A stretch of DNA of 64,000 nucleotides from Apostichopus japonicus (taxonomy: Eukaryota; Echinodermata; Holothuroidea; Aspidochirotida; Stichopodidae), in the NCBI RefSeq assembly GCF_037975245.1, contig NC_092566.1, positions 10,817,501-10,881,500 on the forward strand, written 5' to 3'. Numbering within the stretch: position 1 is the first letter of the stretch; every line of letters begins with the position of its first letter. The position numbers and the translations under genes were made by a program. A model generated the notes under the pieces. That model did no database searches, was not told the DNA's origin, and saw nothing but the letters and a program-made list of their open reading frames with translations. Shown here piece after piece: positions 1-64,000 of the stretch.

Positions 1-271
1 TTCGGATAGATATCTTCCTTCTATATATAACATACAGAGAAGGAAAAGACTAAGAGAGAGAGAGAGAAGGAGAGTATTTCACGAAATTGTCACGAATAAA
101 ATATGGCAGATATAGCCATTACCTGTGTTGCCAGGGAGAATTAGCTCTATAATTGTAACATGCTGACCAATCGATTAAGATTATATTGGTTCTGTTACGC
201 CATAATCGGAGTTATTTATATAGTAGAGTTACTCGGCTATATATCGATCGTAATTAACGATACACGTTATA

Positions 272-510
<239 letters not shown>

Positions 511-737
511 AAAAATAAGCATTGCAGGCAAAAGAGTGAATGCTATATTAGTTTCATGTTATCCAATACGATTGTGTTATGACATCGATGTTTCGCGTCC
601 TGTTATGTATATACATGTCTTTTCGGATGTTATATTTATCCTATGCTTCAGTCTACGTGGTCGGTGTCTTTCATTCGTTAATATATCTCCTATATGTTCT
701 TTACTCCTCAGTTTCTTTCATTTCTCTCTTCCGGTAG

Positions 738-871
738 AGGATGACTATGGAAAAGTGACGAGAAATTCTAAAAGACATTTACTAAGCGATAACAGTTCGA
801 GGGAATCCCTTTATATGCACAAGTCCACTGAGGAATTCCAGATTTGTGACCCTGGGTCACTAACAGACTAA
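738..871 (+). CDS. Terminal exon encoding a hydrophilic C-terminal tail
   Basis: A pyrimidine-rich stretch ends in CGGTAG at 731-737, and an open frame then runs 43 codons to a TAA at 869-871, entering in phase 1 (two bases complete the first codon). The peptide is polar and rich in Ser, Lys and Glu, with two tyrosines in short acidic or basic contexts (DDYGKV and SLYMH). It looks like the cytoplasmic tail of a receptor or an intrinsically disordered C terminus. The rest of the gene would lie to the left, through the TA repeat or outside the window. No family was recognised. The acceptor quality, the phase and the natural amino-acid composition support a real exon; nothing else does. Confidence 0.42.
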
Positions 872-1323
872 CATCTACGCACAATACTACGCAATTTAAA
901 ATTTGAGTGAAGTATATTGAAAACTAACTATTTTGAATAACACATTAGAAAAGATCAAATGAACTCAATAACGGACTCATGGTTAAAACGGTTTCAGAGA
1001 CTAATTATCTTCCGTTTACCAAGCTAATTCACTAAACTTATAAAGGCCATATATATTGAACGTATACCTTACAGTAACTCATCCTTATTTCAGTCAAAAG
1101 ATTCCCATGATAATAAGCATGATGAAACATTCCACTGGAGTATGGTCAATATTGTCACAGGATCAAATTGCCCTTCAAATGATCAATAACTACCTTCCCT
1201 AACACCCCTCCTCTCCTCCTCCCCAGTCCGAACTCTAACCCCACTTCAATTCCATATCCCATGCAAACAATCTACCACGCAAATAAACCGTTCATTGTAA
1301 AAGAGGTAAACTATTCGTCTTAC

Positions 1324-1384
1324 CTTTAATGGCGGCAATACCAGAAATTAGAATGATACATCGTAGAATGTTTACAGACTCCAT
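1324..1384 (-). CDS. Possible first coding exon with a signal peptide
   Basis: On the minus strand an ATG at 1384-1382 opens a 20-codon frame, MESVNILRCIILISGIAAIK, followed directly by a GTAAGA donor (phase 1). The peptide has the polar start and hydrophobic core of a signal peptide or signal anchor. Downstream exons would lie at lower coordinates and would overlap the plus-strand terminal exon at 738-871, which lowers confidence. No product is assigned. Confidence 0.33.
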
Positions 1385-3641
1385 CTTTCTGAGTTTACGT
1401 CCTCTTCTCTTCTGCAAAATGCGGTGAAAATATCTCTTTATTTCCATTTCTCAATGATTTCCGCGTGTAATTTACACAATACAACAAGTTCACAATTTCA
1501 CTATAAACCAAACTGATACATTTATCATGTCACATACTATAGTTAGCTGAACATTCATAGAATGCCGAGTACGTAGGAAACTATCAACACGCATTAATAC
1601 ATTAAATCACATTACCCATATATTGTTCTTGGTACACTGTTATGCCAATAAATCGCTAATAAATCGCTATATAACAAACATTCATTTTATGAATTTGCTA
1701 AATGAGATTAAAAATGTACGGGCTTGTACGCGGTTGTGTTTTACCTTGATCATTTTGATAAAATATCATCCACAGGAATATCCAATTATAAAAGTCTGTC
1801 CATAAAAAAACAACCAGGCTTAGGCCTACTACGTATTTAGGAACGTTATATATCATGGACGTATGTTGCATTTATAACACACGGTACTACGAGAAAAGCA
1901 ACATCAAAATACATCGAATTTCTCATAAACCCCAGATTACATGAGTAATACGTAGTACCAATTACACGAGAATTAAACTCTGGATCGATACTTCACGCGC
2001 GTGAATTAATTGACCCATTTCTACGTCACACGACATAGTAAATGCCAGGCCTCTATCAGCAGTGTGTGTCGTCGTAGCGCGTTGGCCGCCACAGACTGTA
2101 TGCCTCTATACTTGAATGAATACATGAATACACACACGCACTATGGCATTGACTGTTTCACACTTAATCCCTCCAACTATTTACTGCATGCGTACAATTT
2201 GTTGCGAGTCGGGGAAGAAAATGAGAAAAAAAAAATGGAGTAATGAAATAACACGACCTCACTCAGGGGAAAGTGTCTCTACGTTTAAACGGTATCGGGA
2301 ATTAGGAAATGTTGAACTATAATTCAATAAAATAATGATGAAATTAGCTTGTATTTAAACAAATTAATTTCAGCATAGATTGATTGACAGATGACAATTT
2401 TTAATGAAGACAGCAAACGGTGAAGGCAACATACGAGGTATTTTAAGTTATATTTAGAACAAAAATTTCATTACATGACAATATTTTTATATCAACGAGT
2501 TTTGGCATATTTTCACAGCTTAACACATATGGTATGCAACGCACGATACATCGGCAATAATTCAAGCATGCATGCTTCCTGTTGGACTCTACGAAAGGGT
2601 AGCAAAAACATAGCGGTATTAACAGAAAGGTAGTTTTTCTAGAGCAAATTCTTTCGTTATTTTCTGCTACCCTCCATTTTAGAGGGACCTGGTACAAAAC
2701 CTTGGTTCCGCCTCCCCTAAGCAGATAAACGCCTCGAGTATACGACACACGTTTGGATTAAGGATTTGGAATTAGATGATGATCAAGGGGATTTGGGTGA
2801 GGGTGGGGACTGGGATTGGGGTACATGACCACCCTCATCATGTCCCACAAACTTGACAATAAAAGTAGTTATTAGTACAAGCGTGCGTTTGGACCTAATT
2901 TATAACGTGAAAATATAAGAATGTACACTATTTTACGCCCGTTATACTATTTCTGGGCCGGGAGAAACACGCTTGAGTCGAATTAAACGACCTACAGGAC
3001 TACACACTGACCCTCCTGATTTAAAAAAAAACCCTGTTAACTGCCCCTGATAAATATCATCGCCGCAGATTCAGGACGTAGAGGTTAATCAGGTCGGATG
3101 CTGTATATATTCGACTTTATGTCTCATTCTCCCCTAAGCATTAAATGTATATCGTGGTATGAATATTTATGAGCAAAACATGAGATGGATAATTTTACCC
3201 CAGCATAAATGCCACTAAATGTGACTTGATCGACCGTAATATTTAGTATATTAGAAAACATGTTTTCTAAATATACGTTTAAGCTTTTCTCAGAAATTTG
3301 TTGATGGTAATTTATTTCGCCAAACTTCACTTTCTAACCTTCTTGTTCATCAGCTATGTTTTCATGAATATTCATATTGTCTGGCGGCCCCAAGTGCGAT
3401 TGACGTAAGCAGGCAGACCATTAGTATATAGTTCCATTTGCCCGTAAAAGCAGTCAGTTTACCGTGGTTAAAGTTGAAGACAATCCACCTAGTTTTGTCT
3501 CTAGTAAGAATATTCACATGACATTGCTATTTATTCATGCAAGAAAAGACAACAAGTCGACCGTTAACTGGCTAATGGCATCACGGTATATTTAATGGAA
3601 CTATTACCGAATAAGTATATCTTTATTTATTATGTATGTTG
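1385..3641. other. No gene recognised
   Basis: AT-rich sequence with only short frames that have neither convincing splice signals nor recognisable motifs. Short C-rich tracts occur. Nothing assignable was seen. Confidence 0.5.
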
Positions 3642-3748
3642 TCATTCCGGTACATTATTGCATTATAAAGCGGTTTGAGCTAGTGGCAATGTATATATGA
3701 CAGCTCAAAGCTCAAACCGCTTTATAATGCAATAATGTACCGGAATGA
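3642..3748. repeat. Perfect inverted repeat, 40-bp arms, 27-bp loop
   Basis: Bases 3642-3681 are the exact reverse complement of 3709-3748 (the arm begins TCATTCCGGTACATTATTG), separated by 27 bases. Transcribed RNA from either strand would form one long hairpin. It could be a young foldback MITE, a replication template-switch product or a small-RNA precursor. No terminal duplication was identified. Confidence 0.93.
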
Positions 3749-5099
3749 TAATTTATCTGGGCAGGTTCTTGTTCGTCCTTTCATCGAATCGAAACTTCAA
3801 TTTATTGTGAGATGAAAAGGAACTTGTACTTTGGTTTCTCCATTATATAAATAATTATTCACTGCTAACTGTTAGTTTTCCCTATTCTTCTATACTATTG
3901 TTTTAGTGAATGCATTAGATAAAGAGGGAAGGGAAATTGTTTCAAACATTGCACATGTCGATTGGGATATTGAATACTTTGTAATATAGCTACTATCAGG
4001 CCTATCACTGTATAGCAGTATAGCTTACAACTTATTTTGTCTATAACCATGTAGACCATACACAGTCGATATGAATTCGTTCCGAGTGGAAAATTGACAG
4101 AAACAACAAGGTGATTAAGTTTAGACATTTTACCAAGTAATTTGTCTTTAACGGACTTTGTATTGGCAGTATATTAGTTATAATATGTACTGGGACAATA
4201 CATTGAGAGGCAATGTTTAGACCATTTGACACCTTCAGGCAGAGTGTGGGAAATCTGTTTACTGGTAGGCCAAAAGAATAAGGATATGAACTTGTGTGTC
4301 ATGAAACCAACGTTTCCATTATCCATTGAATGGTAGCATAATTTACGTACTGAAATATACGTACTCTATATAGAAGGCTTTTCACATCAGTTTTATGTTT
4401 TACTGATTGAAGTCAATGGGGGATTTTATGAGAAGTAGGCCTATCGTACCATATGCAGGCGCGAATCAAGGGGGAAGGGGGAGGGGGGGGGGGTAATCTC
4501 CCTTTGTTAACCCAACATATAAAGTTAAAAGTTGTAATTATAGCACAACTTTGCGTGCGTGAAAAGTTAATTAATTATATAGACCTAATTTATAGCCCAT
4601 ATAATATGTATAAGGATGCATCATATCAGGTCTATTTTGTTTTTTAAATTTAATTTATTATTTTCTGGGACGATAACGTATATTACTGTATATGTAGCCT
4701 AGAGCTATGACTTTACTGATAAGCCTTCCAGTACAATGACTATTTATTTCAGACTGCCATGAGTTTAAAAAAGAGGGGTGGGGAATAATAAAATGATAAA
4801 ATTAAGGGCCTCAGCCTCCCACCCACGCTTTCCCACTAGCAGACATAATATTGCACAAATCCTACTAGTGTATGGTACAGTAGGCTATAAAACAAAACTG
4901 TAGGAACGGTATAAAAAAAATGATGATTCTACAATTCGTCCACATTGTTTTAAATCTTGCAACATATAGCATAATTTTTGCATCTATAATCTCCCCGCCA
5001 TTTTAACCAATTTTCTCATGACCCCACCCCCCACACCTGGACGATATAACATTCTATACCCCTCCCGGTATCAAAAAGGTGGTTGCGAACCTATTTAAA
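3749..5099. other. No gene; fragment of a G-rich MITE
   Basis: AT-rich sequence with no supported exon. At about 4456-4492 a GCGCGAATCAAGGGGG-type segment followed by a poly-G run resembles the end of the G-rich MITE family seen elsewhere in this window. Confidence 0.45.
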
Positions 5100-5875
5100 C
5101 GTCAGAGAAATAAAAGACATTTGTAAACTCAATTCGTGGAGAACATCAGACCATGGATGGTATTTTCTATCGCCTCAGGGATTCGCTCACTCCCTCTGTA
5201 GCTATTCAGCTTTACTATTCACTGGTTTGTTCTAAGATTTCTTACGGTGCTGAAATTTATGGCATGGCTAAAGCTACCATACTTAAGCCTTTACAAATCC
5301 TCCAAAACAGAATGTTAAAAACCATTACTTTTAAACATCGACGTATACCAGTACTTTGCACAAAGACCTTGGTTTTCTTAAGGTCAGCGACATTCATGTT
5401 CTCAAGATGTGTTCTTTTATTTATAAGTATATCAACAATATTCTCCCCCGTGTCTTTAGTGATATTGTTAATCCCTGTAATTCCGCGTATATTCGTAACA
5501 GTACGAGGAATAATAGACCCATTTTTCTGTTACCAGATATCACTCGAAACACGGTAAATTACTCTTGAACAACTACTGCTATAAAACCTGGAAAGTGCTT
5601 CCAAATGATATAAATACTGTTAAATCTTATGTAACGTTTAAGCGAAAACTTAAAGCCCACCTAATTGAAAACTACGCTGACTGAGTATTGATTATCTCAT
5701 GTTTATTTATCTCTACTCTTAATTGTTACCTTCTTTCTTTGTTTTTTTGTTATTTTTGGTCGCTAGCTCGATAAACTACTATTGTTTTTCTAGTGTCCTG
5801 TTTATACTATACCACTTTGTTCTATTGTTCTTATGTATAGACGAAATAAATAAAGTGAAATGAAAATGAAAAATG
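5100..5875 (+). mobile_element. 5'-truncated LINE, 3' end of the reverse transcriptase ORF
   Basis: Three consecutive frames give one diverged LINE C terminus. 5153-5350 reads through the LYYSLVCSKISYG and LQNRMLK motifs. A shift at about 5350 leads to KDLGFLKVSDIHVLK. A further shift near 5555 gives the WKVLPND and FKRKLKAHL ending, with a stop at 5682-5684. This layout is typical of the thumb and C terminus of L2/CR1-like elements. The 3' UTR ends at about 5875 in a GAAATGAAAATGAAAA tail, as expected for target-primed insertion. The endonuclease and the catalytic palm are missing, so the copy is dead on arrival and later acquired at least two frameshifts. Confidence 0.8.
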
Positions 5876-7480
5876 GATTGATCTCTCAAGTATATGAAAA
5901 TATATATTTTAAAGCCACCATGGTAAAATAACACTGTAGGAGCGAATAAGGCATATATAACGAGGCACGTATTCTTTGCACTCTTCGTCGAAGGAATGCG
6001 ACTCACCCAGATATGCTATACGTGTTCGCATGCACCTGACCAATGTAGTTTCCAAGCTGCATGCGTGCGAGATCTTACGATAAAATCCACACATTACATA
6101 GTGGTCATGCTCATGCAAATATATACGGTTACTATAAATGAACAGAAGCAAGTATGTTAACTAAATATTAATTTATTTTACCAATTGATAACATACTTAT
6201 GTCTTCTATATAACATTGATTGATTTATTCAAATCCTAGCCAAAATTTGGTTGAAATTATTCTATAGTTAGTATACTTACCAACGCACTCTGAGGGATTC
6301 GTAGCGAAGGCTGCCTCGTACAATCGTCTACATCTTATGAAGACAACGAGATTGCCAAGCCAGTTGTGAGCTATACAGTATACTAACTGCATATACGCTC
6401 GTAGTCAATAAACAACACAGCGATGGCGAACGCAGCGGGGATGTAATCAAATCGATAAACGGAGGACAAGATGAAATAAACTGACTTGCGATGCAGCCTG
6501 CACACATATGACGTCGTCTTATGGAGTTTAATAAAATGAAGAAGAAGAAGAAGAAGAAAAAAACCTAGTCCGGTTATTGCGATTCGATATATATTAATAA
6601 ATTGAAACCTATTCGCGCAATGCAGACAAACAACATGTTATGTAACGGCTGATCGCTGTTAACGATATATCGCTCCAGTTTGACGTGCGAAGTGGTCTTT
6701 AAGAGTGTCGATTTCAACTGGCACATGTATTTTAAATGTTATCAAAGTACTTAAGAGAAAGACAATTTTTTAGCCTCTGACGGTGACATCCGGGGTTTTT
6801 CAGTATATGTCTTGTCATGATTTTTCTTCATCAACGTTTTCGTTTGTATGTTTTTGTTTATAAGACAGTTATATAAATGTCTTTAGAAGAAGTACATCGA
6901 AAAAGAGAGAGATAAACACAGAGAGATAAACAGAGAGTGAGAGGGGGGGGGGGGTGGTAGAGAGGTGGAGACAGAGAGAAAACGTTGTTTTCGATTTTGT
7001 GGGTAAAATTATTACTTAGAAGAAGAAAAAATACACAATTTCATAACGCCGAGGGAGTAAGGTTTAAGTTCTGAATTCGTTCTACACTTAGAACTTATCT
7101 TGCACTAAAGGCACATAAGAGGTACATGGACAATACTCATCATTTTCAGTGGCGTAACTAGACCGGTGCGGCCTCACAGGGGTCCATGACAAAGGAGGGA
7201 GGGGGGGGGGTGACAAATTTACACCCATCTGCCTAAGAATATATATTATTGATATCATATATTCAAATCAGTAAACTAATCGGCCATCCATCTAGATATC
7301 CAGATGTGTATTTTTCTTCATTCTGCTGTGGGGCCCAGCAAAAAAGGGTGACCAGTGCAGTAACGGCATGTTACTCATGTATGATTACTATCTAAGGCCC
7401 CTTAGAATTTTGAATCATTAAATAGGCCCTTCAATCGAATATCTATGACATTCTAGGTCGGAAACTCTGAGTGTAGCACC
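5876..7480. other. No gene; simple repeats and MITE debris
   Basis: Contains a GAA-rich run at 6536-6562, a GA-rich tract at about 6897-6985 and, at 7146-7212, a GGCGTAACTAG...poly-G segment that matches the ends of the G-rich MITE family. No exon was supported. Confidence 0.5.
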
Positions 7481-7687
7481 GTACACGAGACTAGAAGTAA
7501 TATTTATAAAATTCCTGCTACTCCTTGTCACTTTCGGTGATCATGCACTGAAGAAGAGCTAGTTTTGCTCGAAAGCTCTGCAAAAAACCAAACATTGGCT
7601 GTTTTACTTCCGATCACTTACCTACTTTAATTATTGTATCTCACTCGAGATTCAGCCTTTCTCTAAATGCAGCATAGTTGTTTTCCC

Positions 7688-7850
7688 TACATATACATAT
7701 ATATACATATATATATATATACATATTTATATATACATATTTATATTTATATATACATATATATATATATATATTTTGATATTTTGATATATATATATAT
7801 ATTTTGATTTTACAACTCATTAAGATTTCAATTATATATATATATATATT
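7688..7850. repeat. TA-rich microsatellite
   Basis: Interrupted TATATACATA repeats with TTTGATAT interruptions. Frames through it are Tyr-Ile artefacts. Confidence 0.9.
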
Positions 7851-8087
7851 CATTTGCCTTTGTCGTTTACCTCCATTTCATTAACATAAAGTCTGTTCAA
7901 AGTAACTCTTCGAGATCCGGCCTTAGGAATCACAAATGATTTCCAGTTGGTTAGCATCATGTTTGATCTCTAGAGTAAGGCAAAATATGTCACCAAAAAC
8001 AGAACGAGTATTGTTCGATACAGATGACAAACGCCTACAGTGGAATTACGACCTTCCTTACCGGTTTCGAACCTCTGGACATACAAT

Positions 8088-8165
8088 CAGCGTCCATAAC
8101 CATGTGGTTAGGGTGTCCGCATATAAAGCGGGAGGCCAGGGTGCGAACCCCGGTGGAGGCTGGAA
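8088..8165 (+). repeat. tRNA-derived SINE head, copy 1
   Basis: Contains an A-box-like TGGTTAGGGTG and a B-box-like GGTGCGAACCC at normal tRNA spacing. Between them CCGC and GCGG pair around a 7-base loop (ATATAAA) with T at position 33, giving a plausible anticodon arm. The acceptor stem does not pair well and no CCA is present, so this is a tRNA-like SINE relic and not a working tRNA gene. Confidence 0.65.
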
Positions 8166-8399
8166 GTTTTTTCACTGTTCTTGATTTTCCAACTCATTAA
8201 GATTTTCATTATATATATGTGTGTGTGTGTGTATGTGTATCTGTGTACAAATTAGCTGCAGAGTTTTCTGGACATGACGTTCTCTTCCTGGACACCACTG
8301 TGACCCTTCAAAATGGTTCACTCAAAACAGACTTGTCCAATAAACGAACAAGCACAACTACCTATTACCTCTTACGAGGACGAGGACGTTGCTTACCGA

Positions 8400-8455
8400 T
8401 GTCCATAGCCTAGTGGTTAGGGTGTCCGCATAAAAAGCGGGTTCGAATCACGGTA
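8400..8455 (+). repeat. tRNA-derived SINE head, copy 2 (internally deleted)
   Basis: Has the same A-box block AGTGGTTAGGGTGTCCGC as copy 1 and a better B box, GGGTTCGAATC. The sequence between the anticodon stem and the T loop is missing, so the variable arm and part of the T stem are deleted. It lies about 300 bases from copy 1 in the same orientation. Confidence 0.65.
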
Positions 8456-8739
8456 AGAAAATCTGTATAACAATAATAAAAATCAATGTCAATACACTAC
8501 ATGCCCTAGTGCATTGTCTGCCATATACCACTATGAATAAAACCGTATACCAGTAGCAGTATAATTACGTTTAAGTTTTGTTCCCTTTTTAAACATTCAT
8601 ATTTGTCGCCCTCTACTTATTCAGGTTACACGTCACCGTCTTTAGTCACATGTGCTTTCCATGTGGACAGTGACGTATTACAGGTCACGTGACGTCAGTT
8701 TTCGCTCCCGTTCTGAATCAAAGGTCATAAGGGGTCACC

Positions 8740-9190
8740 AGAGGTCAAATTTTGAAAACTTGTAAAACATGATATTGCAAGAAGGGAACCTTGGACAGAT
8801 CCCATATTTGGTTTGTAGATGCATATCAAATTTAAGGAGCATATTATTGTCATAGGTCATTTGAAGTCAACAAGCGCCAAACATTTACTTAGGTCCCCTT
8901 TTACCTGTCTGTCTACCCTAACACACCTTCCGAAACATAATATCGCAAGGGAAGCTTGGACAGATTGCATATTTGGTATGTAATTGTACCACATTGAGTA
9001 CAAGAAGCCTTAATGTTGTGGGCGAAGGTCGATGGTCGTTTGAGTTCACCAGGGCTCAAATTGTGAAAAACATGTTTACACAATACTTCAACAAGGACAG
9101 ATGTCACATTTAGTATTTTGATGTATCTATCACATTTAGTACAAGAAGCCTGTTGTTGAGGTCAATGGTCATTTCAGGACAGTGTGTCAT
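8740..9190. repeat. Diverged tandem repeats, roughly 140-170 bp
   Basis: The phrases GGACAGAT, CATATTTGGTATGTA, ACATTTAGTACAAGAAGCC and GGTCATTT recur in the same order about three times, with strong divergence. No coding content was seen; this is probably an old satellite-like or MITE-internal repeat. Confidence 0.5.
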
Positions 9191-9604
9191 TTTAAATTTA
9201 TTGTTTGTCGCATCACCTTGCTTTCCATTGTATTACTTTGATCAAGTATGTTGTACACCCTCACTATAAATTACGTCAGATTCATGAGAGCAAACTGCTC
9301 ACGTTACATCATCGAAACCACGATGCATTTTTGCATTTTGGTTTATAATTGCTTCATAATTGACCTCTTTTTTTCCCCCTGAGACTGCTGTTAGTGCCAT
9401 TTTTACATACCATTAACATGTTTTGTGTCTTTAAAGACGCAATAAAAATTAGTCATAAAAAATGATAACAGTACAATTTCAGCACCTTGATGATATTGCC
9501 ATAATTTTAGATTTGAACCGTTTGTAATATAAAAAGGCATCTGTTGTAATTTATGCCTAAAATATGATGCAATAGTAGATTGCTCTAAATGAATGGAGGT
9601 AGAT

Positions 9605-11413
9605 CAGGTGCGTATCCAGGGGGGGGGCGTTGGGGGCGCGCGCCCCCCGGGTAAGGAAAAGAGGAGAGAAAAAAAAAGAGAAGAAAAAAGGGAAAAGGAG
9701 GGGAAAAAAGAAAAGGAGGAGAGGAAGGAAGGGAAAAGAAAAAGAAAAAAGAGAGAAAAAGGAGAAAAGGAGGGAGTAGAAGATAGCCAAGACCTCGGGA
9801 AGAGAAAGATCCCTATTATATACACAGGGTAGCCAGTGACAGATCAAGGATTACGGAGGGGGTGTGCGCTTCACCCTACCCCTTACCCCGACAACTCCAT
9901 TTTGACGTTTCCGTTTTTCTTCTCTCACTAATGTACTTGAACTCGACCGAGTCGTCGGGGAACATAACGCATTTCGGGAAGGGGGTGACCGCCCCCCCCC
10001 CCGAGCAAATTTTCTTTATGACATCGCTAGTAATTTCAAAATAGACAATGCTTAGATGCAACTTACAAGGCCTGGGAAGTGTCATTTCCAGCGATCTGGG
10101 AGGCATTTTCGGCCAAAATTTTTCTTGTACGCTTCGCGCCAACCCATGGTGGCGCTTCGCTTAGATAGTTTGCCTACAGGCTTCGCCCTCCCTTGGCAAT
10201 TACTCGCTACACGCCTGTTCGAATTTGTAAAGCAAAGAGCAGATATAACATCATATCAATGAGCATTGAAATGCATGTTCCACGATGAACAGCCTCAAAA
10301 ACTGTCTATGTGTGTAGTCAAAGGCGTAGGAGCCCAATTGGATTTGGGGGCTGTAATGACTTGCCCGAAATAAAAGCCAAAATTTTTCGCGCGCGAAGCG
10401 CGCATTCAACATGTCGATGCCAATATCACATAGGCAAGATCGGTCATTACATTGTATGGCATCGTGTACCTTACGGTCCGTGAAAGTTGCACAGTATACC
10501 GCCGGATGCTAATGTAAACAACCAAATGTCTTATGTAGATGGAGAAAAAGCATACAGATCCATTTATGTCGAAACTCTCTTTTACAGTAGTAATGTCGGC
10601 CAAGCTTAGAACTTTATTTCAATTACCAAGGAGATCATTTTAAGCTATTCATTGCTATTTATTTTTCTTTCAGTAGGTGCCCGAAAAAAAAATGGGAAAA
10701 CAATTGGGGGGGGGGGGCTGCAGCCCCCGCCTCCTACGGGACCTACGCCTATGAGTGAAGTGTTCGGTTTCGATATACCTGATATCGGAAATATCTGCTA
10801 TTTTTCCAAGTTTTGTAAAAGCCATTATAAGAGGTTTTAATATTTCTACACCAATAAATTAACTGTGTCGGAATTTTCCTGACCAACATTCTTCATCATA
10901 CTTTCCTCTAATCGTTCAATTTTGACCTGTCTGTTAGGGGATCAAGGAGGTTTTTCTATATTGGTTGTCTATAGATTGAATTTTGTGCAACATTATGGGT
11001 ATGTTTTGAAGTGATTTTATTCACGAGAAAAGTGAATTTTCAAATTCTCAACAAGTAATGGGCTTAAAACCTTGAAAAGTGGGGCTTTCGGATATTGTGG
11101 GCCGTGACGTAGAATAACCTACAAAAGCAATGATCCATAGGACTTGCAATGAGGTCGAAAATGATGTGTGACTGGTGACAATCTTCAAAAAGGTTATGGA
11201 TGGAAAAAAAACTTTTGGGAAATACTTGGTTCTCAGGCAAAAGTGTACATCTGGTTGCTCATTTTCAAGCCCGAGAAGTGCCATTTCCGGTGATCTGGGG
11301 GGTATCAAAACCAGAAATTTTCTTGTACGCTCCGCGCCAACCGATGGTGGCGCTCCGCTTAGATAGTAATTCGCGCCCCCCGGGTTAGAAAATCCTGGAT
11401 ACGCGCCTGTAGA
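9605..11413. mobile_element. Composite G-rich MITE with GCGTATCCAGG inverted ends
   Basis: The left end reads CAGGTGCGTATCCAGG and the right end is the reverse complement of CAGGCGCGTATCCAGG. Both ends are followed inward by the same CGCGCCCCCCGGGT block (9638-9653 and 11370-11386). Internally there is a purine-rich GA tract (9657-9790), two copies of a CGCGCCAACC[CG]ATGGTGGCGC palindrome (about 10134-10154 and 11332-11352) and a second, nested MITE at about 10323-10753. The charged frames in the GA tract are low-complexity artefacts. Confidence 0.62.
10323..10753. mobile_element. Nested MITE with AGGCGTAGG ends
   Basis: The left end AAGGCGTAGGAGCC pairs with the right-end reverse complement ATAGGCGTAGGTCCC. 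Internal features are a GCGCGCGAAGCGCGC palindrome at about 10389-10403 and a poly-G/GCTGCAGCCCCC block near the right end. It is noncoding. Confidence 0.55.
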
Positions 11414-12888
<1,475 letters not shown>

Positions 12889-12930
12889 CTATACTGATGT
12901 GTGTCGGTGAATTGTCCTCTCCCACCCGAT

Positions 12931-13227
12931 ACACACAGAGAACACAGTTACTACTGTAAATTTTAAAGTTTTGTACCGTGCACAGTAAAAACTGGATCGT
13001 GCTATAAATCGGTATAATGTGCTATTAGGATTACAGTAAGAACTGAGTATATGTGTAATTCCAACAAATCAAGTTGTTGGGAATTCTTGGAATTACACAT
13101 ATCCTCTGTTTTTACTGTAATCCTTATAGCACATGCTACCGATTTATCAGATTTGTCAGCACGATCCAGTTTTTACTGTGGTACAAAACTTTAAGATTTA
13201 CAGTATAGTTACTGTAATCTCTGTGTG
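12931..13227. mobile_element. Foldback MITE, imperfect 135-bp arms
   Basis: The left arm starts ACACACAGAGAACACAG and the right arm ends with its near reverse complement, CTGTAATCTCTGTGTG. Shared internal blocks in opposite orientation are TTTTGTACCGTGCACAG, ACTGGATCGTGCT, AGGATTACAGTAA and ATGTGTAATTCC. The centre is itself a small palindrome, CCAACAAATCAAGTTGTTGG. It has no coding content and the whole unit would fold into one hairpin. Confidence 0.8.
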
Positions 13228-14324
13228 AATCAACTGCCTAGCTCCCCCGAGGACAAGCTATGCTAGTAGTTGGCTAATTGTCCTCTGTTGATTCCTTTCA
13301 AGACAGTTTCAAGTCTGAAACAAACTCATCAATAACATTATTCTCTTCCTAAGGAAAGTAAATATCGAAACTGAAGCTCTCATGCCTTATTCCTGTTGTA
13401 TATTTTTACACTCTTTTCCAACTATCATGTTCCTTTGTCTTCCATTACATCTCTGATCTTCATAATAAACGACCTTGGCGAAGCGTCCTGCTAAAGACAT
13501 ACCGTATCCATAGTAACTGTCGTTTGAAAGTGAAAAATGAATAACGCGGATGTTATAACACCAAGTGTATCAAACTTTCAGAGAAATTTAACTCCTCTCC
13601 CATTCCCATTCCTCCTTTAGATTAATTTCTCGCCTTTTCCATGAGTCTCCCATGCAAAAACTAAAACCAATAGTTGTACTTCAGTTGATGGAACCCCTCT
13701 GACATATTAACCCACGTCTAACCCCCACCCCCTCCCCCTCCCCATATCCAGTCACCCTGGTAACCCTCGATCATTTCATTTTTCACATCAAAATACATTT
13801 TTCACAAATAAAATCAGTTTGCTATCATTTCACCTTTATTATTAATTGAGAAGCAAGACATGAACCTTTTATCAAATTCTCAGCACACTCAAACTTTACA
13901 AAGTCATATCATAACATTTGTCACTATATTTTCCGATCGACTCGATTTAACCTGATGATACCCAGGGAAGTCGTGGTAACAGAGCTTTACGTGCCATATT
14001 CAGTGTGTTTTATTACAAGTCGCAGCTATTATACTGCAGCATATGGTATGTATGGAATGCTAAAGTACTATAGGAACCAGTTGAATGCCTTTTATGTTGG
14101 TTGCGTACATACAAATTCCAAGGTTACAGACGTTCAACGACTGCACGAACAAGACAAACAAGACACACGATCTCAACACAAAAGTACCTCGTTATATAGT
14201 TTACAAGCTCAATATTGTTAAATGCCATAAGAACTACGTGTGGTTGTACACCAACGTATAGAGGTTGACGCCATTTTCTTTCTTAAATGATTTTAATATT
14301 TTCTGTATTTCCATCGGTTTACAG
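13228..14324. other. No gene recognised
   Basis: Contains C-rich blocks near 13560-13750 and an 88-codon frame at 13955-14221 with no recognisable motif or splice support. It would be intronic if the exon at 14325 belongs to a gene that starts further left. Confidence 0.4.
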
Positions 14325-15595
14325 ATGCCATCGGTTATGCGAGAAGTGTTGATCACCCCAGTCTGTCTTATTTTAAGTATCTGGCAGAAATATCTAAATG
14401 GTAAGTGAAACAGTTAATGCTATAGTAGAAAATGTATTTTGTAAACGAACCACCAATATGGAAGCGTCTTCCTTTTCTGCAATATGGCGTACTGCTATGA
14501 TTGGTCTCGCGGTGTGGTTTCTGCCCACATCTACTGGATCCTGCTATTAGCTATACTTTCATTGAGCAGCCTTACCATTTTGAGCAAATGTATTTCCTGT
14601 GATATTTAACTCCTATCTTCTTTGGATAATACGTTGATATTAAATTATTTCGTACTGCTTATACTCGTTTTGAAATGTCGTTTAAAGGTTGTAAACGTTT
14701 GCTCTAAAGTAACAAATCAGTACAACAATGATGAACAACTATGAGAGCAATATTTCTAATTTTATTGTTATATCAAATACAAGGGCGTAGGAACCGGGGG
14801 GCTGGGGGGGGGGGGCGCCATTTCATTGAGCAGCCTTACCATTTTGAGCAAATGTATTTCCTGTGATATTTAACTCCTATCTTCTTTGGATAATACGTTG
14901 ATATTAAATTATTTCGTACTGCTTATACTCGTTTTGAAATGTCGTTTAAAGGTTGTAAACGTTTGCTCTAAAGTAACAAATCAGTACAACAATGATGAAC
15001 AACTATGAGAGCAATATTTCTAATTTTATTGTTATATCAAATACAAGGGCGTAGGAACCGGGGGGCTGGGGGGGGGGGGCGCCAGCCCCCCCCCAGTGAA
15101 AAATATGGGGGGGGCGGAAGTATCGTTCCGCCCCCCCGCTCCGCAAGTCAGAAAACCCCTTTTTCATTTCCAAATGAGAAAAAAAATCTCATTTGAAGCA
15201 CCAAATTGCATCTAAGGCCAGGTGAAAATGCAAAATTCTTTACAAAATGGAGTGGGTGTTGAAATGTGCTATATTGCACCAAATTGCATCTGAGGCCACC
15301 TGGAAATGCAAAAAAATCCAAAGGGGAGGGGGACACCCCCTCCCCTTAGACCCCTCCCCCAGGCCGGCCATCAGTCTTCAGCCCCCCCACTCAAAAGTAC
15401 CTTCCTACGCCACTGATCAAATATACAGTCAATGTGCACGCTACATTATTAACATTTTCGGAGATACGATGGCTTACAATTTTGAACATATTGCGCGTAA
15501 TCTCTTTGGGATACAGAAATGGGTGCAAGAATTGTACGAGCTTCATACAGGGAAACGGTTTAGAGGTGATGATCAGTCTATGCAGCAGCCAGAAG
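14325..15595 (+). CDS. Two phase-compatible exons of an unidentified protein
   Basis: Exon one is 14325-14400, with acceptor TTTACAG and donor G|GTAAGT. It reads AIGYARSVDHPSLSYFKYL and a few further residues. Exon two is 15429-15595, with acceptor TATACAG and donor AAG|GTGAGT, and reads through MAYNFEHIARNLFGIQKW. The first exon ends with two bases of a codon and the second starts with one, so the frame is kept across an intron of about 1 kb. The joined peptide is about 80 residues, mixed hydrophobic and charged, and probably helical; I do not recognise the family. The intron contains a duplicated 263-bp block and a G-rich MITE whose right end sits about 14 bases from the second acceptor. 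A further possible exon, 15887-15961, has good borders (CCTTAG acceptor, AAC|GTGAGT donor), but its best frame, DYSFPIDLITLAHWISG, is phase 0 and does not match the phase-1 exit of exon two. Confidence 0.48.
14558..15083. repeat. Exact 263-bp tandem duplication
   Basis: 14558-14820 and 14821-15083 appear base-for-base identical, including a run of six G, CT and a run of twelve G. Such identity in unselected sequence means a very recent duplication or an assembly artefact around the poly-G run. Confidence 0.88.
15043..15415. mobile_element. G-rich MITE with GGCGTAGGAA ends
   Basis: The left end AAGGGCGTAGGAACC is mirrored at the right by the reverse complement of GTGGCGTAGGAAGG. The interior has poly-G and poly-C blocks (GGGGGGGCGCCAGCCCCCCC) and two related segments reading CACCAAATTGCATCT at about 15200 and 15279. 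It is noncoding and belongs with the elements at 10323, 56597 and 57647. Confidence 0.6.
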
Positions 15596-16460
15596 GTGAG
15601 TGTATGATTCTGAAGAAAACTTCAGGGTATACGGTATCAACCATATGAATAATAAACATCACCATCTGCGTTTGAAAATGTACACAATGAACTGAACTGC
15701 CGTATTAGCAATCCAACCACGGAATTGGTACATCCTTACAAATATGACAGAGTTGAAGAAGTAACCGATACACAATGAAGAGTATTATACAATTGGCTTT
15801 AAACATTGACTTTTACAGGTATGCTAACAAAAACATTAACTCTTTCTTATTTTTATTATTCCATTTCGATCTTCTGTCAACCTTAGGATTACTCATTTCC
15901 GATAGATCTTATAACTTTGGCACACTGGATCTCGGGTCCAAATGGAACTTGTGCTTCTAACGTGAGTAAATTGAAATATTTAGCTAGATATAAATGCTAT
16001 ACAGCTTTAATGTAGAAAAACATTATATAAAACATTAAGCTGCATGTGATAGACCAAGTCTATACGTCGACAACTTATCCGACTATTTCTACTCTAATTG
16101 GAGACATTATATTAATTATACTGGTTGGTAGTAATTAAACGACTCCGAGCAAGGGAACTAACGGGCTTGATCTCCATACCTAAAAAAATATATATCTCAC
16201 ACATTAACTTTTCCATACTTTTCTCCGGTTAGAAGCTCTGTATTATTTGTATGTAACCAATTGGGGTTTCATGAACCATCCTGTCTGTCAATAAAAAAGA
16301 AAAGTTTGGCGCTCTTAGTGAGCTGACGTGTTTGGCTTTTCTGCTGCATTTTCATTTGATAGCAGCGTCATTACTAACTACACCGTAACGGATCCCTCCA
16401 ATACACGCCTGGAGTATTCCCTGTTGTTGGTGGTGGTGGTATGTTTCATGTTACTAGAGT

Positions 16461-17016
16461 ATGAAGATGTTTCGTCAAGCAAAGTCATTTTTCGTTTCAT
16501 CGTTAGCTCTACTAAGCTTAGGCCTTTGCCTATGCATTGACACACGCACATATTATATAGAGAGCTGCTACTCATCAATCGAAATGACTGCTGGATACAG
16601 ACGACAATACAGCGCTAACACCTTGAATGGAATCAAATCATGCATCACGGATAACACGATCGACTCTCAGCTACTGAACTCTCTGAAGGATCTTGGCATT
16701 GTTCGAAGACGGAGAGGTAAGCGTGCTGGAATACAATCCAGGATTAGTCACACCAAATCGTCGAACTTCAGCTATCCGTATGGTGTATATCGACGAATAT
16801 CAACAGTATTCAAGGAAATTTCACACATCTGGAACAATTTATTGTCAACCACCGGAATCTATGCTTCGTGAGCCTCCAGGAACCAAGATACAACGTCACG
16901 AACAGGTATGGCTGAATGACCCCCTTCAACATCTGATGACTGATGAGGCATTACAAATTGCTAGCTATTTTATGTTTCGCCATGATAGACAGTGTACAGC
17001 TAATGGGGTGGACTGA
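16461..17016 (+). pseudogene. LINE-like 5' coding fragment (uncertain)
   Basis: The frame starting at 16461 contains NSLKDLGIVRRRRGKRAG, a hydrophobic-then-basic block like the N-terminal region preceding the endonuclease in many L2/CR1-type LINE proteins. Another frame continues through 17016 (NDPLQHLMTDEALQIASY). No endonuclease or reverse transcriptase motif follows. The fragment is assigned by resemblance only and could instead be a host exon. Confidence 0.35.
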
Positions 17017-17019
17017 TAA

Positions 17020-17960
17020 CCTATATATCCAAAGAATGGGCGGTTACTCATCCAAGAATTGGGCATACCATCTCTACGCCTGACATTGAGTTACTCGCTG
17101 TGAGTGTACGACCCCATTTTCTTCCAAGTTTCGTCTCCAAGATACACGTCGTTAACCCCCATTTCATAGCTGGGTCGATATCGACCCAAATAATCATTGA
17201 ATTTAAAAAAAAATAGTACTCAGCCACCTTACATCCTACAACATTCATTAAAGTATTGAAATGTAGCTAAGACCATACGTTTGTGTATAAAACAAATAAA
17301 AAGGGGGGTAACTTTTGAATATTTTTAGTGGGTGGGGCTCAAAGGTCAAAGGTCAACCTGAAAATGGCGTAATTTGGCTAAAAATCGATGTTCGCTTCAT
17401 AAAAATCGTGACAGAAAATAAGAGTTGATCAACCCCCCCCCCCATTATATTTGGTATAAACCCTTACATGTTTTGAACATATTCTGAGCATTTCAGGAAT
17501 ATATCTATAGAGAGTTCTGAGAAAAATGCAAATGTCCTTGAAATTTCCTGTAATTTGACACCAAAATCGTCCAAATCCGTTCATTTTTGAGAAAAATCTC
17601 ATTCCCGAACGCTTCAACCTACGAACGTGTTTTTTTTTTTCTTATTTGAGATATTTAGGCCACTGCAACATTTGTAATTGATAGTTATGGCATAGCGCCC
17701 TCGCATTCCTTTGTAAATCGATAGCAACGGCCGTTCTTGCGCAATATTGTTTCATTGAATGTTTAGTGTACAGTTTCAATGGACTGTTTCGTACGGGTAC
17801 TTTCAAATAGGCCGTGGCCCAAATTTACGGCCCAATAGGCCCTAAAGATGTGGGACGATTGGTCAGATACCATGATGAGGTCCAGGACCTTCTGGTCGAA
17901 CCAGTTTATCAAGGTTCGGTCCTTTTGAGGACCCAGAAATCGTAAGTCAATAGCGTTGTT
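17020..17960. other. No gene recognised
   Basis: Contains poly-C and poly-T runs and a GGTCAAAGGTCAA direct repeat at about 17344. No supported exon. Confidence 0.5.
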
Positions 17961-18321
17961 TTAAAGAGGCCATGACACGAAAAAACCAACTCATCGAGAG
18001 TAACTTCCTCTGAATCTATGAGAAAATCTATGTTCAAAACTATCCTCAACACCTTGAAAACCTCAAGGACTAATTAGTAATTAACGTTTTAATATTCGCA
18101 TTCGAAAATAGATATCTGAGAATGCGATTTCACAACAAGACAATGATGACGTCATGTTAGGAACACACGTGCAAAGCCCAGGCATGTATCGGATGCGCGA
18201 CGATCATACCGTTCCATATACAGTACACGCACATTTACACTGATAGAACAACCACTGTATTACGCTATATCGTTAATAATTTCAAGTTTTTTTTACAACT
18301 GTTGTAAACTATCCGAGAGAA

Positions 18322-18591
18322 ATGCCGGTCCGTTGTGTTGTTGGGGGCTGCATAAATATCATTACCCATGCAATTAGCCTTCATCCATGGCTGAAGGACG
18401 AAAAAAACACGGCGATTATAACCAAGTTAGTGCACAACACCAGCGCCGATTTCACTGGGCCTAGCCAGTATGCAGCTCCGAATGAAGCGAACACTTCACG
18501 GAAGCATACTACGATCCCTCCTTTTTGTTATGAAATAAAACAAATGGACTTTAACGGTTCGACAGAAAAGAGTCATTCTTCTGTCAAGTAA
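18322..18591 (+). pseudogene. THAP-domain ORF, frameshifted
   Basis: The frame opens MPVRCVVGGC, with Cys5 and Cys10 in the place of the first two zinc ligands of a C2CH THAP finger. It continues SLHPW and ADFTGPSQYA, matching the family's central segment. The last ligand pair, normally C-x-x-H-F, is not in this frame: the EHFTEAYYDPSF reading that supplies His-Phe is found in a different frame at about 18493-18530. The motif order is right but the frame is broken. THAP fingers bind DNA and occur in P-element- and Kolobok-type transposases. The location just inside the left end of the TTAA element suits a transposase N terminus. Confidence 0.66.
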
Positions 18592-19870
18592 TCCACAAAA
18601 AACTACTCTGAAGACCAGATCGGGGAACAGGAAACCTCCAATGGGGCAAGTGGCGATCCTTAGGAGGTAGCGCGCTGAGCACTAGTAGTACTATAGTATT
18701 AGCGTTACTACACTGAAGTCGCAATAGACGAAGAGATTTTACTGTATCATCTAAATTAACACCCCCTTCATTGCTCTATTGTATACTAATAAGCTATGAG
18801 GTTAGCTTCAGAAGCGATGGGTTACATCTTCTTGTGAACAAATCTCAGTGCCCCAATTTATTTCTGGAATATGCTGGATCAGTTAGTTATAGCAATAATT
18901 TCTTATTCCTATTCCAGGAAAACCATTTTTTATGTTGTGGAGGGAGTGGGGGTAATGGGGATGGGTCAAAACACTAGGTAGGTAAAAAGATGTTATTCCA
19001 AAGGGTGTTTAATTAAATCTCAAAGCGATTTATTTTAAAGTCACAGAGCCAAAAATTCACACAACATAGTTCAAGTGTTAAATCATTGAACAAAATTTAT
19101 TCAATATCAGTTCTAGACAGTCATTCTGGACAATCTGAACTAACATTAACAACAATCATTGTATTATATGACATAAAAGTAAAACTGTACTTTCCATAAA
19201 CATTATCATTCTTAAATTACACTAATGTAATTTGTGACATCAAAGGAGGTTAAAAGAAAACAACTTACATGAATTTTTTGGCTTTAAGCCTACAAAGCAG
19301 TTGCATGTCCATCGCTATCAATCGTTGTTGTGACAAATTAATTACAATAATCCAGAAGCAAATACAATAAAGGGTTATTTAAACCAAGAAACACTGCACG
19401 AAGTAACTCACATGCAAAAATGTTACACAAGCACGACGACACGTACAACACTGATGGGCAATGTGAAACACAGCATCACACGCATTAAAACAATCGAAGA
19501 CCATTAACAGGGTGTACTGCTGAGTTTTTGAAGAAAGACTACAAAACAAACCAACTGCTGCTGAAGAAACAAAGTCTAAACATTCAAGAGTTCTGCTGCC
19601 TCCATTGGTCTTTATTATGACTTTTCTGTCAAATATCATTGGTGATATGGATATTTTGGCTTCCAGATTAAAGGTACGAATCAAACGTCTGGGAGGTAAA
19701 TGCCCCTAAAAAGGTCAATGTCCGTTCCCATATGCACATATTATATGACATCACGGTCACGCCAATACTTGTGTCCAAATGCTTCAAAACATGCCTTTTC
19801 TTTCATTGTTGATGTTGGGTCTGGAAAATAACCTTTTCATCCTGAATTAAAAGTCTTGAATTTCAATATA

Positions 19871-20835
19871 TCAACACTGAGGGAACCCTGACGGATTGAT
19901 AATCCAACACAATCGTAGTTTAGAAAAGGTGTTTCTGGAGGAATTTCTCAACCAAGGCTTCCTATACAATGAGTTTTCTCCTGGCAACTTGAATCCAGTG
20001 TAATGACCATTGGCTGGAAAATCACTTCTGATCCTTTGGACTGCACATGATGGTAGCACAACCCTGACGTGTCTTGCTAGGAACCCCAAGTATCATTGAA
20101 CCTGTTGACCGTAGGCTATGTATCTGTACTGCCTGGGAAAAAATTTATGAAAGTTCAAAATGTATTAATGTTGGCCATGATGTCCACAATAACAAGCAGG
20201 CATACAATGTACACTTATGATTACATTTGTTGTGATTTTACACCTTCCGTGTATCATGAAACATTCTTTTGTTTCAGAAAATTGATTTGCAAAACTCCAG
20301 GCCAAAGTACTAGCCAAGTAATAATGAGTATGAAATAACACATATGCCTACCTAGCATGGCTGCATAATGCAACTTACATCCCCGAGCCAAACTTTCAGT
20401 ATGCAACCAACCCTACTAGTACTACACACTCTACATATGGGTTGTAAGTTACCGTAACACAACGCACAATACGGTTTAGGGTGTTCCGCGAATTCCAACA
20501 ACACATGCACAAAATGGACTGGATTTTGTTTTTAAATGCTTCGTTAATAAATTCTTACCACGTTGTATGTTCCTTGCAATGGTTTCGAACGGATGTCTTC
20601 TTCGATATGTTGTGGAGCTTCAATTTCGGCTCGTTTAACAGGCTCGAACTGATACGGTTCTAACACCTCCGCTCCACCCTCAACGTTCGGTTCAATATTG
20701 GAATGATCATCGCCTTCACTCTCTGCTTCGAATATGAGAAAGGGCACTCTAATTATAGCCCAATTTCACTGCCTAGTGAAGAACCATTATCACTTTGAAC
20801 TTCGGTTGCCGCAATTGGTTCTGAATCCGCCATTT
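19871..20835 (-). pseudogene. Decayed gene of the P2X-purinoceptor-7-like C-terminal domain type
   Basis: On the minus strand an ATG at about 20835 opens MADSEPIAATEVQ and runs into a stop after about 26 codons. A neighbouring frame continues SEGDDHSNIEPNVEGGAEVL and EPYQFEPV, ending at a GTAAGA donor near 20557. A second exon begins after TTTCCCAG at about 20135 and reads YRYIAYGQQVQ, stop, YLGFLARHVRVVLPSCAVQ, then RIRSDFP and YTGF. The acidic N terminus with EPYxFEP and the VIPSC/VLPSCAV-x-x-IR-x-x-FP block recall invertebrate proteins annotated as P2X purinoceptor 7-like, which share only the cytoplasmic zinc-binding region of P2X7 (from memory). The cysteine-rich segment expected between the two exons is only partly readable near 20165-20290. 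At least one in-frame stop and one frameshift make it a pseudogene. Confidence 0.62.
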
Positions 20836-21177
20836 CACAGGAAATTTTGATTTGATATCGCACTTGTGATCGGTGTTTTGTTTAGTAACTACTAGTGGTA
20901 TGTGTACTTGTCTACTGTGTACGTGAATGGTATGTTCGGAGGATCGTAAAGCAGCGACAACAAATGTGTTCAAAACGTGACGTCACATGACGTCATGCGA
21001 ATCGGAAAATTTTCGAGTAAACAAAGTTTCAAACGCCGAAAAGGGTAAATTCATTCTCAATTTTCGACTTGAAAAATCAAGTTTTAAACTGGCAGATTGG
21101 TTGATACATGTTCTAGAGAACATTCTTTGATGGATCCCAAAAATATAGGACTTTGAAATTTTCGTGTCATGGCCACT

Positions 21178-21570
21178 TTAACTTGTTTACAAAAAAGGCT
21201 AGGCTAGGCCTAACCTTATGCCAACGTTAGGCTGTAATTTTCGAAAGTAAACAACTTTTGTACTAATTGAAATCAGTCATAACTCTGTCAATCCTCAACA
21301 GATTTCAGAAAATAAGGTATCATCTGAAAGAGCAACCCCAGAAGAACCTTTATCATACAATTTGAAGTCAATTTTGAAGTCATTAGTGATTTTATTGTAT
21401 TTTGGTGTTTTCCAATTAAAACAAAAGTACATCCTAATTTGCATATTATAATTTGCATATAATTTGCAATTTTTATAAAATTATCAATTCCAAATTTTGT
21501 TCTCTATTGATCTAAATCAACTTCCTAATAGAGAAGTTGTCCCTAACCTTTATAAGCCAGCCCTAACAAG
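21178..21570. other. No gene recognised
   Basis: AT-rich spacer between the TTAA element and the first readable LINE codons. It could include a decayed 5' part of that LINE. Confidence 0.45.
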
Positions 21571-23383
21571 ATAAGTGCCCCAAATCCTAATTGTGTGCCC
21601 AACCCCCCATGCTCGAAAGGGTGTGTATACCCGCCTTACTTCAAACTTTGCAGTGGCTGATAAAGAACTAAAGCGAGTGCTAACAGATATAATGGTAGAA
21701 AACCCTCGCTCACACATCATCATAATGGGAGATTTCAACAGGGAGCATGTACCCACTCTTGGAACTATGAACTATAAGAACCTTGTAGACTTCATTACCT
21801 ATCCTCGCTTCCAGTCCATTATCGATGGCGTATATGTGAAGGATGATTGCTATATCTCCAAGCAACTACATTCATTGGCTACTTCAGATCATTACACCAT
21901 CGGCATACTGCCCAAATACACTGAGAAACATCGGGATAGCACGCAGAATAAACGGAAGAAAGTGGCAAGAGATCTGAGTGATGCTAACATAAACAACTTA
22001 CAGAGTATGCTGGATTCGACTGATTGGGCTGTATTTACTGAGACTTGTAGCGATTTGGAGGAGATGACCGAAGTAGTCAGTGCGTATGTTAACTTTGCCG
22101 CTGATGTATGCATACTCAAGAATTCCAGACCACTGGTGGAATTAATGAAGAGACTCCCAGCAGTTAACACAATCAAACAACTAGAAAGGGAAAAGAAGGT
22201 AGCGATTGACAACGGAAACAAGGTAAAGAGGAACAAATTACAGCGAAACATCAACCGATATATCCAAAAGAACAGTAGTGGCAAACTAAGATATCAAATT
22301 ATCCTTACCAGACAAAGACGAGTCAATATCGAACATGCCTACTGTTAAAGAAAATGAAGTAAAACAATTATTCAAACGAGTAAAGAAAGGGGTTTTCTCG
22401 GGTTGTGATGAAATGCCATGGTGGAGTTTCAAATATTGTTCGAATGAACTGGCTGGTATCTTCACTGCAATGTTCAATGAAAGCATTTGCCAGAGTATGA
22501 TCCCCTCTTCCTGGAAACATAACTGCACCCATTCCCAAGAAACCTATAGACCTACTGCTGTCAATGACTACAGGCCAATCGATCTTGCTAGCATTGGTTT
22601 CAATTGCATGCAAAAGATTTTATTACCATATGCCACCGAAGCTCTTAGCCTGTACGGGGACAATTGCCAGTTTGCCTACAGGAAGGGGGTATTATGTACA
22701 GACGCTATTTTAACCCTTGTCCATGTCATTGTTTCAGGTTTGAATTGTAAAGACACTACTGTTGCCAAAGTTTTATTCCTTGATTTTGCAAGTGCTTTTA
22801 ACACCGTTTTACCAAATTATTTATTAAATGATCTAATGAATTTTGGTATCGAACAATGGCTAACCCACTGGCTTGCAGACTTCCTAAAGGGGTGGTCCAG
22901 ACAAGTCAAGATTGACAAGGTCTCTCTGATACCTCCAATATCAAAATTGGTGTTCCGCAAGGTGGTCCCCTCTCGGCGTTGCTCTTTACAATGTATACTA
23001 ATGAAATACAGTCAAATTCGAATTGTTCTGTCATTAAGTACGCTGACGACACTGCTATTTCTTGTAAAATTTCGAAACTCTCACACGAAAGACATTAAAG
23101 TCTGTATAAGTCATTCATTTTTGACATTACTGATATATGTCAACAGAAGAATCTTATCCTCAATCCGACAAAATCCAAAGAAATGGTATTTGAAAATGTT
23201 AACATCAAGCATGCAGGTCTCATCCAAACTAAATCCGAAAAACTTGTAATTGAGGACTCTGAAGTTAAACGTGTGTCTCATACCATGTATCTTGGAGTGT
23301 GTATAGATAACAAATTAATATTCACTGGTCATATTTCACATATACTACGACGAGTCTACTACATTGTATCCACATTGACATAT
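21571..23383 (+). mobile_element. LINE, endonuclease and reverse transcriptase part (left piece)
   Basis: The frame from 21575 encodes the C-terminal half of an APE-type endonuclease, with IIIMGDFNREH and an ATSDHYTIG catalytic Asp-His. The reverse transcriptase follows: VNDYRPIDLASIGF, QFAYRKG, VLFLDFASAFNTV (domain A, catalytic Asp), then, after a frameshift near 22935, IGVPQGGPLSALLF and IKYADDTAI (domain C, at about 23030-23060), and finally MYLGVCIDNKL. This order is that of CR1/L2/Rex1-like elements. The N-terminal half of the endonuclease is missing. The element is interrupted at 23383 by a transposon and resumes at 27033. Frameshifts make it inactive. Confidence 0.85.
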
Positions 23384-24420
23384 TAGACCGGCAGCCCAGT
23401 GCACTTTGATCAAACGAACGAGGTACCAATATCTGAGTATTGGAACATTTGTGGAAAAACCCAGTATATCCAAAAGTGGATGTCTGCCGTGGTCGCTCTG
23501 CTGCATGTGGCCCCTGGGGCCGGTTAAAGGGGGCCCAAAAATGCATCTGATCAAACGAACGAGGTACCACTTGAAACCAATGTCAACTTAATGCATGAAT
23601 GCCACAAAGTACTGAATGGCCTATGCCAGACAAATTTTCTGCTGCTAAGGGCCCGCCAGACGCCCCCAAATATGGCCCAAATGCCCATTAGCGTAGCATT
23701 GACCCAGATTAAATATGCAAGGTACCACTCAAAACCGGTTTGGAATGCTCGGGTTGATCTTACAGACTATGGAAATCATCATGCCAGACAAATTTTCTGC
23801 TACAAAGGGCCCGCCAGACGCCCCAAAAGGGCCCATAAAAATGCATTTGATCAAACGAACGAGGTACCACTTGAAACCAATGTCAACTTAATGCATGAAT
23901 GCCACAAAGTACTGAATGGCCTATGCCAGACAAATGTTCTACTGCTAAGGGCCCGCCAGACGCCCCCAAATATGGCCCAAAATGCCCATTATCGTAGCAT
24001 TGACCCAGATTAAATATGCAAGGTACCCCTCAAAACCGGTTTGGAACCACACAAAAACAATATTAAATGCAAAGGTACTTTCCACAGAGTAAAGAACTGC
24101 CAATGCAAGACAAATTTTCTTCTGCATAGGTCCCACCAGATAGAAAGAATAGGTGGCCCAATGTGGCCCTATATATGGGTCTAAAGAATTGGATATATGT
24201 GCCTTGTAACATGACATTTCAAGCTCATGATTATATTGTTTCCAGCATAAATTGGAGTTACTGTACACAAGACCAGTGTTTTATCTTATTTAGCTATTCG
24301 TTGCTCTAAGCAAAATAAAGATAACACTTTCACCTAAGCCTCTAAATATTTTGGGATTTGCTGGCCTGGGCAAAAATTACAGTTCCCCACATTATAATTC
24401 TAACACTTTGAGGAAGAGTC

Positions 24421-24639
24421 TTGCCTGGCTTGGATCCACAGAACTACGGTTGGAAGAGCAAGAATGGGTGCTACAGCCCTGACTGGTTTGAGGGACCGGC
24501 TCTCCCAGATCATCTATTCCAAGAGGGGGAACTGAGCGAAGATTTTCAAAGTAGCCGACCAGACGTGGCTTCCGAGTTTGATGCCGATGATTCAAGTACT
24601 GAACCATCTTGGAGTGATGACTCCGACAATGAAACATAG
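24421..24639 (+). CDS. Likely terminal exon inside the long-inverted-repeat transposon
   Basis: An open frame of 72 codons ending in TAG reads PGLDPQNYGWK and GCYSPDWFEGPALPDHLF, then an acidic serine-rich tail ending DDSDNET. The P-x-x-YGW...W...P-x-P-x-x-L pattern resembles a short conserved segment I recall from invertebrate proteins encoded in repetitive elements; no function is known to me. There is no ATG at the start, so an upstream exon is needed. A weak acceptor (TTTGAGGAAG) lies just before the frame. The acidic tail and the natural composition argue for real, recently constrained coding sequence. Confidence 0.5.
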   Translation: MPGLDPQNYGWKSKNGCYSPDWFEGPALPDHLFQEGELSEDFQSSRPDVASEFDADDSSTEPSWSDDSDNET

Positions 24640-25930
24640 ATTTGAGCTTCCATTGTCTTTTTAGAATCAAGTTCATGGGAATACTTAATTTTCATAAACT
24701 TACTAATGATTCTTTTGAGATCTGTCTGAATGGCAAATGTAGTGTCTTTTTACAATGCACACACTCCAGTGTTTAATCACTGTCAAGAGACATGAATTCT
24801 CAGTTCTTATACTTCGAACCTAACATGTGTCATGTTCAGAGTAATCACATAGTGATCTTTTGTTACTATCTTTGCCAATTATGATTTTAGTACATTTTAA
24901 ACTAGCAAGATGACTTTCTTGAAAGGTAAAAGATTCCTTCATAGATGAAAACAAAAACCCTCATCTAGCATTCATATTTCTGAAAAATGGATACCACATC
25001 TATTTGTTGGACTTGTTACAAGCTATTCGAATTGAATTAGTGTAATGATGGAAGTTCTAAAAGACCAAGATGGAGTAATATACGCCAATTACTCATTTTA
25101 TATTTTGTATCAAGGAATGGAGTCATACGTGGTGATATCAGTATTTGTTTGTTCAATCTTAGCATTTTAAGTCCTTTAAAGAGTGTACCTAGCATAAAGG
25201 TACATATACATTTCTATGCTTCAATTATGTATCTTTTAAAAACCATATTGGACAGTTTCAACGCAAACCTTCATCGTTAAGTACACCTTATAAAGCATTT
25301 TCACCATTGTTTGATAATTGTTTCTTTGTCTAAGCTTAAGAAACAAAACAATCTCTTTTGTTCGACTACATGTATGTCTTAAGATGACACTTAAGCGTTC
25401 TTTCTCAAGATTTTAAACTTTGTAGATTTACAATGCTAACGTAAACACAGTGTTTTAAGATACAAAATGATTTGGGGTTTCTTATTTACAATACATAAAC
25501 TGATTTTAATCTGCTCCAGTGTTTCCAGCGAAACAAAGTAACTGCCAAGTTAAACACTGCTCACGATACAAAGTACTGACTGGATAAAAGGAAAAAGAAT
25601 GGATAAAAGGAAGAAAAATGGATTTGAGAATGCATTATAACTGTCAGGATCTCCCTCAAAGACTGAGTTCGCGTCATTTTTGTTTTGCTCAATGAAATGT
25701 TCAGTAATTGATACACCTACTAGTATACTAATCTCATTATTCCATTGGCCTATGTAGCGGGAAGGAATTTGAATAATTCAGGATGTTCTTGATTGTTATA
25801 GATTGGTTTCTTGTGGTATCTTAACTATTTAAACTGCATAATTTTTTTTACATGTGGTGGGCACTTTGCAGAAGAAAATTTGTATTGTATTGGCATTTCT
25901 TTACTCTGTGGAATGCTACAAATGTCATGT
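24640..25930. other. Unassigned interior of the long-inverted-repeat transposon
   Basis: AT-rich with no frame of note; presumably the 3' untranslated sequence of the 24421 exon plus spacer. Confidence 0.5.
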
Positions 25931-27032
25931 CACAAGGCACATATAGTCTGCATCGATATACAATTCATTAGGCCCATATAGGGCCGCATTGGGCCACCTA
26001 TACTTTCTATCTGGTGGGACCTATGCAGAAGAAAATTTGTCTTGCATTGGCAGTTCTTTTACTCTGTGGAAAGTACCTTTGCATTTACTATTGGTTTTGT
26101 GTGGTACCAACTATGATTGATCATGGCCCATTTGGGGGCCCTTTTTTAGTGTGTCTGTTAGCCCGTTTGTAGCAGAAAATTTGTCTGGCATGATGATTTC
26201 CATAGTCTGTAAGATCAACCCGAACATTCCAAACCGATTTTGAGTGGTACCTTGCATATTTAATCTGGGTCAATGCTACGCTAATGGGCATTTGGGCCAT
26301 ATTTGGGGGCGTCTGGCGGGCCCTTAGCAGCAGAAAATTTGTCTGGCATGGGCCATTCAGTACTTTGTGGCATTCATGCATTAAGTTGACATTGGTTTCA
26401 AGTGGTACCTCGTTCGTTTGATCAAATGCATTTTTATGGGCCCTTTTGGGGCGTCTGGCGGGCCCTTTGTAGCAGAAAATTTGTCTGGCATGATGATTTC
26501 CATAGTCTGTAAGATCAACCCGAGCATTCCAAACCGGTTTTGAGTGGTACCTTGCATATTTAATCTGGGTCAATGCTACGCTAATGGGCATTTGGGCCAT
26601 ATTTGGGGGCGTCTGGCGGGCCCTTAGCAGCAGAAAATTTGTCTGGCATAGGCCATTCAGTACTTTGTGGCATTCATGCATTAAGTTGACATTGGTTTCA
26701 AGTGGTACCTCGTTCGTTTGATCAGATGCATTTTTTTATGGGCCCTTCTTGGACGTCTGGCGGGCCCTTTGCAGCAGAAAATTTGTCTGGCATGGGCCAT
26801 TCAGTACTATGTGGCATTCATGCATTAAGTTGACATTGGTTTCAAGTGGTACCTCGTTCGTTTGATCAGATGCATTTTTGGGCCCCCTTTAACCGGCCCC
26901 AGGGGCCACATGCAGCAGAGCGACCACGGCAGACATCCACTTTTGGATATACTGGGTTTTTCCACAAATGTTCCAATACTCAGATATTGGTACCTCGTTC
27001 GTTTGATCAAAGTGCACTGGGCTGCCGGTCTA

Positions 27033-27532
27033 TATCTCGTTCCGTTCTTCGAATTAGACGTGAGGCATAAAGTATTTGTAACATCGATTCTGCCCCATAT
27101 AATATATGCTGTGCCTGTTTGGTATCATTTTCTACTTGCCTGTGATAAACAAAGAATTGAGCATTCTTGAAGTATTGTGCTAAGATTTTCAGGTTGGATT
27201 ATGAGAGTATGGTTGATCAGGTCAATGGTGGAGCTAGGCGTGAATTTATCAGACTAAGTAATATTCAAAGAGAAGAAAATCACCCGCTTCATGCAGAACT
27301 GAAATCACTGTGTCGACACACTAGCTATAATCTCAGGAATCGTGCATTGACACCAAAATATAGAGTGCAAGTTTTCAGAAACTCGTTTGTATACAGAGCA
27401 TCTATTTTTATCCAACATGACACTTTAAATGACTTGATTTGATGTTATTTGTATAGTTTCCACAAATTTTACCATTTCTTTCTTATTTTTAATTGACAAT
27501 TTAAATGAAATAAAATTCTTATGAAAATGAAA
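27033..27532 (+). mobile_element. LINE, C-terminal end and 3' tail (right piece)
   Basis: Continues the LINE interrupted at 23383: LVPFFELDVRHKVFVTSILP, IIYAVPVWYHF, then in other frames RRLDY-like and ARREFIRLSNIQ, and HPLHAELKSL, with a stop at 27440-27442. The 3' UTR ends near 27532 in ATGAAATAAAATTCTTATGAAAATGAAAAT. Its A-rich GAAAATGAAAAT end matches the 3' tail of the truncated LINE at 5.1-5.9 kb, so the two belong to related families. Confidence 0.8.
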
Positions 27533-27687
27533 ATATAACAAATCAAAGACATTTCTGTGTTAAAATTAATGATTAATTTTATAGTTTTTTTTTTTTAATG
27601 AATTTTTGTGTTCTATTACATATACGTTTGATATTTATCCATCATGGATGACTATAAGATAAGTTATCTTTCTTTCCTATTCTTCAG

Positions 27688-30097
27688 ATACCAATATCTC
27701 ATCTACGCCTAGTTTGGTCCTTCAGTGGATTTGACGGTAAAGATATCAGACTTGAGTCCGGTCTTTGTTTATCTATACTATCATCAGTAGAGGAGATAAC
27801 CATCATTGAAGGAATAAAGAAACAAGAATTTAGCGAGGAGGAAGTGATTGGATTAATAAACTATGGAATAAAGTCACCAAGATTCAAGGAACTATGGTTA
27901 GGGGAAAACATCGTGACAGGCCTTGACTGATAATATGTGGGTAAGTGGGGGAGGAGGGGTAGTCAGATGGTGAGCGTAAGGGGTTTATAGGAGGGGATAA
28001 GGTAATTTACAAGTCTTGCCTTGAGACGTGCGGTTTTTAAGATGTTGCAATATTTGAAAGGATTTGTAAACTGGGAAATATGTTAACGTTTTATTTCATT
28101 ACTGATTGTTCAGTTTACAACACCCCGTAAGGCTTTTCCACACGTTACGACGCAACAAGGTGAGTTGGGATGTGTGTGTGGAGGGGGGGGGGGTGCTTTT
28201 TCGTATAATAGGAACAAAAAATAACCTAAGAACTTTAGTAAGCGAACTAAAACTACAAGAAACAAAATCAAATTTACTTAAAAGCTGAAACGAAATATAC
28301 TAGGTAGAATTTCAAGTGCATGGAAACGAAAACTTCTATAGTTTATTTTCAAATAATATTATTTGTTATAAAATTAAGTATATTTGCAAGAGTTATGCAA
28401 CTTTAATAAATAAATATAAATAATTAAAAATAACAAATCAATAATGTTAATGGGAGGGCACATTCATTGACCTCCATGTTATTTATTACCGTGACGTCAT
28501 CAGATATTCATTTAGTCAACAAATATTAAATTTTTGCTTTCCCTGCTTTCATTCCCTTTGAAGGTTTTCTAACTGTAAACTGCTGTCATACCAAGCCAGA
28601 CATCATTCCAGAAGAATCAAGATCAAGGAATATTAAAGGTATGATATTATATTGATCAATAATTGTTGATCATTTAGATTGCTTTTATTGTAACGTTTCA
28701 CACATTTATGACGAGAGAGGGAAGTGTGGTGGATGGGGAAGGGGGTGTGGAGTAGGGAACTAGTATTATGAGATATTTGTTGGCAAGAATGATCCTACAA
28801 TGGTGATGTAGAGGTAGTGTTTGCATACAACAAACAGACTGGTCCTGTGTGTTGGGTAGGGTGGATTGAGGGGGGGGGGGCGGGGGGCGGTGGACTTCCT
28901 AACAGTTTGTCCTCCTATGGTGTTCCTTGAGCTGACTTAAGCCAGCGTTCTATATATTTAAATGAAATCAAAGATATCTTGGGTTTTGATTTTTGAGTTA
29001 CTCAATATATTATTGTTAGCCTGTAAAATATGGACTATGAAGTAAATATTAGGTAACAAGGAGAAAATAGGGTTTTATCGAAAACTCAAACACAGGGCAC
29101 AAGGAATTAATTGTTTTGGGGAAAGGTCAGTATATAATAGAATCATAACGATTGTAATACTTGAGATACAGTACTACTAACGATTCATTAGATGGAATAA
29201 GAGAGAGGTAGTTAACGAATACAATAAAGTAATTCCAGCTAGATGCATCCAAAGAATGGGCAAGTGGATGTAGTAAACAGATATAACTACTCATTCCGTC
29301 AGCCTGGATTAAGTAAATTGATTCTAGTAAATGTAAGTTACAAGCCGTCAAATGGGTGTAGTATAAAATGTAGTAGCAGTCACCATGGTAAAGTGATGAA
29401 GTATTAGTATGTTAATATTACCTACCTAACAGTGATATGTTTAAAGTCATGTAGAGCAAAAAATATATATAAATAAACAATCATTTAAATATTGGTTTAA
29501 ATGGCGAAGTGAACACAAAATTCTCATCATCCAATGAGTATAGGGTAAAGTTATAGTAATCAATCATATATCTCCAACAATCTAATCAAGCATTCGGTAA
29601 CTAAAGGTACATTAAAAACAAACACATTTATTTATACTTATTTAATGAGCGACTGAGAGTAATTAGCAAACAAGTATAATTAGTCATCCAGCAGAAATGT
29701 CATATAATTGTATTCCATACTAAATAAACTATTTATTATTAGTGGGTAAGCATTTAATATTAAGAGGAGTGAAAACAGTACATATTGGTAACATTAGTCC
29801 TTTTAATTATAATTTCCACTCTTATACATCCATATATTTTAAGAAGATGATAACCCCCCCCCCCCAAAAAAAAAAAACATTAATGTACATGACTAAGCCT
29901 ACGCATTCTGTTTGTATGATTTCCCCCTTCTTTGTACTGTAGAAGGTTGGATCCTGGTAGATGAGTTCAGCAAGCACTTCTTTCTGAAGACAACCTGTTA
30001 CGATCCTCCTGGTTCTGGAAATGTTCGCAGAAAATACTCAGAACTGAACACCAAGGAAGATGGTGACGTCACAGAACTGTTAACAGCGGTGACATAA
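27688..30097 (+). CDS. Three exons of a probable leucine-rich-repeat protein, 3' end of gene
   Basis: Exon A (27688-27940, acceptor TTCTTCAG, donor GG|GTAAGT) reads IPISHLRLVWSFSGFDGKD, LESGLCLSILSSVEEITI and SPRFKELWLGENI. The regular L-x-x-L spacing suggests leucine-rich repeats of the ribonuclease-inhibitor/NLR kind. Exon B (28564-28638) reads FLTVNCCHTKPDIIPEE. Exon C (29943-30097) begins EGWILVDEFSKHFFLK and ends in TAA. Phases agree at A-B (1) and B-C (1). However, exon A has TGA TAA in frame at 27928-27933, just before its donor, so either exon A ends the protein in one isoform or a recent mutation has broken the gene. Introns hold poly-G runs. Echinoderm genomes carry very large NLR families, but no NACHT domain is visible here. 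Confidence 0.5.
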
Positions 30098-31555
30098 TAC
30101 AGGAAGTGAAGCATCTACACATCCACCATAATGTCATCAGTAACTGATGAAGACTAAGGGTCTCCTATCCCTTCTCTCGAATCTAACCTACCTTACACTC
30201 CTCCCTACTTAACCCCCTTTCTACCTCTTGCCTCTAACCTAGCCCCCCCCCTTCCCCCATCCTACATCTAGTCTCGAACTAGCCCCGCTATCTTCTTTTC
30301 GTTTACCTTTAGTTGCGCTAGAGTTATTATACACCACTCAGTTCATCGAAAACTGCTTGCCCGAGTTATACACAAAACGAATTGGGAGTGTGCTCGGAAA
30401 TTCCACAGGGAATTCGAGTCGATATATAGTTGTGACGTTTGTCACAACATTGGCCATCGTCCTCGTTAATTCTTTCACTTTCCTTACATCACCATCACTG
30501 TTTTCATACACTACATGTGTCGGTATTCGTTTACATTTCTTGCTTAGGGGATTGCTATATATGTATTTTAGTTTAAAATCACCCATACTTGTTTGTAACT
30601 AACTCAATTTTATGCTGAGATTTTCAAATTTATATATTCTGTTAAGCAATTCTTTTCTTCTACCACTGCATGGATATTTCTTCTGCCAGTTATAAATAAT
30701 GAGCTATTAATGTCAGAATGACGTGCTTATACCCGCATCACATTTGATTGACATTTGAATGACACTCAACACTATTTGAAACGAAAAATTGTAATGCGTT
30801 GTAATATATTATTTTTGGCCATCAAAATGTGCTTTCCTGTATTGAGTTTTGTGTTGTATCTGAGGAACTGACATATTGTGCTGTGTGTTAGAATACGTAG
30901 CACCACCACTTTAAATGGAACAACACTGTAAATCCCTTTTCATTGAGTCTTTTAACGCGAGCACGTTCTTACTGTTAAATGCCTTTCTCCCTTCTATTTG
31001 CATGTGAATAATAATAATAATACATCTACATATTTCACCAAAACGTATAATCTCCCTCTAAATCGGAACAAACATCATCTTACTCTAAAAAAAAAAATCG
31101 TTTATTCATGCCATAAAATGATGTAATATTCCAGATCATTCAGATGGAAAAAGTTTACTTACAGAAATCAATTTTGATGAATTCTCTTCTATTTATTGCT
31201 TTGTCATTTACGAATGATTTCTCAATGTACTTGTTTATACAGAATTCCCACTTTGGAAATGTCATGACAAGCTTAAATATAAATCTTACAACAAAACATG
31301 TTTATGCGTTATCATGCAATTAAAAATATGAATTCATAACAAAGAAAAAAGTTGGAGAAGAAAAAGAAGTACGCAGCATGGTAATTATGCAGGAAGTAGT
31401 TAAGTTTAAAATACTCGACTCTGCCATTTGGTAACCAAGGAGCTACAGTGTACTTCCACTTGGTAACTAAGGAGCTACAGTGAACTGTGTTCTGTGTACT
31501 GTGACATGAAAAACGAAACAACGAACCGAACTATACTGAGCCGCTATCAACCACA
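30098..31555. other. 3' flank, no further gene supported
   Basis: Follows the stop of the LRR-like gene. Overlapping frames on both strands at 30338-30602 (about 82 codons each) have no motif or splice support. One reads a hydrophobic stretch preceded by NST and NSS glycosylation-like sites on the plus strand. I do not call either. Confidence 0.4.
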
Positions 31556-31810
31556 GTCCCCTTGCATAGAGAATGACTGTGTGATCATCGTCAGGTGTGT
31601 ATCACGATTCCCCTAGAAGGAGAACATATAATGCTACACATAATCTTAGCCAACAAGCCGAGATACATTTTAAGAAAAGTCTCCCAGGAAAGAACCTGGG
31701 CACGAAAACCAAACTGCCGAACGGCTAATCCGCTCTCAACCCCAGTCCCCTTGCATCGGGACTGTGACTGTGATCATCGTCGGGTGTGTATCACCATTCC
31801 CATCGAAAGG

Positions 31811-31849
31811 GAACATATACTACACATGATCTTAGCCAAAAGGCCGAGA
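31811..31849 (-). pseudogene. U2 snRNA 5'-end-like segment
   Basis: Read on the minus strand, the segment contains TCTCGGCCTTTTGGCTAAGA followed by TCATGTGTAGTATATGTTC. From memory this matches metazoan U2 snRNA from stem-loop I through the branch-point recognition sequence (GUGUAGUA) and on to CUGUUC, with about two mismatches in some 39 bases. The rest of U2 (stem-loops IIb to IV, Sm site) is replaced by other hairpins, so this is a U2-derived piece, not a functional U2 gene. Neighbouring copies lie at 31622-31664 and 31997-32034. Confidence 0.8.
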
Positions 31850-31996
31850 TACTTTTTAAGAAAAGTCACCCAGGGAAGAACCTGGGCACGAAAACCAAAC
31901 AACCTAACGACTGATCCGCTCTCAACCACAGTCCCCTTGCATCGGGACTGTGACTGTGTGATCATCGTCGGGTGTGTATAACGATTCCCCTTGAAG

Positions 31997-32034
31997 GAAC
32001 ATATACTACACATGATCTTAGCCAAAAGGCCGAA
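31997..32034 (-). pseudogene. U2 snRNA 5'-end-like segment, next unit
   Basis: Carries the same antisense U2 block as 31811-31849, with TTTTCGGCC at its 5' end instead of TCTCGGCC. Together with the weaker copy at 31622-31664 it shows that the U2-like block was amplified as part of the repeat unit. Confidence 0.75.
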
Positions 32035-32519
32035 AAGCCATTATGCTACACATGCTGTCTGAGAAAAGTCAACCAGTACTTTGATCCAGCCTCTATTGTC
32101 ACGTAACAACTTACAGAAATTTGTAGCACAAAAAGAGCTTACTAAGTAAAACATTCATCAAGTTATTTATTTTCTTATATTTGCCAAGGTTTATGCATGC
32201 ACTAAATTCATGATAACTGTAAGAATTCTAAAATAACATGCATTCACAAATCACCAATTATTCGGCAAAAGATGTGTTGAGCTCATTAAAACAACGAATG
32301 CTGTTTCATGATTGGTTCTTTCTAAGTTAACGTCATATCACAATACATACAAAGTTCAGCGCATCCTCGAAGCGGGAAATAACAGCATTTATTTGTCAAG
32401 TGATATCATGAAGCACAAAAAAATAACTTACTACTATAAACTGTGAGAAAAAAGTAAAACTCAACTAATGCGAGGCTACACATTATACGTTTAGGGCAAA
32501 TTAGGCAGATTCCCGTAGA

Positions 32520-33375
32520 AACATTCTACACATGATCTGAGCCAAAATGCCCAGAAGCGCTTGCTTTCTATCTGAAGAAAAGTCACCCAGGAAAGAACCT
32601 GGGCAACGAACCGACTGATCCGCTCCCAACCCCAGTCTCCTTGTATCAAGACTGTGACTATGTGATCATCGTCAGGTGTGTATCACGAATCCCCTAGAAG
32701 GGGAAGATAATGCTACAAATAAGCTACTTGTTAAGAAAAGTCACCCTGGAAAGAACCTGGGCAACGAACCGACTGATCCGCTTTCAACCCCAGTCTCCTT
32801 GTATCAAGACTGTGACTATATGTGATCATCGTCAGGTGTGTATCACGAATCCCCTGATAATGCTACAAATAAGCTACTTGTTAAGAAAAGTCACCCTGGA
32901 AAGAACCTGGGCACCAAACAACGAACACATTGATCCGCTCTCAACCCCAGTTCTCTTGCATCAAGACTGTCACCATGTGATCATCGTCAGGTGTGTATCA
33001 CGATTCCCCTAGAAGGGGAACATAATGCTACAAATAAGCTACTTGTTAAGAAAAGTCACCCTGGGAAGAACCTGTGCACCAAACAACGAACCTACTGATC
33101 CGCTCTCAACCCCAGTCCCCTTGCATCAAGACTGTCACCGTGTGATCATCGTCATGTGTGTATCACGATTCCCCTAGAAGGGGAACATAATGCTACAAAT
33201 AAGCTACTTGTTAAGAAAAGTCACCATGGGAAGAACCCGTGCACCAAACAACGAATACACTGATCCGCTCTCAACCCCAGTGCTCTTGCATTAGGACTAT
33301 GACTGTCATCATCGTCAGGTGTGTATCATGAGTCATCTACTTATGATCTTAGAAGAAAGGCCGAGAAGCGATTGT
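32520..33375 (-). repeat. Tandem hairpin array, cluster 2 (copy A)
   Basis: About five units of 155-165 bp with GTGATCATCGTC at 32662, 32822, 32977, 33142 and a diverged form near 33308. The hairpins seen in cluster 1 persist with changed bases: the stem CAGTCC/GGACTG becomes CAGTCT/AGACTG (32633 on), and ATTCCC/GGGAAC becomes ATTCCCCT/AGGGGAAC. The two outer edges carry U2-like ends: TGATCTGAGCCAAAATGCCC at about 32526, and at 33338-33372 a sequence whose reverse complement starts AATCGCTTCTCGGCCTT, close to the exact 5' end of U2. Confidence 0.75.
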
Positions 33376-34876
33376 TCATCCCAATCTTGTAACACATGTC
33401 ACATATTGTGAAACACAAAAATAACTTAAAATAAGGAAAAGGGTGAGCACAGGGTATATTCAACAAATGCGGGAAGTTCACTTGGCACATTTTGCTGGAA
33501 TGTTACAATTCAAAACACGTCCAAGTTAAAATTAGACAGTCTGCAGGCGTCGAGTTACTTTAGCTCTCCCAAAACGCATCTCAGTAACGTGATTGGTTGA
33601 TTCCTGTATACCTAATATATCACTTAATGAATGTAGTGTACGCATGTTCTATGAAAATATGAAATATATGAAGCAACAGAATCGTCTTTCCCTGTAAATA
33701 AAAATTACTACAAGCATTTCTCGTTGAGTTATTCAGCTATCGACATAATATGAATGTATACGTAATCGGAAAACAAGTTTAATGCTTCACAGTTATCCGG
33801 TATTAGACAAGTTTAGCTCTGTTTAATTGAAGTCCAATGTCCAATAATCGCTTCCTTTCGATTTATGTCATATGACAATACATACTGTATTCGGTCGTCC
33901 ATTTCAACCATATAATAAACAGTCTATAATGTCACGTGACGTCCTTTACACGTTACGATGCACAAAAGATCATTTTATTGGATCAAATAGAAACACTGTA
34001 ATTTCAACTTATGCAAGGGTTCACGCAATGCAGGTTTGGCAAATGATTCAACAAGTCTGAGTCACTCGAAGCAGCATAATCGTCGTTACCAATAGAATTA
34101 CCCAAATATTACACGTCTCTCTTTTTGGTAAACTATTACCTCCCACCCCAAATCTCTCCAAAACAGGAATTATTTACTTTGAATAAAATCCACATTTTGG
34201 TAGCAGTTTTGCTCGAATTAGGAATGAGGCTAATTGATAGCGTCAAATGTTTATGGTCAAGAAAAAAGTTTTGTTACCAATACTACGTTAAAGGTGTCGG
34301 TACTTGTCTCTCTTCTGCTACTATTCCGATCAACAAATTCCCACATAACTCGAATTATTTATATTTGAAAAAAATCAACAGCTGCTTGCGTGATAAGTTG
34401 TCCATTTGCTCGTGTGGAGCTGTTGTGGTACAGCATTGGTGTGTTATAGTGTTCTTTGCTGCTATTGTCTGCTGTAACGGCTGCTAGCTTTCGAGAGTTG
34501 GTGTGACAGTGTAGAATCTCCCCACCCAAACGTTAATCTTTTTCTAACAAACTGAAACAATAGGGAAGAGCCGAGAAACGGAATTGCTCAATACATTGTT
34601 CATGAGAGGAATCAGTCACCAATTTAACCCTCAACAAAATGGTTCTCCTGAATTACCACATTGTACCCTTGCTTTGAATCATGGATGTGTTATACCAGCT
34701 AGGGAGTCGCTCTATAGCAACTACCTGGTGATATACCGTACATAGAAATTGTTGGAATAGATAGTATTCAAGAAGTCGGATGAACTTCTCGCGATGTCAA
34801 GTATTTTACTTTGTCAAACAATCCAACCCCACCACACATTCTGCCAGATCTTTGTGATTGACTAGAGTATAATCAT
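33376..34876. other. No gene supported
   Basis: Duplicated sequence, also present at 43326-45000. A 120-codon plus frame at 34125-34487 is only partly conserved in the second copy (44238-44492) and shows no motif, so it is not called. Confidence 0.45.
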
Positions 34877-35262
34877 TCAATTGGATGAGAGAGTTAAGTT
34901 TATGGCCAAACCAGGTTTCACTAAAGCCAAGAACAGAGACACGACATCGCTAAGCACGGCAGAAATATCGGAATCCATCTTATTACGACAAGCTTCTGAT
35001 TGGCCACATCCCCATTGAAGCAATGAAAATAGTTCATTTAAAGATTCTTCGCATGGAATATAATCTCGTCTTCCATCTTCTCCTATCCTTTGAGCGAATA
35101 ACTTCATGTCAACTTCGTACATTCTTCCCATAATATTTTGGCCATCTGGTAGTGTGTTTTTCTGATGGTTTTAAGCACTTAGCTGCCTTTGTTTGTCGTT
35201 CGTGCATTTTATTTGCTTGGTAATGATAGTTTAAAGCCTATGAAATCCTGTTTTTTACAAGA
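34877..35262 (-). pseudogene. Relic paralog of the TPR-J gene, copy A
   Basis: On the minus strand, ALNYHYQANKMHERQTKAAK is followed, after a frameshift near 35160, by YEVDMKLFAQR, ESLNELFSLLQWGCG and MDSDISAVLSDVVS. This lines up with exon 1 of the plus-strand gene (ALKYYYKAK, LEVEVKFYSKESLSNLFLAL, MESDIGQIFTDIV). It is diverged, carries a TAG just upstream of ALNY as well as the frameshift, and stops before the rest of exon 1. It is oriented head to head with the intact gene, about 0.56 kb from its ATG. Confidence 0.7.
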
Positions 35263-35822
35263 AAGGGTGTCAAGCATTCGACATTGTTTGCTATCCGTAG
35301 GCGTTTTTACTCTATATTCTGTACCCGAGGTGAGTCCCGGTTTAGAGTGCGTAGTATCCAGAATGTTAGCAGCCAGTAATGCAAATATATGTTCTGGAAA
35401 TTCCAACAACAATCACAGAAATATGAACAGCAGTCAATGGGATTGAAGGTCGAACCTACTGCAAACAATTGAACTTGATCAAGTGTAATTGAAAGGTTTA
35501 ATTCAATCAATTTCGCAACAAGGAAATTTCCGATGGCGTAATGAGCGTTCCCAACGTAGGACTACACTACAACACTTCAATTTATAAGACTTTATTTCAA
35601 TCTCTTGTATTAAAGTATGCAATTTGACAATAAATGTGGGTAGACTTTAGAACATATCTGAGGTAAATGTACACAAAACAAGCTTGCATATATTAGACAT
35701 TACTGTGAAAATATCGAAGTAGTGACTAACTCTATTCGTATGTATATTTGTGTGTGTGCTCGCAGCACTATATTTCATATCCGTCACAGAGTACGTGAAA
35801 ACAACTTATACTTATACCCAAT

Positions 35823-38802
35823 ATGTCGGATTGTCGTGGACTACGCGTGGAAGGAAACAAGTTGTACTATAAAGGACTTGAGTCTGGGATAAGCCTGCTA
35901 ATCGTTAAAGAGCGACTCAGGGGGGCTTTGAAATATTACTACAAAGCAAAAAGTGTTGCCATTAACAGCGATGATTTGAGTTCTACGATGAAAAATATAG
36001 GAAAGGCATCTCTTCAAATGGCAAAAGCAACGTCAAAAGAACTTTCTCGGACAAGCAAACTCACAGATGCCGAAATCATGAAGTTGGAAGTCGAGGTGAA
36101 ATTCTATTCCAAGGAGTCGTTAAGTAATCTGTTCCTTGCTTTACGTTATGGAACTGGATTCAAACACAAAGCATGGCTCGATGCCATGGAATCAGACATT
36201 GGGCAGATTTTTACAGATATCGTCATATGTGTACGCAATTTTGGAAATTTTGATATGAGGATTTCGTCTATGTTTGTTCTATGCGGTGTCATAGAGTGGG
36301 AAGAGCTTCGGGCCGCTTTGTACATGCAATTAGCGACAGATCTCTCTGAAAAGGCCACCCAGTCCTTAGCGATCCAAGACTTTCGCGGAAGTCTACGCAT
36401 GATTCATGAGATGAACTACCCGCTGGAGGAGGCGTCTAAAGTGACCGGCAACGAAGAGGTGCAAACGGACATTAGGGTAATGAAACAGCACGCAGTCGCA
36501 CAACTAGCTACAGCTGGTAAGTACGGTAGACTATAGGCCTTTGGGTTCCCAAGTTTTTTTTCTCGAGACAGTGGCCCCCAATAAAGATGCTTCTCACCAA
36601 CCCGTACCGCTGCGCCTGGTTTTGAGTCGGCTGCGATGAAACAAAAAACTGAATGGGTAAAATTTGGATAAAAGAAAATGTACTACATCATCCGGGGCTT
36701 CTCCCTCTGGACCCCATAAGGGATTCTAGATATATTACAATGGATCTGAATTCCTCTACGAAATGCATTTCTGTCTATCAGTTAGAATAGCTACAAGAAA
36801 CTTTGTAAATGCACTGCAGATTCCGGGCTTGGGATACTTTCCACCGAAATTAATTTGTCTCTTTCTGACATTTGTTTTTTGCAAAGTCACTACGAGAGAA
36901 CAAGATATATTTCAAAATCATACAACTTCTAAGGGATTCGCCCCTAACTTGTATTTAACCCAACAAATGATAAACAGTGACGGATTCAAAGTGGCGCAAG
37001 AGACCCAGTGTGCAAAAGAAAAGTTAGAATTTCTTCCAAATGGCTGCAGGTTATCTCAATGCTGAATCTTGAGTATAAAATATTCCTTTTCCCCTCACAA
37101 AACAAAACTGTATTTTTCATTACAATTCCTGTAGCACTACAGTGGTAGAGCCCATATAGTGTAATGAAAAGTCATCTCTAATATATACAAGCGTTAATTT
37201 AACTTTGACCATTTTACAACACGGGGACAAATTTTGGTATAGTCTTCTCATAGCACGAATAATGACTACGTGCATGTTTAACTCTCTCTCTCTCTGTTTG
37301 TATTTTAAAGTGAAGGTTTATTACTGACACTTGTCATTTTTTTGCAGAATCAATGCAGAGCATTTTCGTCGCCAAAAAACAATTGGACAGCATTTTGAAT
37401 GATATGACGAAACCGAATATGAACATGGTCTATGATACACTTGATATGTTCAAAGATGCAGCGATCAAAACCAGAGAAATAGACCTGGAACAGGAGGCAA
37501 AGGCATGTTACTACCAAGGTTACATCTTTGAGAAATTAATCAATCTTAAGCACAAGGCAAAGAAGTTTTACATGCAGGTACGTCTATTCAGTCTCATTTG
37601 TCGTTAGCTTTCTAGTTTTACATTTATTGTTACAATTCCCTGGTGTGAAGTATAGGGCACACCTGTTGATTCTATCATGCTGTCTATATGTTGACTTAAT
37701 TCTGAGAACACATTTAGCGCTGAAAACGTTGGTACAGAGCTATATGCATTTTCAAGTATTTTCACGGTAGCGCCTTTTTTTCCCAAGTAAAACGATGGCA
37801 TCCAGCAGTTAAGCAGAACTAGCTTTTGAAAACATGATGTTACTCAGTCTTATCTTTGCCCCACCCCCTCACCCATGCATATTGAAATAATTTTATGTTC
37901 CTGTATTTTCGTCCTTTTCCTTGGGGTTGGGGGGGGGGCTGGTATGATAAAATACTTTCATGAAAAGGAAACTCAATGTTGTAAACCCCAATGTGTTACA
38001 AACGGCATGCCAGCTTTTTTTTTGGGGGGGGGGGGTCGACAACTATAGATATCAAGAGAGAATCTTTTTGAAACAAGCTGAAGACGGTAAAGAATATCTA
38101 TTTAACTGTTAAGTCGATTTACATGAACAAGATATATCTTTCATGCAGAAACAATATAAGCCACGGGTGGGGATATTTAATCTACGTAAGCTTGATTGGA
38201 CTTATAAACTGAAAAAACAGAGAAGTAATAAGAGCTTTGTTGCCGTTCTCGAAGAACATGGTAAAAATTCTATGCTTTCTGATGCCAAATATACACAAAG
38301 AATTTGTTGTCTCTCCTATATTCATCTATCGGTAAAATATATGTCAGTTGTGCCTATGATTTTCAAACAAATAACAACTTAGTTGTGATTATTCTTATAC
38401 CATTCTGCAAATTCTCAGGTTTTGAAACTGGTCGAGGCCTCGGACAATAAGCTTCTAAAGAGCGAAAGATGGTATAAAGCTTGCTTAGCTTCGATTAAAG
38501 CTTGGCAAGATGCTGACAATGAGCAAGACGAAGAAGCCAAGGAGGAGCGCAGAAAGAAATTTAAGGACAAAATGGAGAAAGAACTCAACAACTTATCAGC
38601 TGCCAAAACAACTGGGGGTGTTACGGAGTTCCTGAAACATATTTACTCAAAACATTCGCCAAAGGTAGACATTTTTAAATACTAATAATTATGATTCCAC
38701 ATATATAGATCTGAAATAAATATCCTGCTATTTGTACCATTATGTCATAAATTTGCCGACCAGATGTAATCAGCAATAAGATATATATTATATAGCAATA
38801 AG

Positions 38803-38844
<42 letters not shown>

Positions 38845-39195
38845 ACATTATGTAGTAGGCAGACTTGAAAGATCAGGCAAAAGTTCTCTGTAATCGTTAA
38901 TATTGTGTTCATGTATCGAATTACGTAACTGCGGAGCATTCGTTGTGAAATGACCGCAATGTGTTTACTCACTTTTACTTTCCAGAATAAACCAGTCAAG
39001 TTCGATTTCAAACTAGTGGAAGGATGGTCTGAGAAGACTCGTAAAACTAGAAAACGACTATTAATGGATACAATGAGGGATTATCACCCTGATAAGAACT
39101 CGACTGAACAGTACGGAGAAGACTGGCACTTCCTTGTTGAAGAAATTTCAAAAATTTTAAATGACTTCCATGACATCATCAAAGCAGAGAGATAA
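35823..39195 (+). CDS. TPR-like / J-domain protein, paralog A (four exons, 459 residues)
   Basis: Exons 35823-36516, 37348-37577, 38419-38664 and 38986-39195 join in phase (1, 0, 0) with GT-AG borders, giving 1380 coding bases. Residues 1-308 are helical, with TPR-like pairs (GNKLYYKG...ALKYYYKAKS; EAKACYYQGYIFEKL...HKAKKFYMQ). Residues 309-390 contain a charged coiled-coil-like stretch (EEAKEERRKKFKDKMEKE) and then TEFLKHIY. Residues 391-459 are a J-domain-like module with YHPDKN; HPD at about 424-426 is the motif by which J proteins stimulate Hsp70 ATPase. A client-binding co-chaperone role in the cytosol is inferred. The start was chosen because it begins the long conserved frame and the same ATG is kept in paralog B. 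A further open block with borders at 38147-38332 could be an alternative exon, but direct joining of exons 2 and 3 continues a helix and is preferred. Confidence 0.82.
38811..38842. repeat. (TA)n microsatellite in intron 3 of paralog A
   Basis: A short TA run. The equivalent intron of paralog B has a longer run at 62279-62382. Confidence 0.9.
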
Positions 39196-40261
39196 ATCTA
39201 TTAGACCTTTAGAATTTACCGGGAATAATGCACCATCAACTTGTTCCTATATAATATAATATCTAAATTTAAGAAAACAACAGTCTAATCTGCAACAGAC
39301 AAAGTGACGTCACTGCCATGTAAACGCTGCATTCCGAGGCATATATACTTATATAGCAGACCTATACTGATTTAAAAGTTGTAAGTTATCTTGTTATGTT
39401 TGTCACTTAATTCATTTTGTCTGAGAAATGAAAGTTTATTATTATTTTGTTTTCACTAATATCACATTTGATTGTCACAAGATATATTTAGTTTTCCTTA
39501 GTGCATGAATTCTCTAATTAGTGTAAAAAAGATAGGCATCGCCAATATAAGCCTACCTCTACAATAATGTTATCCAGACCTGATGGACTACAGCCCAGAC
39601 TAAGACACGAGTCCAAAAGTCGAGTCCACGGTACTCTGATCTCGGACTCGGCTTGAACCAGGGTTCACTGGAGTTGGACTTGACTCATCGGTAGTTGCAT
39701 TCACTTGGACTCAGAGCCTCTCATTACCGGCAATCAAACAAATTGTGTCCCACAAGACCAAAAAAAAAAAGAGACGTCTGTGAATACATTAGCTGTAGTC
39801 AAAGTTCTGCGAAACCAAATCGCTATTGACTTTTGTACCGAGAAATGCTAATGAGATCAGAGGTCTTCAGCAACATTCAGTTTTGCATAATATACAAGTA
39901 AAGGTTCTATTTAGTCGAAACGGAGAACCTTGTAGAACCTCTTTGTTGTCACCATGCAACTCGTGCAAGTGTTCGTGTGGTTACTGGTTTGTGGGATCGT
40001 CTGTGTGGCAAATGTAAGGATGATGTCACATGGGTCCCAACAGTGATGTAAATAATGCGTCGGGTAATGCGCGTGATATATCCTGTTTACAGATCTCCAA
40101 AGATTTTGTGTATAGCGCTGTAACATATCTCAATCTTAGTGCTATACTTGTGTAAATATGTTTAAAACAGATCTCGTCGTCAATAATTACGAGACGAATC
40201 GCAGGTGTAAGTCCAGTATATTCCATTTTAGAGACTTGGATGCAATGTAATACGATACGAT
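39196..40261. other. 3' flank of paralog A with a copy-specific block
   Basis: About 0.8 kb (roughly 39367-40168) is absent from the matching place in copy B (about 62842). It has no recognisable gene or clear terminal repeats. Confidence 0.5.
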
Positions 40262-41340
40262 ATGTCTTTCAAAAAGCTGTTTCGCCGTAATGCGCTTCAG
40301 AGGGCCATGGGCGAAAGCACCTTGCCGGTAAAACGGATTTTGGGATCTGGACGTGAATGGTATTGTGTTTTAATTACTAATGTAGTTTCTCTGCTTGTAG
40401 CGGACCCCAAGCTTCCGTACCCATGCCGGTGGGGGGGGGGGGGGAGCTTCCACTATGAAGTCTAATCGACTAAGTTGTGAACTGATGAAAATGATGTGTT
40501 GGTGATGTACACTTGTCGAGGAACCTGTCCCTTAGTTGTTGTGTCCTTTTACCTACTGGTCGCTGTCTCTTTCTGGAGGTAGGTGGTGGGTGGTTCTGCA
40601 TGCTTTCCGCTGGGAAGCTCCAATTTTTCTGCTTGGTTGAGTTGATATGGGCTATGGCAGGAGCTGCATATTCGAAGAGCGGCCTGATCATTATCTTGTA
40701 AATCTTCATAGTTGTTAGTGGTGATGCTCTGGGGTTTCCCGATGAACCGGCTATTCTTCGTAATACATTCGCGCGTTGTCTGACTCTCTTGTGGGTGATT
40801 TGATGGTGGTGTCCGAGCTTAAGTTTTCTATTATCGATGGTTAATCCCAGGAATCGAACTTGATTTGCGACTGGTATGACGATGTTGTTGAGTGTAAGAT
40901 GTGGTTTCCTCCTTAATCTGCTGTGCTTGGCGATGTAGAGTATCTGTGACTTGGTTGGGCTGAGTTCCATTCTCCAGTCGCTGCACCAGTTGTGTATTCG
41001 GTTGAAGTAGCGTTGTAGGTATTCCTCTGCTCTGAGTGGCTGTGTGAGGTGGTGATGTTGTATGGCTTGATATTGGTCTGGATGTGAATCCTGTAAAGGG
41101 ACCAAATTTGCTTCTTTTTAGTTGGGTGTGGGCCGTAAGACGGTCTTCTAAGTTGTGGTGTTGAGTTGGAGAATGACTGGAATGTTGTCCGATCTGAGGC
41201 CTTTACCGGTGTTGAGAATGTGGAATAGTTGATAGATGTTGGCCGAAATGAGAAAATAATCCAGTTGTTCGGGAATTCCGTGGCCGACGAATGGCAGAGT
41301 GGTGAAAATCGTATCTCAATTCGAGTATATGTCAAACTTA
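40262..41340 (-). mobile_element. Jockey-like LINE fragment with internal deletion, copy A
   Basis: On the minus strand the C-terminal part of a reverse transcriptase is readable: YLQRYFNRIHNWCSDWRMEL, SPTKSQILYIAKHS, VRFLGLTIDNRKL and MIRPLFEYAAPAIAHI. Just upstream, endonuclease-tail sequence (ISANIYQLF...GLRSDNIPVILQLN) runs almost directly into it, so the catalytic palm with its YxDD motif is deleted. The same deletion appears at 62930-64000, so it predates the segmental duplication. The 3' UTR lies at 40262-40470. Confidence 0.72.
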
Positions 41341-41639
41341 TGTGTGAATATAAGGTAATGTGCGGATACTTTCCGTCAGTGTCCGTTAGATATTTTTGAA
41401 AGTGATCTCAGTGATTTCAGAGACTAACTCTTGTCAAGTTTCGCGGAGCTAGTCAAGTTTCGCAGAACTAGAAAGGACCGGTGTGACAGTGTTGATGTTG
41501 GTCGTAGCTAAAGATCCTAATGTTAATGTTAATCCATTGTTTGTTATTCTTGCACGTTTAAGTTAAATTCATGAGCATTAAGCAAAGAGCATGAGCAAAG
41601 ATAATATAACAATTTTGTCCATAAAAGTTAAGCAGGTTC

Positions 41640-42420
41640 ACACGATGACTTTTCATTGCTGCTGAGAGAGGTTTAACAAACTAATTTGTGTTCCGAAGTG
41701 TTTGACGGTAACTGTAATGCTCAACACCTGACGTTGATAGACAATATATGTGTGACATTGAAATGTAATCTACAAAACAAAGTTCTTTTATTGTTCTCTA
41801 GATATCAATATTTTTCTCCTTGGGTAATCGTACGAGAGTATTAAAGTTATTCAGATTATAAGATTATGCTATGAGGATATGTTATAGTTTACTCTTTTTA
41901 TTACTTAGTATAGGGGAAATGGATATACCATGGTGATGGCGTGTTAGTTTTTCATTGCTGCTGATAGAGGTTTAACAAACTAATTTGTGTTCCGAAGTGT
42001 CGGACGGTAACTTAAATGCTCAACATCTGATGTTGGTAGACAAATGAAGTGTGGCATTGAAGTGTAATCTGCAAAACAAAGTTCTGTTATTGTTTTCTAA
42101 TATATCACTTTTTTCTCCTGGGGTAATCGTACGAGAGTATTAAAATTATTCAGATTGAAAGATTCTTAGATTTTGCTATGAGCATATGTATATATTTAAT
42201 TCTTTTCATTTCTTGGACGAGGGAAATGAATATTCAATGGTGATGGCATGTGCATGTTCGTTCTTCATTGCTGCTGAGAGAGGTTTTACAAACTAATTTG
42301 TGTTCCGAAGTATCGGACGGTAACTTTAATGCTTAACATCTGATGTTGGTAGACAATTTAAGTGTGGCATTGTAAGGTAATCTGCAAAACAAAGTCTTTC
42401 ATGTAAGTAGAAAATGATAC
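41640..42420. repeat. Tandem repeat of about 300 bp, 2.6 copies
   Basis: The block starting TTCATTGCTGCTGA and continuing TTTAACAAACTAATTTGTGT recurs at 41652, 41951 and 42264 with point differences. It lies exactly between the two segmental-duplication copies and is noncoding. Confidence 0.85.
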
Positions 42421-42779
42421 TACGGTTACTCTTTATCACACAATATGTACTTAAAAATTTATTCACTTTATTTACGATAACTGTTAGAATTCTAATATAA
42501 CATGCATTCACAAATCACCAATTATTCGGCAAAAGATGTGTTTAGCTCATTAAAAAAAACGAATGCTGTTTCATGATTGGTTCTTTCTAAGTTTACGTCA
42601 TATCACAATACATGCAAAGTTCGGCGCATCCTTGAAGCGGGAAATAACAGCATTTATTTGTCACGTGATATCATGAAGCACAAAAAAATAACTTACTACT
42701 ATAAACCGCGAGAAAGAAGTAAAATTCAACTAATGCGAGGCTACACATTATACGTTTAGGGCAAATAAGGCAGATTCCC

Positions 42780-43325
42780 GTAGAAACATTCTACACATGA
42801 TCTGAGCCAAAGGCCCAGAAGCGCTTGCTTTCGATCTGAAGAAAAGTCACCCAGGAAAGAACCAGGGCAACGAACCGACTGATCCGCTCTCAACCCCAGT
42901 CTCCTTGTATCAAGACTGTGACTATGTGATCATCGTCAGGTGTGTATCACGATTCCCCTAGAAGGGAACATAATGCTACAAATAAGCTACTTGTTAAGAA
43001 AAGTCACCCTGGGAAGAAACTGGGCACCAAACAACGAATACACTGATCCGCTCTCAACCCCAGTTCTCTTGCATCAGGACTATGACTGTCATCATCGTCA
43101 GGTGTGTATCACGATACCCCTAGAAGGGGAACACAATGCTACACATTTGCTATACTTGTTAAGAAAAGTCACCCTGGAAAGAACCTGGGCACCAAACAAC
43201 GAACCGACTGATACGCTTTCAACCCCAGTTCTCTTGCATCAGGACTATGACTGTCACCATCGTCAGGTGTGTATCAAGAGTCATCTACTTATGATCTTAG
43301 AAGAAAGGCCGAGAAGCGATTGTTC
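42780..43325 (-). repeat. Tandem hairpin array, cluster 2 (copy B)
   Basis: About three units, against five in copy A, with the same hairpins (ATTCCCCTAGAAGGGAAC, CCCTGGGAAGAAACTGGG) and the U2-like edge pieces at about 42795 and 43288-43322. The array has changed unit number since the duplication. Confidence 0.75.
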
Positions 43326-44999
43326 ATCCCATTCTTGTAACACATGTCAAATAAAGTAGCCTATATTGTCACATTAGAACCCTCACATATTGTGAAACAC
43401 AAAAATAACTTAAAATAAGGAAAAAGGTGAGCACAGGGTGTATTCAACAAATGCGGGAAGTTTACTTGGCACATTTTGCTGGAATGTTACAATTCAAAAC
43501 ACGTCCAAGTTAAAATTAGACAGTCTGTAGGCGTCGAGTTACTTTAGCTCTCCCAAAAACGCATCTCAGTAACGTGATTGGTTGATTCCTGTATACCTAA
43601 TATATCACTTAATGAATGTAGTGTACGCATGTTCTATGAAAATATGAAATATATGAAGCAACAGAATCGTCTTTCCCTGTAAATAAAAATTACTACAAGC
43701 ATTTCTCGTTGAGTTATTCAGCTATCGACATAATATGAATGTATACGTAATCGGAAAACAAGTTTAATGCTTCACAGTTATCCGGTATTAGACAAGTTTA
43801 GCTCTGTTTGAAGTCCAATAAATGCTTCCTTTCGATTTATGTCACGTAACAATACATACTGTATTCGGTCATCCATTACAACGATATAATAAACAGTCTA
43901 TAGTGTCACGTGACATCCTTTAGACGTTACGATGCACAAAAGTCATTTAATTGGATGAAATAGAAACAAGGTAATTTCAACTTATGCAAGGGTTCACGCA
44001 ATGCAGGTTTGGCAAATGGTTCAACTGTTATTATAACGTTAATTAACAAAACAGACAGTCTGCCTGTGTCGAGTTACTCTTGTCCTCCCAAACAACATCT
44101 ATTTACTTGATTTATTGATCCATGTATAACTTGACGTAAATGTAGTGCAAGCGTATAAGCTATGAAAATCTAAGTCACTCGAAGCAGCATAATCGTCGTT
44201 ACCAATAGAATTACCCAAATATTACACGTCTCTCTTTTTGGTATACTATTACCCCCCCCCCCACCCCCCACCCCAAATCTCTCCAAAACAGGAATTATTT
44301 ACTTTGAATAAAATCAACATTTTTGTAGCAGGTTTGCTCGAATTAGGAATGAAGCTAATTGATAGCGTCAAATGTTTATGGTCAAGAAACAAGTTTTGTT
44401 ACCTAAACCACGTTAAAGGTGTGGGTCATTGTCTCTTTTCTGCTACTATTCCGATCAACAAATTCCCACATACTCGAATTATTTATATTTGAAAAAAAAT
44501 CAACAGCTGCTTGCGTGATAAGTTGTCCATTTGCTCGTGTGGAGCTGTTGTGGTACAGCATTGGTGTGTTATAGTGTTCTTTGTGTTAACGCCTGCTGCT
44601 ATTGTCTGCTGTAACGGCTGCTAGCTTTCGAGAGGCGGTGTGACAGTGTAGAATCTCCCCACCCAAACGTTAATCTTTTTCTAACAAACTGAACAATAGG
44701 GAAGAGCAGAGAAACGGAATTGCTCAATACATTGTTCATGAGAGGAATCAGTCACAAATTTAACCCTCAACGAGAATGGTTCTCTTGAATTACCACATTG
44801 TACCCTTGCTTTGAACCATGGATGTGTTATACCAGCTAGGGAGTTGCTCTGTAGCAACTACCTGGTGATACCGTGCATAGAAATTGTTGTCGGATGAACT
44901 TCTCGCGATGTCAAGTATTTTACTTAGCCAAACAATCCAACCCCACCACACATTCTGCCAGATCTTTATGATTGACTAGATTATAACCATTCAATTGGA
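43326..44999. other. Duplicated spacer, no gene
   Basis: Counterpart of 33376-34876. It includes an extra 150 bp or so near 44015-44165 that resembles sequence at about 43515-43650 and so looks like a local duplication. Confidence 0.5.
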
Positions 45000-45004
45000 T
45001 GAAA

Positions 45005-45372
45005 GTTTATGGCCAAACCAGGTTTCACTAAAGCCAAGAACAGAGATACAGCATAGCTAAACACGGCAGAAATATCGGAATCCATCGTATTACGACAAGC
45101 TTCTGATTGGCCACAACCTCTTTGAAGCGATGGAAATAATTCATTTAAAGATTCTTTCGCATGGAATCTAATGTAATCTCATCTCCCATCTTCTCCTTTC
45201 CTTTGAGCGAATAACTTCATGTCAACTTCGTACATTCTTCCCATAATATTTTGACCATCTGGTAGTGTGTTTTTTCCGATGTCTTTAGGCGCTGAGCTGC
45301 CTTTGCTTGTCGTTCGTGCATTTTTTGCTTGGTAATAATAGTTTAGAGCCTATGAAATCCTGTTTTTTTTAC
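45005..45372 (-). pseudogene. Relic paralog of the TPR-J gene, copy B
   Basis: Same relic as 34877-35262, further decayed: extra bases near 45170-45180 break the frame between MKLFAQR (about 45210-45225) and the ESLNELF part. It confirms that the relic was already present before duplication. Confidence 0.65.
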
Positions 45373-45649
45373 AAGAAAGGTTGGCAAGCATTCGACATTG
45401 TTTGCTACCCTTAGGCGTTTTTACTCTATATCTGTACCCGAGGTGAGTCCCAGTTCAAAGTGCGTAGTATCCAGAATGTTAGCAGCCAGTAATGCAAATA
45501 TATGTTCTGGAAATTCCAACAACAATCACAGAAATATGAACAGCAGTCAATGGAATTGAAGGTCGAACTTACTGCAAACAATTGAACTTGCACTGTAAAA
45601 ACAAAATAGGTTTATTTACACAAAAAACGGGTAAATGTTAATCCCGCAT

Positions 45650-46030
45650 GTGTATGGGTATTTATAACCACATTTATATGTGAATTAACCCTTTATTGTG
45701 TTGCTATGCAGGATTTACATTTACCCACTTTTTGGTTACTTTAACACAATTTAGGTGTGAATTTACCCATATTTGTGTTGCTATGCAGGATTAACATTTA
45801 CCCACTATTTGGTTACTTTAACACAATTTAGGCCTGAATTTACCCATATTTGTGTTGCTATGCAGGATTAACATTTACCCACTATTTGGTTACTTTAACA
45901 AAATTTAGGTGTGAATTTACCCATATTCGTCTTGCTATACAAGACTCACATTTACCTACTATTTGGTTACTTTTAAAAAATTTAGGTGTAAAAATTATGC
46001 TTTAGTTGTGTTGATGTGTGGGATTATTCC
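45650..46030. repeat. 77-bp minisatellite, subterminal in the CACTG element
   Basis: GTGTTGCTATGCAGGATTAACATTTACCC-type units start at 45698, 45775, 45852 and about 45929, giving a period of 77, with divergence increasing to the right. Subterminal repeats of this kind are common in CACTA elements, where they bind transposase (general knowledge). Confidence 0.85.
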
Positions 46031-47360
46031 ATTACATAATATACATTACATTACATAACACAATGCAATATGGTAGTGCTGATCTTGGAATTAATATAAT
46101 GGGTAAGAATGTTAAATTTGGAGAAAACTAGAAACTTCAAACATGAATACTACACTAGTGCATAAACGTGATATGAATAATCAATGCAATAAAGTGTTTA
46201 TATCAATCTAGGAATATTCACGCATAATGTACAATATGGTGAAACAACACTTAAAGTTGGTAACATATGTGTATAAGCAGTATACCAGTAAAACCTTGAC
46301 TAGAAAATGTTTCATTTTACTAATGTATGATCACAGTTTCTCAACAATTAGAAACTGCCACATCCCATTACAATGTATGACAGGTATTAAACCATGTAAC
46401 AATTTTCATGTACATCGATGAATGCATTTGTAAAATTAAGGTGTGTCTATCTCTTAACATAAATCTCTATTGACCAAACATATTACTTTCAGGTTGTCTC
46501 TTATTATTATAATGTATCACTGTCACCTTAAAAGTCCGGTATCACTCAAAAAGTGCATTACTTTGGCATAACATTGGTAAAAATGACCATAACTCCCACT
46601 TTTATAAATGGCTCAGCAAAAACTTAAGGAACTTGGAACATTAAGATAAACAATTATAACTTACCAATAAAAACAACTTGTATGTAAACAACTAACTTTC
46701 CACACCAATGTAAGAAACATCAACATGCTTTCGTTTATGATCAAACCCATCAGTTCTAACTGACCATGAATGTTGCATCAACACAATAATGGTAGACATG
46801 ATAAGACCTGTATGCTACTAAGTTGTAAATTAATAACTCTATACATACCTTTACTCTAATATATGGGCCATTCTCTGGAAAATGAAACTGGCATGAAAAA
46901 ACTAAAGTGTTCATCAGGACCAAATGTTATACTTTTTGTTTTAGAGGGATACCTCAAGTTTTCTATTTCATTTTTTTTCTCATTAAAATTACAACCATAA
47001 CATACCATAATTAATTTGCATAAATTTGCATTATTATAAGTTTTAGCCAAAATTTGTAGTTTTTTAACTGTATATTTGTTTGTTCTACATGAGTATCTAG
47101 AAATAATATTTCAGTTATCAACTATCACAGTTATAAATGGGCTAATATATTTCATTCCTAAAGCAGAGGTTCCTGATCTTCAATTCTTCGTTAATAATGA
47201 GTGCTAATTAGCATAATTTTGATGTCACACACGTGACCAAAATAACCCAGTTTTCATAAAAAGTAACTGATGTGCCTTATGATGTCCACACTTGACCGTT
47301 CTTGATAAAGACTGTTAATTCTTCAAAATATCCAGTCAAATAATTATTCCTACTTTTAAT
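46031..47360. other. AT-rich interior of the CACTG element
   Basis: No exon recognised. One copy of the GTCACACACGTGAC motif lies at 47224-47237. Confidence 0.5.
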
Positions 47361-47389
47361 TAATAGCCTCTAATTAGTCGCCTCCATGT

Positions 47390-50300
47390 GATCGTGTCCT
47401 GGGTATGACTCTAAACTACATCCATTAGTGGGGCCTTGACTTGGGAAAGTTGAGGTTTTGGGGAGTGTGGAGCCGCCCCTTAGCCACTATTGCTCCCATG
47501 GGTGCCCTGACCCGGGGCATGAGTACCTGCTTAGGGTCCCAATTATGGGTGAAATAATGTCAGCTCTGCTGCGGGGAGGTGGACCTCGCTAGTCTTGGTC
47601 GACAATTCACCTAAGGGAGTAAACCCTGACAGGAAATCAAAGAGCGGAGCCCCTTTGGGGGCGGTTAGCTGTGTTTTCGTCAACCTACCGGCAAACTCCT
47701 GCAGCCCTGCTGGTGCCAAACGTACTGCTTTCCTTTCCTTTTTGGACCACATCAGTAATGCCGAGAGGGGGATCCTGACGTCTTGGGCAGCCCAGGATTC
47801 CCTTAAACTTTGCCCAGGCTTGCACTCTGGAGAGGCTACTTCAGTGCCGCTGTAAAATAGCGTCAAAAACAACACGGGAGACAGCAGTTACGAGTTATAA
47901 GTCACATACCGATTGGCGTAGGTACAGGCGCTACGGGTTGTCTTCGTCGGTGGGAGGGATCATCGCATTCCATTGGTCAGCTACCGCCCGCTTTAAGCTG
48001 GGCAGCCCCCAGCCAAAACGGTGCTGACCCGCCACAGTCTGCCAACTTCCTTGGGTGCTGGGAGTGTAGGACAAAATCCGAAAACAGACTGTAAATCTTC
48101 GCACCAGGCAAACAAAAAAGAAAAAGAAAGAGTAAACCCCTATTTCGAGTTGCAAGCTGGAATATTCGCACAATGCGCCCTGGCCTCTCAAGGGACCTAC
48201 AGAAAGTTGATGATTCCAGGAAAACGGCCATCATTAATCTAGAGCTGAAGAGACTAAATGTCGACATCGCTGCACTGCAGGAAACAAGACTTGCTTCAAA
48301 TGGCTGCCTCAGGGAAGCAAACTACATCTTTTTCTGGCAGGGGTTAGAGCCCGAGGAACCACGCATTCATGGTGTTGGCTTTGCGATAAAAAAACTCTCT
48401 CCTCAAGTCAGTGGAACCTCCGTCCAGTGGCACAGCCCGCATACTCCGTCTCTCCCTGTCCACTTCTGCAGGACCTGTAAACATCTTCAGCGTTTATGCC
48501 CCACCTTGCCTTCCTCATCAGAGTCAAAAGCCCAGTTCTATGAAGAGCTCAGCAACACCATTAGAGACATTCCAGCCACTGAACATCTTTACCTTCTTGG
48601 TGACTTTAATGCGCGTGTAGGCGCCGACCATTACTCCTGGCCCCGGTGCATGAGGTGCATGGGACATTTTGGCGTGGGGAAGATAAATGAAAATGGACAG
48701 AGACTTCTAGAATTTTGCTCCTACCATGACCTCTGCATCACCAACACATTCTACTCTGTCAAGCCAGCACACAGGGTATCTTGGCGACACCCCAGATCGC
48801 AACACTGGTACCAGCTAGATCTCATTGTGACCCGAAGACCTTCACTAAATTGTGTTTTAACCACACGGACCTACCACAGCCTTGACTGCGATACAGACCA
48901 CTCTCTAGTCTGTAGCAAAGTTAGACTCCTGCCTCGCCACATTTATAAAACGAAGCAGAACACTCAACATCGGTTGAACACTGCAAAGACAGTTATACCA
49001 CACCTATGTGAGCACTTCAACACCTCTATTGAAGAAGCCCTTCAAGACTACCCAGCGGGCAGTGTTGAGGAGAGATGGAACCACATCCGCAATGCTATCT
49101 TCAACTCTGCATTGACAGCCTTCGGCAAAAAGGAGAAGCAAACCCCAGACTGGTTTCAACATAATATGGCAGAATTGGAGCCACTGATTGAGGCCAAAAG
49201 GATTGCACTCACCCTCTACAAGAACATGCCTTCTAGACACAATCTCTGCCAACTTAGGAAAGCTAGGAAAGATACCCAACAAGCTGCCCGACGTTGTGCT
49301 AACAACTACTGGAAGAACCTATGTCAGAACATCCAGCTCTCAGCCGATCGTGGCGACACTCGGGGTATGTATGATGGCATGAAGAAAGCCTTCGGAACCA
49401 CCATCCACAAAGTTGCTCCTTTGAAGTCTGCAGAAGGGGAAACAATAACAGATAGGAGCAAACAAATGAGTCGATGGGCAGAGCATTACCAGGACCTGTA
49501 CTCAAAAGAGAACACTGTGTCAATTGAGGCAATTCACAACACCATACACTTGCCAACTCTGGAAGAGCTCGACAACCCACCCTCTGTAGATAAACTCTGT
49601 CAAGCCATTGACTCACTGGCATGTGGAAAAGCTCCAGGGAAGGATGGCATCCCGCCAGAAGTCATCAAGGCTGGAAAAATACGATACTCATTCACCACCT
49701 GCACTAACTACTCTTACAGTGCTGGGAGGACGGGACTGTGCCTCAAGATATGCGTGACGCTCACATAGTCACTCTCTACAAGAACAAGGGAGACAGAAGT
49801 GATTGTAATAACTATCGCGGTATCTCTCTTCTCAGCATCGTGGGAAAAGCCTTCGCACGAGTCTTACTTAAAAGACTACAGTTACTTGCAGACAGAGTGT
49901 ACCCTGAGGCCCAGTGTGGCTTCAGAGCAGGCAGGTCAACAGTCAACATGGTCTTTTCACTACGCCAGTTGCAGGAGAAATGCCACGAGCAGCAACAACC
50001 ACTTTACATGGCTTTCATTGACCTGACAAAGGCCTTCGACTTGGTCAGCAGGAAAGGTCTCTTCATTCTATTGCAGAAGATCGGATGTCCACCCAAGCTC
50101 CTTCGGCTGATTATATCCTTCCACGAGGACATGCAGGGTACTGCCCAATATGATTGCCAAATGTCAGACCCCTTCCCAATCAAGAGTGGCGTTAAGCAGG
50201 GATGCGTGCTTGCCCCAACACTTTTTCCATCTTCTACTCTTTGCTGCTTTCATACGCCTTCAGAGAGTCCGTGGATGGTATCTTTCTTCACACCAGAAGC

Positions 50301-51385
50301 GATGGCAGCCTGTATAACCTTGCCCGCCTCCGTGCTAAAACCAAAGTGAGGAAGGTTCTGATCAGAGAAATGCTTTTTGCAGATGATGCAGCATTAACAG
50401 CACACTCTGAAACTGCTCTGCAACGACTGGTGGACTGCTTTGCACATGCTTGTGCTGAATTTGGCCTGACTATCAGCATAAAGAAGACTGAGGTGCTTGG
50501 ACAAAATGTGAGCAATATCCCGGTTATCAAACTTGGCAACTCAACACTCAAAGTTGTAGACGAGTTTACCTACTTGGGCTCCACCATCTCAAACAGCCTT
50601 TCACTGGACTCTGAGCTAAACAGGAGGATCGGAAAAGCTGCCTCAGCCATGGCTCGTCTCTCTGCGAGGGTCTGGGAGAACCGCATGCTGACCACCAACA
50701 CTAAGATGCAAGTCTATCAGGCCTGTGTGCTCAGCACTCTCCTCTATGGCAGCGAGGCATGGACGCTCTATTCGCATCAGGAATGCAGACTCAACACTTT
50801 CCACCTGCGCAGCCTCGGGGAAATTCTTGGCATTAAATGGCAAGACCACATCCCAAATACAAGTGTCCTTGAACTTGCAGGCATCCAAAGCATGTATGCA
50901 ATACTCAGCCAAAGGCGCCTACGCTGGCTTGGCCATGTCAGGCGGATGGATGACGGACGTATCCCCAAAGACATCCTGTATGGTGAACTTACAACTGGCT
51001 CCAGACGCACTGGAAGGCCCACTTTGCGTTACAAAGACACCTGCAAACGGGATATGAAGTCAGGATGCATTGACCCTACTAATTGGGAAGCACTAGCCGC
51101 AGATAGAAGCAAGTGGAGAGCAGCTGTCAGGACTGCCGTAAGGCACAGAGAGGAACAGAGGGGAGAGCAGTGGGAGGAAAAGAGGAAAAGACGTCATCAT
51201 AGAGGGATCACCTTGCCTGACAATTCAACCTCTTTTCCAGGTTTTACCTGCAGCACCTGCAACAGAGCCTGTGGCTCAAGAATCGGCTTATTCAGCCACT
51301 CTAAGCGCTGCAACTTCAATAGTGTCTGACCAAGAGTGCAGTTATTCCATCGTCTCGCGAGACGAAAGGTTGCAACAACAAAAAA
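47390..51385 (+). mobile_element. Near full-length LINE with several frameshifts
   Basis: A GC-richer 5' region (47390-48170) precedes an APE endonuclease: DIAALQETRLASNG, LLGDFNARVGAD and CDTDHSLV. Two compensating frameshifts around 48395 and 48500 leave one stretch out of frame. The reverse transcriptase follows: CGKAPGKDGIPPEVIK, a frameshift near 49710, NNYRGISLLSIVGKAF, QCGFRAGRSTV, MAFIDLTKAFDLVS (domain A), SGVKQGCVLAPTLF (domain B), a frameshift near 50220, and MLFADDAALTAH (domain C, FADD catalytic pair). The C terminus has YLGSTIS, LLYGSEAWT, RLRWLGHVRRMDDGRIPKD and a C2H2 finger, CSTCNRACGSRIGLFSHSKRC minus its final residue, with a stop at 51327-51329. The 3' end has a TCGTCTCGCGAGACGA hairpin and an A-rich tail at about 51385. 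This type is widespread in animals; the clade is not assigned. Confidence 0.88.
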
Positions 51386-51393
51386 AGTCATCG

Positions 51394-52196
51394 GTCACGT
51401 GTGTGACATTTATGGTGTGACAATGAAGCCCCAAGTTGAGCATTCAACAAATCTAAATGGACTAATATTTTTAGCAGACTGGTTTGTTATGTGTGTGTGG
51501 CCTGACAACAGTGTAATATGCAAATGAGAAAAGCTCCATCCAGTGAAATTGCAGCAGCACTGTGGACTTGGACTGTTGTTATGTCATGAGTGTGTAGCAT
51601 AACAACAGTGTCATACAAATGAGAAAAGTTTCATGCAATGAAATTGCAGCAGCACCGTGGACTTGGACTGTTGTTGTGTCATGTGTGTTTGGCATGACAA
51701 CAGTGTTATATGCAAATGAGGAAAGCTTCATCCAATGAAATTGCAGCATCCATGAAAATGCCGAATGTCACACACGTGACCCTCCAATTAGAAACAGTAA
51801 AACTGTTTTAAAGTAATTCCTGTGGAACATCAACATCAGTGCTGTTCTGTGGTCATTACTAGTGTCAACATTTGCACTGCAAAAATTGCATACTATGCAA
51901 CGAAAATTCAGAATGTCACACACGTGACCCAACAATGTCACACACGTGACCAGATTTTTTTAGCTTATGTAGTATTATGTTAAATTTTGGAGGTGAAAAA
52001 TTTATTTGAAATGTCTTGTTAGAATGCAAACGAATTTATTTTTTTATTTTTTTTTATTTTGGCTAAGCTATATGGTTTTGTAAAAGAGTCCCCTGGTGCA
52101 TACTTAAGTACTACAATCAACCCAACTTTCTTTACCTAAAAGTAGTAACTTAGTGGTATAGTGCAAATCTCCCCATTTTTCCGTCACACACGTGAC
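51394..52196. promoter_or_regulatory. Cluster of GTCACACACGTGAC motifs (E-box core)
   Basis: The 14-mer or its reverse complement occurs at 51394-51407 (reverse), 51767-51780, 51915-51928, 51937-51950 and 52183-52196, plus 47224-47237 on the far side of the LINE. The CACGTG core is the canonical E-box bound by bHLH factors. Repetition of the full 14-mer in otherwise unrelated flanks is unusual. Whether it is regulatory or part of transposon biology is unknown. Confidence 0.45.
51470..51760. repeat. Tandem repeat of about 96 bp, 2.5-3 copies
   Basis: GAAATTGCAGCAGCAC...TGGACTTGGACTGTTGTT...CAACAGTGT...CAAATGAGAAAAG recurs, with GAAATTGCAG at 51545, 51640 and 51737. It is noncoding. Confidence 0.85.
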
Positions 52197-53312
52197 AGAG
52201 ATTGGCCCATATGATTCATTATACAGTTCTTAGTGCTTAAACATTTCATGTTGATTTATACTGACTACAACACCTTCAAAAAGTTGCATTAGAGTAGTGC
52301 ATGTTTATGTGCACCACCCATCCCGCCCACCAACCAAATTTTGTTGTGACAGAACAAGCCACAATATTTGGAACTTTCTTGTCACTAATCTCATTGTTCC
52401 AGCAATTGTCTCCATGATTTTATTTATATGTGCATCAAGCTAACTTCCTGGTCTTGGTAACAAATGACAAATACAAAAACAAATTCAGTCTTGTTATTGA
52501 TTTGAATTTGAAAATCGAGCAAAGATACGGTGATGCTTAAGTTTAGGCCTTTGATTGTGAATGATCACCATTAACCATCTAACCTAATCTGTGTTGAGTG
52601 TAACCGAGGCTAACTGAGGAAGACTATAGCATGCAATTAGTCTACACTAAGCTTGCTTCAACTAGGCCGAACGTTAAACCTTAATCACTATACCCCTCTA
52701 TGCTTATCGTAGAGCCCACAATTTATCACAAAATATTACTGTACACAATTTTTGTAACATTCTTAATGCTCATCAATCTTGGTTTGAATATAAAAAATTA
52801 ACTGGTTTAGATAATTTGCTTATTATCAAATAATTGCTGTCTGGCCTTCTTCTTGCAGCCAGTTCTAATTTTATTAACAGCTTATTATTGACTTTACTAT
52901 ATGACACCTTTTATAAAGTTGCATTAGAGTGTTCCAACTAAATTTTCGCCCCCAACTTTGCTCTTCGTCATAACCAGGCATGTAACAGCATTTCAAACTT
53001 GTCCCTGATCTCACTGTTTTACCGATTGTAATGTTTAGTATTATTATATTTCTTTTAAGTGTATTAAGAATTACCCACATGATCATTTTACACATTATTG
53101 GTTTTGTAAAATTATGCTAACAAACTAAAACCCTGAAAACAACACTATGCAAATCCAGCAAACAATCTGAAAAACATAACTAACAATAATTCTGGGTCAA
53201 CAAATAACAGTAAAAACAATAGAACTTGAAGAAAAGTTACAAAATTAAATACATCATGCTTGAAGTTTTGCAATTAATACAATGATCTTTTGAGGCAATT
53301 TCCCCTAGTCTT
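52197..53312. other. No gene recognised
   Basis: AT-rich. A phrase AAAGTTGCATTAGAGT recurs at about 52279 and 52918. It may be the 3' flank of the minus-strand exons at 53.3-53.9 kb. Confidence 0.45.
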
Positions 53313-53317
53313 TGCAT

Positions 53318-53540
53318 TGCAGCAGAACATTTTGCAGAAATGTCAGTGTTCCTCTAACTTTGCCGTTATACTGTATGTTGAAAACATAATATGTAGCCAG
53401 CAGGATTAGAACTGCCTCAGGGAAAGATTCTGCAGTGCTGCATTTTTCGTTTTCAGAAATGATTGTTATGTTTGATGGGTCCAGCGGATCCCCAGTGTAT
53501 GTTATGACCAGTGTGTTGATTTCAACATCCGAACTAACCT
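53318..53540 (-). CDS. Likely terminal exon of a gene carried in the CACTG element
   Basis: On the minus strand, an acceptor TGTTTGATAG at about 53541-53550 is followed by about 72 open codons to a TAG near 53312: VSSDVEINTLVITYTGDPLD, then ESFPEAVLILLATYYVFNIQ, YNGKVRGTLTFLQ and VLLQCKD. It resembles the C terminus of uncharacterised animal proteins often found in repetitive DNA (from memory: an acidic/proline lead, a hydrophobic helix with YVFN, then LTFLQ). The helix ILLATYYVF could be a membrane segment or a packed core helix. No function is known to me. Boundaries are accurate to a few bases. Confidence 0.55.
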
Positions 53541-53704
53541 ATCAAACAATAAGATAAATAGGATGAGTAATTCCTGACAACACAGTTTCAAAGGTTAATC
53601 AGCTTCTTGAGAATCACATACACTAAACTTGCATTTGATAATATTACTTGGGAGATGGTTTGAATAAGCATCATTTCTAAGCTAATGAATATTGCGAATG
53701 TTTC

Positions 53705-53858
53705 TATAACTCAGAGTTATCAACCAGAATGTCAAATAACTTAGTGATTACTTGCCAATATGAAGCAACATTGGATGGCAGATTTTCCAACTTCCACCGT
53801 GCTGACCTGATATCACCAGAAGTGCTATTGGCCTTAGTGTATCGATTAATAGGTGCCT
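53705..53858 (-). CDS. Likely internal exon of the same minus-strand gene
   Basis: After an acceptor-like TTATATAG, the minus strand reads PINRYTKANSTSGDIRSARW, KLENLPSNVASYWQ and VITKLFDILVDNSEL before a stop. Possible donors are CAA|GTAATC (about 53747) and CTG|GTTGAT (about 53725). The composition is natural and the exon lies in the correct order and strand relative to the terminal exon at 53318. Upstream exons were not found; they may have been displaced by the LINE at 54.2-56.0 kb. Confidence 0.42.
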
Positions 53859-54201
53859 ATATAACTATAAGAAGGTTGAATTTGAAACTAACTATCATTT
53901 CTTCAGCGATCAACTTTATTAAGACTTGGCTCTAATTGAAGACAAGTGAACCGTGACCTCCATGCAAAACATTCGGGATTTGCTACTTACCAAATGCTAC
54001 CTAAATACTAGGTTGAAGTTTAAGAAACTTCAATTCATGAGATGTGGTGGTAATTAAAGGGTTCAGGCCTTCATGTCTGTTGATCTCAAATGACCTCTGA
54101 CCACAATGAAAAACAGGAAGAACCACCTACTCACCAAGGGTTACCTTGAGTGATCTTTGAATTCAAAGAAAAAATAGGGATCATCTGCTCACCAGGGCTA
54201 T

Positions 54202-55990
54202 CTACATATTACTCTTGAACTGCAAAGGGGACAAGCAGCAACCCCGTGGAACACCAGTGTTATTATCGAGAGTATCACTGTTGACACTGTTACAGCGAAC
54301 AAACTGTGTGCGATCAAACAGGAAATTATAAAGTAGTATAATTACATTGTCACTGACATACGCCCTCATAATGTCCAGTAATTTAGAACAACAAATGGTA
54401 TATATTGAATGCAGAACTGAAGTCCATAAACAAATCCTTGCATAATTACTAGGATTGTCCACATGTTGACGTAGAATAGTGTCCAGAAGCAGGCAGGCAT
54501 CCTCCGTCGATCTGCCACAGCGATATGCGAATTGGTATTTATCCAGAGATTGTATACAGTTCAATATTTCGCTACGAAGAAGTTTCTGGAAACACTTCAT
54601 TAAATCACTGGTTAGTACAATAGGTCTATTATCCTTATTTCCAGTTGGGCGAGATAGTTTCGGTAATGGTATGATCTTGCTCTTTTTTCAATCACAAGGT
54701 ATATAACCAGTTTTAAAACAATGAGTATATAACATGTAAACAACTTGTGCGAGTTCAGAGTGGCAATATTTCAGTAACCATCCGGGAATATTGTCCGGGC
54801 CACATGATGGAGATGCCTTACACGATCTTAGAACGGAAGTGACGTCATCCAGCGTGAAAGGTGGTTTCAGGGTTTCGTCCACTTCTGGGAGGTCGATAGA
54901 TTGTTTTGGTCGTTCGAATCGACAGAAAAACTCGTTTAGGTTACCAGCATCAACAGTTGTGCGATCGGCTTCTATTACAACCCATCATGAGCTTCAATCC
55001 ATTCCACATTTCCTTTGGATTTGTTCATGCCTTGGATATAACTTTATCTTTATATTGCCGTTCGGCAGAACGAATTTTGCTTCTGATCGTATCATAAACT
55101 GTCCGCAGATCAATATTGGTTCCCAGTAATCCATATTTTTCTTTCAGTAGATTTTTAACTTTGTTGTTCATCCATGGGTGATTGTTTGGGTATGTCTTGA
55201 AGTACTTCACCGGCACAGTTGTTTCGATACAAAACTGAAGATATCCCGTAATCAAATTCAAAATGTGATCAAAATCGTTCCAGTCAGTTAAGCAGTTCCA
55301 ATTTGTCGTTTCCAGCATATGACGTAACTTGTCTAATGATTCCTGGTCATTAAACATGAGACGGGATTTGACGACAGGCTTATCCCTTTTGAATTTTGTA
55401 ATATAATCCGGTTTGAGATGAACAGTAGAATGATCCGATCCTCCCAATGGTGGTAACATCGAACACCCATGCAAGTTCTCAATTGAAGTGAAACATTGGT
55501 CCAGAGTCTGATTGCCTCTTGTATGGAGTGTAACTTGCGGAAAAAGGCCCTTCAAAACTTTCCGGTTAAAATCTCCCAATGATATGATAATTCCATCGGG
55601 ATGTTTGGCTTCACAGACCCTAACTACGTCACTGACGGTGTCCAAAGCAACCTCACTGTCTGCACTTGATGGAATGTAAACAACTAAAATGTCTATTGCA
55701 CTGATTTCTCTAGGCAAGAAAAAGGGTCGGCAAATAATTCTTCAAAGTTCCAAGTGTTCAGAGCAAAACGTCTGTTTTATCGAGACGTTATTGCACCATT
55801 TTTTTTATATATCCACGTTATAAGTCCTCCACCCCTGGTTTTCCCGCTTTTACTTGGTTCACGGTCGGCCCTGCATAGATGATAACCCGGTATATTCACC
55901 AAAGTGTCCGGGGTCGAACTTCGTAGCCATGATTCGGTCACTGCAATGATACAGGAATCGCGTATTTTCTGGATCGCTTGAATGTATGCA
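54202..55990 (-). mobile_element. LINE fragment on the minus strand, endonuclease to mid reverse transcriptase
   Basis: Reading leftwards, the endonuclease begins near 55990 (IIAVTESWLRSS, GYHLCRADR) and continues IISLGDFNRKVL and LGGSDHSTVHLK. The reverse transcriptase then gives KASPSCGPDNIPGWLLKYC, IVLTSDLMKCFQKL, YQFAYRCGRSTEDA, a domain A FMDFSSAFN readable in a shifted frame near 54410, and TGVPRGCCLSPLQ (domain B). Sequence stops before the YxDD domain, so the 3' half is missing. Loss of the 3' end is unusual for target-primed insertion and implies a later deletion at about 54200. Confidence 0.82.
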
Positions 55991-56596
55991 CTATGCTTAG
56001 CAGTTATTCAATCTGTACTTTTCTAAATCAAACAACTCTTTCAAAGGCTTTACGTCAACTTACACTTGTGACATGTTGCTTTAGATTCATATTATAATAC
56101 TAGCGGCCGTTCAAGGTGAAGTCCAGTCGTGTCAAGTCTCGTCACATGTGATGGCGAAGCGCTTCTGCGGGAACAAACTATGAAATGTAATAGTCGCCAA
56201 GCGGTGCAGTGATGACAGTATACTGTATATACTGTACTGTACGTATGTAGGTCTAAGGCATTGTGTTAGCGCCTAGCGCGAACGAACCACCCTTTGTGAA
56301 AGAGAATTTATCATTGGCTTAAAGTTTTAATCTTGCATTTGATATCATTTGGGGTTCTTTCTAATTTCTAAGATATGCACCCATTTTCTGGAATACCAAC
56401 TTTGATTCTTTTACATATTTACCAATATTTTTAACCACAGCCATATTCTTGAAAGGCTGCATTCAGTGAATTAATGTAAAGTAGTGTTTTAGGAAATTTG
56501 TTTTAAACTAATGAGAAGTAAGAACACTTCTGAGACGTATAGTATGTCAGTATTCTCATGGTACATGCCTGGCGGCAAACGTAACTTTTATTTCTA
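55991..56596. other. No gene recognised
   Basis: Includes a CpG-containing stretch at 56100-56290 with no open frame. Confidence 0.45.
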
Positions 56597-56935
56597 GTCA
56601 GGGGCGTCGGGGACCAATATTCACGGCGCAAAAAAAAGAAAAGAAAAAAATTAGGACTAAGACAGAAAATGGCAAAAAATAAAGAACCAAAATGAAACAA
56701 GCAAGTAGGCTAAATGTGACTTCTCTGGCATGGCAGGGGTCTTGTTTTCAAGCTCGGGAAGTGCCATATCCTGCAATCTGGGAGGCTTTTTTTATCAAAA
56801 TTGTCTCCATTACGCTATGCGCCAACCATGGTGGCGCGTAGCGTAGTTTGACCTACCAAACATCCCCCGATAATTATGATAGATGGCCACACTCTGATCT
56901 GCCGTACCAACCCCAAATAGCTTCCGACGCCCCTG
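56597..56935. mobile_element. G-rich MITE with AGGGGCGTCGG ends
   Basis: The left end TCAGGGGCGTCGGGGACC is mirrored by the right-end reverse complement ACAGGGGCGTCGGAAGC. The interior includes the GCGCCAACCATGGTGGCGCG palindrome at about 56819-56838 that is shared with the other copies. Confidence 0.65.
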
Positions 56936-57257
56936 TAGTACGAATGAGTACATCATTGTAGAAAATTCTATAGAAGTCACAATGAAAAAAAAATGTTTCA
57001 TTTATGGTCGTCGTTTGAGGGTCAGGCATTGTTATCATTCGTTGTGGAGAAAAATGTATGCCGGCCGTGCGAAAAAGCACAAAACACTTAAACGTACTGA
57101 AGCATGACAAAAAATATTGTTCCAGCTAGCTCAAGCTGTACTTCTAAGAATATTTTGTTAACAAGTGTCTCGAGAAATACTCACGTTTAGGCTCTATCAG
57201 TTTGAATTGTGAGTCAAACCGTCTTCATGGGCCAATCCAGAAGGGGAGGGATTCAGT

Positions 57258-57436
57258 CAAGGGCGGCGGAAGCACTTTTAATCTGTGGGGGGGGGGGGGG
57301 AACCGACATCAAAGGGCACTTTGCAGAAATTCGATTGGACTGATGCAGCCTTATATTTAGTACCCTTTATAACTCTTATTGTATTATCTTATTTGCGTAT
57401 ACACATCACTCCATCAACGCCCCCCCCCCCCCCCTC
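57258..57436. mobile_element. G-rich MITE fragment
   Basis: A GGGCGGCGGAAGC start followed by a 14-G run, then a 14-C run at about 57420. The right terminal repeat is not clear. Confidence 0.4.
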
Positions 57437-57646
57437 AAGGAAAATATGCATACTAGCACTGCAATATCCAATTTGCAAATTGGGAAACAAGGAACAAGTT
57501 TTCTTTTGAGACAAAATGAGGTGAAATCATGCTAGTTGCTAATGTAGGAATCTTCCGAATTAGAGTTTATTTCTTGTTAATATCTTAACAAATTTTTGCC
57601 ATTCGAAATAGCTTTGAGTTTGACCCACAGAAATTCATTAAAAGTC

Positions 57647-57922
57647 AGGGGCGTAGCCAGGATTTGCAAAGTTGTATGCACGACTATGTGAGCGGAGCGC
57701 CACCATCGGTTGGCGCGGAGCGTACAAGAAAATTTTTTGGTTTTACAAACCCCTCAGTGGGCCGGAAACGGCCCTTCCCGAGTGTTCATTCTGGTTCCCT
57801 GGCCTCTTGCTAACTTGAGACACCTCAATTTTTATGTAGAAAAAAGGCACATTTTTAACCTGAGGAAAAGTGGGGGGGCACGTGCCCCCTGTGCCCCCCC
57901 CCCGGTTCCGCCACCCTTGGAT
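57647..57922. mobile_element. G-rich MITE with GGGGCGTAGCC / GGTTCCGCC ends
   Basis: The left end CAGGGGCGTAGCCAGG and the right end CCCCCGGTTCCGCCACCC face each other. Internally AGCGGAGCGCCACCATCGGT and TGGCGCGGAGCGTACAAGAA form the family palindrome. The frame of about 93 codons across it is not a gene. Confidence 0.62.
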
Positions 57923-59182
57923 TCAGTGTTTCGAGAAAATGATCGCAGTAGCTTATATACTTTCCGCAATTTTTGTTTCAACACAAGCTAGCATGCTCGA
58001 GAAAGAGCGGCTTGTCTGAAGTAAAGGGTACCTTCTGATCGATGGGTTGCAAACCCTCACCCCGTCTCACACGCGCCTATGGTTAGACCTATGTAGATCT
58101 TATATAGATAATTGTCTGGGCACGCTAATCGGGTGTTCGTATTTACAGGTGGAGCGCGGCTCCTTATCCGTTCATTACCTCAGGATCATTTTCTCTTTTG
58201 ACTGCATTAATAGTCCTGCCTTATTAAACTTTCACGAAACTTCATATAGGCCTAGCCTACGACTCCATCCATATCCCCTCACCCCCACATAAAAATGTTA
58301 TTATTTTACTAATCACCATGCAGACATTTCCACGGGGAAATTCGGGGATACTCCATATATCTGTACAGTTTGCCGTATATTTCTAACAAGATAGGCTATT
58401 AATAAATATATTTCAAGCTAAACAGCTGGCCTATTGTCGCCCCAATTTGAGGTCTCTTATGGTATCGTCATTTTGAAAGATATTTTGCTCGGTTGTTGGG
58501 ACTTTAGAAATTGGGCCTATAGTCGCCGGGGCAGCTCTGTGTTCCAAAATGTATATGTACTATATGGTGCATACAAATAATGGCGGGTTTAGACCCGAAA
58601 ATACAGAATAATTTCTGGTAGAGCTATATATTAGCCTATGACTAATTACAAGTGTAGAACAAATACAACCCCATGAAGTGTATAAATAGCTCTTATCTTG
58701 TGTGATTCTACCTTCTTATGATACTTCAAAATTAGTGCTGTTGGTGTTATACCCTTTTTGGTTGTAAAATAACATACTAAGAAGGGTTATTTTAAACCTT
58801 GTTACTAAGATATACATAATTCGTGCAAAGTACATATTATGTGGGTAAAAGTACCCTTTTGGTTAAAGAGGACACTTTTTTTGAAAAGTGAGTGTAAATT
58901 AAGCACTGTAAATGTGTAAATGTAAATAAATCATTTTGTCTTATTACACGCAGAGTATGTAAATTTACCCACAAAGATCAGAAATACACAAACCGGCTTT
59001 ACCTCGGGGTATATGTACACGTTTATCGGGTAATGGCCAAGGCAATGGTTATATTTACACTTTGTGATGGTAACTACATTGTGGATGTTTATTATACACT
59101 TTTCAATTAGTGTTTAATAACAATCCATGTGTTAAAATACCTGACAACAGTGTAGAACTATACCCGTATAATTTTTAGAGTG
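57923..59182. other. Right subterminal region of the CACTG element
   Basis: AT-rich sequence with TTTACCC and GGGTAAA words like those of the left end, finishing in the inverted repeat TTTTTAGAGTG. No exon recognised. Confidence 0.5.
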
Positions 59183-59388
59183 TGATCAAGTGTAGGCCTA
59201 ATTGAAAGGTTTGAATCAATCAATTTCGCAACAGGGAAATTTCCGATGGCGTAATGAGCGTTCCCAACGTTGGAAGATATCGATGTCGTGACGAACTCAA
59301 TTCGTATGTATATTTGTGTGTGTTCTCGCGGCACTATATTTCATATCCGTCACAGAGTACGTGAAAACAATTCATACTTATACTCAAT

Positions 59389-62279
59389 ATGTCGGATTGT
59401 CGGGGACTACGCGTGGAAGGAAACAAGTTGTACTATAAAGGACTTGAGCCTGGGTTATGCCCACTAATCATTAAAGAGCGACTCAAGGGGGCTTTGAAAT
59501 ATTACCATAAAGCAAAAAGCGTTGCCATTAACAACGATGATTTGAGTTCTACTATGAAAAATATAGGAAAGGCATCTCTTCAAATGGCAAAGGCAACGTC
59601 CAAAGAACTTTCTCGGACAAGCAAACTCACAGATGCCGAAATCATGAAGTTGGAAGTCGAGGTGAAATTCTATTCCAAGGAGTCTTTAAGTAATCTCTTC
59701 ATTGCTTTACGTTATGGAACTGGATTCAAACACAAAGCATGGCTCGATGCCATGGAATCAGACATTGGGCAGATTTTCACAGATATCGTCATGTGTGTAC
59801 GCAATTTTGGAAATTTTGATAGGAGGATTTCGTCTATGTTTGTTCTATGCGGTGTCATCGAGTGGGAAGAGCTTCGGGCCGCTTTGTACATGCAATTAGC
59901 GACAGATCTCTCTGAAAAAGCCACCCAGTCCTTAGCGATCCAAGACTTTCGCGGAAGTCTACGCATGATTCATGAGATGAACTACCCGCTGGAGGAGGCG
60001 TCTAAAGTGACCGGCAACGAAGAGGTGCAAACGGACATTAGGGTAATGAAGCAGCACGCAGTCGCACAACTAGCTACAGCTGGTAAGTACGGTAGACTAT
60101 AGGCTTTGGGTTCCCAAGTTTTTTGCTCAGCGAGACAGTGGCCCCAACCCGTACCGCTGCGCCTGGTTTTGAGTCGGATGCGATGAAACAAAACTGAATG
60201 GGTAAAATTGGGATAAAAGACAATGTGCAATCATCCGGGGCTTCTCCCTCTGGACCTCACAAGGGATTCTAGATATATTACAATGGATCTGAATTCCTCT
60301 AAGGAATGCATTTCTGTCTATCAGTTAGAATAGCTACAAGAAACATTTAAAAAGCACTGCAGCTTCCGGGCTTGGAATAACTTTCACAGAAATTGAGTTG
60401 TCTCTCAATGAAATTTGTTTTTTGCAAAGTCACTACGAGAGAACAAGATATATTTCAAAATCATACAACTTCTAGGGGATTCGCCCCTAATTTGTATTTA
60501 ACCCAACAAATGATAAACAGTGACGGATTCAAAGTGGCGCAAGAGACCCCGTGTCCAAAAGGAAATTTAGAATTTCTTCCAAATGGCTGCAGGTTATCTC
60601 AATGCTGAATCTTGAGTATAAAATATCCCTTTTCCCCTCACAAAACAAAACTGTATTTTTCATTACAATTCCTGTAGCGTTACAGTGGTAGAGCCCATAT
60701 AGTGTAATGAAAAGTCATATCTAATACAAGTGTTAATTAAACTTTGACCATTTTACAACACGGGGACAAAAATTTGGTTTTGTCTTCTCATAGCACGAAT
60801 GATGACTACGTGCATGTGTAACTCTCTCTCTCTCTGGGTTTGAATGTGAAAGTGAAGGTTTATTACTGACACTCGTCATTGTTTTGCAGAATCAATGCAG
60901 AGCATTTTCGTTGCCAAAAAGCAATTGGACAGCATTTTGAATGATACGACGGAACCGAATATGAACATGGTCTATGATACTCTTGATATGTTCAAAGATG
61001 CAGCGATCAAAACCAGAGAAATTGACCTGGAACAGGAGGCAAAGGCATGTTACTACCAAGGTTACATCTTTGAGAAATTAATCAATCTAAAGCACAAGGC
61101 AAAGAAGTTTTACATGCAGGTACGTCTATTCAGTCTCATTTGTCGTTAGCTTTCTATTTTTACATTTATTGTTACAATTCCCTGGTGTGAAGTAGGGCCT
61201 ACATGATGGTTCTCTCTTGCAGTCTATAGTGACTTAATTCTGAGAACACATTTAGCGCTGAAAACGTTGGTACAGAGCTATATGCATATTCAAGTATTTT
61301 CACAGTAGCGCTTTATTTTCTGGTAAAACGATGGCATCCCGAATTAGCTTTTGAAAACATGATGTTCCTCATCTTATCCCTGCCCCTCACCCATGCATAT
61401 TGAAATTTATTTTATGTTCATGATTTTCGTCCTTTTCCTTGGGGGGAGCTGGTATGATAAAATACTTCATGAAAAGGAAAAATCAATGTTGTAAACCCCA
61501 ATGTGTTACAATGGGAGACAACTATAGATATCTCGAGATAATCTTTTTGAACCAGCTGAATACGGTTGAGAATATCTCTTTAACTGTTAAGTTGGGATTG
61601 TGTCCCTTTAATATTTAAATAGATTTACATGAACAAGATGTATCTTTCATACAGAAACAATATAAGCCACTGGTGGGGATATTTCATGTACGTAAGCTTG
61701 ATTGGACTTATAAACTGAGAAAAACAGAGAAGCAACAAGAGCTTTGTTGCCATTCTGGAAGAACATGGTCAAAATTATGTACTCTCTGATGCCAAATATC
61801 AACAAAGAATTTGTTGTCTCTCCTATATTCATCTATCGTTAAAATATATGTCAGTTGTGCCTTTAATTTTCAAACAAATAACAACTTTGTTGTGATTATC
61901 CTTATACCAATCTGCAAATTCTCAGGTTTTGAAACTGGTCGAGGCCTCGGACAATAAGCTTCTAAAGAGCGAAAGATGGTATAAAGCTAGTTTAGCTTCG
62001 ATTAAAGCTTGGCAAGATGCTGACAATGAGCAAGACGAAGAGGCAAAAGAGGAGCGCAGAAAGAAATTTAAGAAGAAAATGGAGAAAGAACTCAACAACT
62101 TATCAGCTGCCAAAACAACTGGGGGTGTTACGGAGTTCCTAAAACATATTTACTCGAAACATACCCCAAAGGTAGGCATTTGTAAATACTAATAACTATG
62201 ATTCTACATATATAGATCTAAAATAAATATCTTGCTCTTGTATTCATAAATTTGATGACATGTAGATCAATCAGCAATA

Positions 62280-62313
<34 letters not shown>

Positions 62314-62322
62314 ATATATAGG

Positions 62323-62384
<62 letters not shown>

Positions 62385-62671
62385 TCATGTATTGAATTGC
62401 GTTACTGAAGAGCATTCATTGTGAAACTATCGCAATAATTTGACTTAATTTTACTTTTCAGAATAAACCAGTCAAGTTCGATATCAAACTAGTGGAAGGA
62501 TGGTCTGACGAGAATGGTAAAACTAGAAAACGACTATTAATGGATGCAATGAGGGATTATCACCCTGATAAGAACTCGACTGAACAGTACGGAGAAGACT
62601 GGCACTTCCTTGTTGAAGAAATTTCAAAAATTTTAAATGACTTCCATGACATCATCAAATCGGAGAGATAA
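59389..62671 (+). CDS. TPR-like / J-domain protein, paralog B (four exons, 459 residues)
   Basis: Exons 59389-60082, 60890-61119, 61926-62171 and 62462-62671 have the same lengths and phases as paralog A (694, 230, 246 and 210 bases). By eye the proteins differ at about 23 of 459 positions, scattered, with a small cluster just before the J-domain HPD (EKTRK in A, DENGK in B); YHPDKN is intact. The block corresponding to the possible alternative exon of A (about 61652-61850) has a frameshift and a lost donor here, which supports treating it as intron. The ATG lies only 207 bases right of the CACTG insertion, so the distal promoter and the head-to-head relic were moved 13.6 kb away; expression may differ from A. 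Confidence 0.82.
62279..62382. repeat. (TA)n microsatellite in intron 3 of paralog B
   Basis: An interrupted TA run at the position matching the shorter repeat in paralog A. Confidence 0.93.
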
Positions 62672-62929
62672 AGCTATTAGACCGTTAGAATTTGCCAGGA
62701 ATAATGCACCATCAACTTGTTCCTATATAGTATAATATCTAAATTTAAGAGAACAACAGTCTAATCTGCAACAGACAAAGTGACGTCACTGTCATGTAAA
62801 CGCTGCATTCCTAGGCATATATGCCTATATAGCAGACCTAATGTCGTCGTCAATAATTACGAGACGAATCGCAGGTGTTAGTACAGTATATTCCATTTAA
62901 GAGACTTGGATGCAATGTAATACGATACC

Positions 62930-64000
62930 ATATAAAAGGCTGTTTCGCCATCAGGCGCTTCAGTGGGCCATGGGCGAAAGCACCTTGCCGGTAAAACGGA
63001 TGATGGGATCTGGACGTGAATGGTGTTGTGTTTTAAATATACTAATGGAGTTCCTCTGCTTGTTGCGGGCCCACATTCCTGTATCCATACCGGTGAGGGA
63101 GATGATTCCAAGATGAAGGCTGATCTCCTAAGTTGATTTTTTTATGAACTGATGAAAATGATATAATGGTGATGTACATTTGTAGAGGAACCTGTCCCTT
63201 ATTTGTTTTTACCTTTCATCTACTGATTGGCGATAGTTGTTGTGTTGCTGTCTGTTTCTGGAGGTGGGTGGTAGGTGGTTCTGCATGCTTTCCGCTGGAA
63301 GCTTCCAATGTTTCTGTTTGTGCAGAGTTGATATGGGCTATAGCAGGAGCTGAAGAGTGGCCTGATCATCATCTTGTAAATCTTCATGGTTGTGAATGGT
63401 GATGCTCTGGGGTTTCCCGATGAAGCGGCTATCTTCGTAAAACATTCGCGCATTGTCTGACTCTCTTGAGGGGGTTTTGATGGTGGTGTCCGAGGGTAAG
63501 TTTTTTATCGATGGTTAATCCCAGGAATCAAACTTGATTTGCGACTGGAACGGCGATATTGTTGAGTGTAAGATGTGGTTTCCTTCTTAATCTGTTGTGC
63601 TTGGCGATGTATAGTATCTGTGACTTGGTTGGGTTGAGTTCCATTCTCCTTCAGTCGTTGCATCAGTTGTGTATTCGGTTGATGTAGCGTTGTAGGTATT
63701 CCTCTGCTCTGAGTGGCTGTGGGAGGTGGTGTGATGTTGTAGGGCTTGACATTGGTCTGGATGTGAATCCTGTAAATGGACCATATTCGCTTCTTTTTAT
63801 TTGGGTTTGGGCCGTAAGACGGTCTTCTTAGTTGTGGTAATGAGTTGTACAATGACTGGAATGTGGTTCGATCTGAGGCCATTGCCGGTGTTGAGAATGG
63901 GGAATAGTTGATAGATGTTGGCCTAAATGAGAAAATACTCCAGTTGTTCGGGAGTTCCGTGGCCGTTGAATGTCAGAGTGGTGACTAATCGTATCTTAAT
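62930..64000 (-). mobile_element. Jockey-like LINE fragment, copy B (runs off the window)
   Basis: Counterpart of 40262-41340 with the same endonuclease-tail to reverse-transcriptase-tail junction. More indels have accumulated (for example near 63345, where AYSKSGL-region sequence is shortened), so the ASSGNPRASP...IYKMMIRPLF part is readable but the earlier part is frameshifted. Confidence 0.7.

Follow-up and report, generated by a model that had tools for sequence, protein, structure and literature searches.

The tandem units on the minus strand of this stretch of DNA belong to a SINE family. They consist of nt 1-45 of the host U2 snRNA fused to a structured body of ~140 nt, and further copies of the same element reside inside U2 genes of the host. 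Judged from sequence, these resident copies are probably read from the U2 promoter and moved by a Keno-like LINE, with arrays forming by re-insertion.

The window analysed is the 64,000 nt at C6:10817501-10881500, within a 671.6-Mb genome of 35 contigs. COX1, on contig C35, shows its expected conserved residues (FSTNHKD, GGFGNWL and MNNMSFW) under mitochondrial code 9 alone (AAA = Asn, ATA = Ile), which echinoderms and flatworms use; as matches lie on contigs of chromosome size with numbers up to C23, the host is more likely an echinoderm. Units occupy 31513-33373 and 42837-43322 of the window (Table 1), and Tandem Repeats Finder assigned them periods of 186 (31541-32033) and 165 (32857-33328 and 42868-43276). 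Cluster 1 holds three units, one of them truncated. A sequence-only reading of the window had proposed that cluster 2 is repeated in copy B with a different number of units, and this was found to be so, with five units in the former and three in the latter. Both end in a U2-head fragment detected by blastn of U2, and copy B lies inside a segmental duplication in which 32197-35477 pairs with 42461-45590.

Table 1. Positions of the U2-headed units and head fragments in the window
Feature	Position	Strand	Remarks
Cluster 1 unit 1, SINE copy with U2 head	31856..32041	-	U2 nt 4-45 match at 31997-32038
Cluster 1 unit 2, SINE copy	31670..31855	-	U2 nt 7-45 match at 31811-31849
Cluster 1 unit 3, SINE copy, 3' end truncated	31513..31669	-	Repeat comparison
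Cluster 2 unit 1, older copy	33211..33373	-	Head starts exactly with U2 nt 1-17 (33356-33372)
Cluster 2 unit 2	33046..33210	-	Head without U2 stem I
Cluster 2 unit 3	32881..33045	-	Head without U2 stem I
Cluster 2 unit 4	32731..32880	-	Without U2 stem I and part of first body hairpin
Cluster 2 unit 5	32573..32730	-	Head without U2 stem I
U2-head fragment, end of cluster 2	32518..32561	-	Rfam U2 33.9 bits over 32382-32561, head alone credible
Copy B unit 1	43159..43322	-	U2 nt 1-17 at 43304-43320
Copy B unit 2	42994..43158	-	
Copy B unit 3	42837..42993	-	
U2-head fragment, end of copy B	42783..42823	-	blastn of U2

The presence of an antisense U2 5' segment in the tandem units, which the sequence-only reading had recognised, was confirmed. 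In blastn, U2 matched two window units with E values of 8e-13 and 3e-12, and the Rfam U2 model (RF00004), run with relaxed filters, aligned to the minus strand with scores of 42.5, 42.3, 33.9 and 22.9 bits. All four lie below the gathering score of 46, so that the window holds no U2 match at the Rfam gathering threshold, an outcome that the reading had named as counting against it; what the window does contain is U2 heads below that threshold. The credible part of the alignment is nt 1-45 alone, comprising stem I and the branch-point recognition sequence, and this short U2 part explains why no window copy attains the gathering score. A near-consensus copy taken from the genome scored 46.5 bits against the same model. 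The origin of the head was traced by a difference between the host U2 (GATCATG) and the human sequence used for comparison (GATCAAG). All 38 of the 38 units holding AAGATC continue with the AT of the host, and none with the AA of the human sequence; the SINE head therefore derives from host U2.

Copies of the unit were sought throughout the genome, as had been proposed, and proved to be dispersed. A 35-nt body pattern gave 1,827 matches at up to three mismatches, and the body of the young subfamily gave 368 at up to one mismatch; the control yielded none in either case (a reversed pattern for the first). The element is 189-193 nt long and non-coding, and is far too short to carry a reverse transcriptase of its own. 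TSD-like matches of at least 10 nt flanked 15 of the 27 loci compared, as opposed to 11 of 702 mismatched pairs. L041, one of the 15, sits in a TA repeat; the other 12 loci had no such match. This comparison set aside L046 (which coincides with L011), L010 (which lies inside another copy), the residents L037 and L050 and the window, and its flanks hold a few bases of the element in matched and mismatched pairs alike. Clear TSDs were GTACCTTTCCTAT (L024), TACCTWTTGAAGGGC (L012), GATAAACAMAGGTC (L020), TATTACTAGTGAT (L026) and attggctgtagtcc (L048). Across 28 loci (L009-L028, L031, L041-L045, L047 and L048), of which L009-L028 come from the best matches among 40 scored of 2,414 candidates and over-represent close and tandem copies, the 5' end starts at U2 nt 1-7 in 22, and the 3' join reads AG/TA in 14 when counted by eye. 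Copies typically end in CTTAAAAAG.

Because the copies combine TSD-like matches, starts at U2 nt 1-7, dispersal and the common CTTAAAAAG end, the family of the window units is a SINE. An snRNA-derived SINE was one of three candidates offered by the sequence-only reading, and it is the one that fits best. The main correction to that reading concerns not the observation, which was real, but its setting: the units belong to a dispersed family that also has copies in U2 genes. No U2 fragment was found in viral contigs.

The host U2 genes are arrayed in tandem on contig C16, spaced 645 bp apart, and four more lie on C15. At least 46 U2 genes were scored, and a pattern for the 3' part of U2 occurred at 88 places, 84 on C16 and four on C15. 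In the loci read from the array at 30.97-31.17 Mb of C16, intact U2 genes are 100% identical over 194 nt. Junctions between the SINE and the 3' part of U2, allowing three mismatches, were found seven times: six are exact and lie on C16 (31,006,752-31,134,575), where they adjoin the Keno/Utopia site in U2, and one, with a single mismatch, is on C20. The SINE junction is thus present at six of the 84 places on C16, and a junction of another type, AATCTG, belonging to a LINE of the array (LINE a, below), at seven.

Resident copies were read in L037, L050 and L053-L055. One U2 gene in L037 holds a SINE, and L050 contains three SINE-holding U2 genes among intact ones, one of the SINEs being 5'-truncated after U2 nt 53. 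In L054 a truncated SINE lies in a U2 gene that already contains a second LINE (LINE b), and TATCTGTTCTTTTCAGC (nt 37-53) flanks it on both sides. Two SINEs are nested within one U2 gene in L055; on C20, L053 holds an old SINE in a U2 copy that is itself old. The join between SINE and U2 could be placed anywhere from nt 34/35 to nt 36/37, since the end of the element matches U2 there. The TSDs of L012, L020 and L026 put the join after AAAAAG, and it was therefore assigned to nt 36/37.

The surroundings of the residents are those of a U2 gene. The 450 bp upstream of each of the three L050 residents tested are identical to the intact U2 gene at 449 positions, so that all three keep the promoter, and their 3' flank is likewise near-identical to the intact gene; for L055 the upstream identity is 267 of 268. 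The U2 promoter was absent from 29 dispersed loci (among which L011 and L046 are one place and L053 is the old U2 copy) in a search that does find it in L050. The resident bodies are matched at 139 of 139 positions by those of one L024 unit, both L026 units and L041, and in the body tree three residents fall within a set of seven identical rows.

A model of mobility built on these sequences has three steps. The U2 promoter would drive transcription of resident copies, and the transcript, starting at U2 nt 1, would comprise U2 nt 1-45 and the body. A Keno-like LINE of the same array would reverse-transcribe this RNA by target-primed reverse transcription, and the new copies would enter U2 genes or other sites, mostly ones starting with TA. 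Transcription from the U2 promoter would best account for heads that start at U2 nt 1 and for a promoter that is present at the residents and not at the dispersed loci. Several points count against the model. The residents may be places where the element landed and not where it came from, and the interrupted gene continues into U2, whereas the proposed RNA ends at the body. On the same side stand the 12 loci with no TSD-like match, the small share of U2 3' parts on C16 (six of 84) with the SINE junction, a junction missing from the C16 array, spacings other than those predicted, moderate tree support and a body dissimilar to the LINEs compared (all given above or below).

Junctions between U2 and the body are of more than one kind. 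The junction GTTCCCTTAGGG of the resident at C16:31132441 recurs exactly at 57 other places (58 in all). A second junction, GTTCTTTTAGGG, which lies four bases further into U2, gave 30 matches at up to one mismatch, 10 of them exact, and none in the U2 array of C16. Several U2/body junctions thus propagate, which may come about through fresh fusion, conversion with U2 or mutation. One possibility, held tentatively, is that a SINE with no promoter of its own cycles through U2 genes, acquiring the U2 promoter and a fresh head there, and that only interrupted genes launch copies. A fresh head gained at each passage would then account for the several junctions, and Pol II would transcribe the SINE from an snRNA promoter captured by the element.

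The SINEs with tRNA-, 7SL- and 5S-derived heads treated in PMC10886601 carry Pol III promoters. That the present element likewise has an internal Pol III promoter, its U2 residents being mere insertions into a target, is unlikely. A TTTTT run, which is the Pol III stop signal, does occur near the end of the body, but it is followed by CTTAAAAAG, and as this downstream sequence is copied, the RNA would not have ended at TTTTT. When the young form was compared with the A-box and B-box consensus, the best matches covered six of nine and six of 10 positions, values reached by 1990 and 1974 of 2000 shuffles, and both boxes were accordingly dropped as candidates. With the boxes at chance level, the element behaves as a SINE but cannot be called a classical Pol III one.

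A further alternative is that the head was added when reverse transcriptase jumped from body RNA onto U2 snRNA, with no U2-resident source. At the 5' ends of L015, L020 and L053 an internal piece of the U2 head is present a second time, as would follow from a template switch by the enzyme, and PMC3414825 reports that R2 makes jumps to U12 and tRNA. However, a single junction is shared by many copies (58 exact), which argues that the head is inherited within subfamilies, and residents with an intact promoter exist. Such jumping is therefore a decidedly unlikely source of the head.

LINEs that may move the U2-headed SINE were found in the U2 array itself. L049 contains a full-length LINE of 5.04 kb (LINE a), whose insertion in a U2 gene falls between U2 nt 30 and 38. 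Its open frames encode 410 aa (zf-CCHC, a zinc knuckle) and 1,157 aa (APE, RT and zf-RVT; PF03372, E 3.6e-20; PF00078, E 9.8e-34). According to PMC4640811, Utopia encodes RLE and Keno encodes APE; an APE combined with U2 targeting therefore makes LINE a resemble Keno and not the RLE-encoding Utopia. The same text describes Keno and Utopia as inserting into the same U2 region, with U2 downstream of them resuming at nt 39 as against a join near nt 36/37 for the SINE and near nt 37/38 for LINE a, and as autonomous, unlike the SINE. The ends of LINE b and of a third LINE (LINE c) join U2 as AAAG/TATCTG, which is the join of the SINE. The SINE body showed no significant similarity to LINE a or to the sampled parts of LINEs b and c, the best match being an 11-mer, and a derivation of the body from these sequences was dropped. 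As the body thus shares no LINE sequence, the case for a partner LINE is drawn from the join and the A-rich end. Several LINE types occur in the U2 array (L032, L033, L036, L039, L040, L049 and L050), an APE having been demonstrated for one of them; in their joins, U2 breaks off after nt 25-31, 45 or 50 and resumes at about nt 37 or 38.

Short arrays such as cluster 1 would arise by repeated insertion at one target. New copies are expected to land on old ones, since the U2 head of every copy contains the target and the flank of the target is duplicated on insertion. Insertion at nt 36/37 of an older head predicts a spacing equal to the element length minus 36, i.e., 153 or 157. Among the 10 distinct spacings of the clusters listed, three are 153, 154 and 157, and the other seven fall at 103-145, where units are shortened, or at 199-211, where a spacer adds to the element; a further spacing of 153 separates C16:11765835 and 11765988. 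Between the units of L024 and of L026 the TSD sequence is found again. In the tree the third unit of L024 falls with L027 (89/91), and a cluster-1 unit with L014 (90/80), instead of with their neighbours; support for both is moderate, below the 95 mark, and the bootstrap had not stabilised. The two L026 units are identical in body, so duplication may account for that pair.

Cluster 2 has a different history. A single clade (support 99/94) unites its five units with the three of copy B, which indicates that cluster 2 was amplified locally, and U2 stem I is missing from most units of the cluster; the cluster would later have been copied within the segmental duplication. This clade and the tandem periods of 165 and 186 are what would be expected of a satellite seeded by a U2 pseudogene and spread by tandem duplication of DNA only, and PMC4640811 mentions 'U2_sat' satellite repeats of Ciona that derive from U2 genes. 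For the family as a whole, however, the satellite is improbable. Each of the eight pattern-search loci (L041-L048) has a single copy within ~3 kb, and among the 100 exact body-pattern matches listed, at least seven lie in three tandem clusters, an underestimate because neighbours with mismatches fall outside those matches. The TSDs, together with TSD-like spacers between units, suit retroposition. The satellite proposed by the sequence-only reading therefore stands for the local amplification of cluster 2 and is unlikely for the family.

The units fold on their own strand, with z-scores of -3.3 for a cluster-1 unit and -2.5 for a cluster-2 unit, whereas the opposite strand of the cluster-2 unit tested folds no better than its shuffles (+0.1). 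The change from C-G to T-A in the CAGTCC/GGACTG stem, in which the sequence-only reading had seen a hint of selection on structure, is real; within the units aligned, T-A at the two inner pairs of this stem is confined to those of cluster 2 and copy B. The alignment comprised 52 of 55 units, with 51 distinct rows, and left aside three 5'-truncated ones (L023:348-486, L023:1162-1317 and L050:3062-3235). Cells were paired in 93-97% of cases in five of the six helices and in 86% in the helix of a single pair. Over the whole structure, the covariation score and the number of doubly changed cells were each matched by two of 500 shuffles; doubly changed pairs were matched in 162 of 500 and further pair types in 282 of 500. 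These results lend weak support to structural selection on the unit, and the covariation is not taken as evidence for a cellular function. A functional noncoding RNA that derives from U2 and is selected for its structure, which the folding, the pairing and the covariation score would suit, is scarcely credible, since doubly changed pairs are no commoner than in shuffles, the body outside the U2 head has no convincing Rfam family (chance-level matches only) and some window copies lack U2 stem I or a hairpin. Of that proposal in the sequence-only reading, the U2 origin stands, and the selection is backed by weak covariation. A hammerhead ribozyme, a Helitron end, an Sm site and a relationship between the body and other snRNAs were dropped on inspection by eye.

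SINEs with U1 or U2 heads (SINEU) are a recognised class in PMC8143547, PMC5753468 and PMC8010984. The present element resembles them as a short non-autonomous element with a U2-derived head; it is set beside SINEU by description and not by body sequence, and it differs in its probable echinoderm host and in having copies in the host U2 array. SINEU reportedly comprises crocodilian SINEs with U1 or U2 snRNA heads, and Kojima in 2015 is said to have thought them moved by a Tx1-clade LINE. Here the corresponding partner would be an APE-encoding LINE in the same U2 array that has no 3' sequence in common with the SINE. The closest mechanistic analogue is the R2 SIDEs. As described in PMC3414825, these too are short non-autonomous elements in a multicopy RNA gene; they are cotranscribed with the host gene and moved by the LINE of that site, as proposed for the SINE, and they consist of joined R2/R1 ends, whereas the SINE body matches none of the LINE sequence compared. 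Unlike R2 SIDEs, the SINE disperses widely and carries the 5' end of the host gene. The U2_sat of Ciona, compared by its description in PMC4640811, is likewise a repeat derived from U2 genes.

With U1- and U2-headed SINEs already known, what may be new here is residency in U2 genes: the literature search, whose coverage left most subscription papers outside, returned no U2-gene-resident SINE among the matches listed. How an snRNA-headed SINE is transcribed after moving is a puzzle, because U1 and U2 genes have external promoters. Candidate source copies with intact U2 promoters are visible in this genome, and the question of transcription is therefore directly testable. What R2 SIDEs are to rDNA, this small element would be to snRNA genes, and an element that carries its own landing site would offer a simple route from retroposition to tandem repeats.

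Other features were seen in the window. A LINE at 48095-51329 has APE and RT domains split across several reading frames. At 8090-8161 there is a tRNA-like Rfam match of 37 bits that ARAGORN did not call, with a similar stretch near 8400; the former is perhaps a tRNA-headed SINE. Direct segmental duplications, 86-91% identical, join 35707-39364 to 59273-62840 and 40171-41320 to 62841-64000, in addition to the pair that includes copy B. An ORF of 245 aa is present in two copies within the duplications (35799-36536, which has no Pfam match, and 59365-60102). Long inverted repeats at 23384-24046 and 26227-27032 are up to 99% identical and contain sub-repeats of 140-300 bp, and a perfect tandem duplication of 264 bp occupies 14557-15084.
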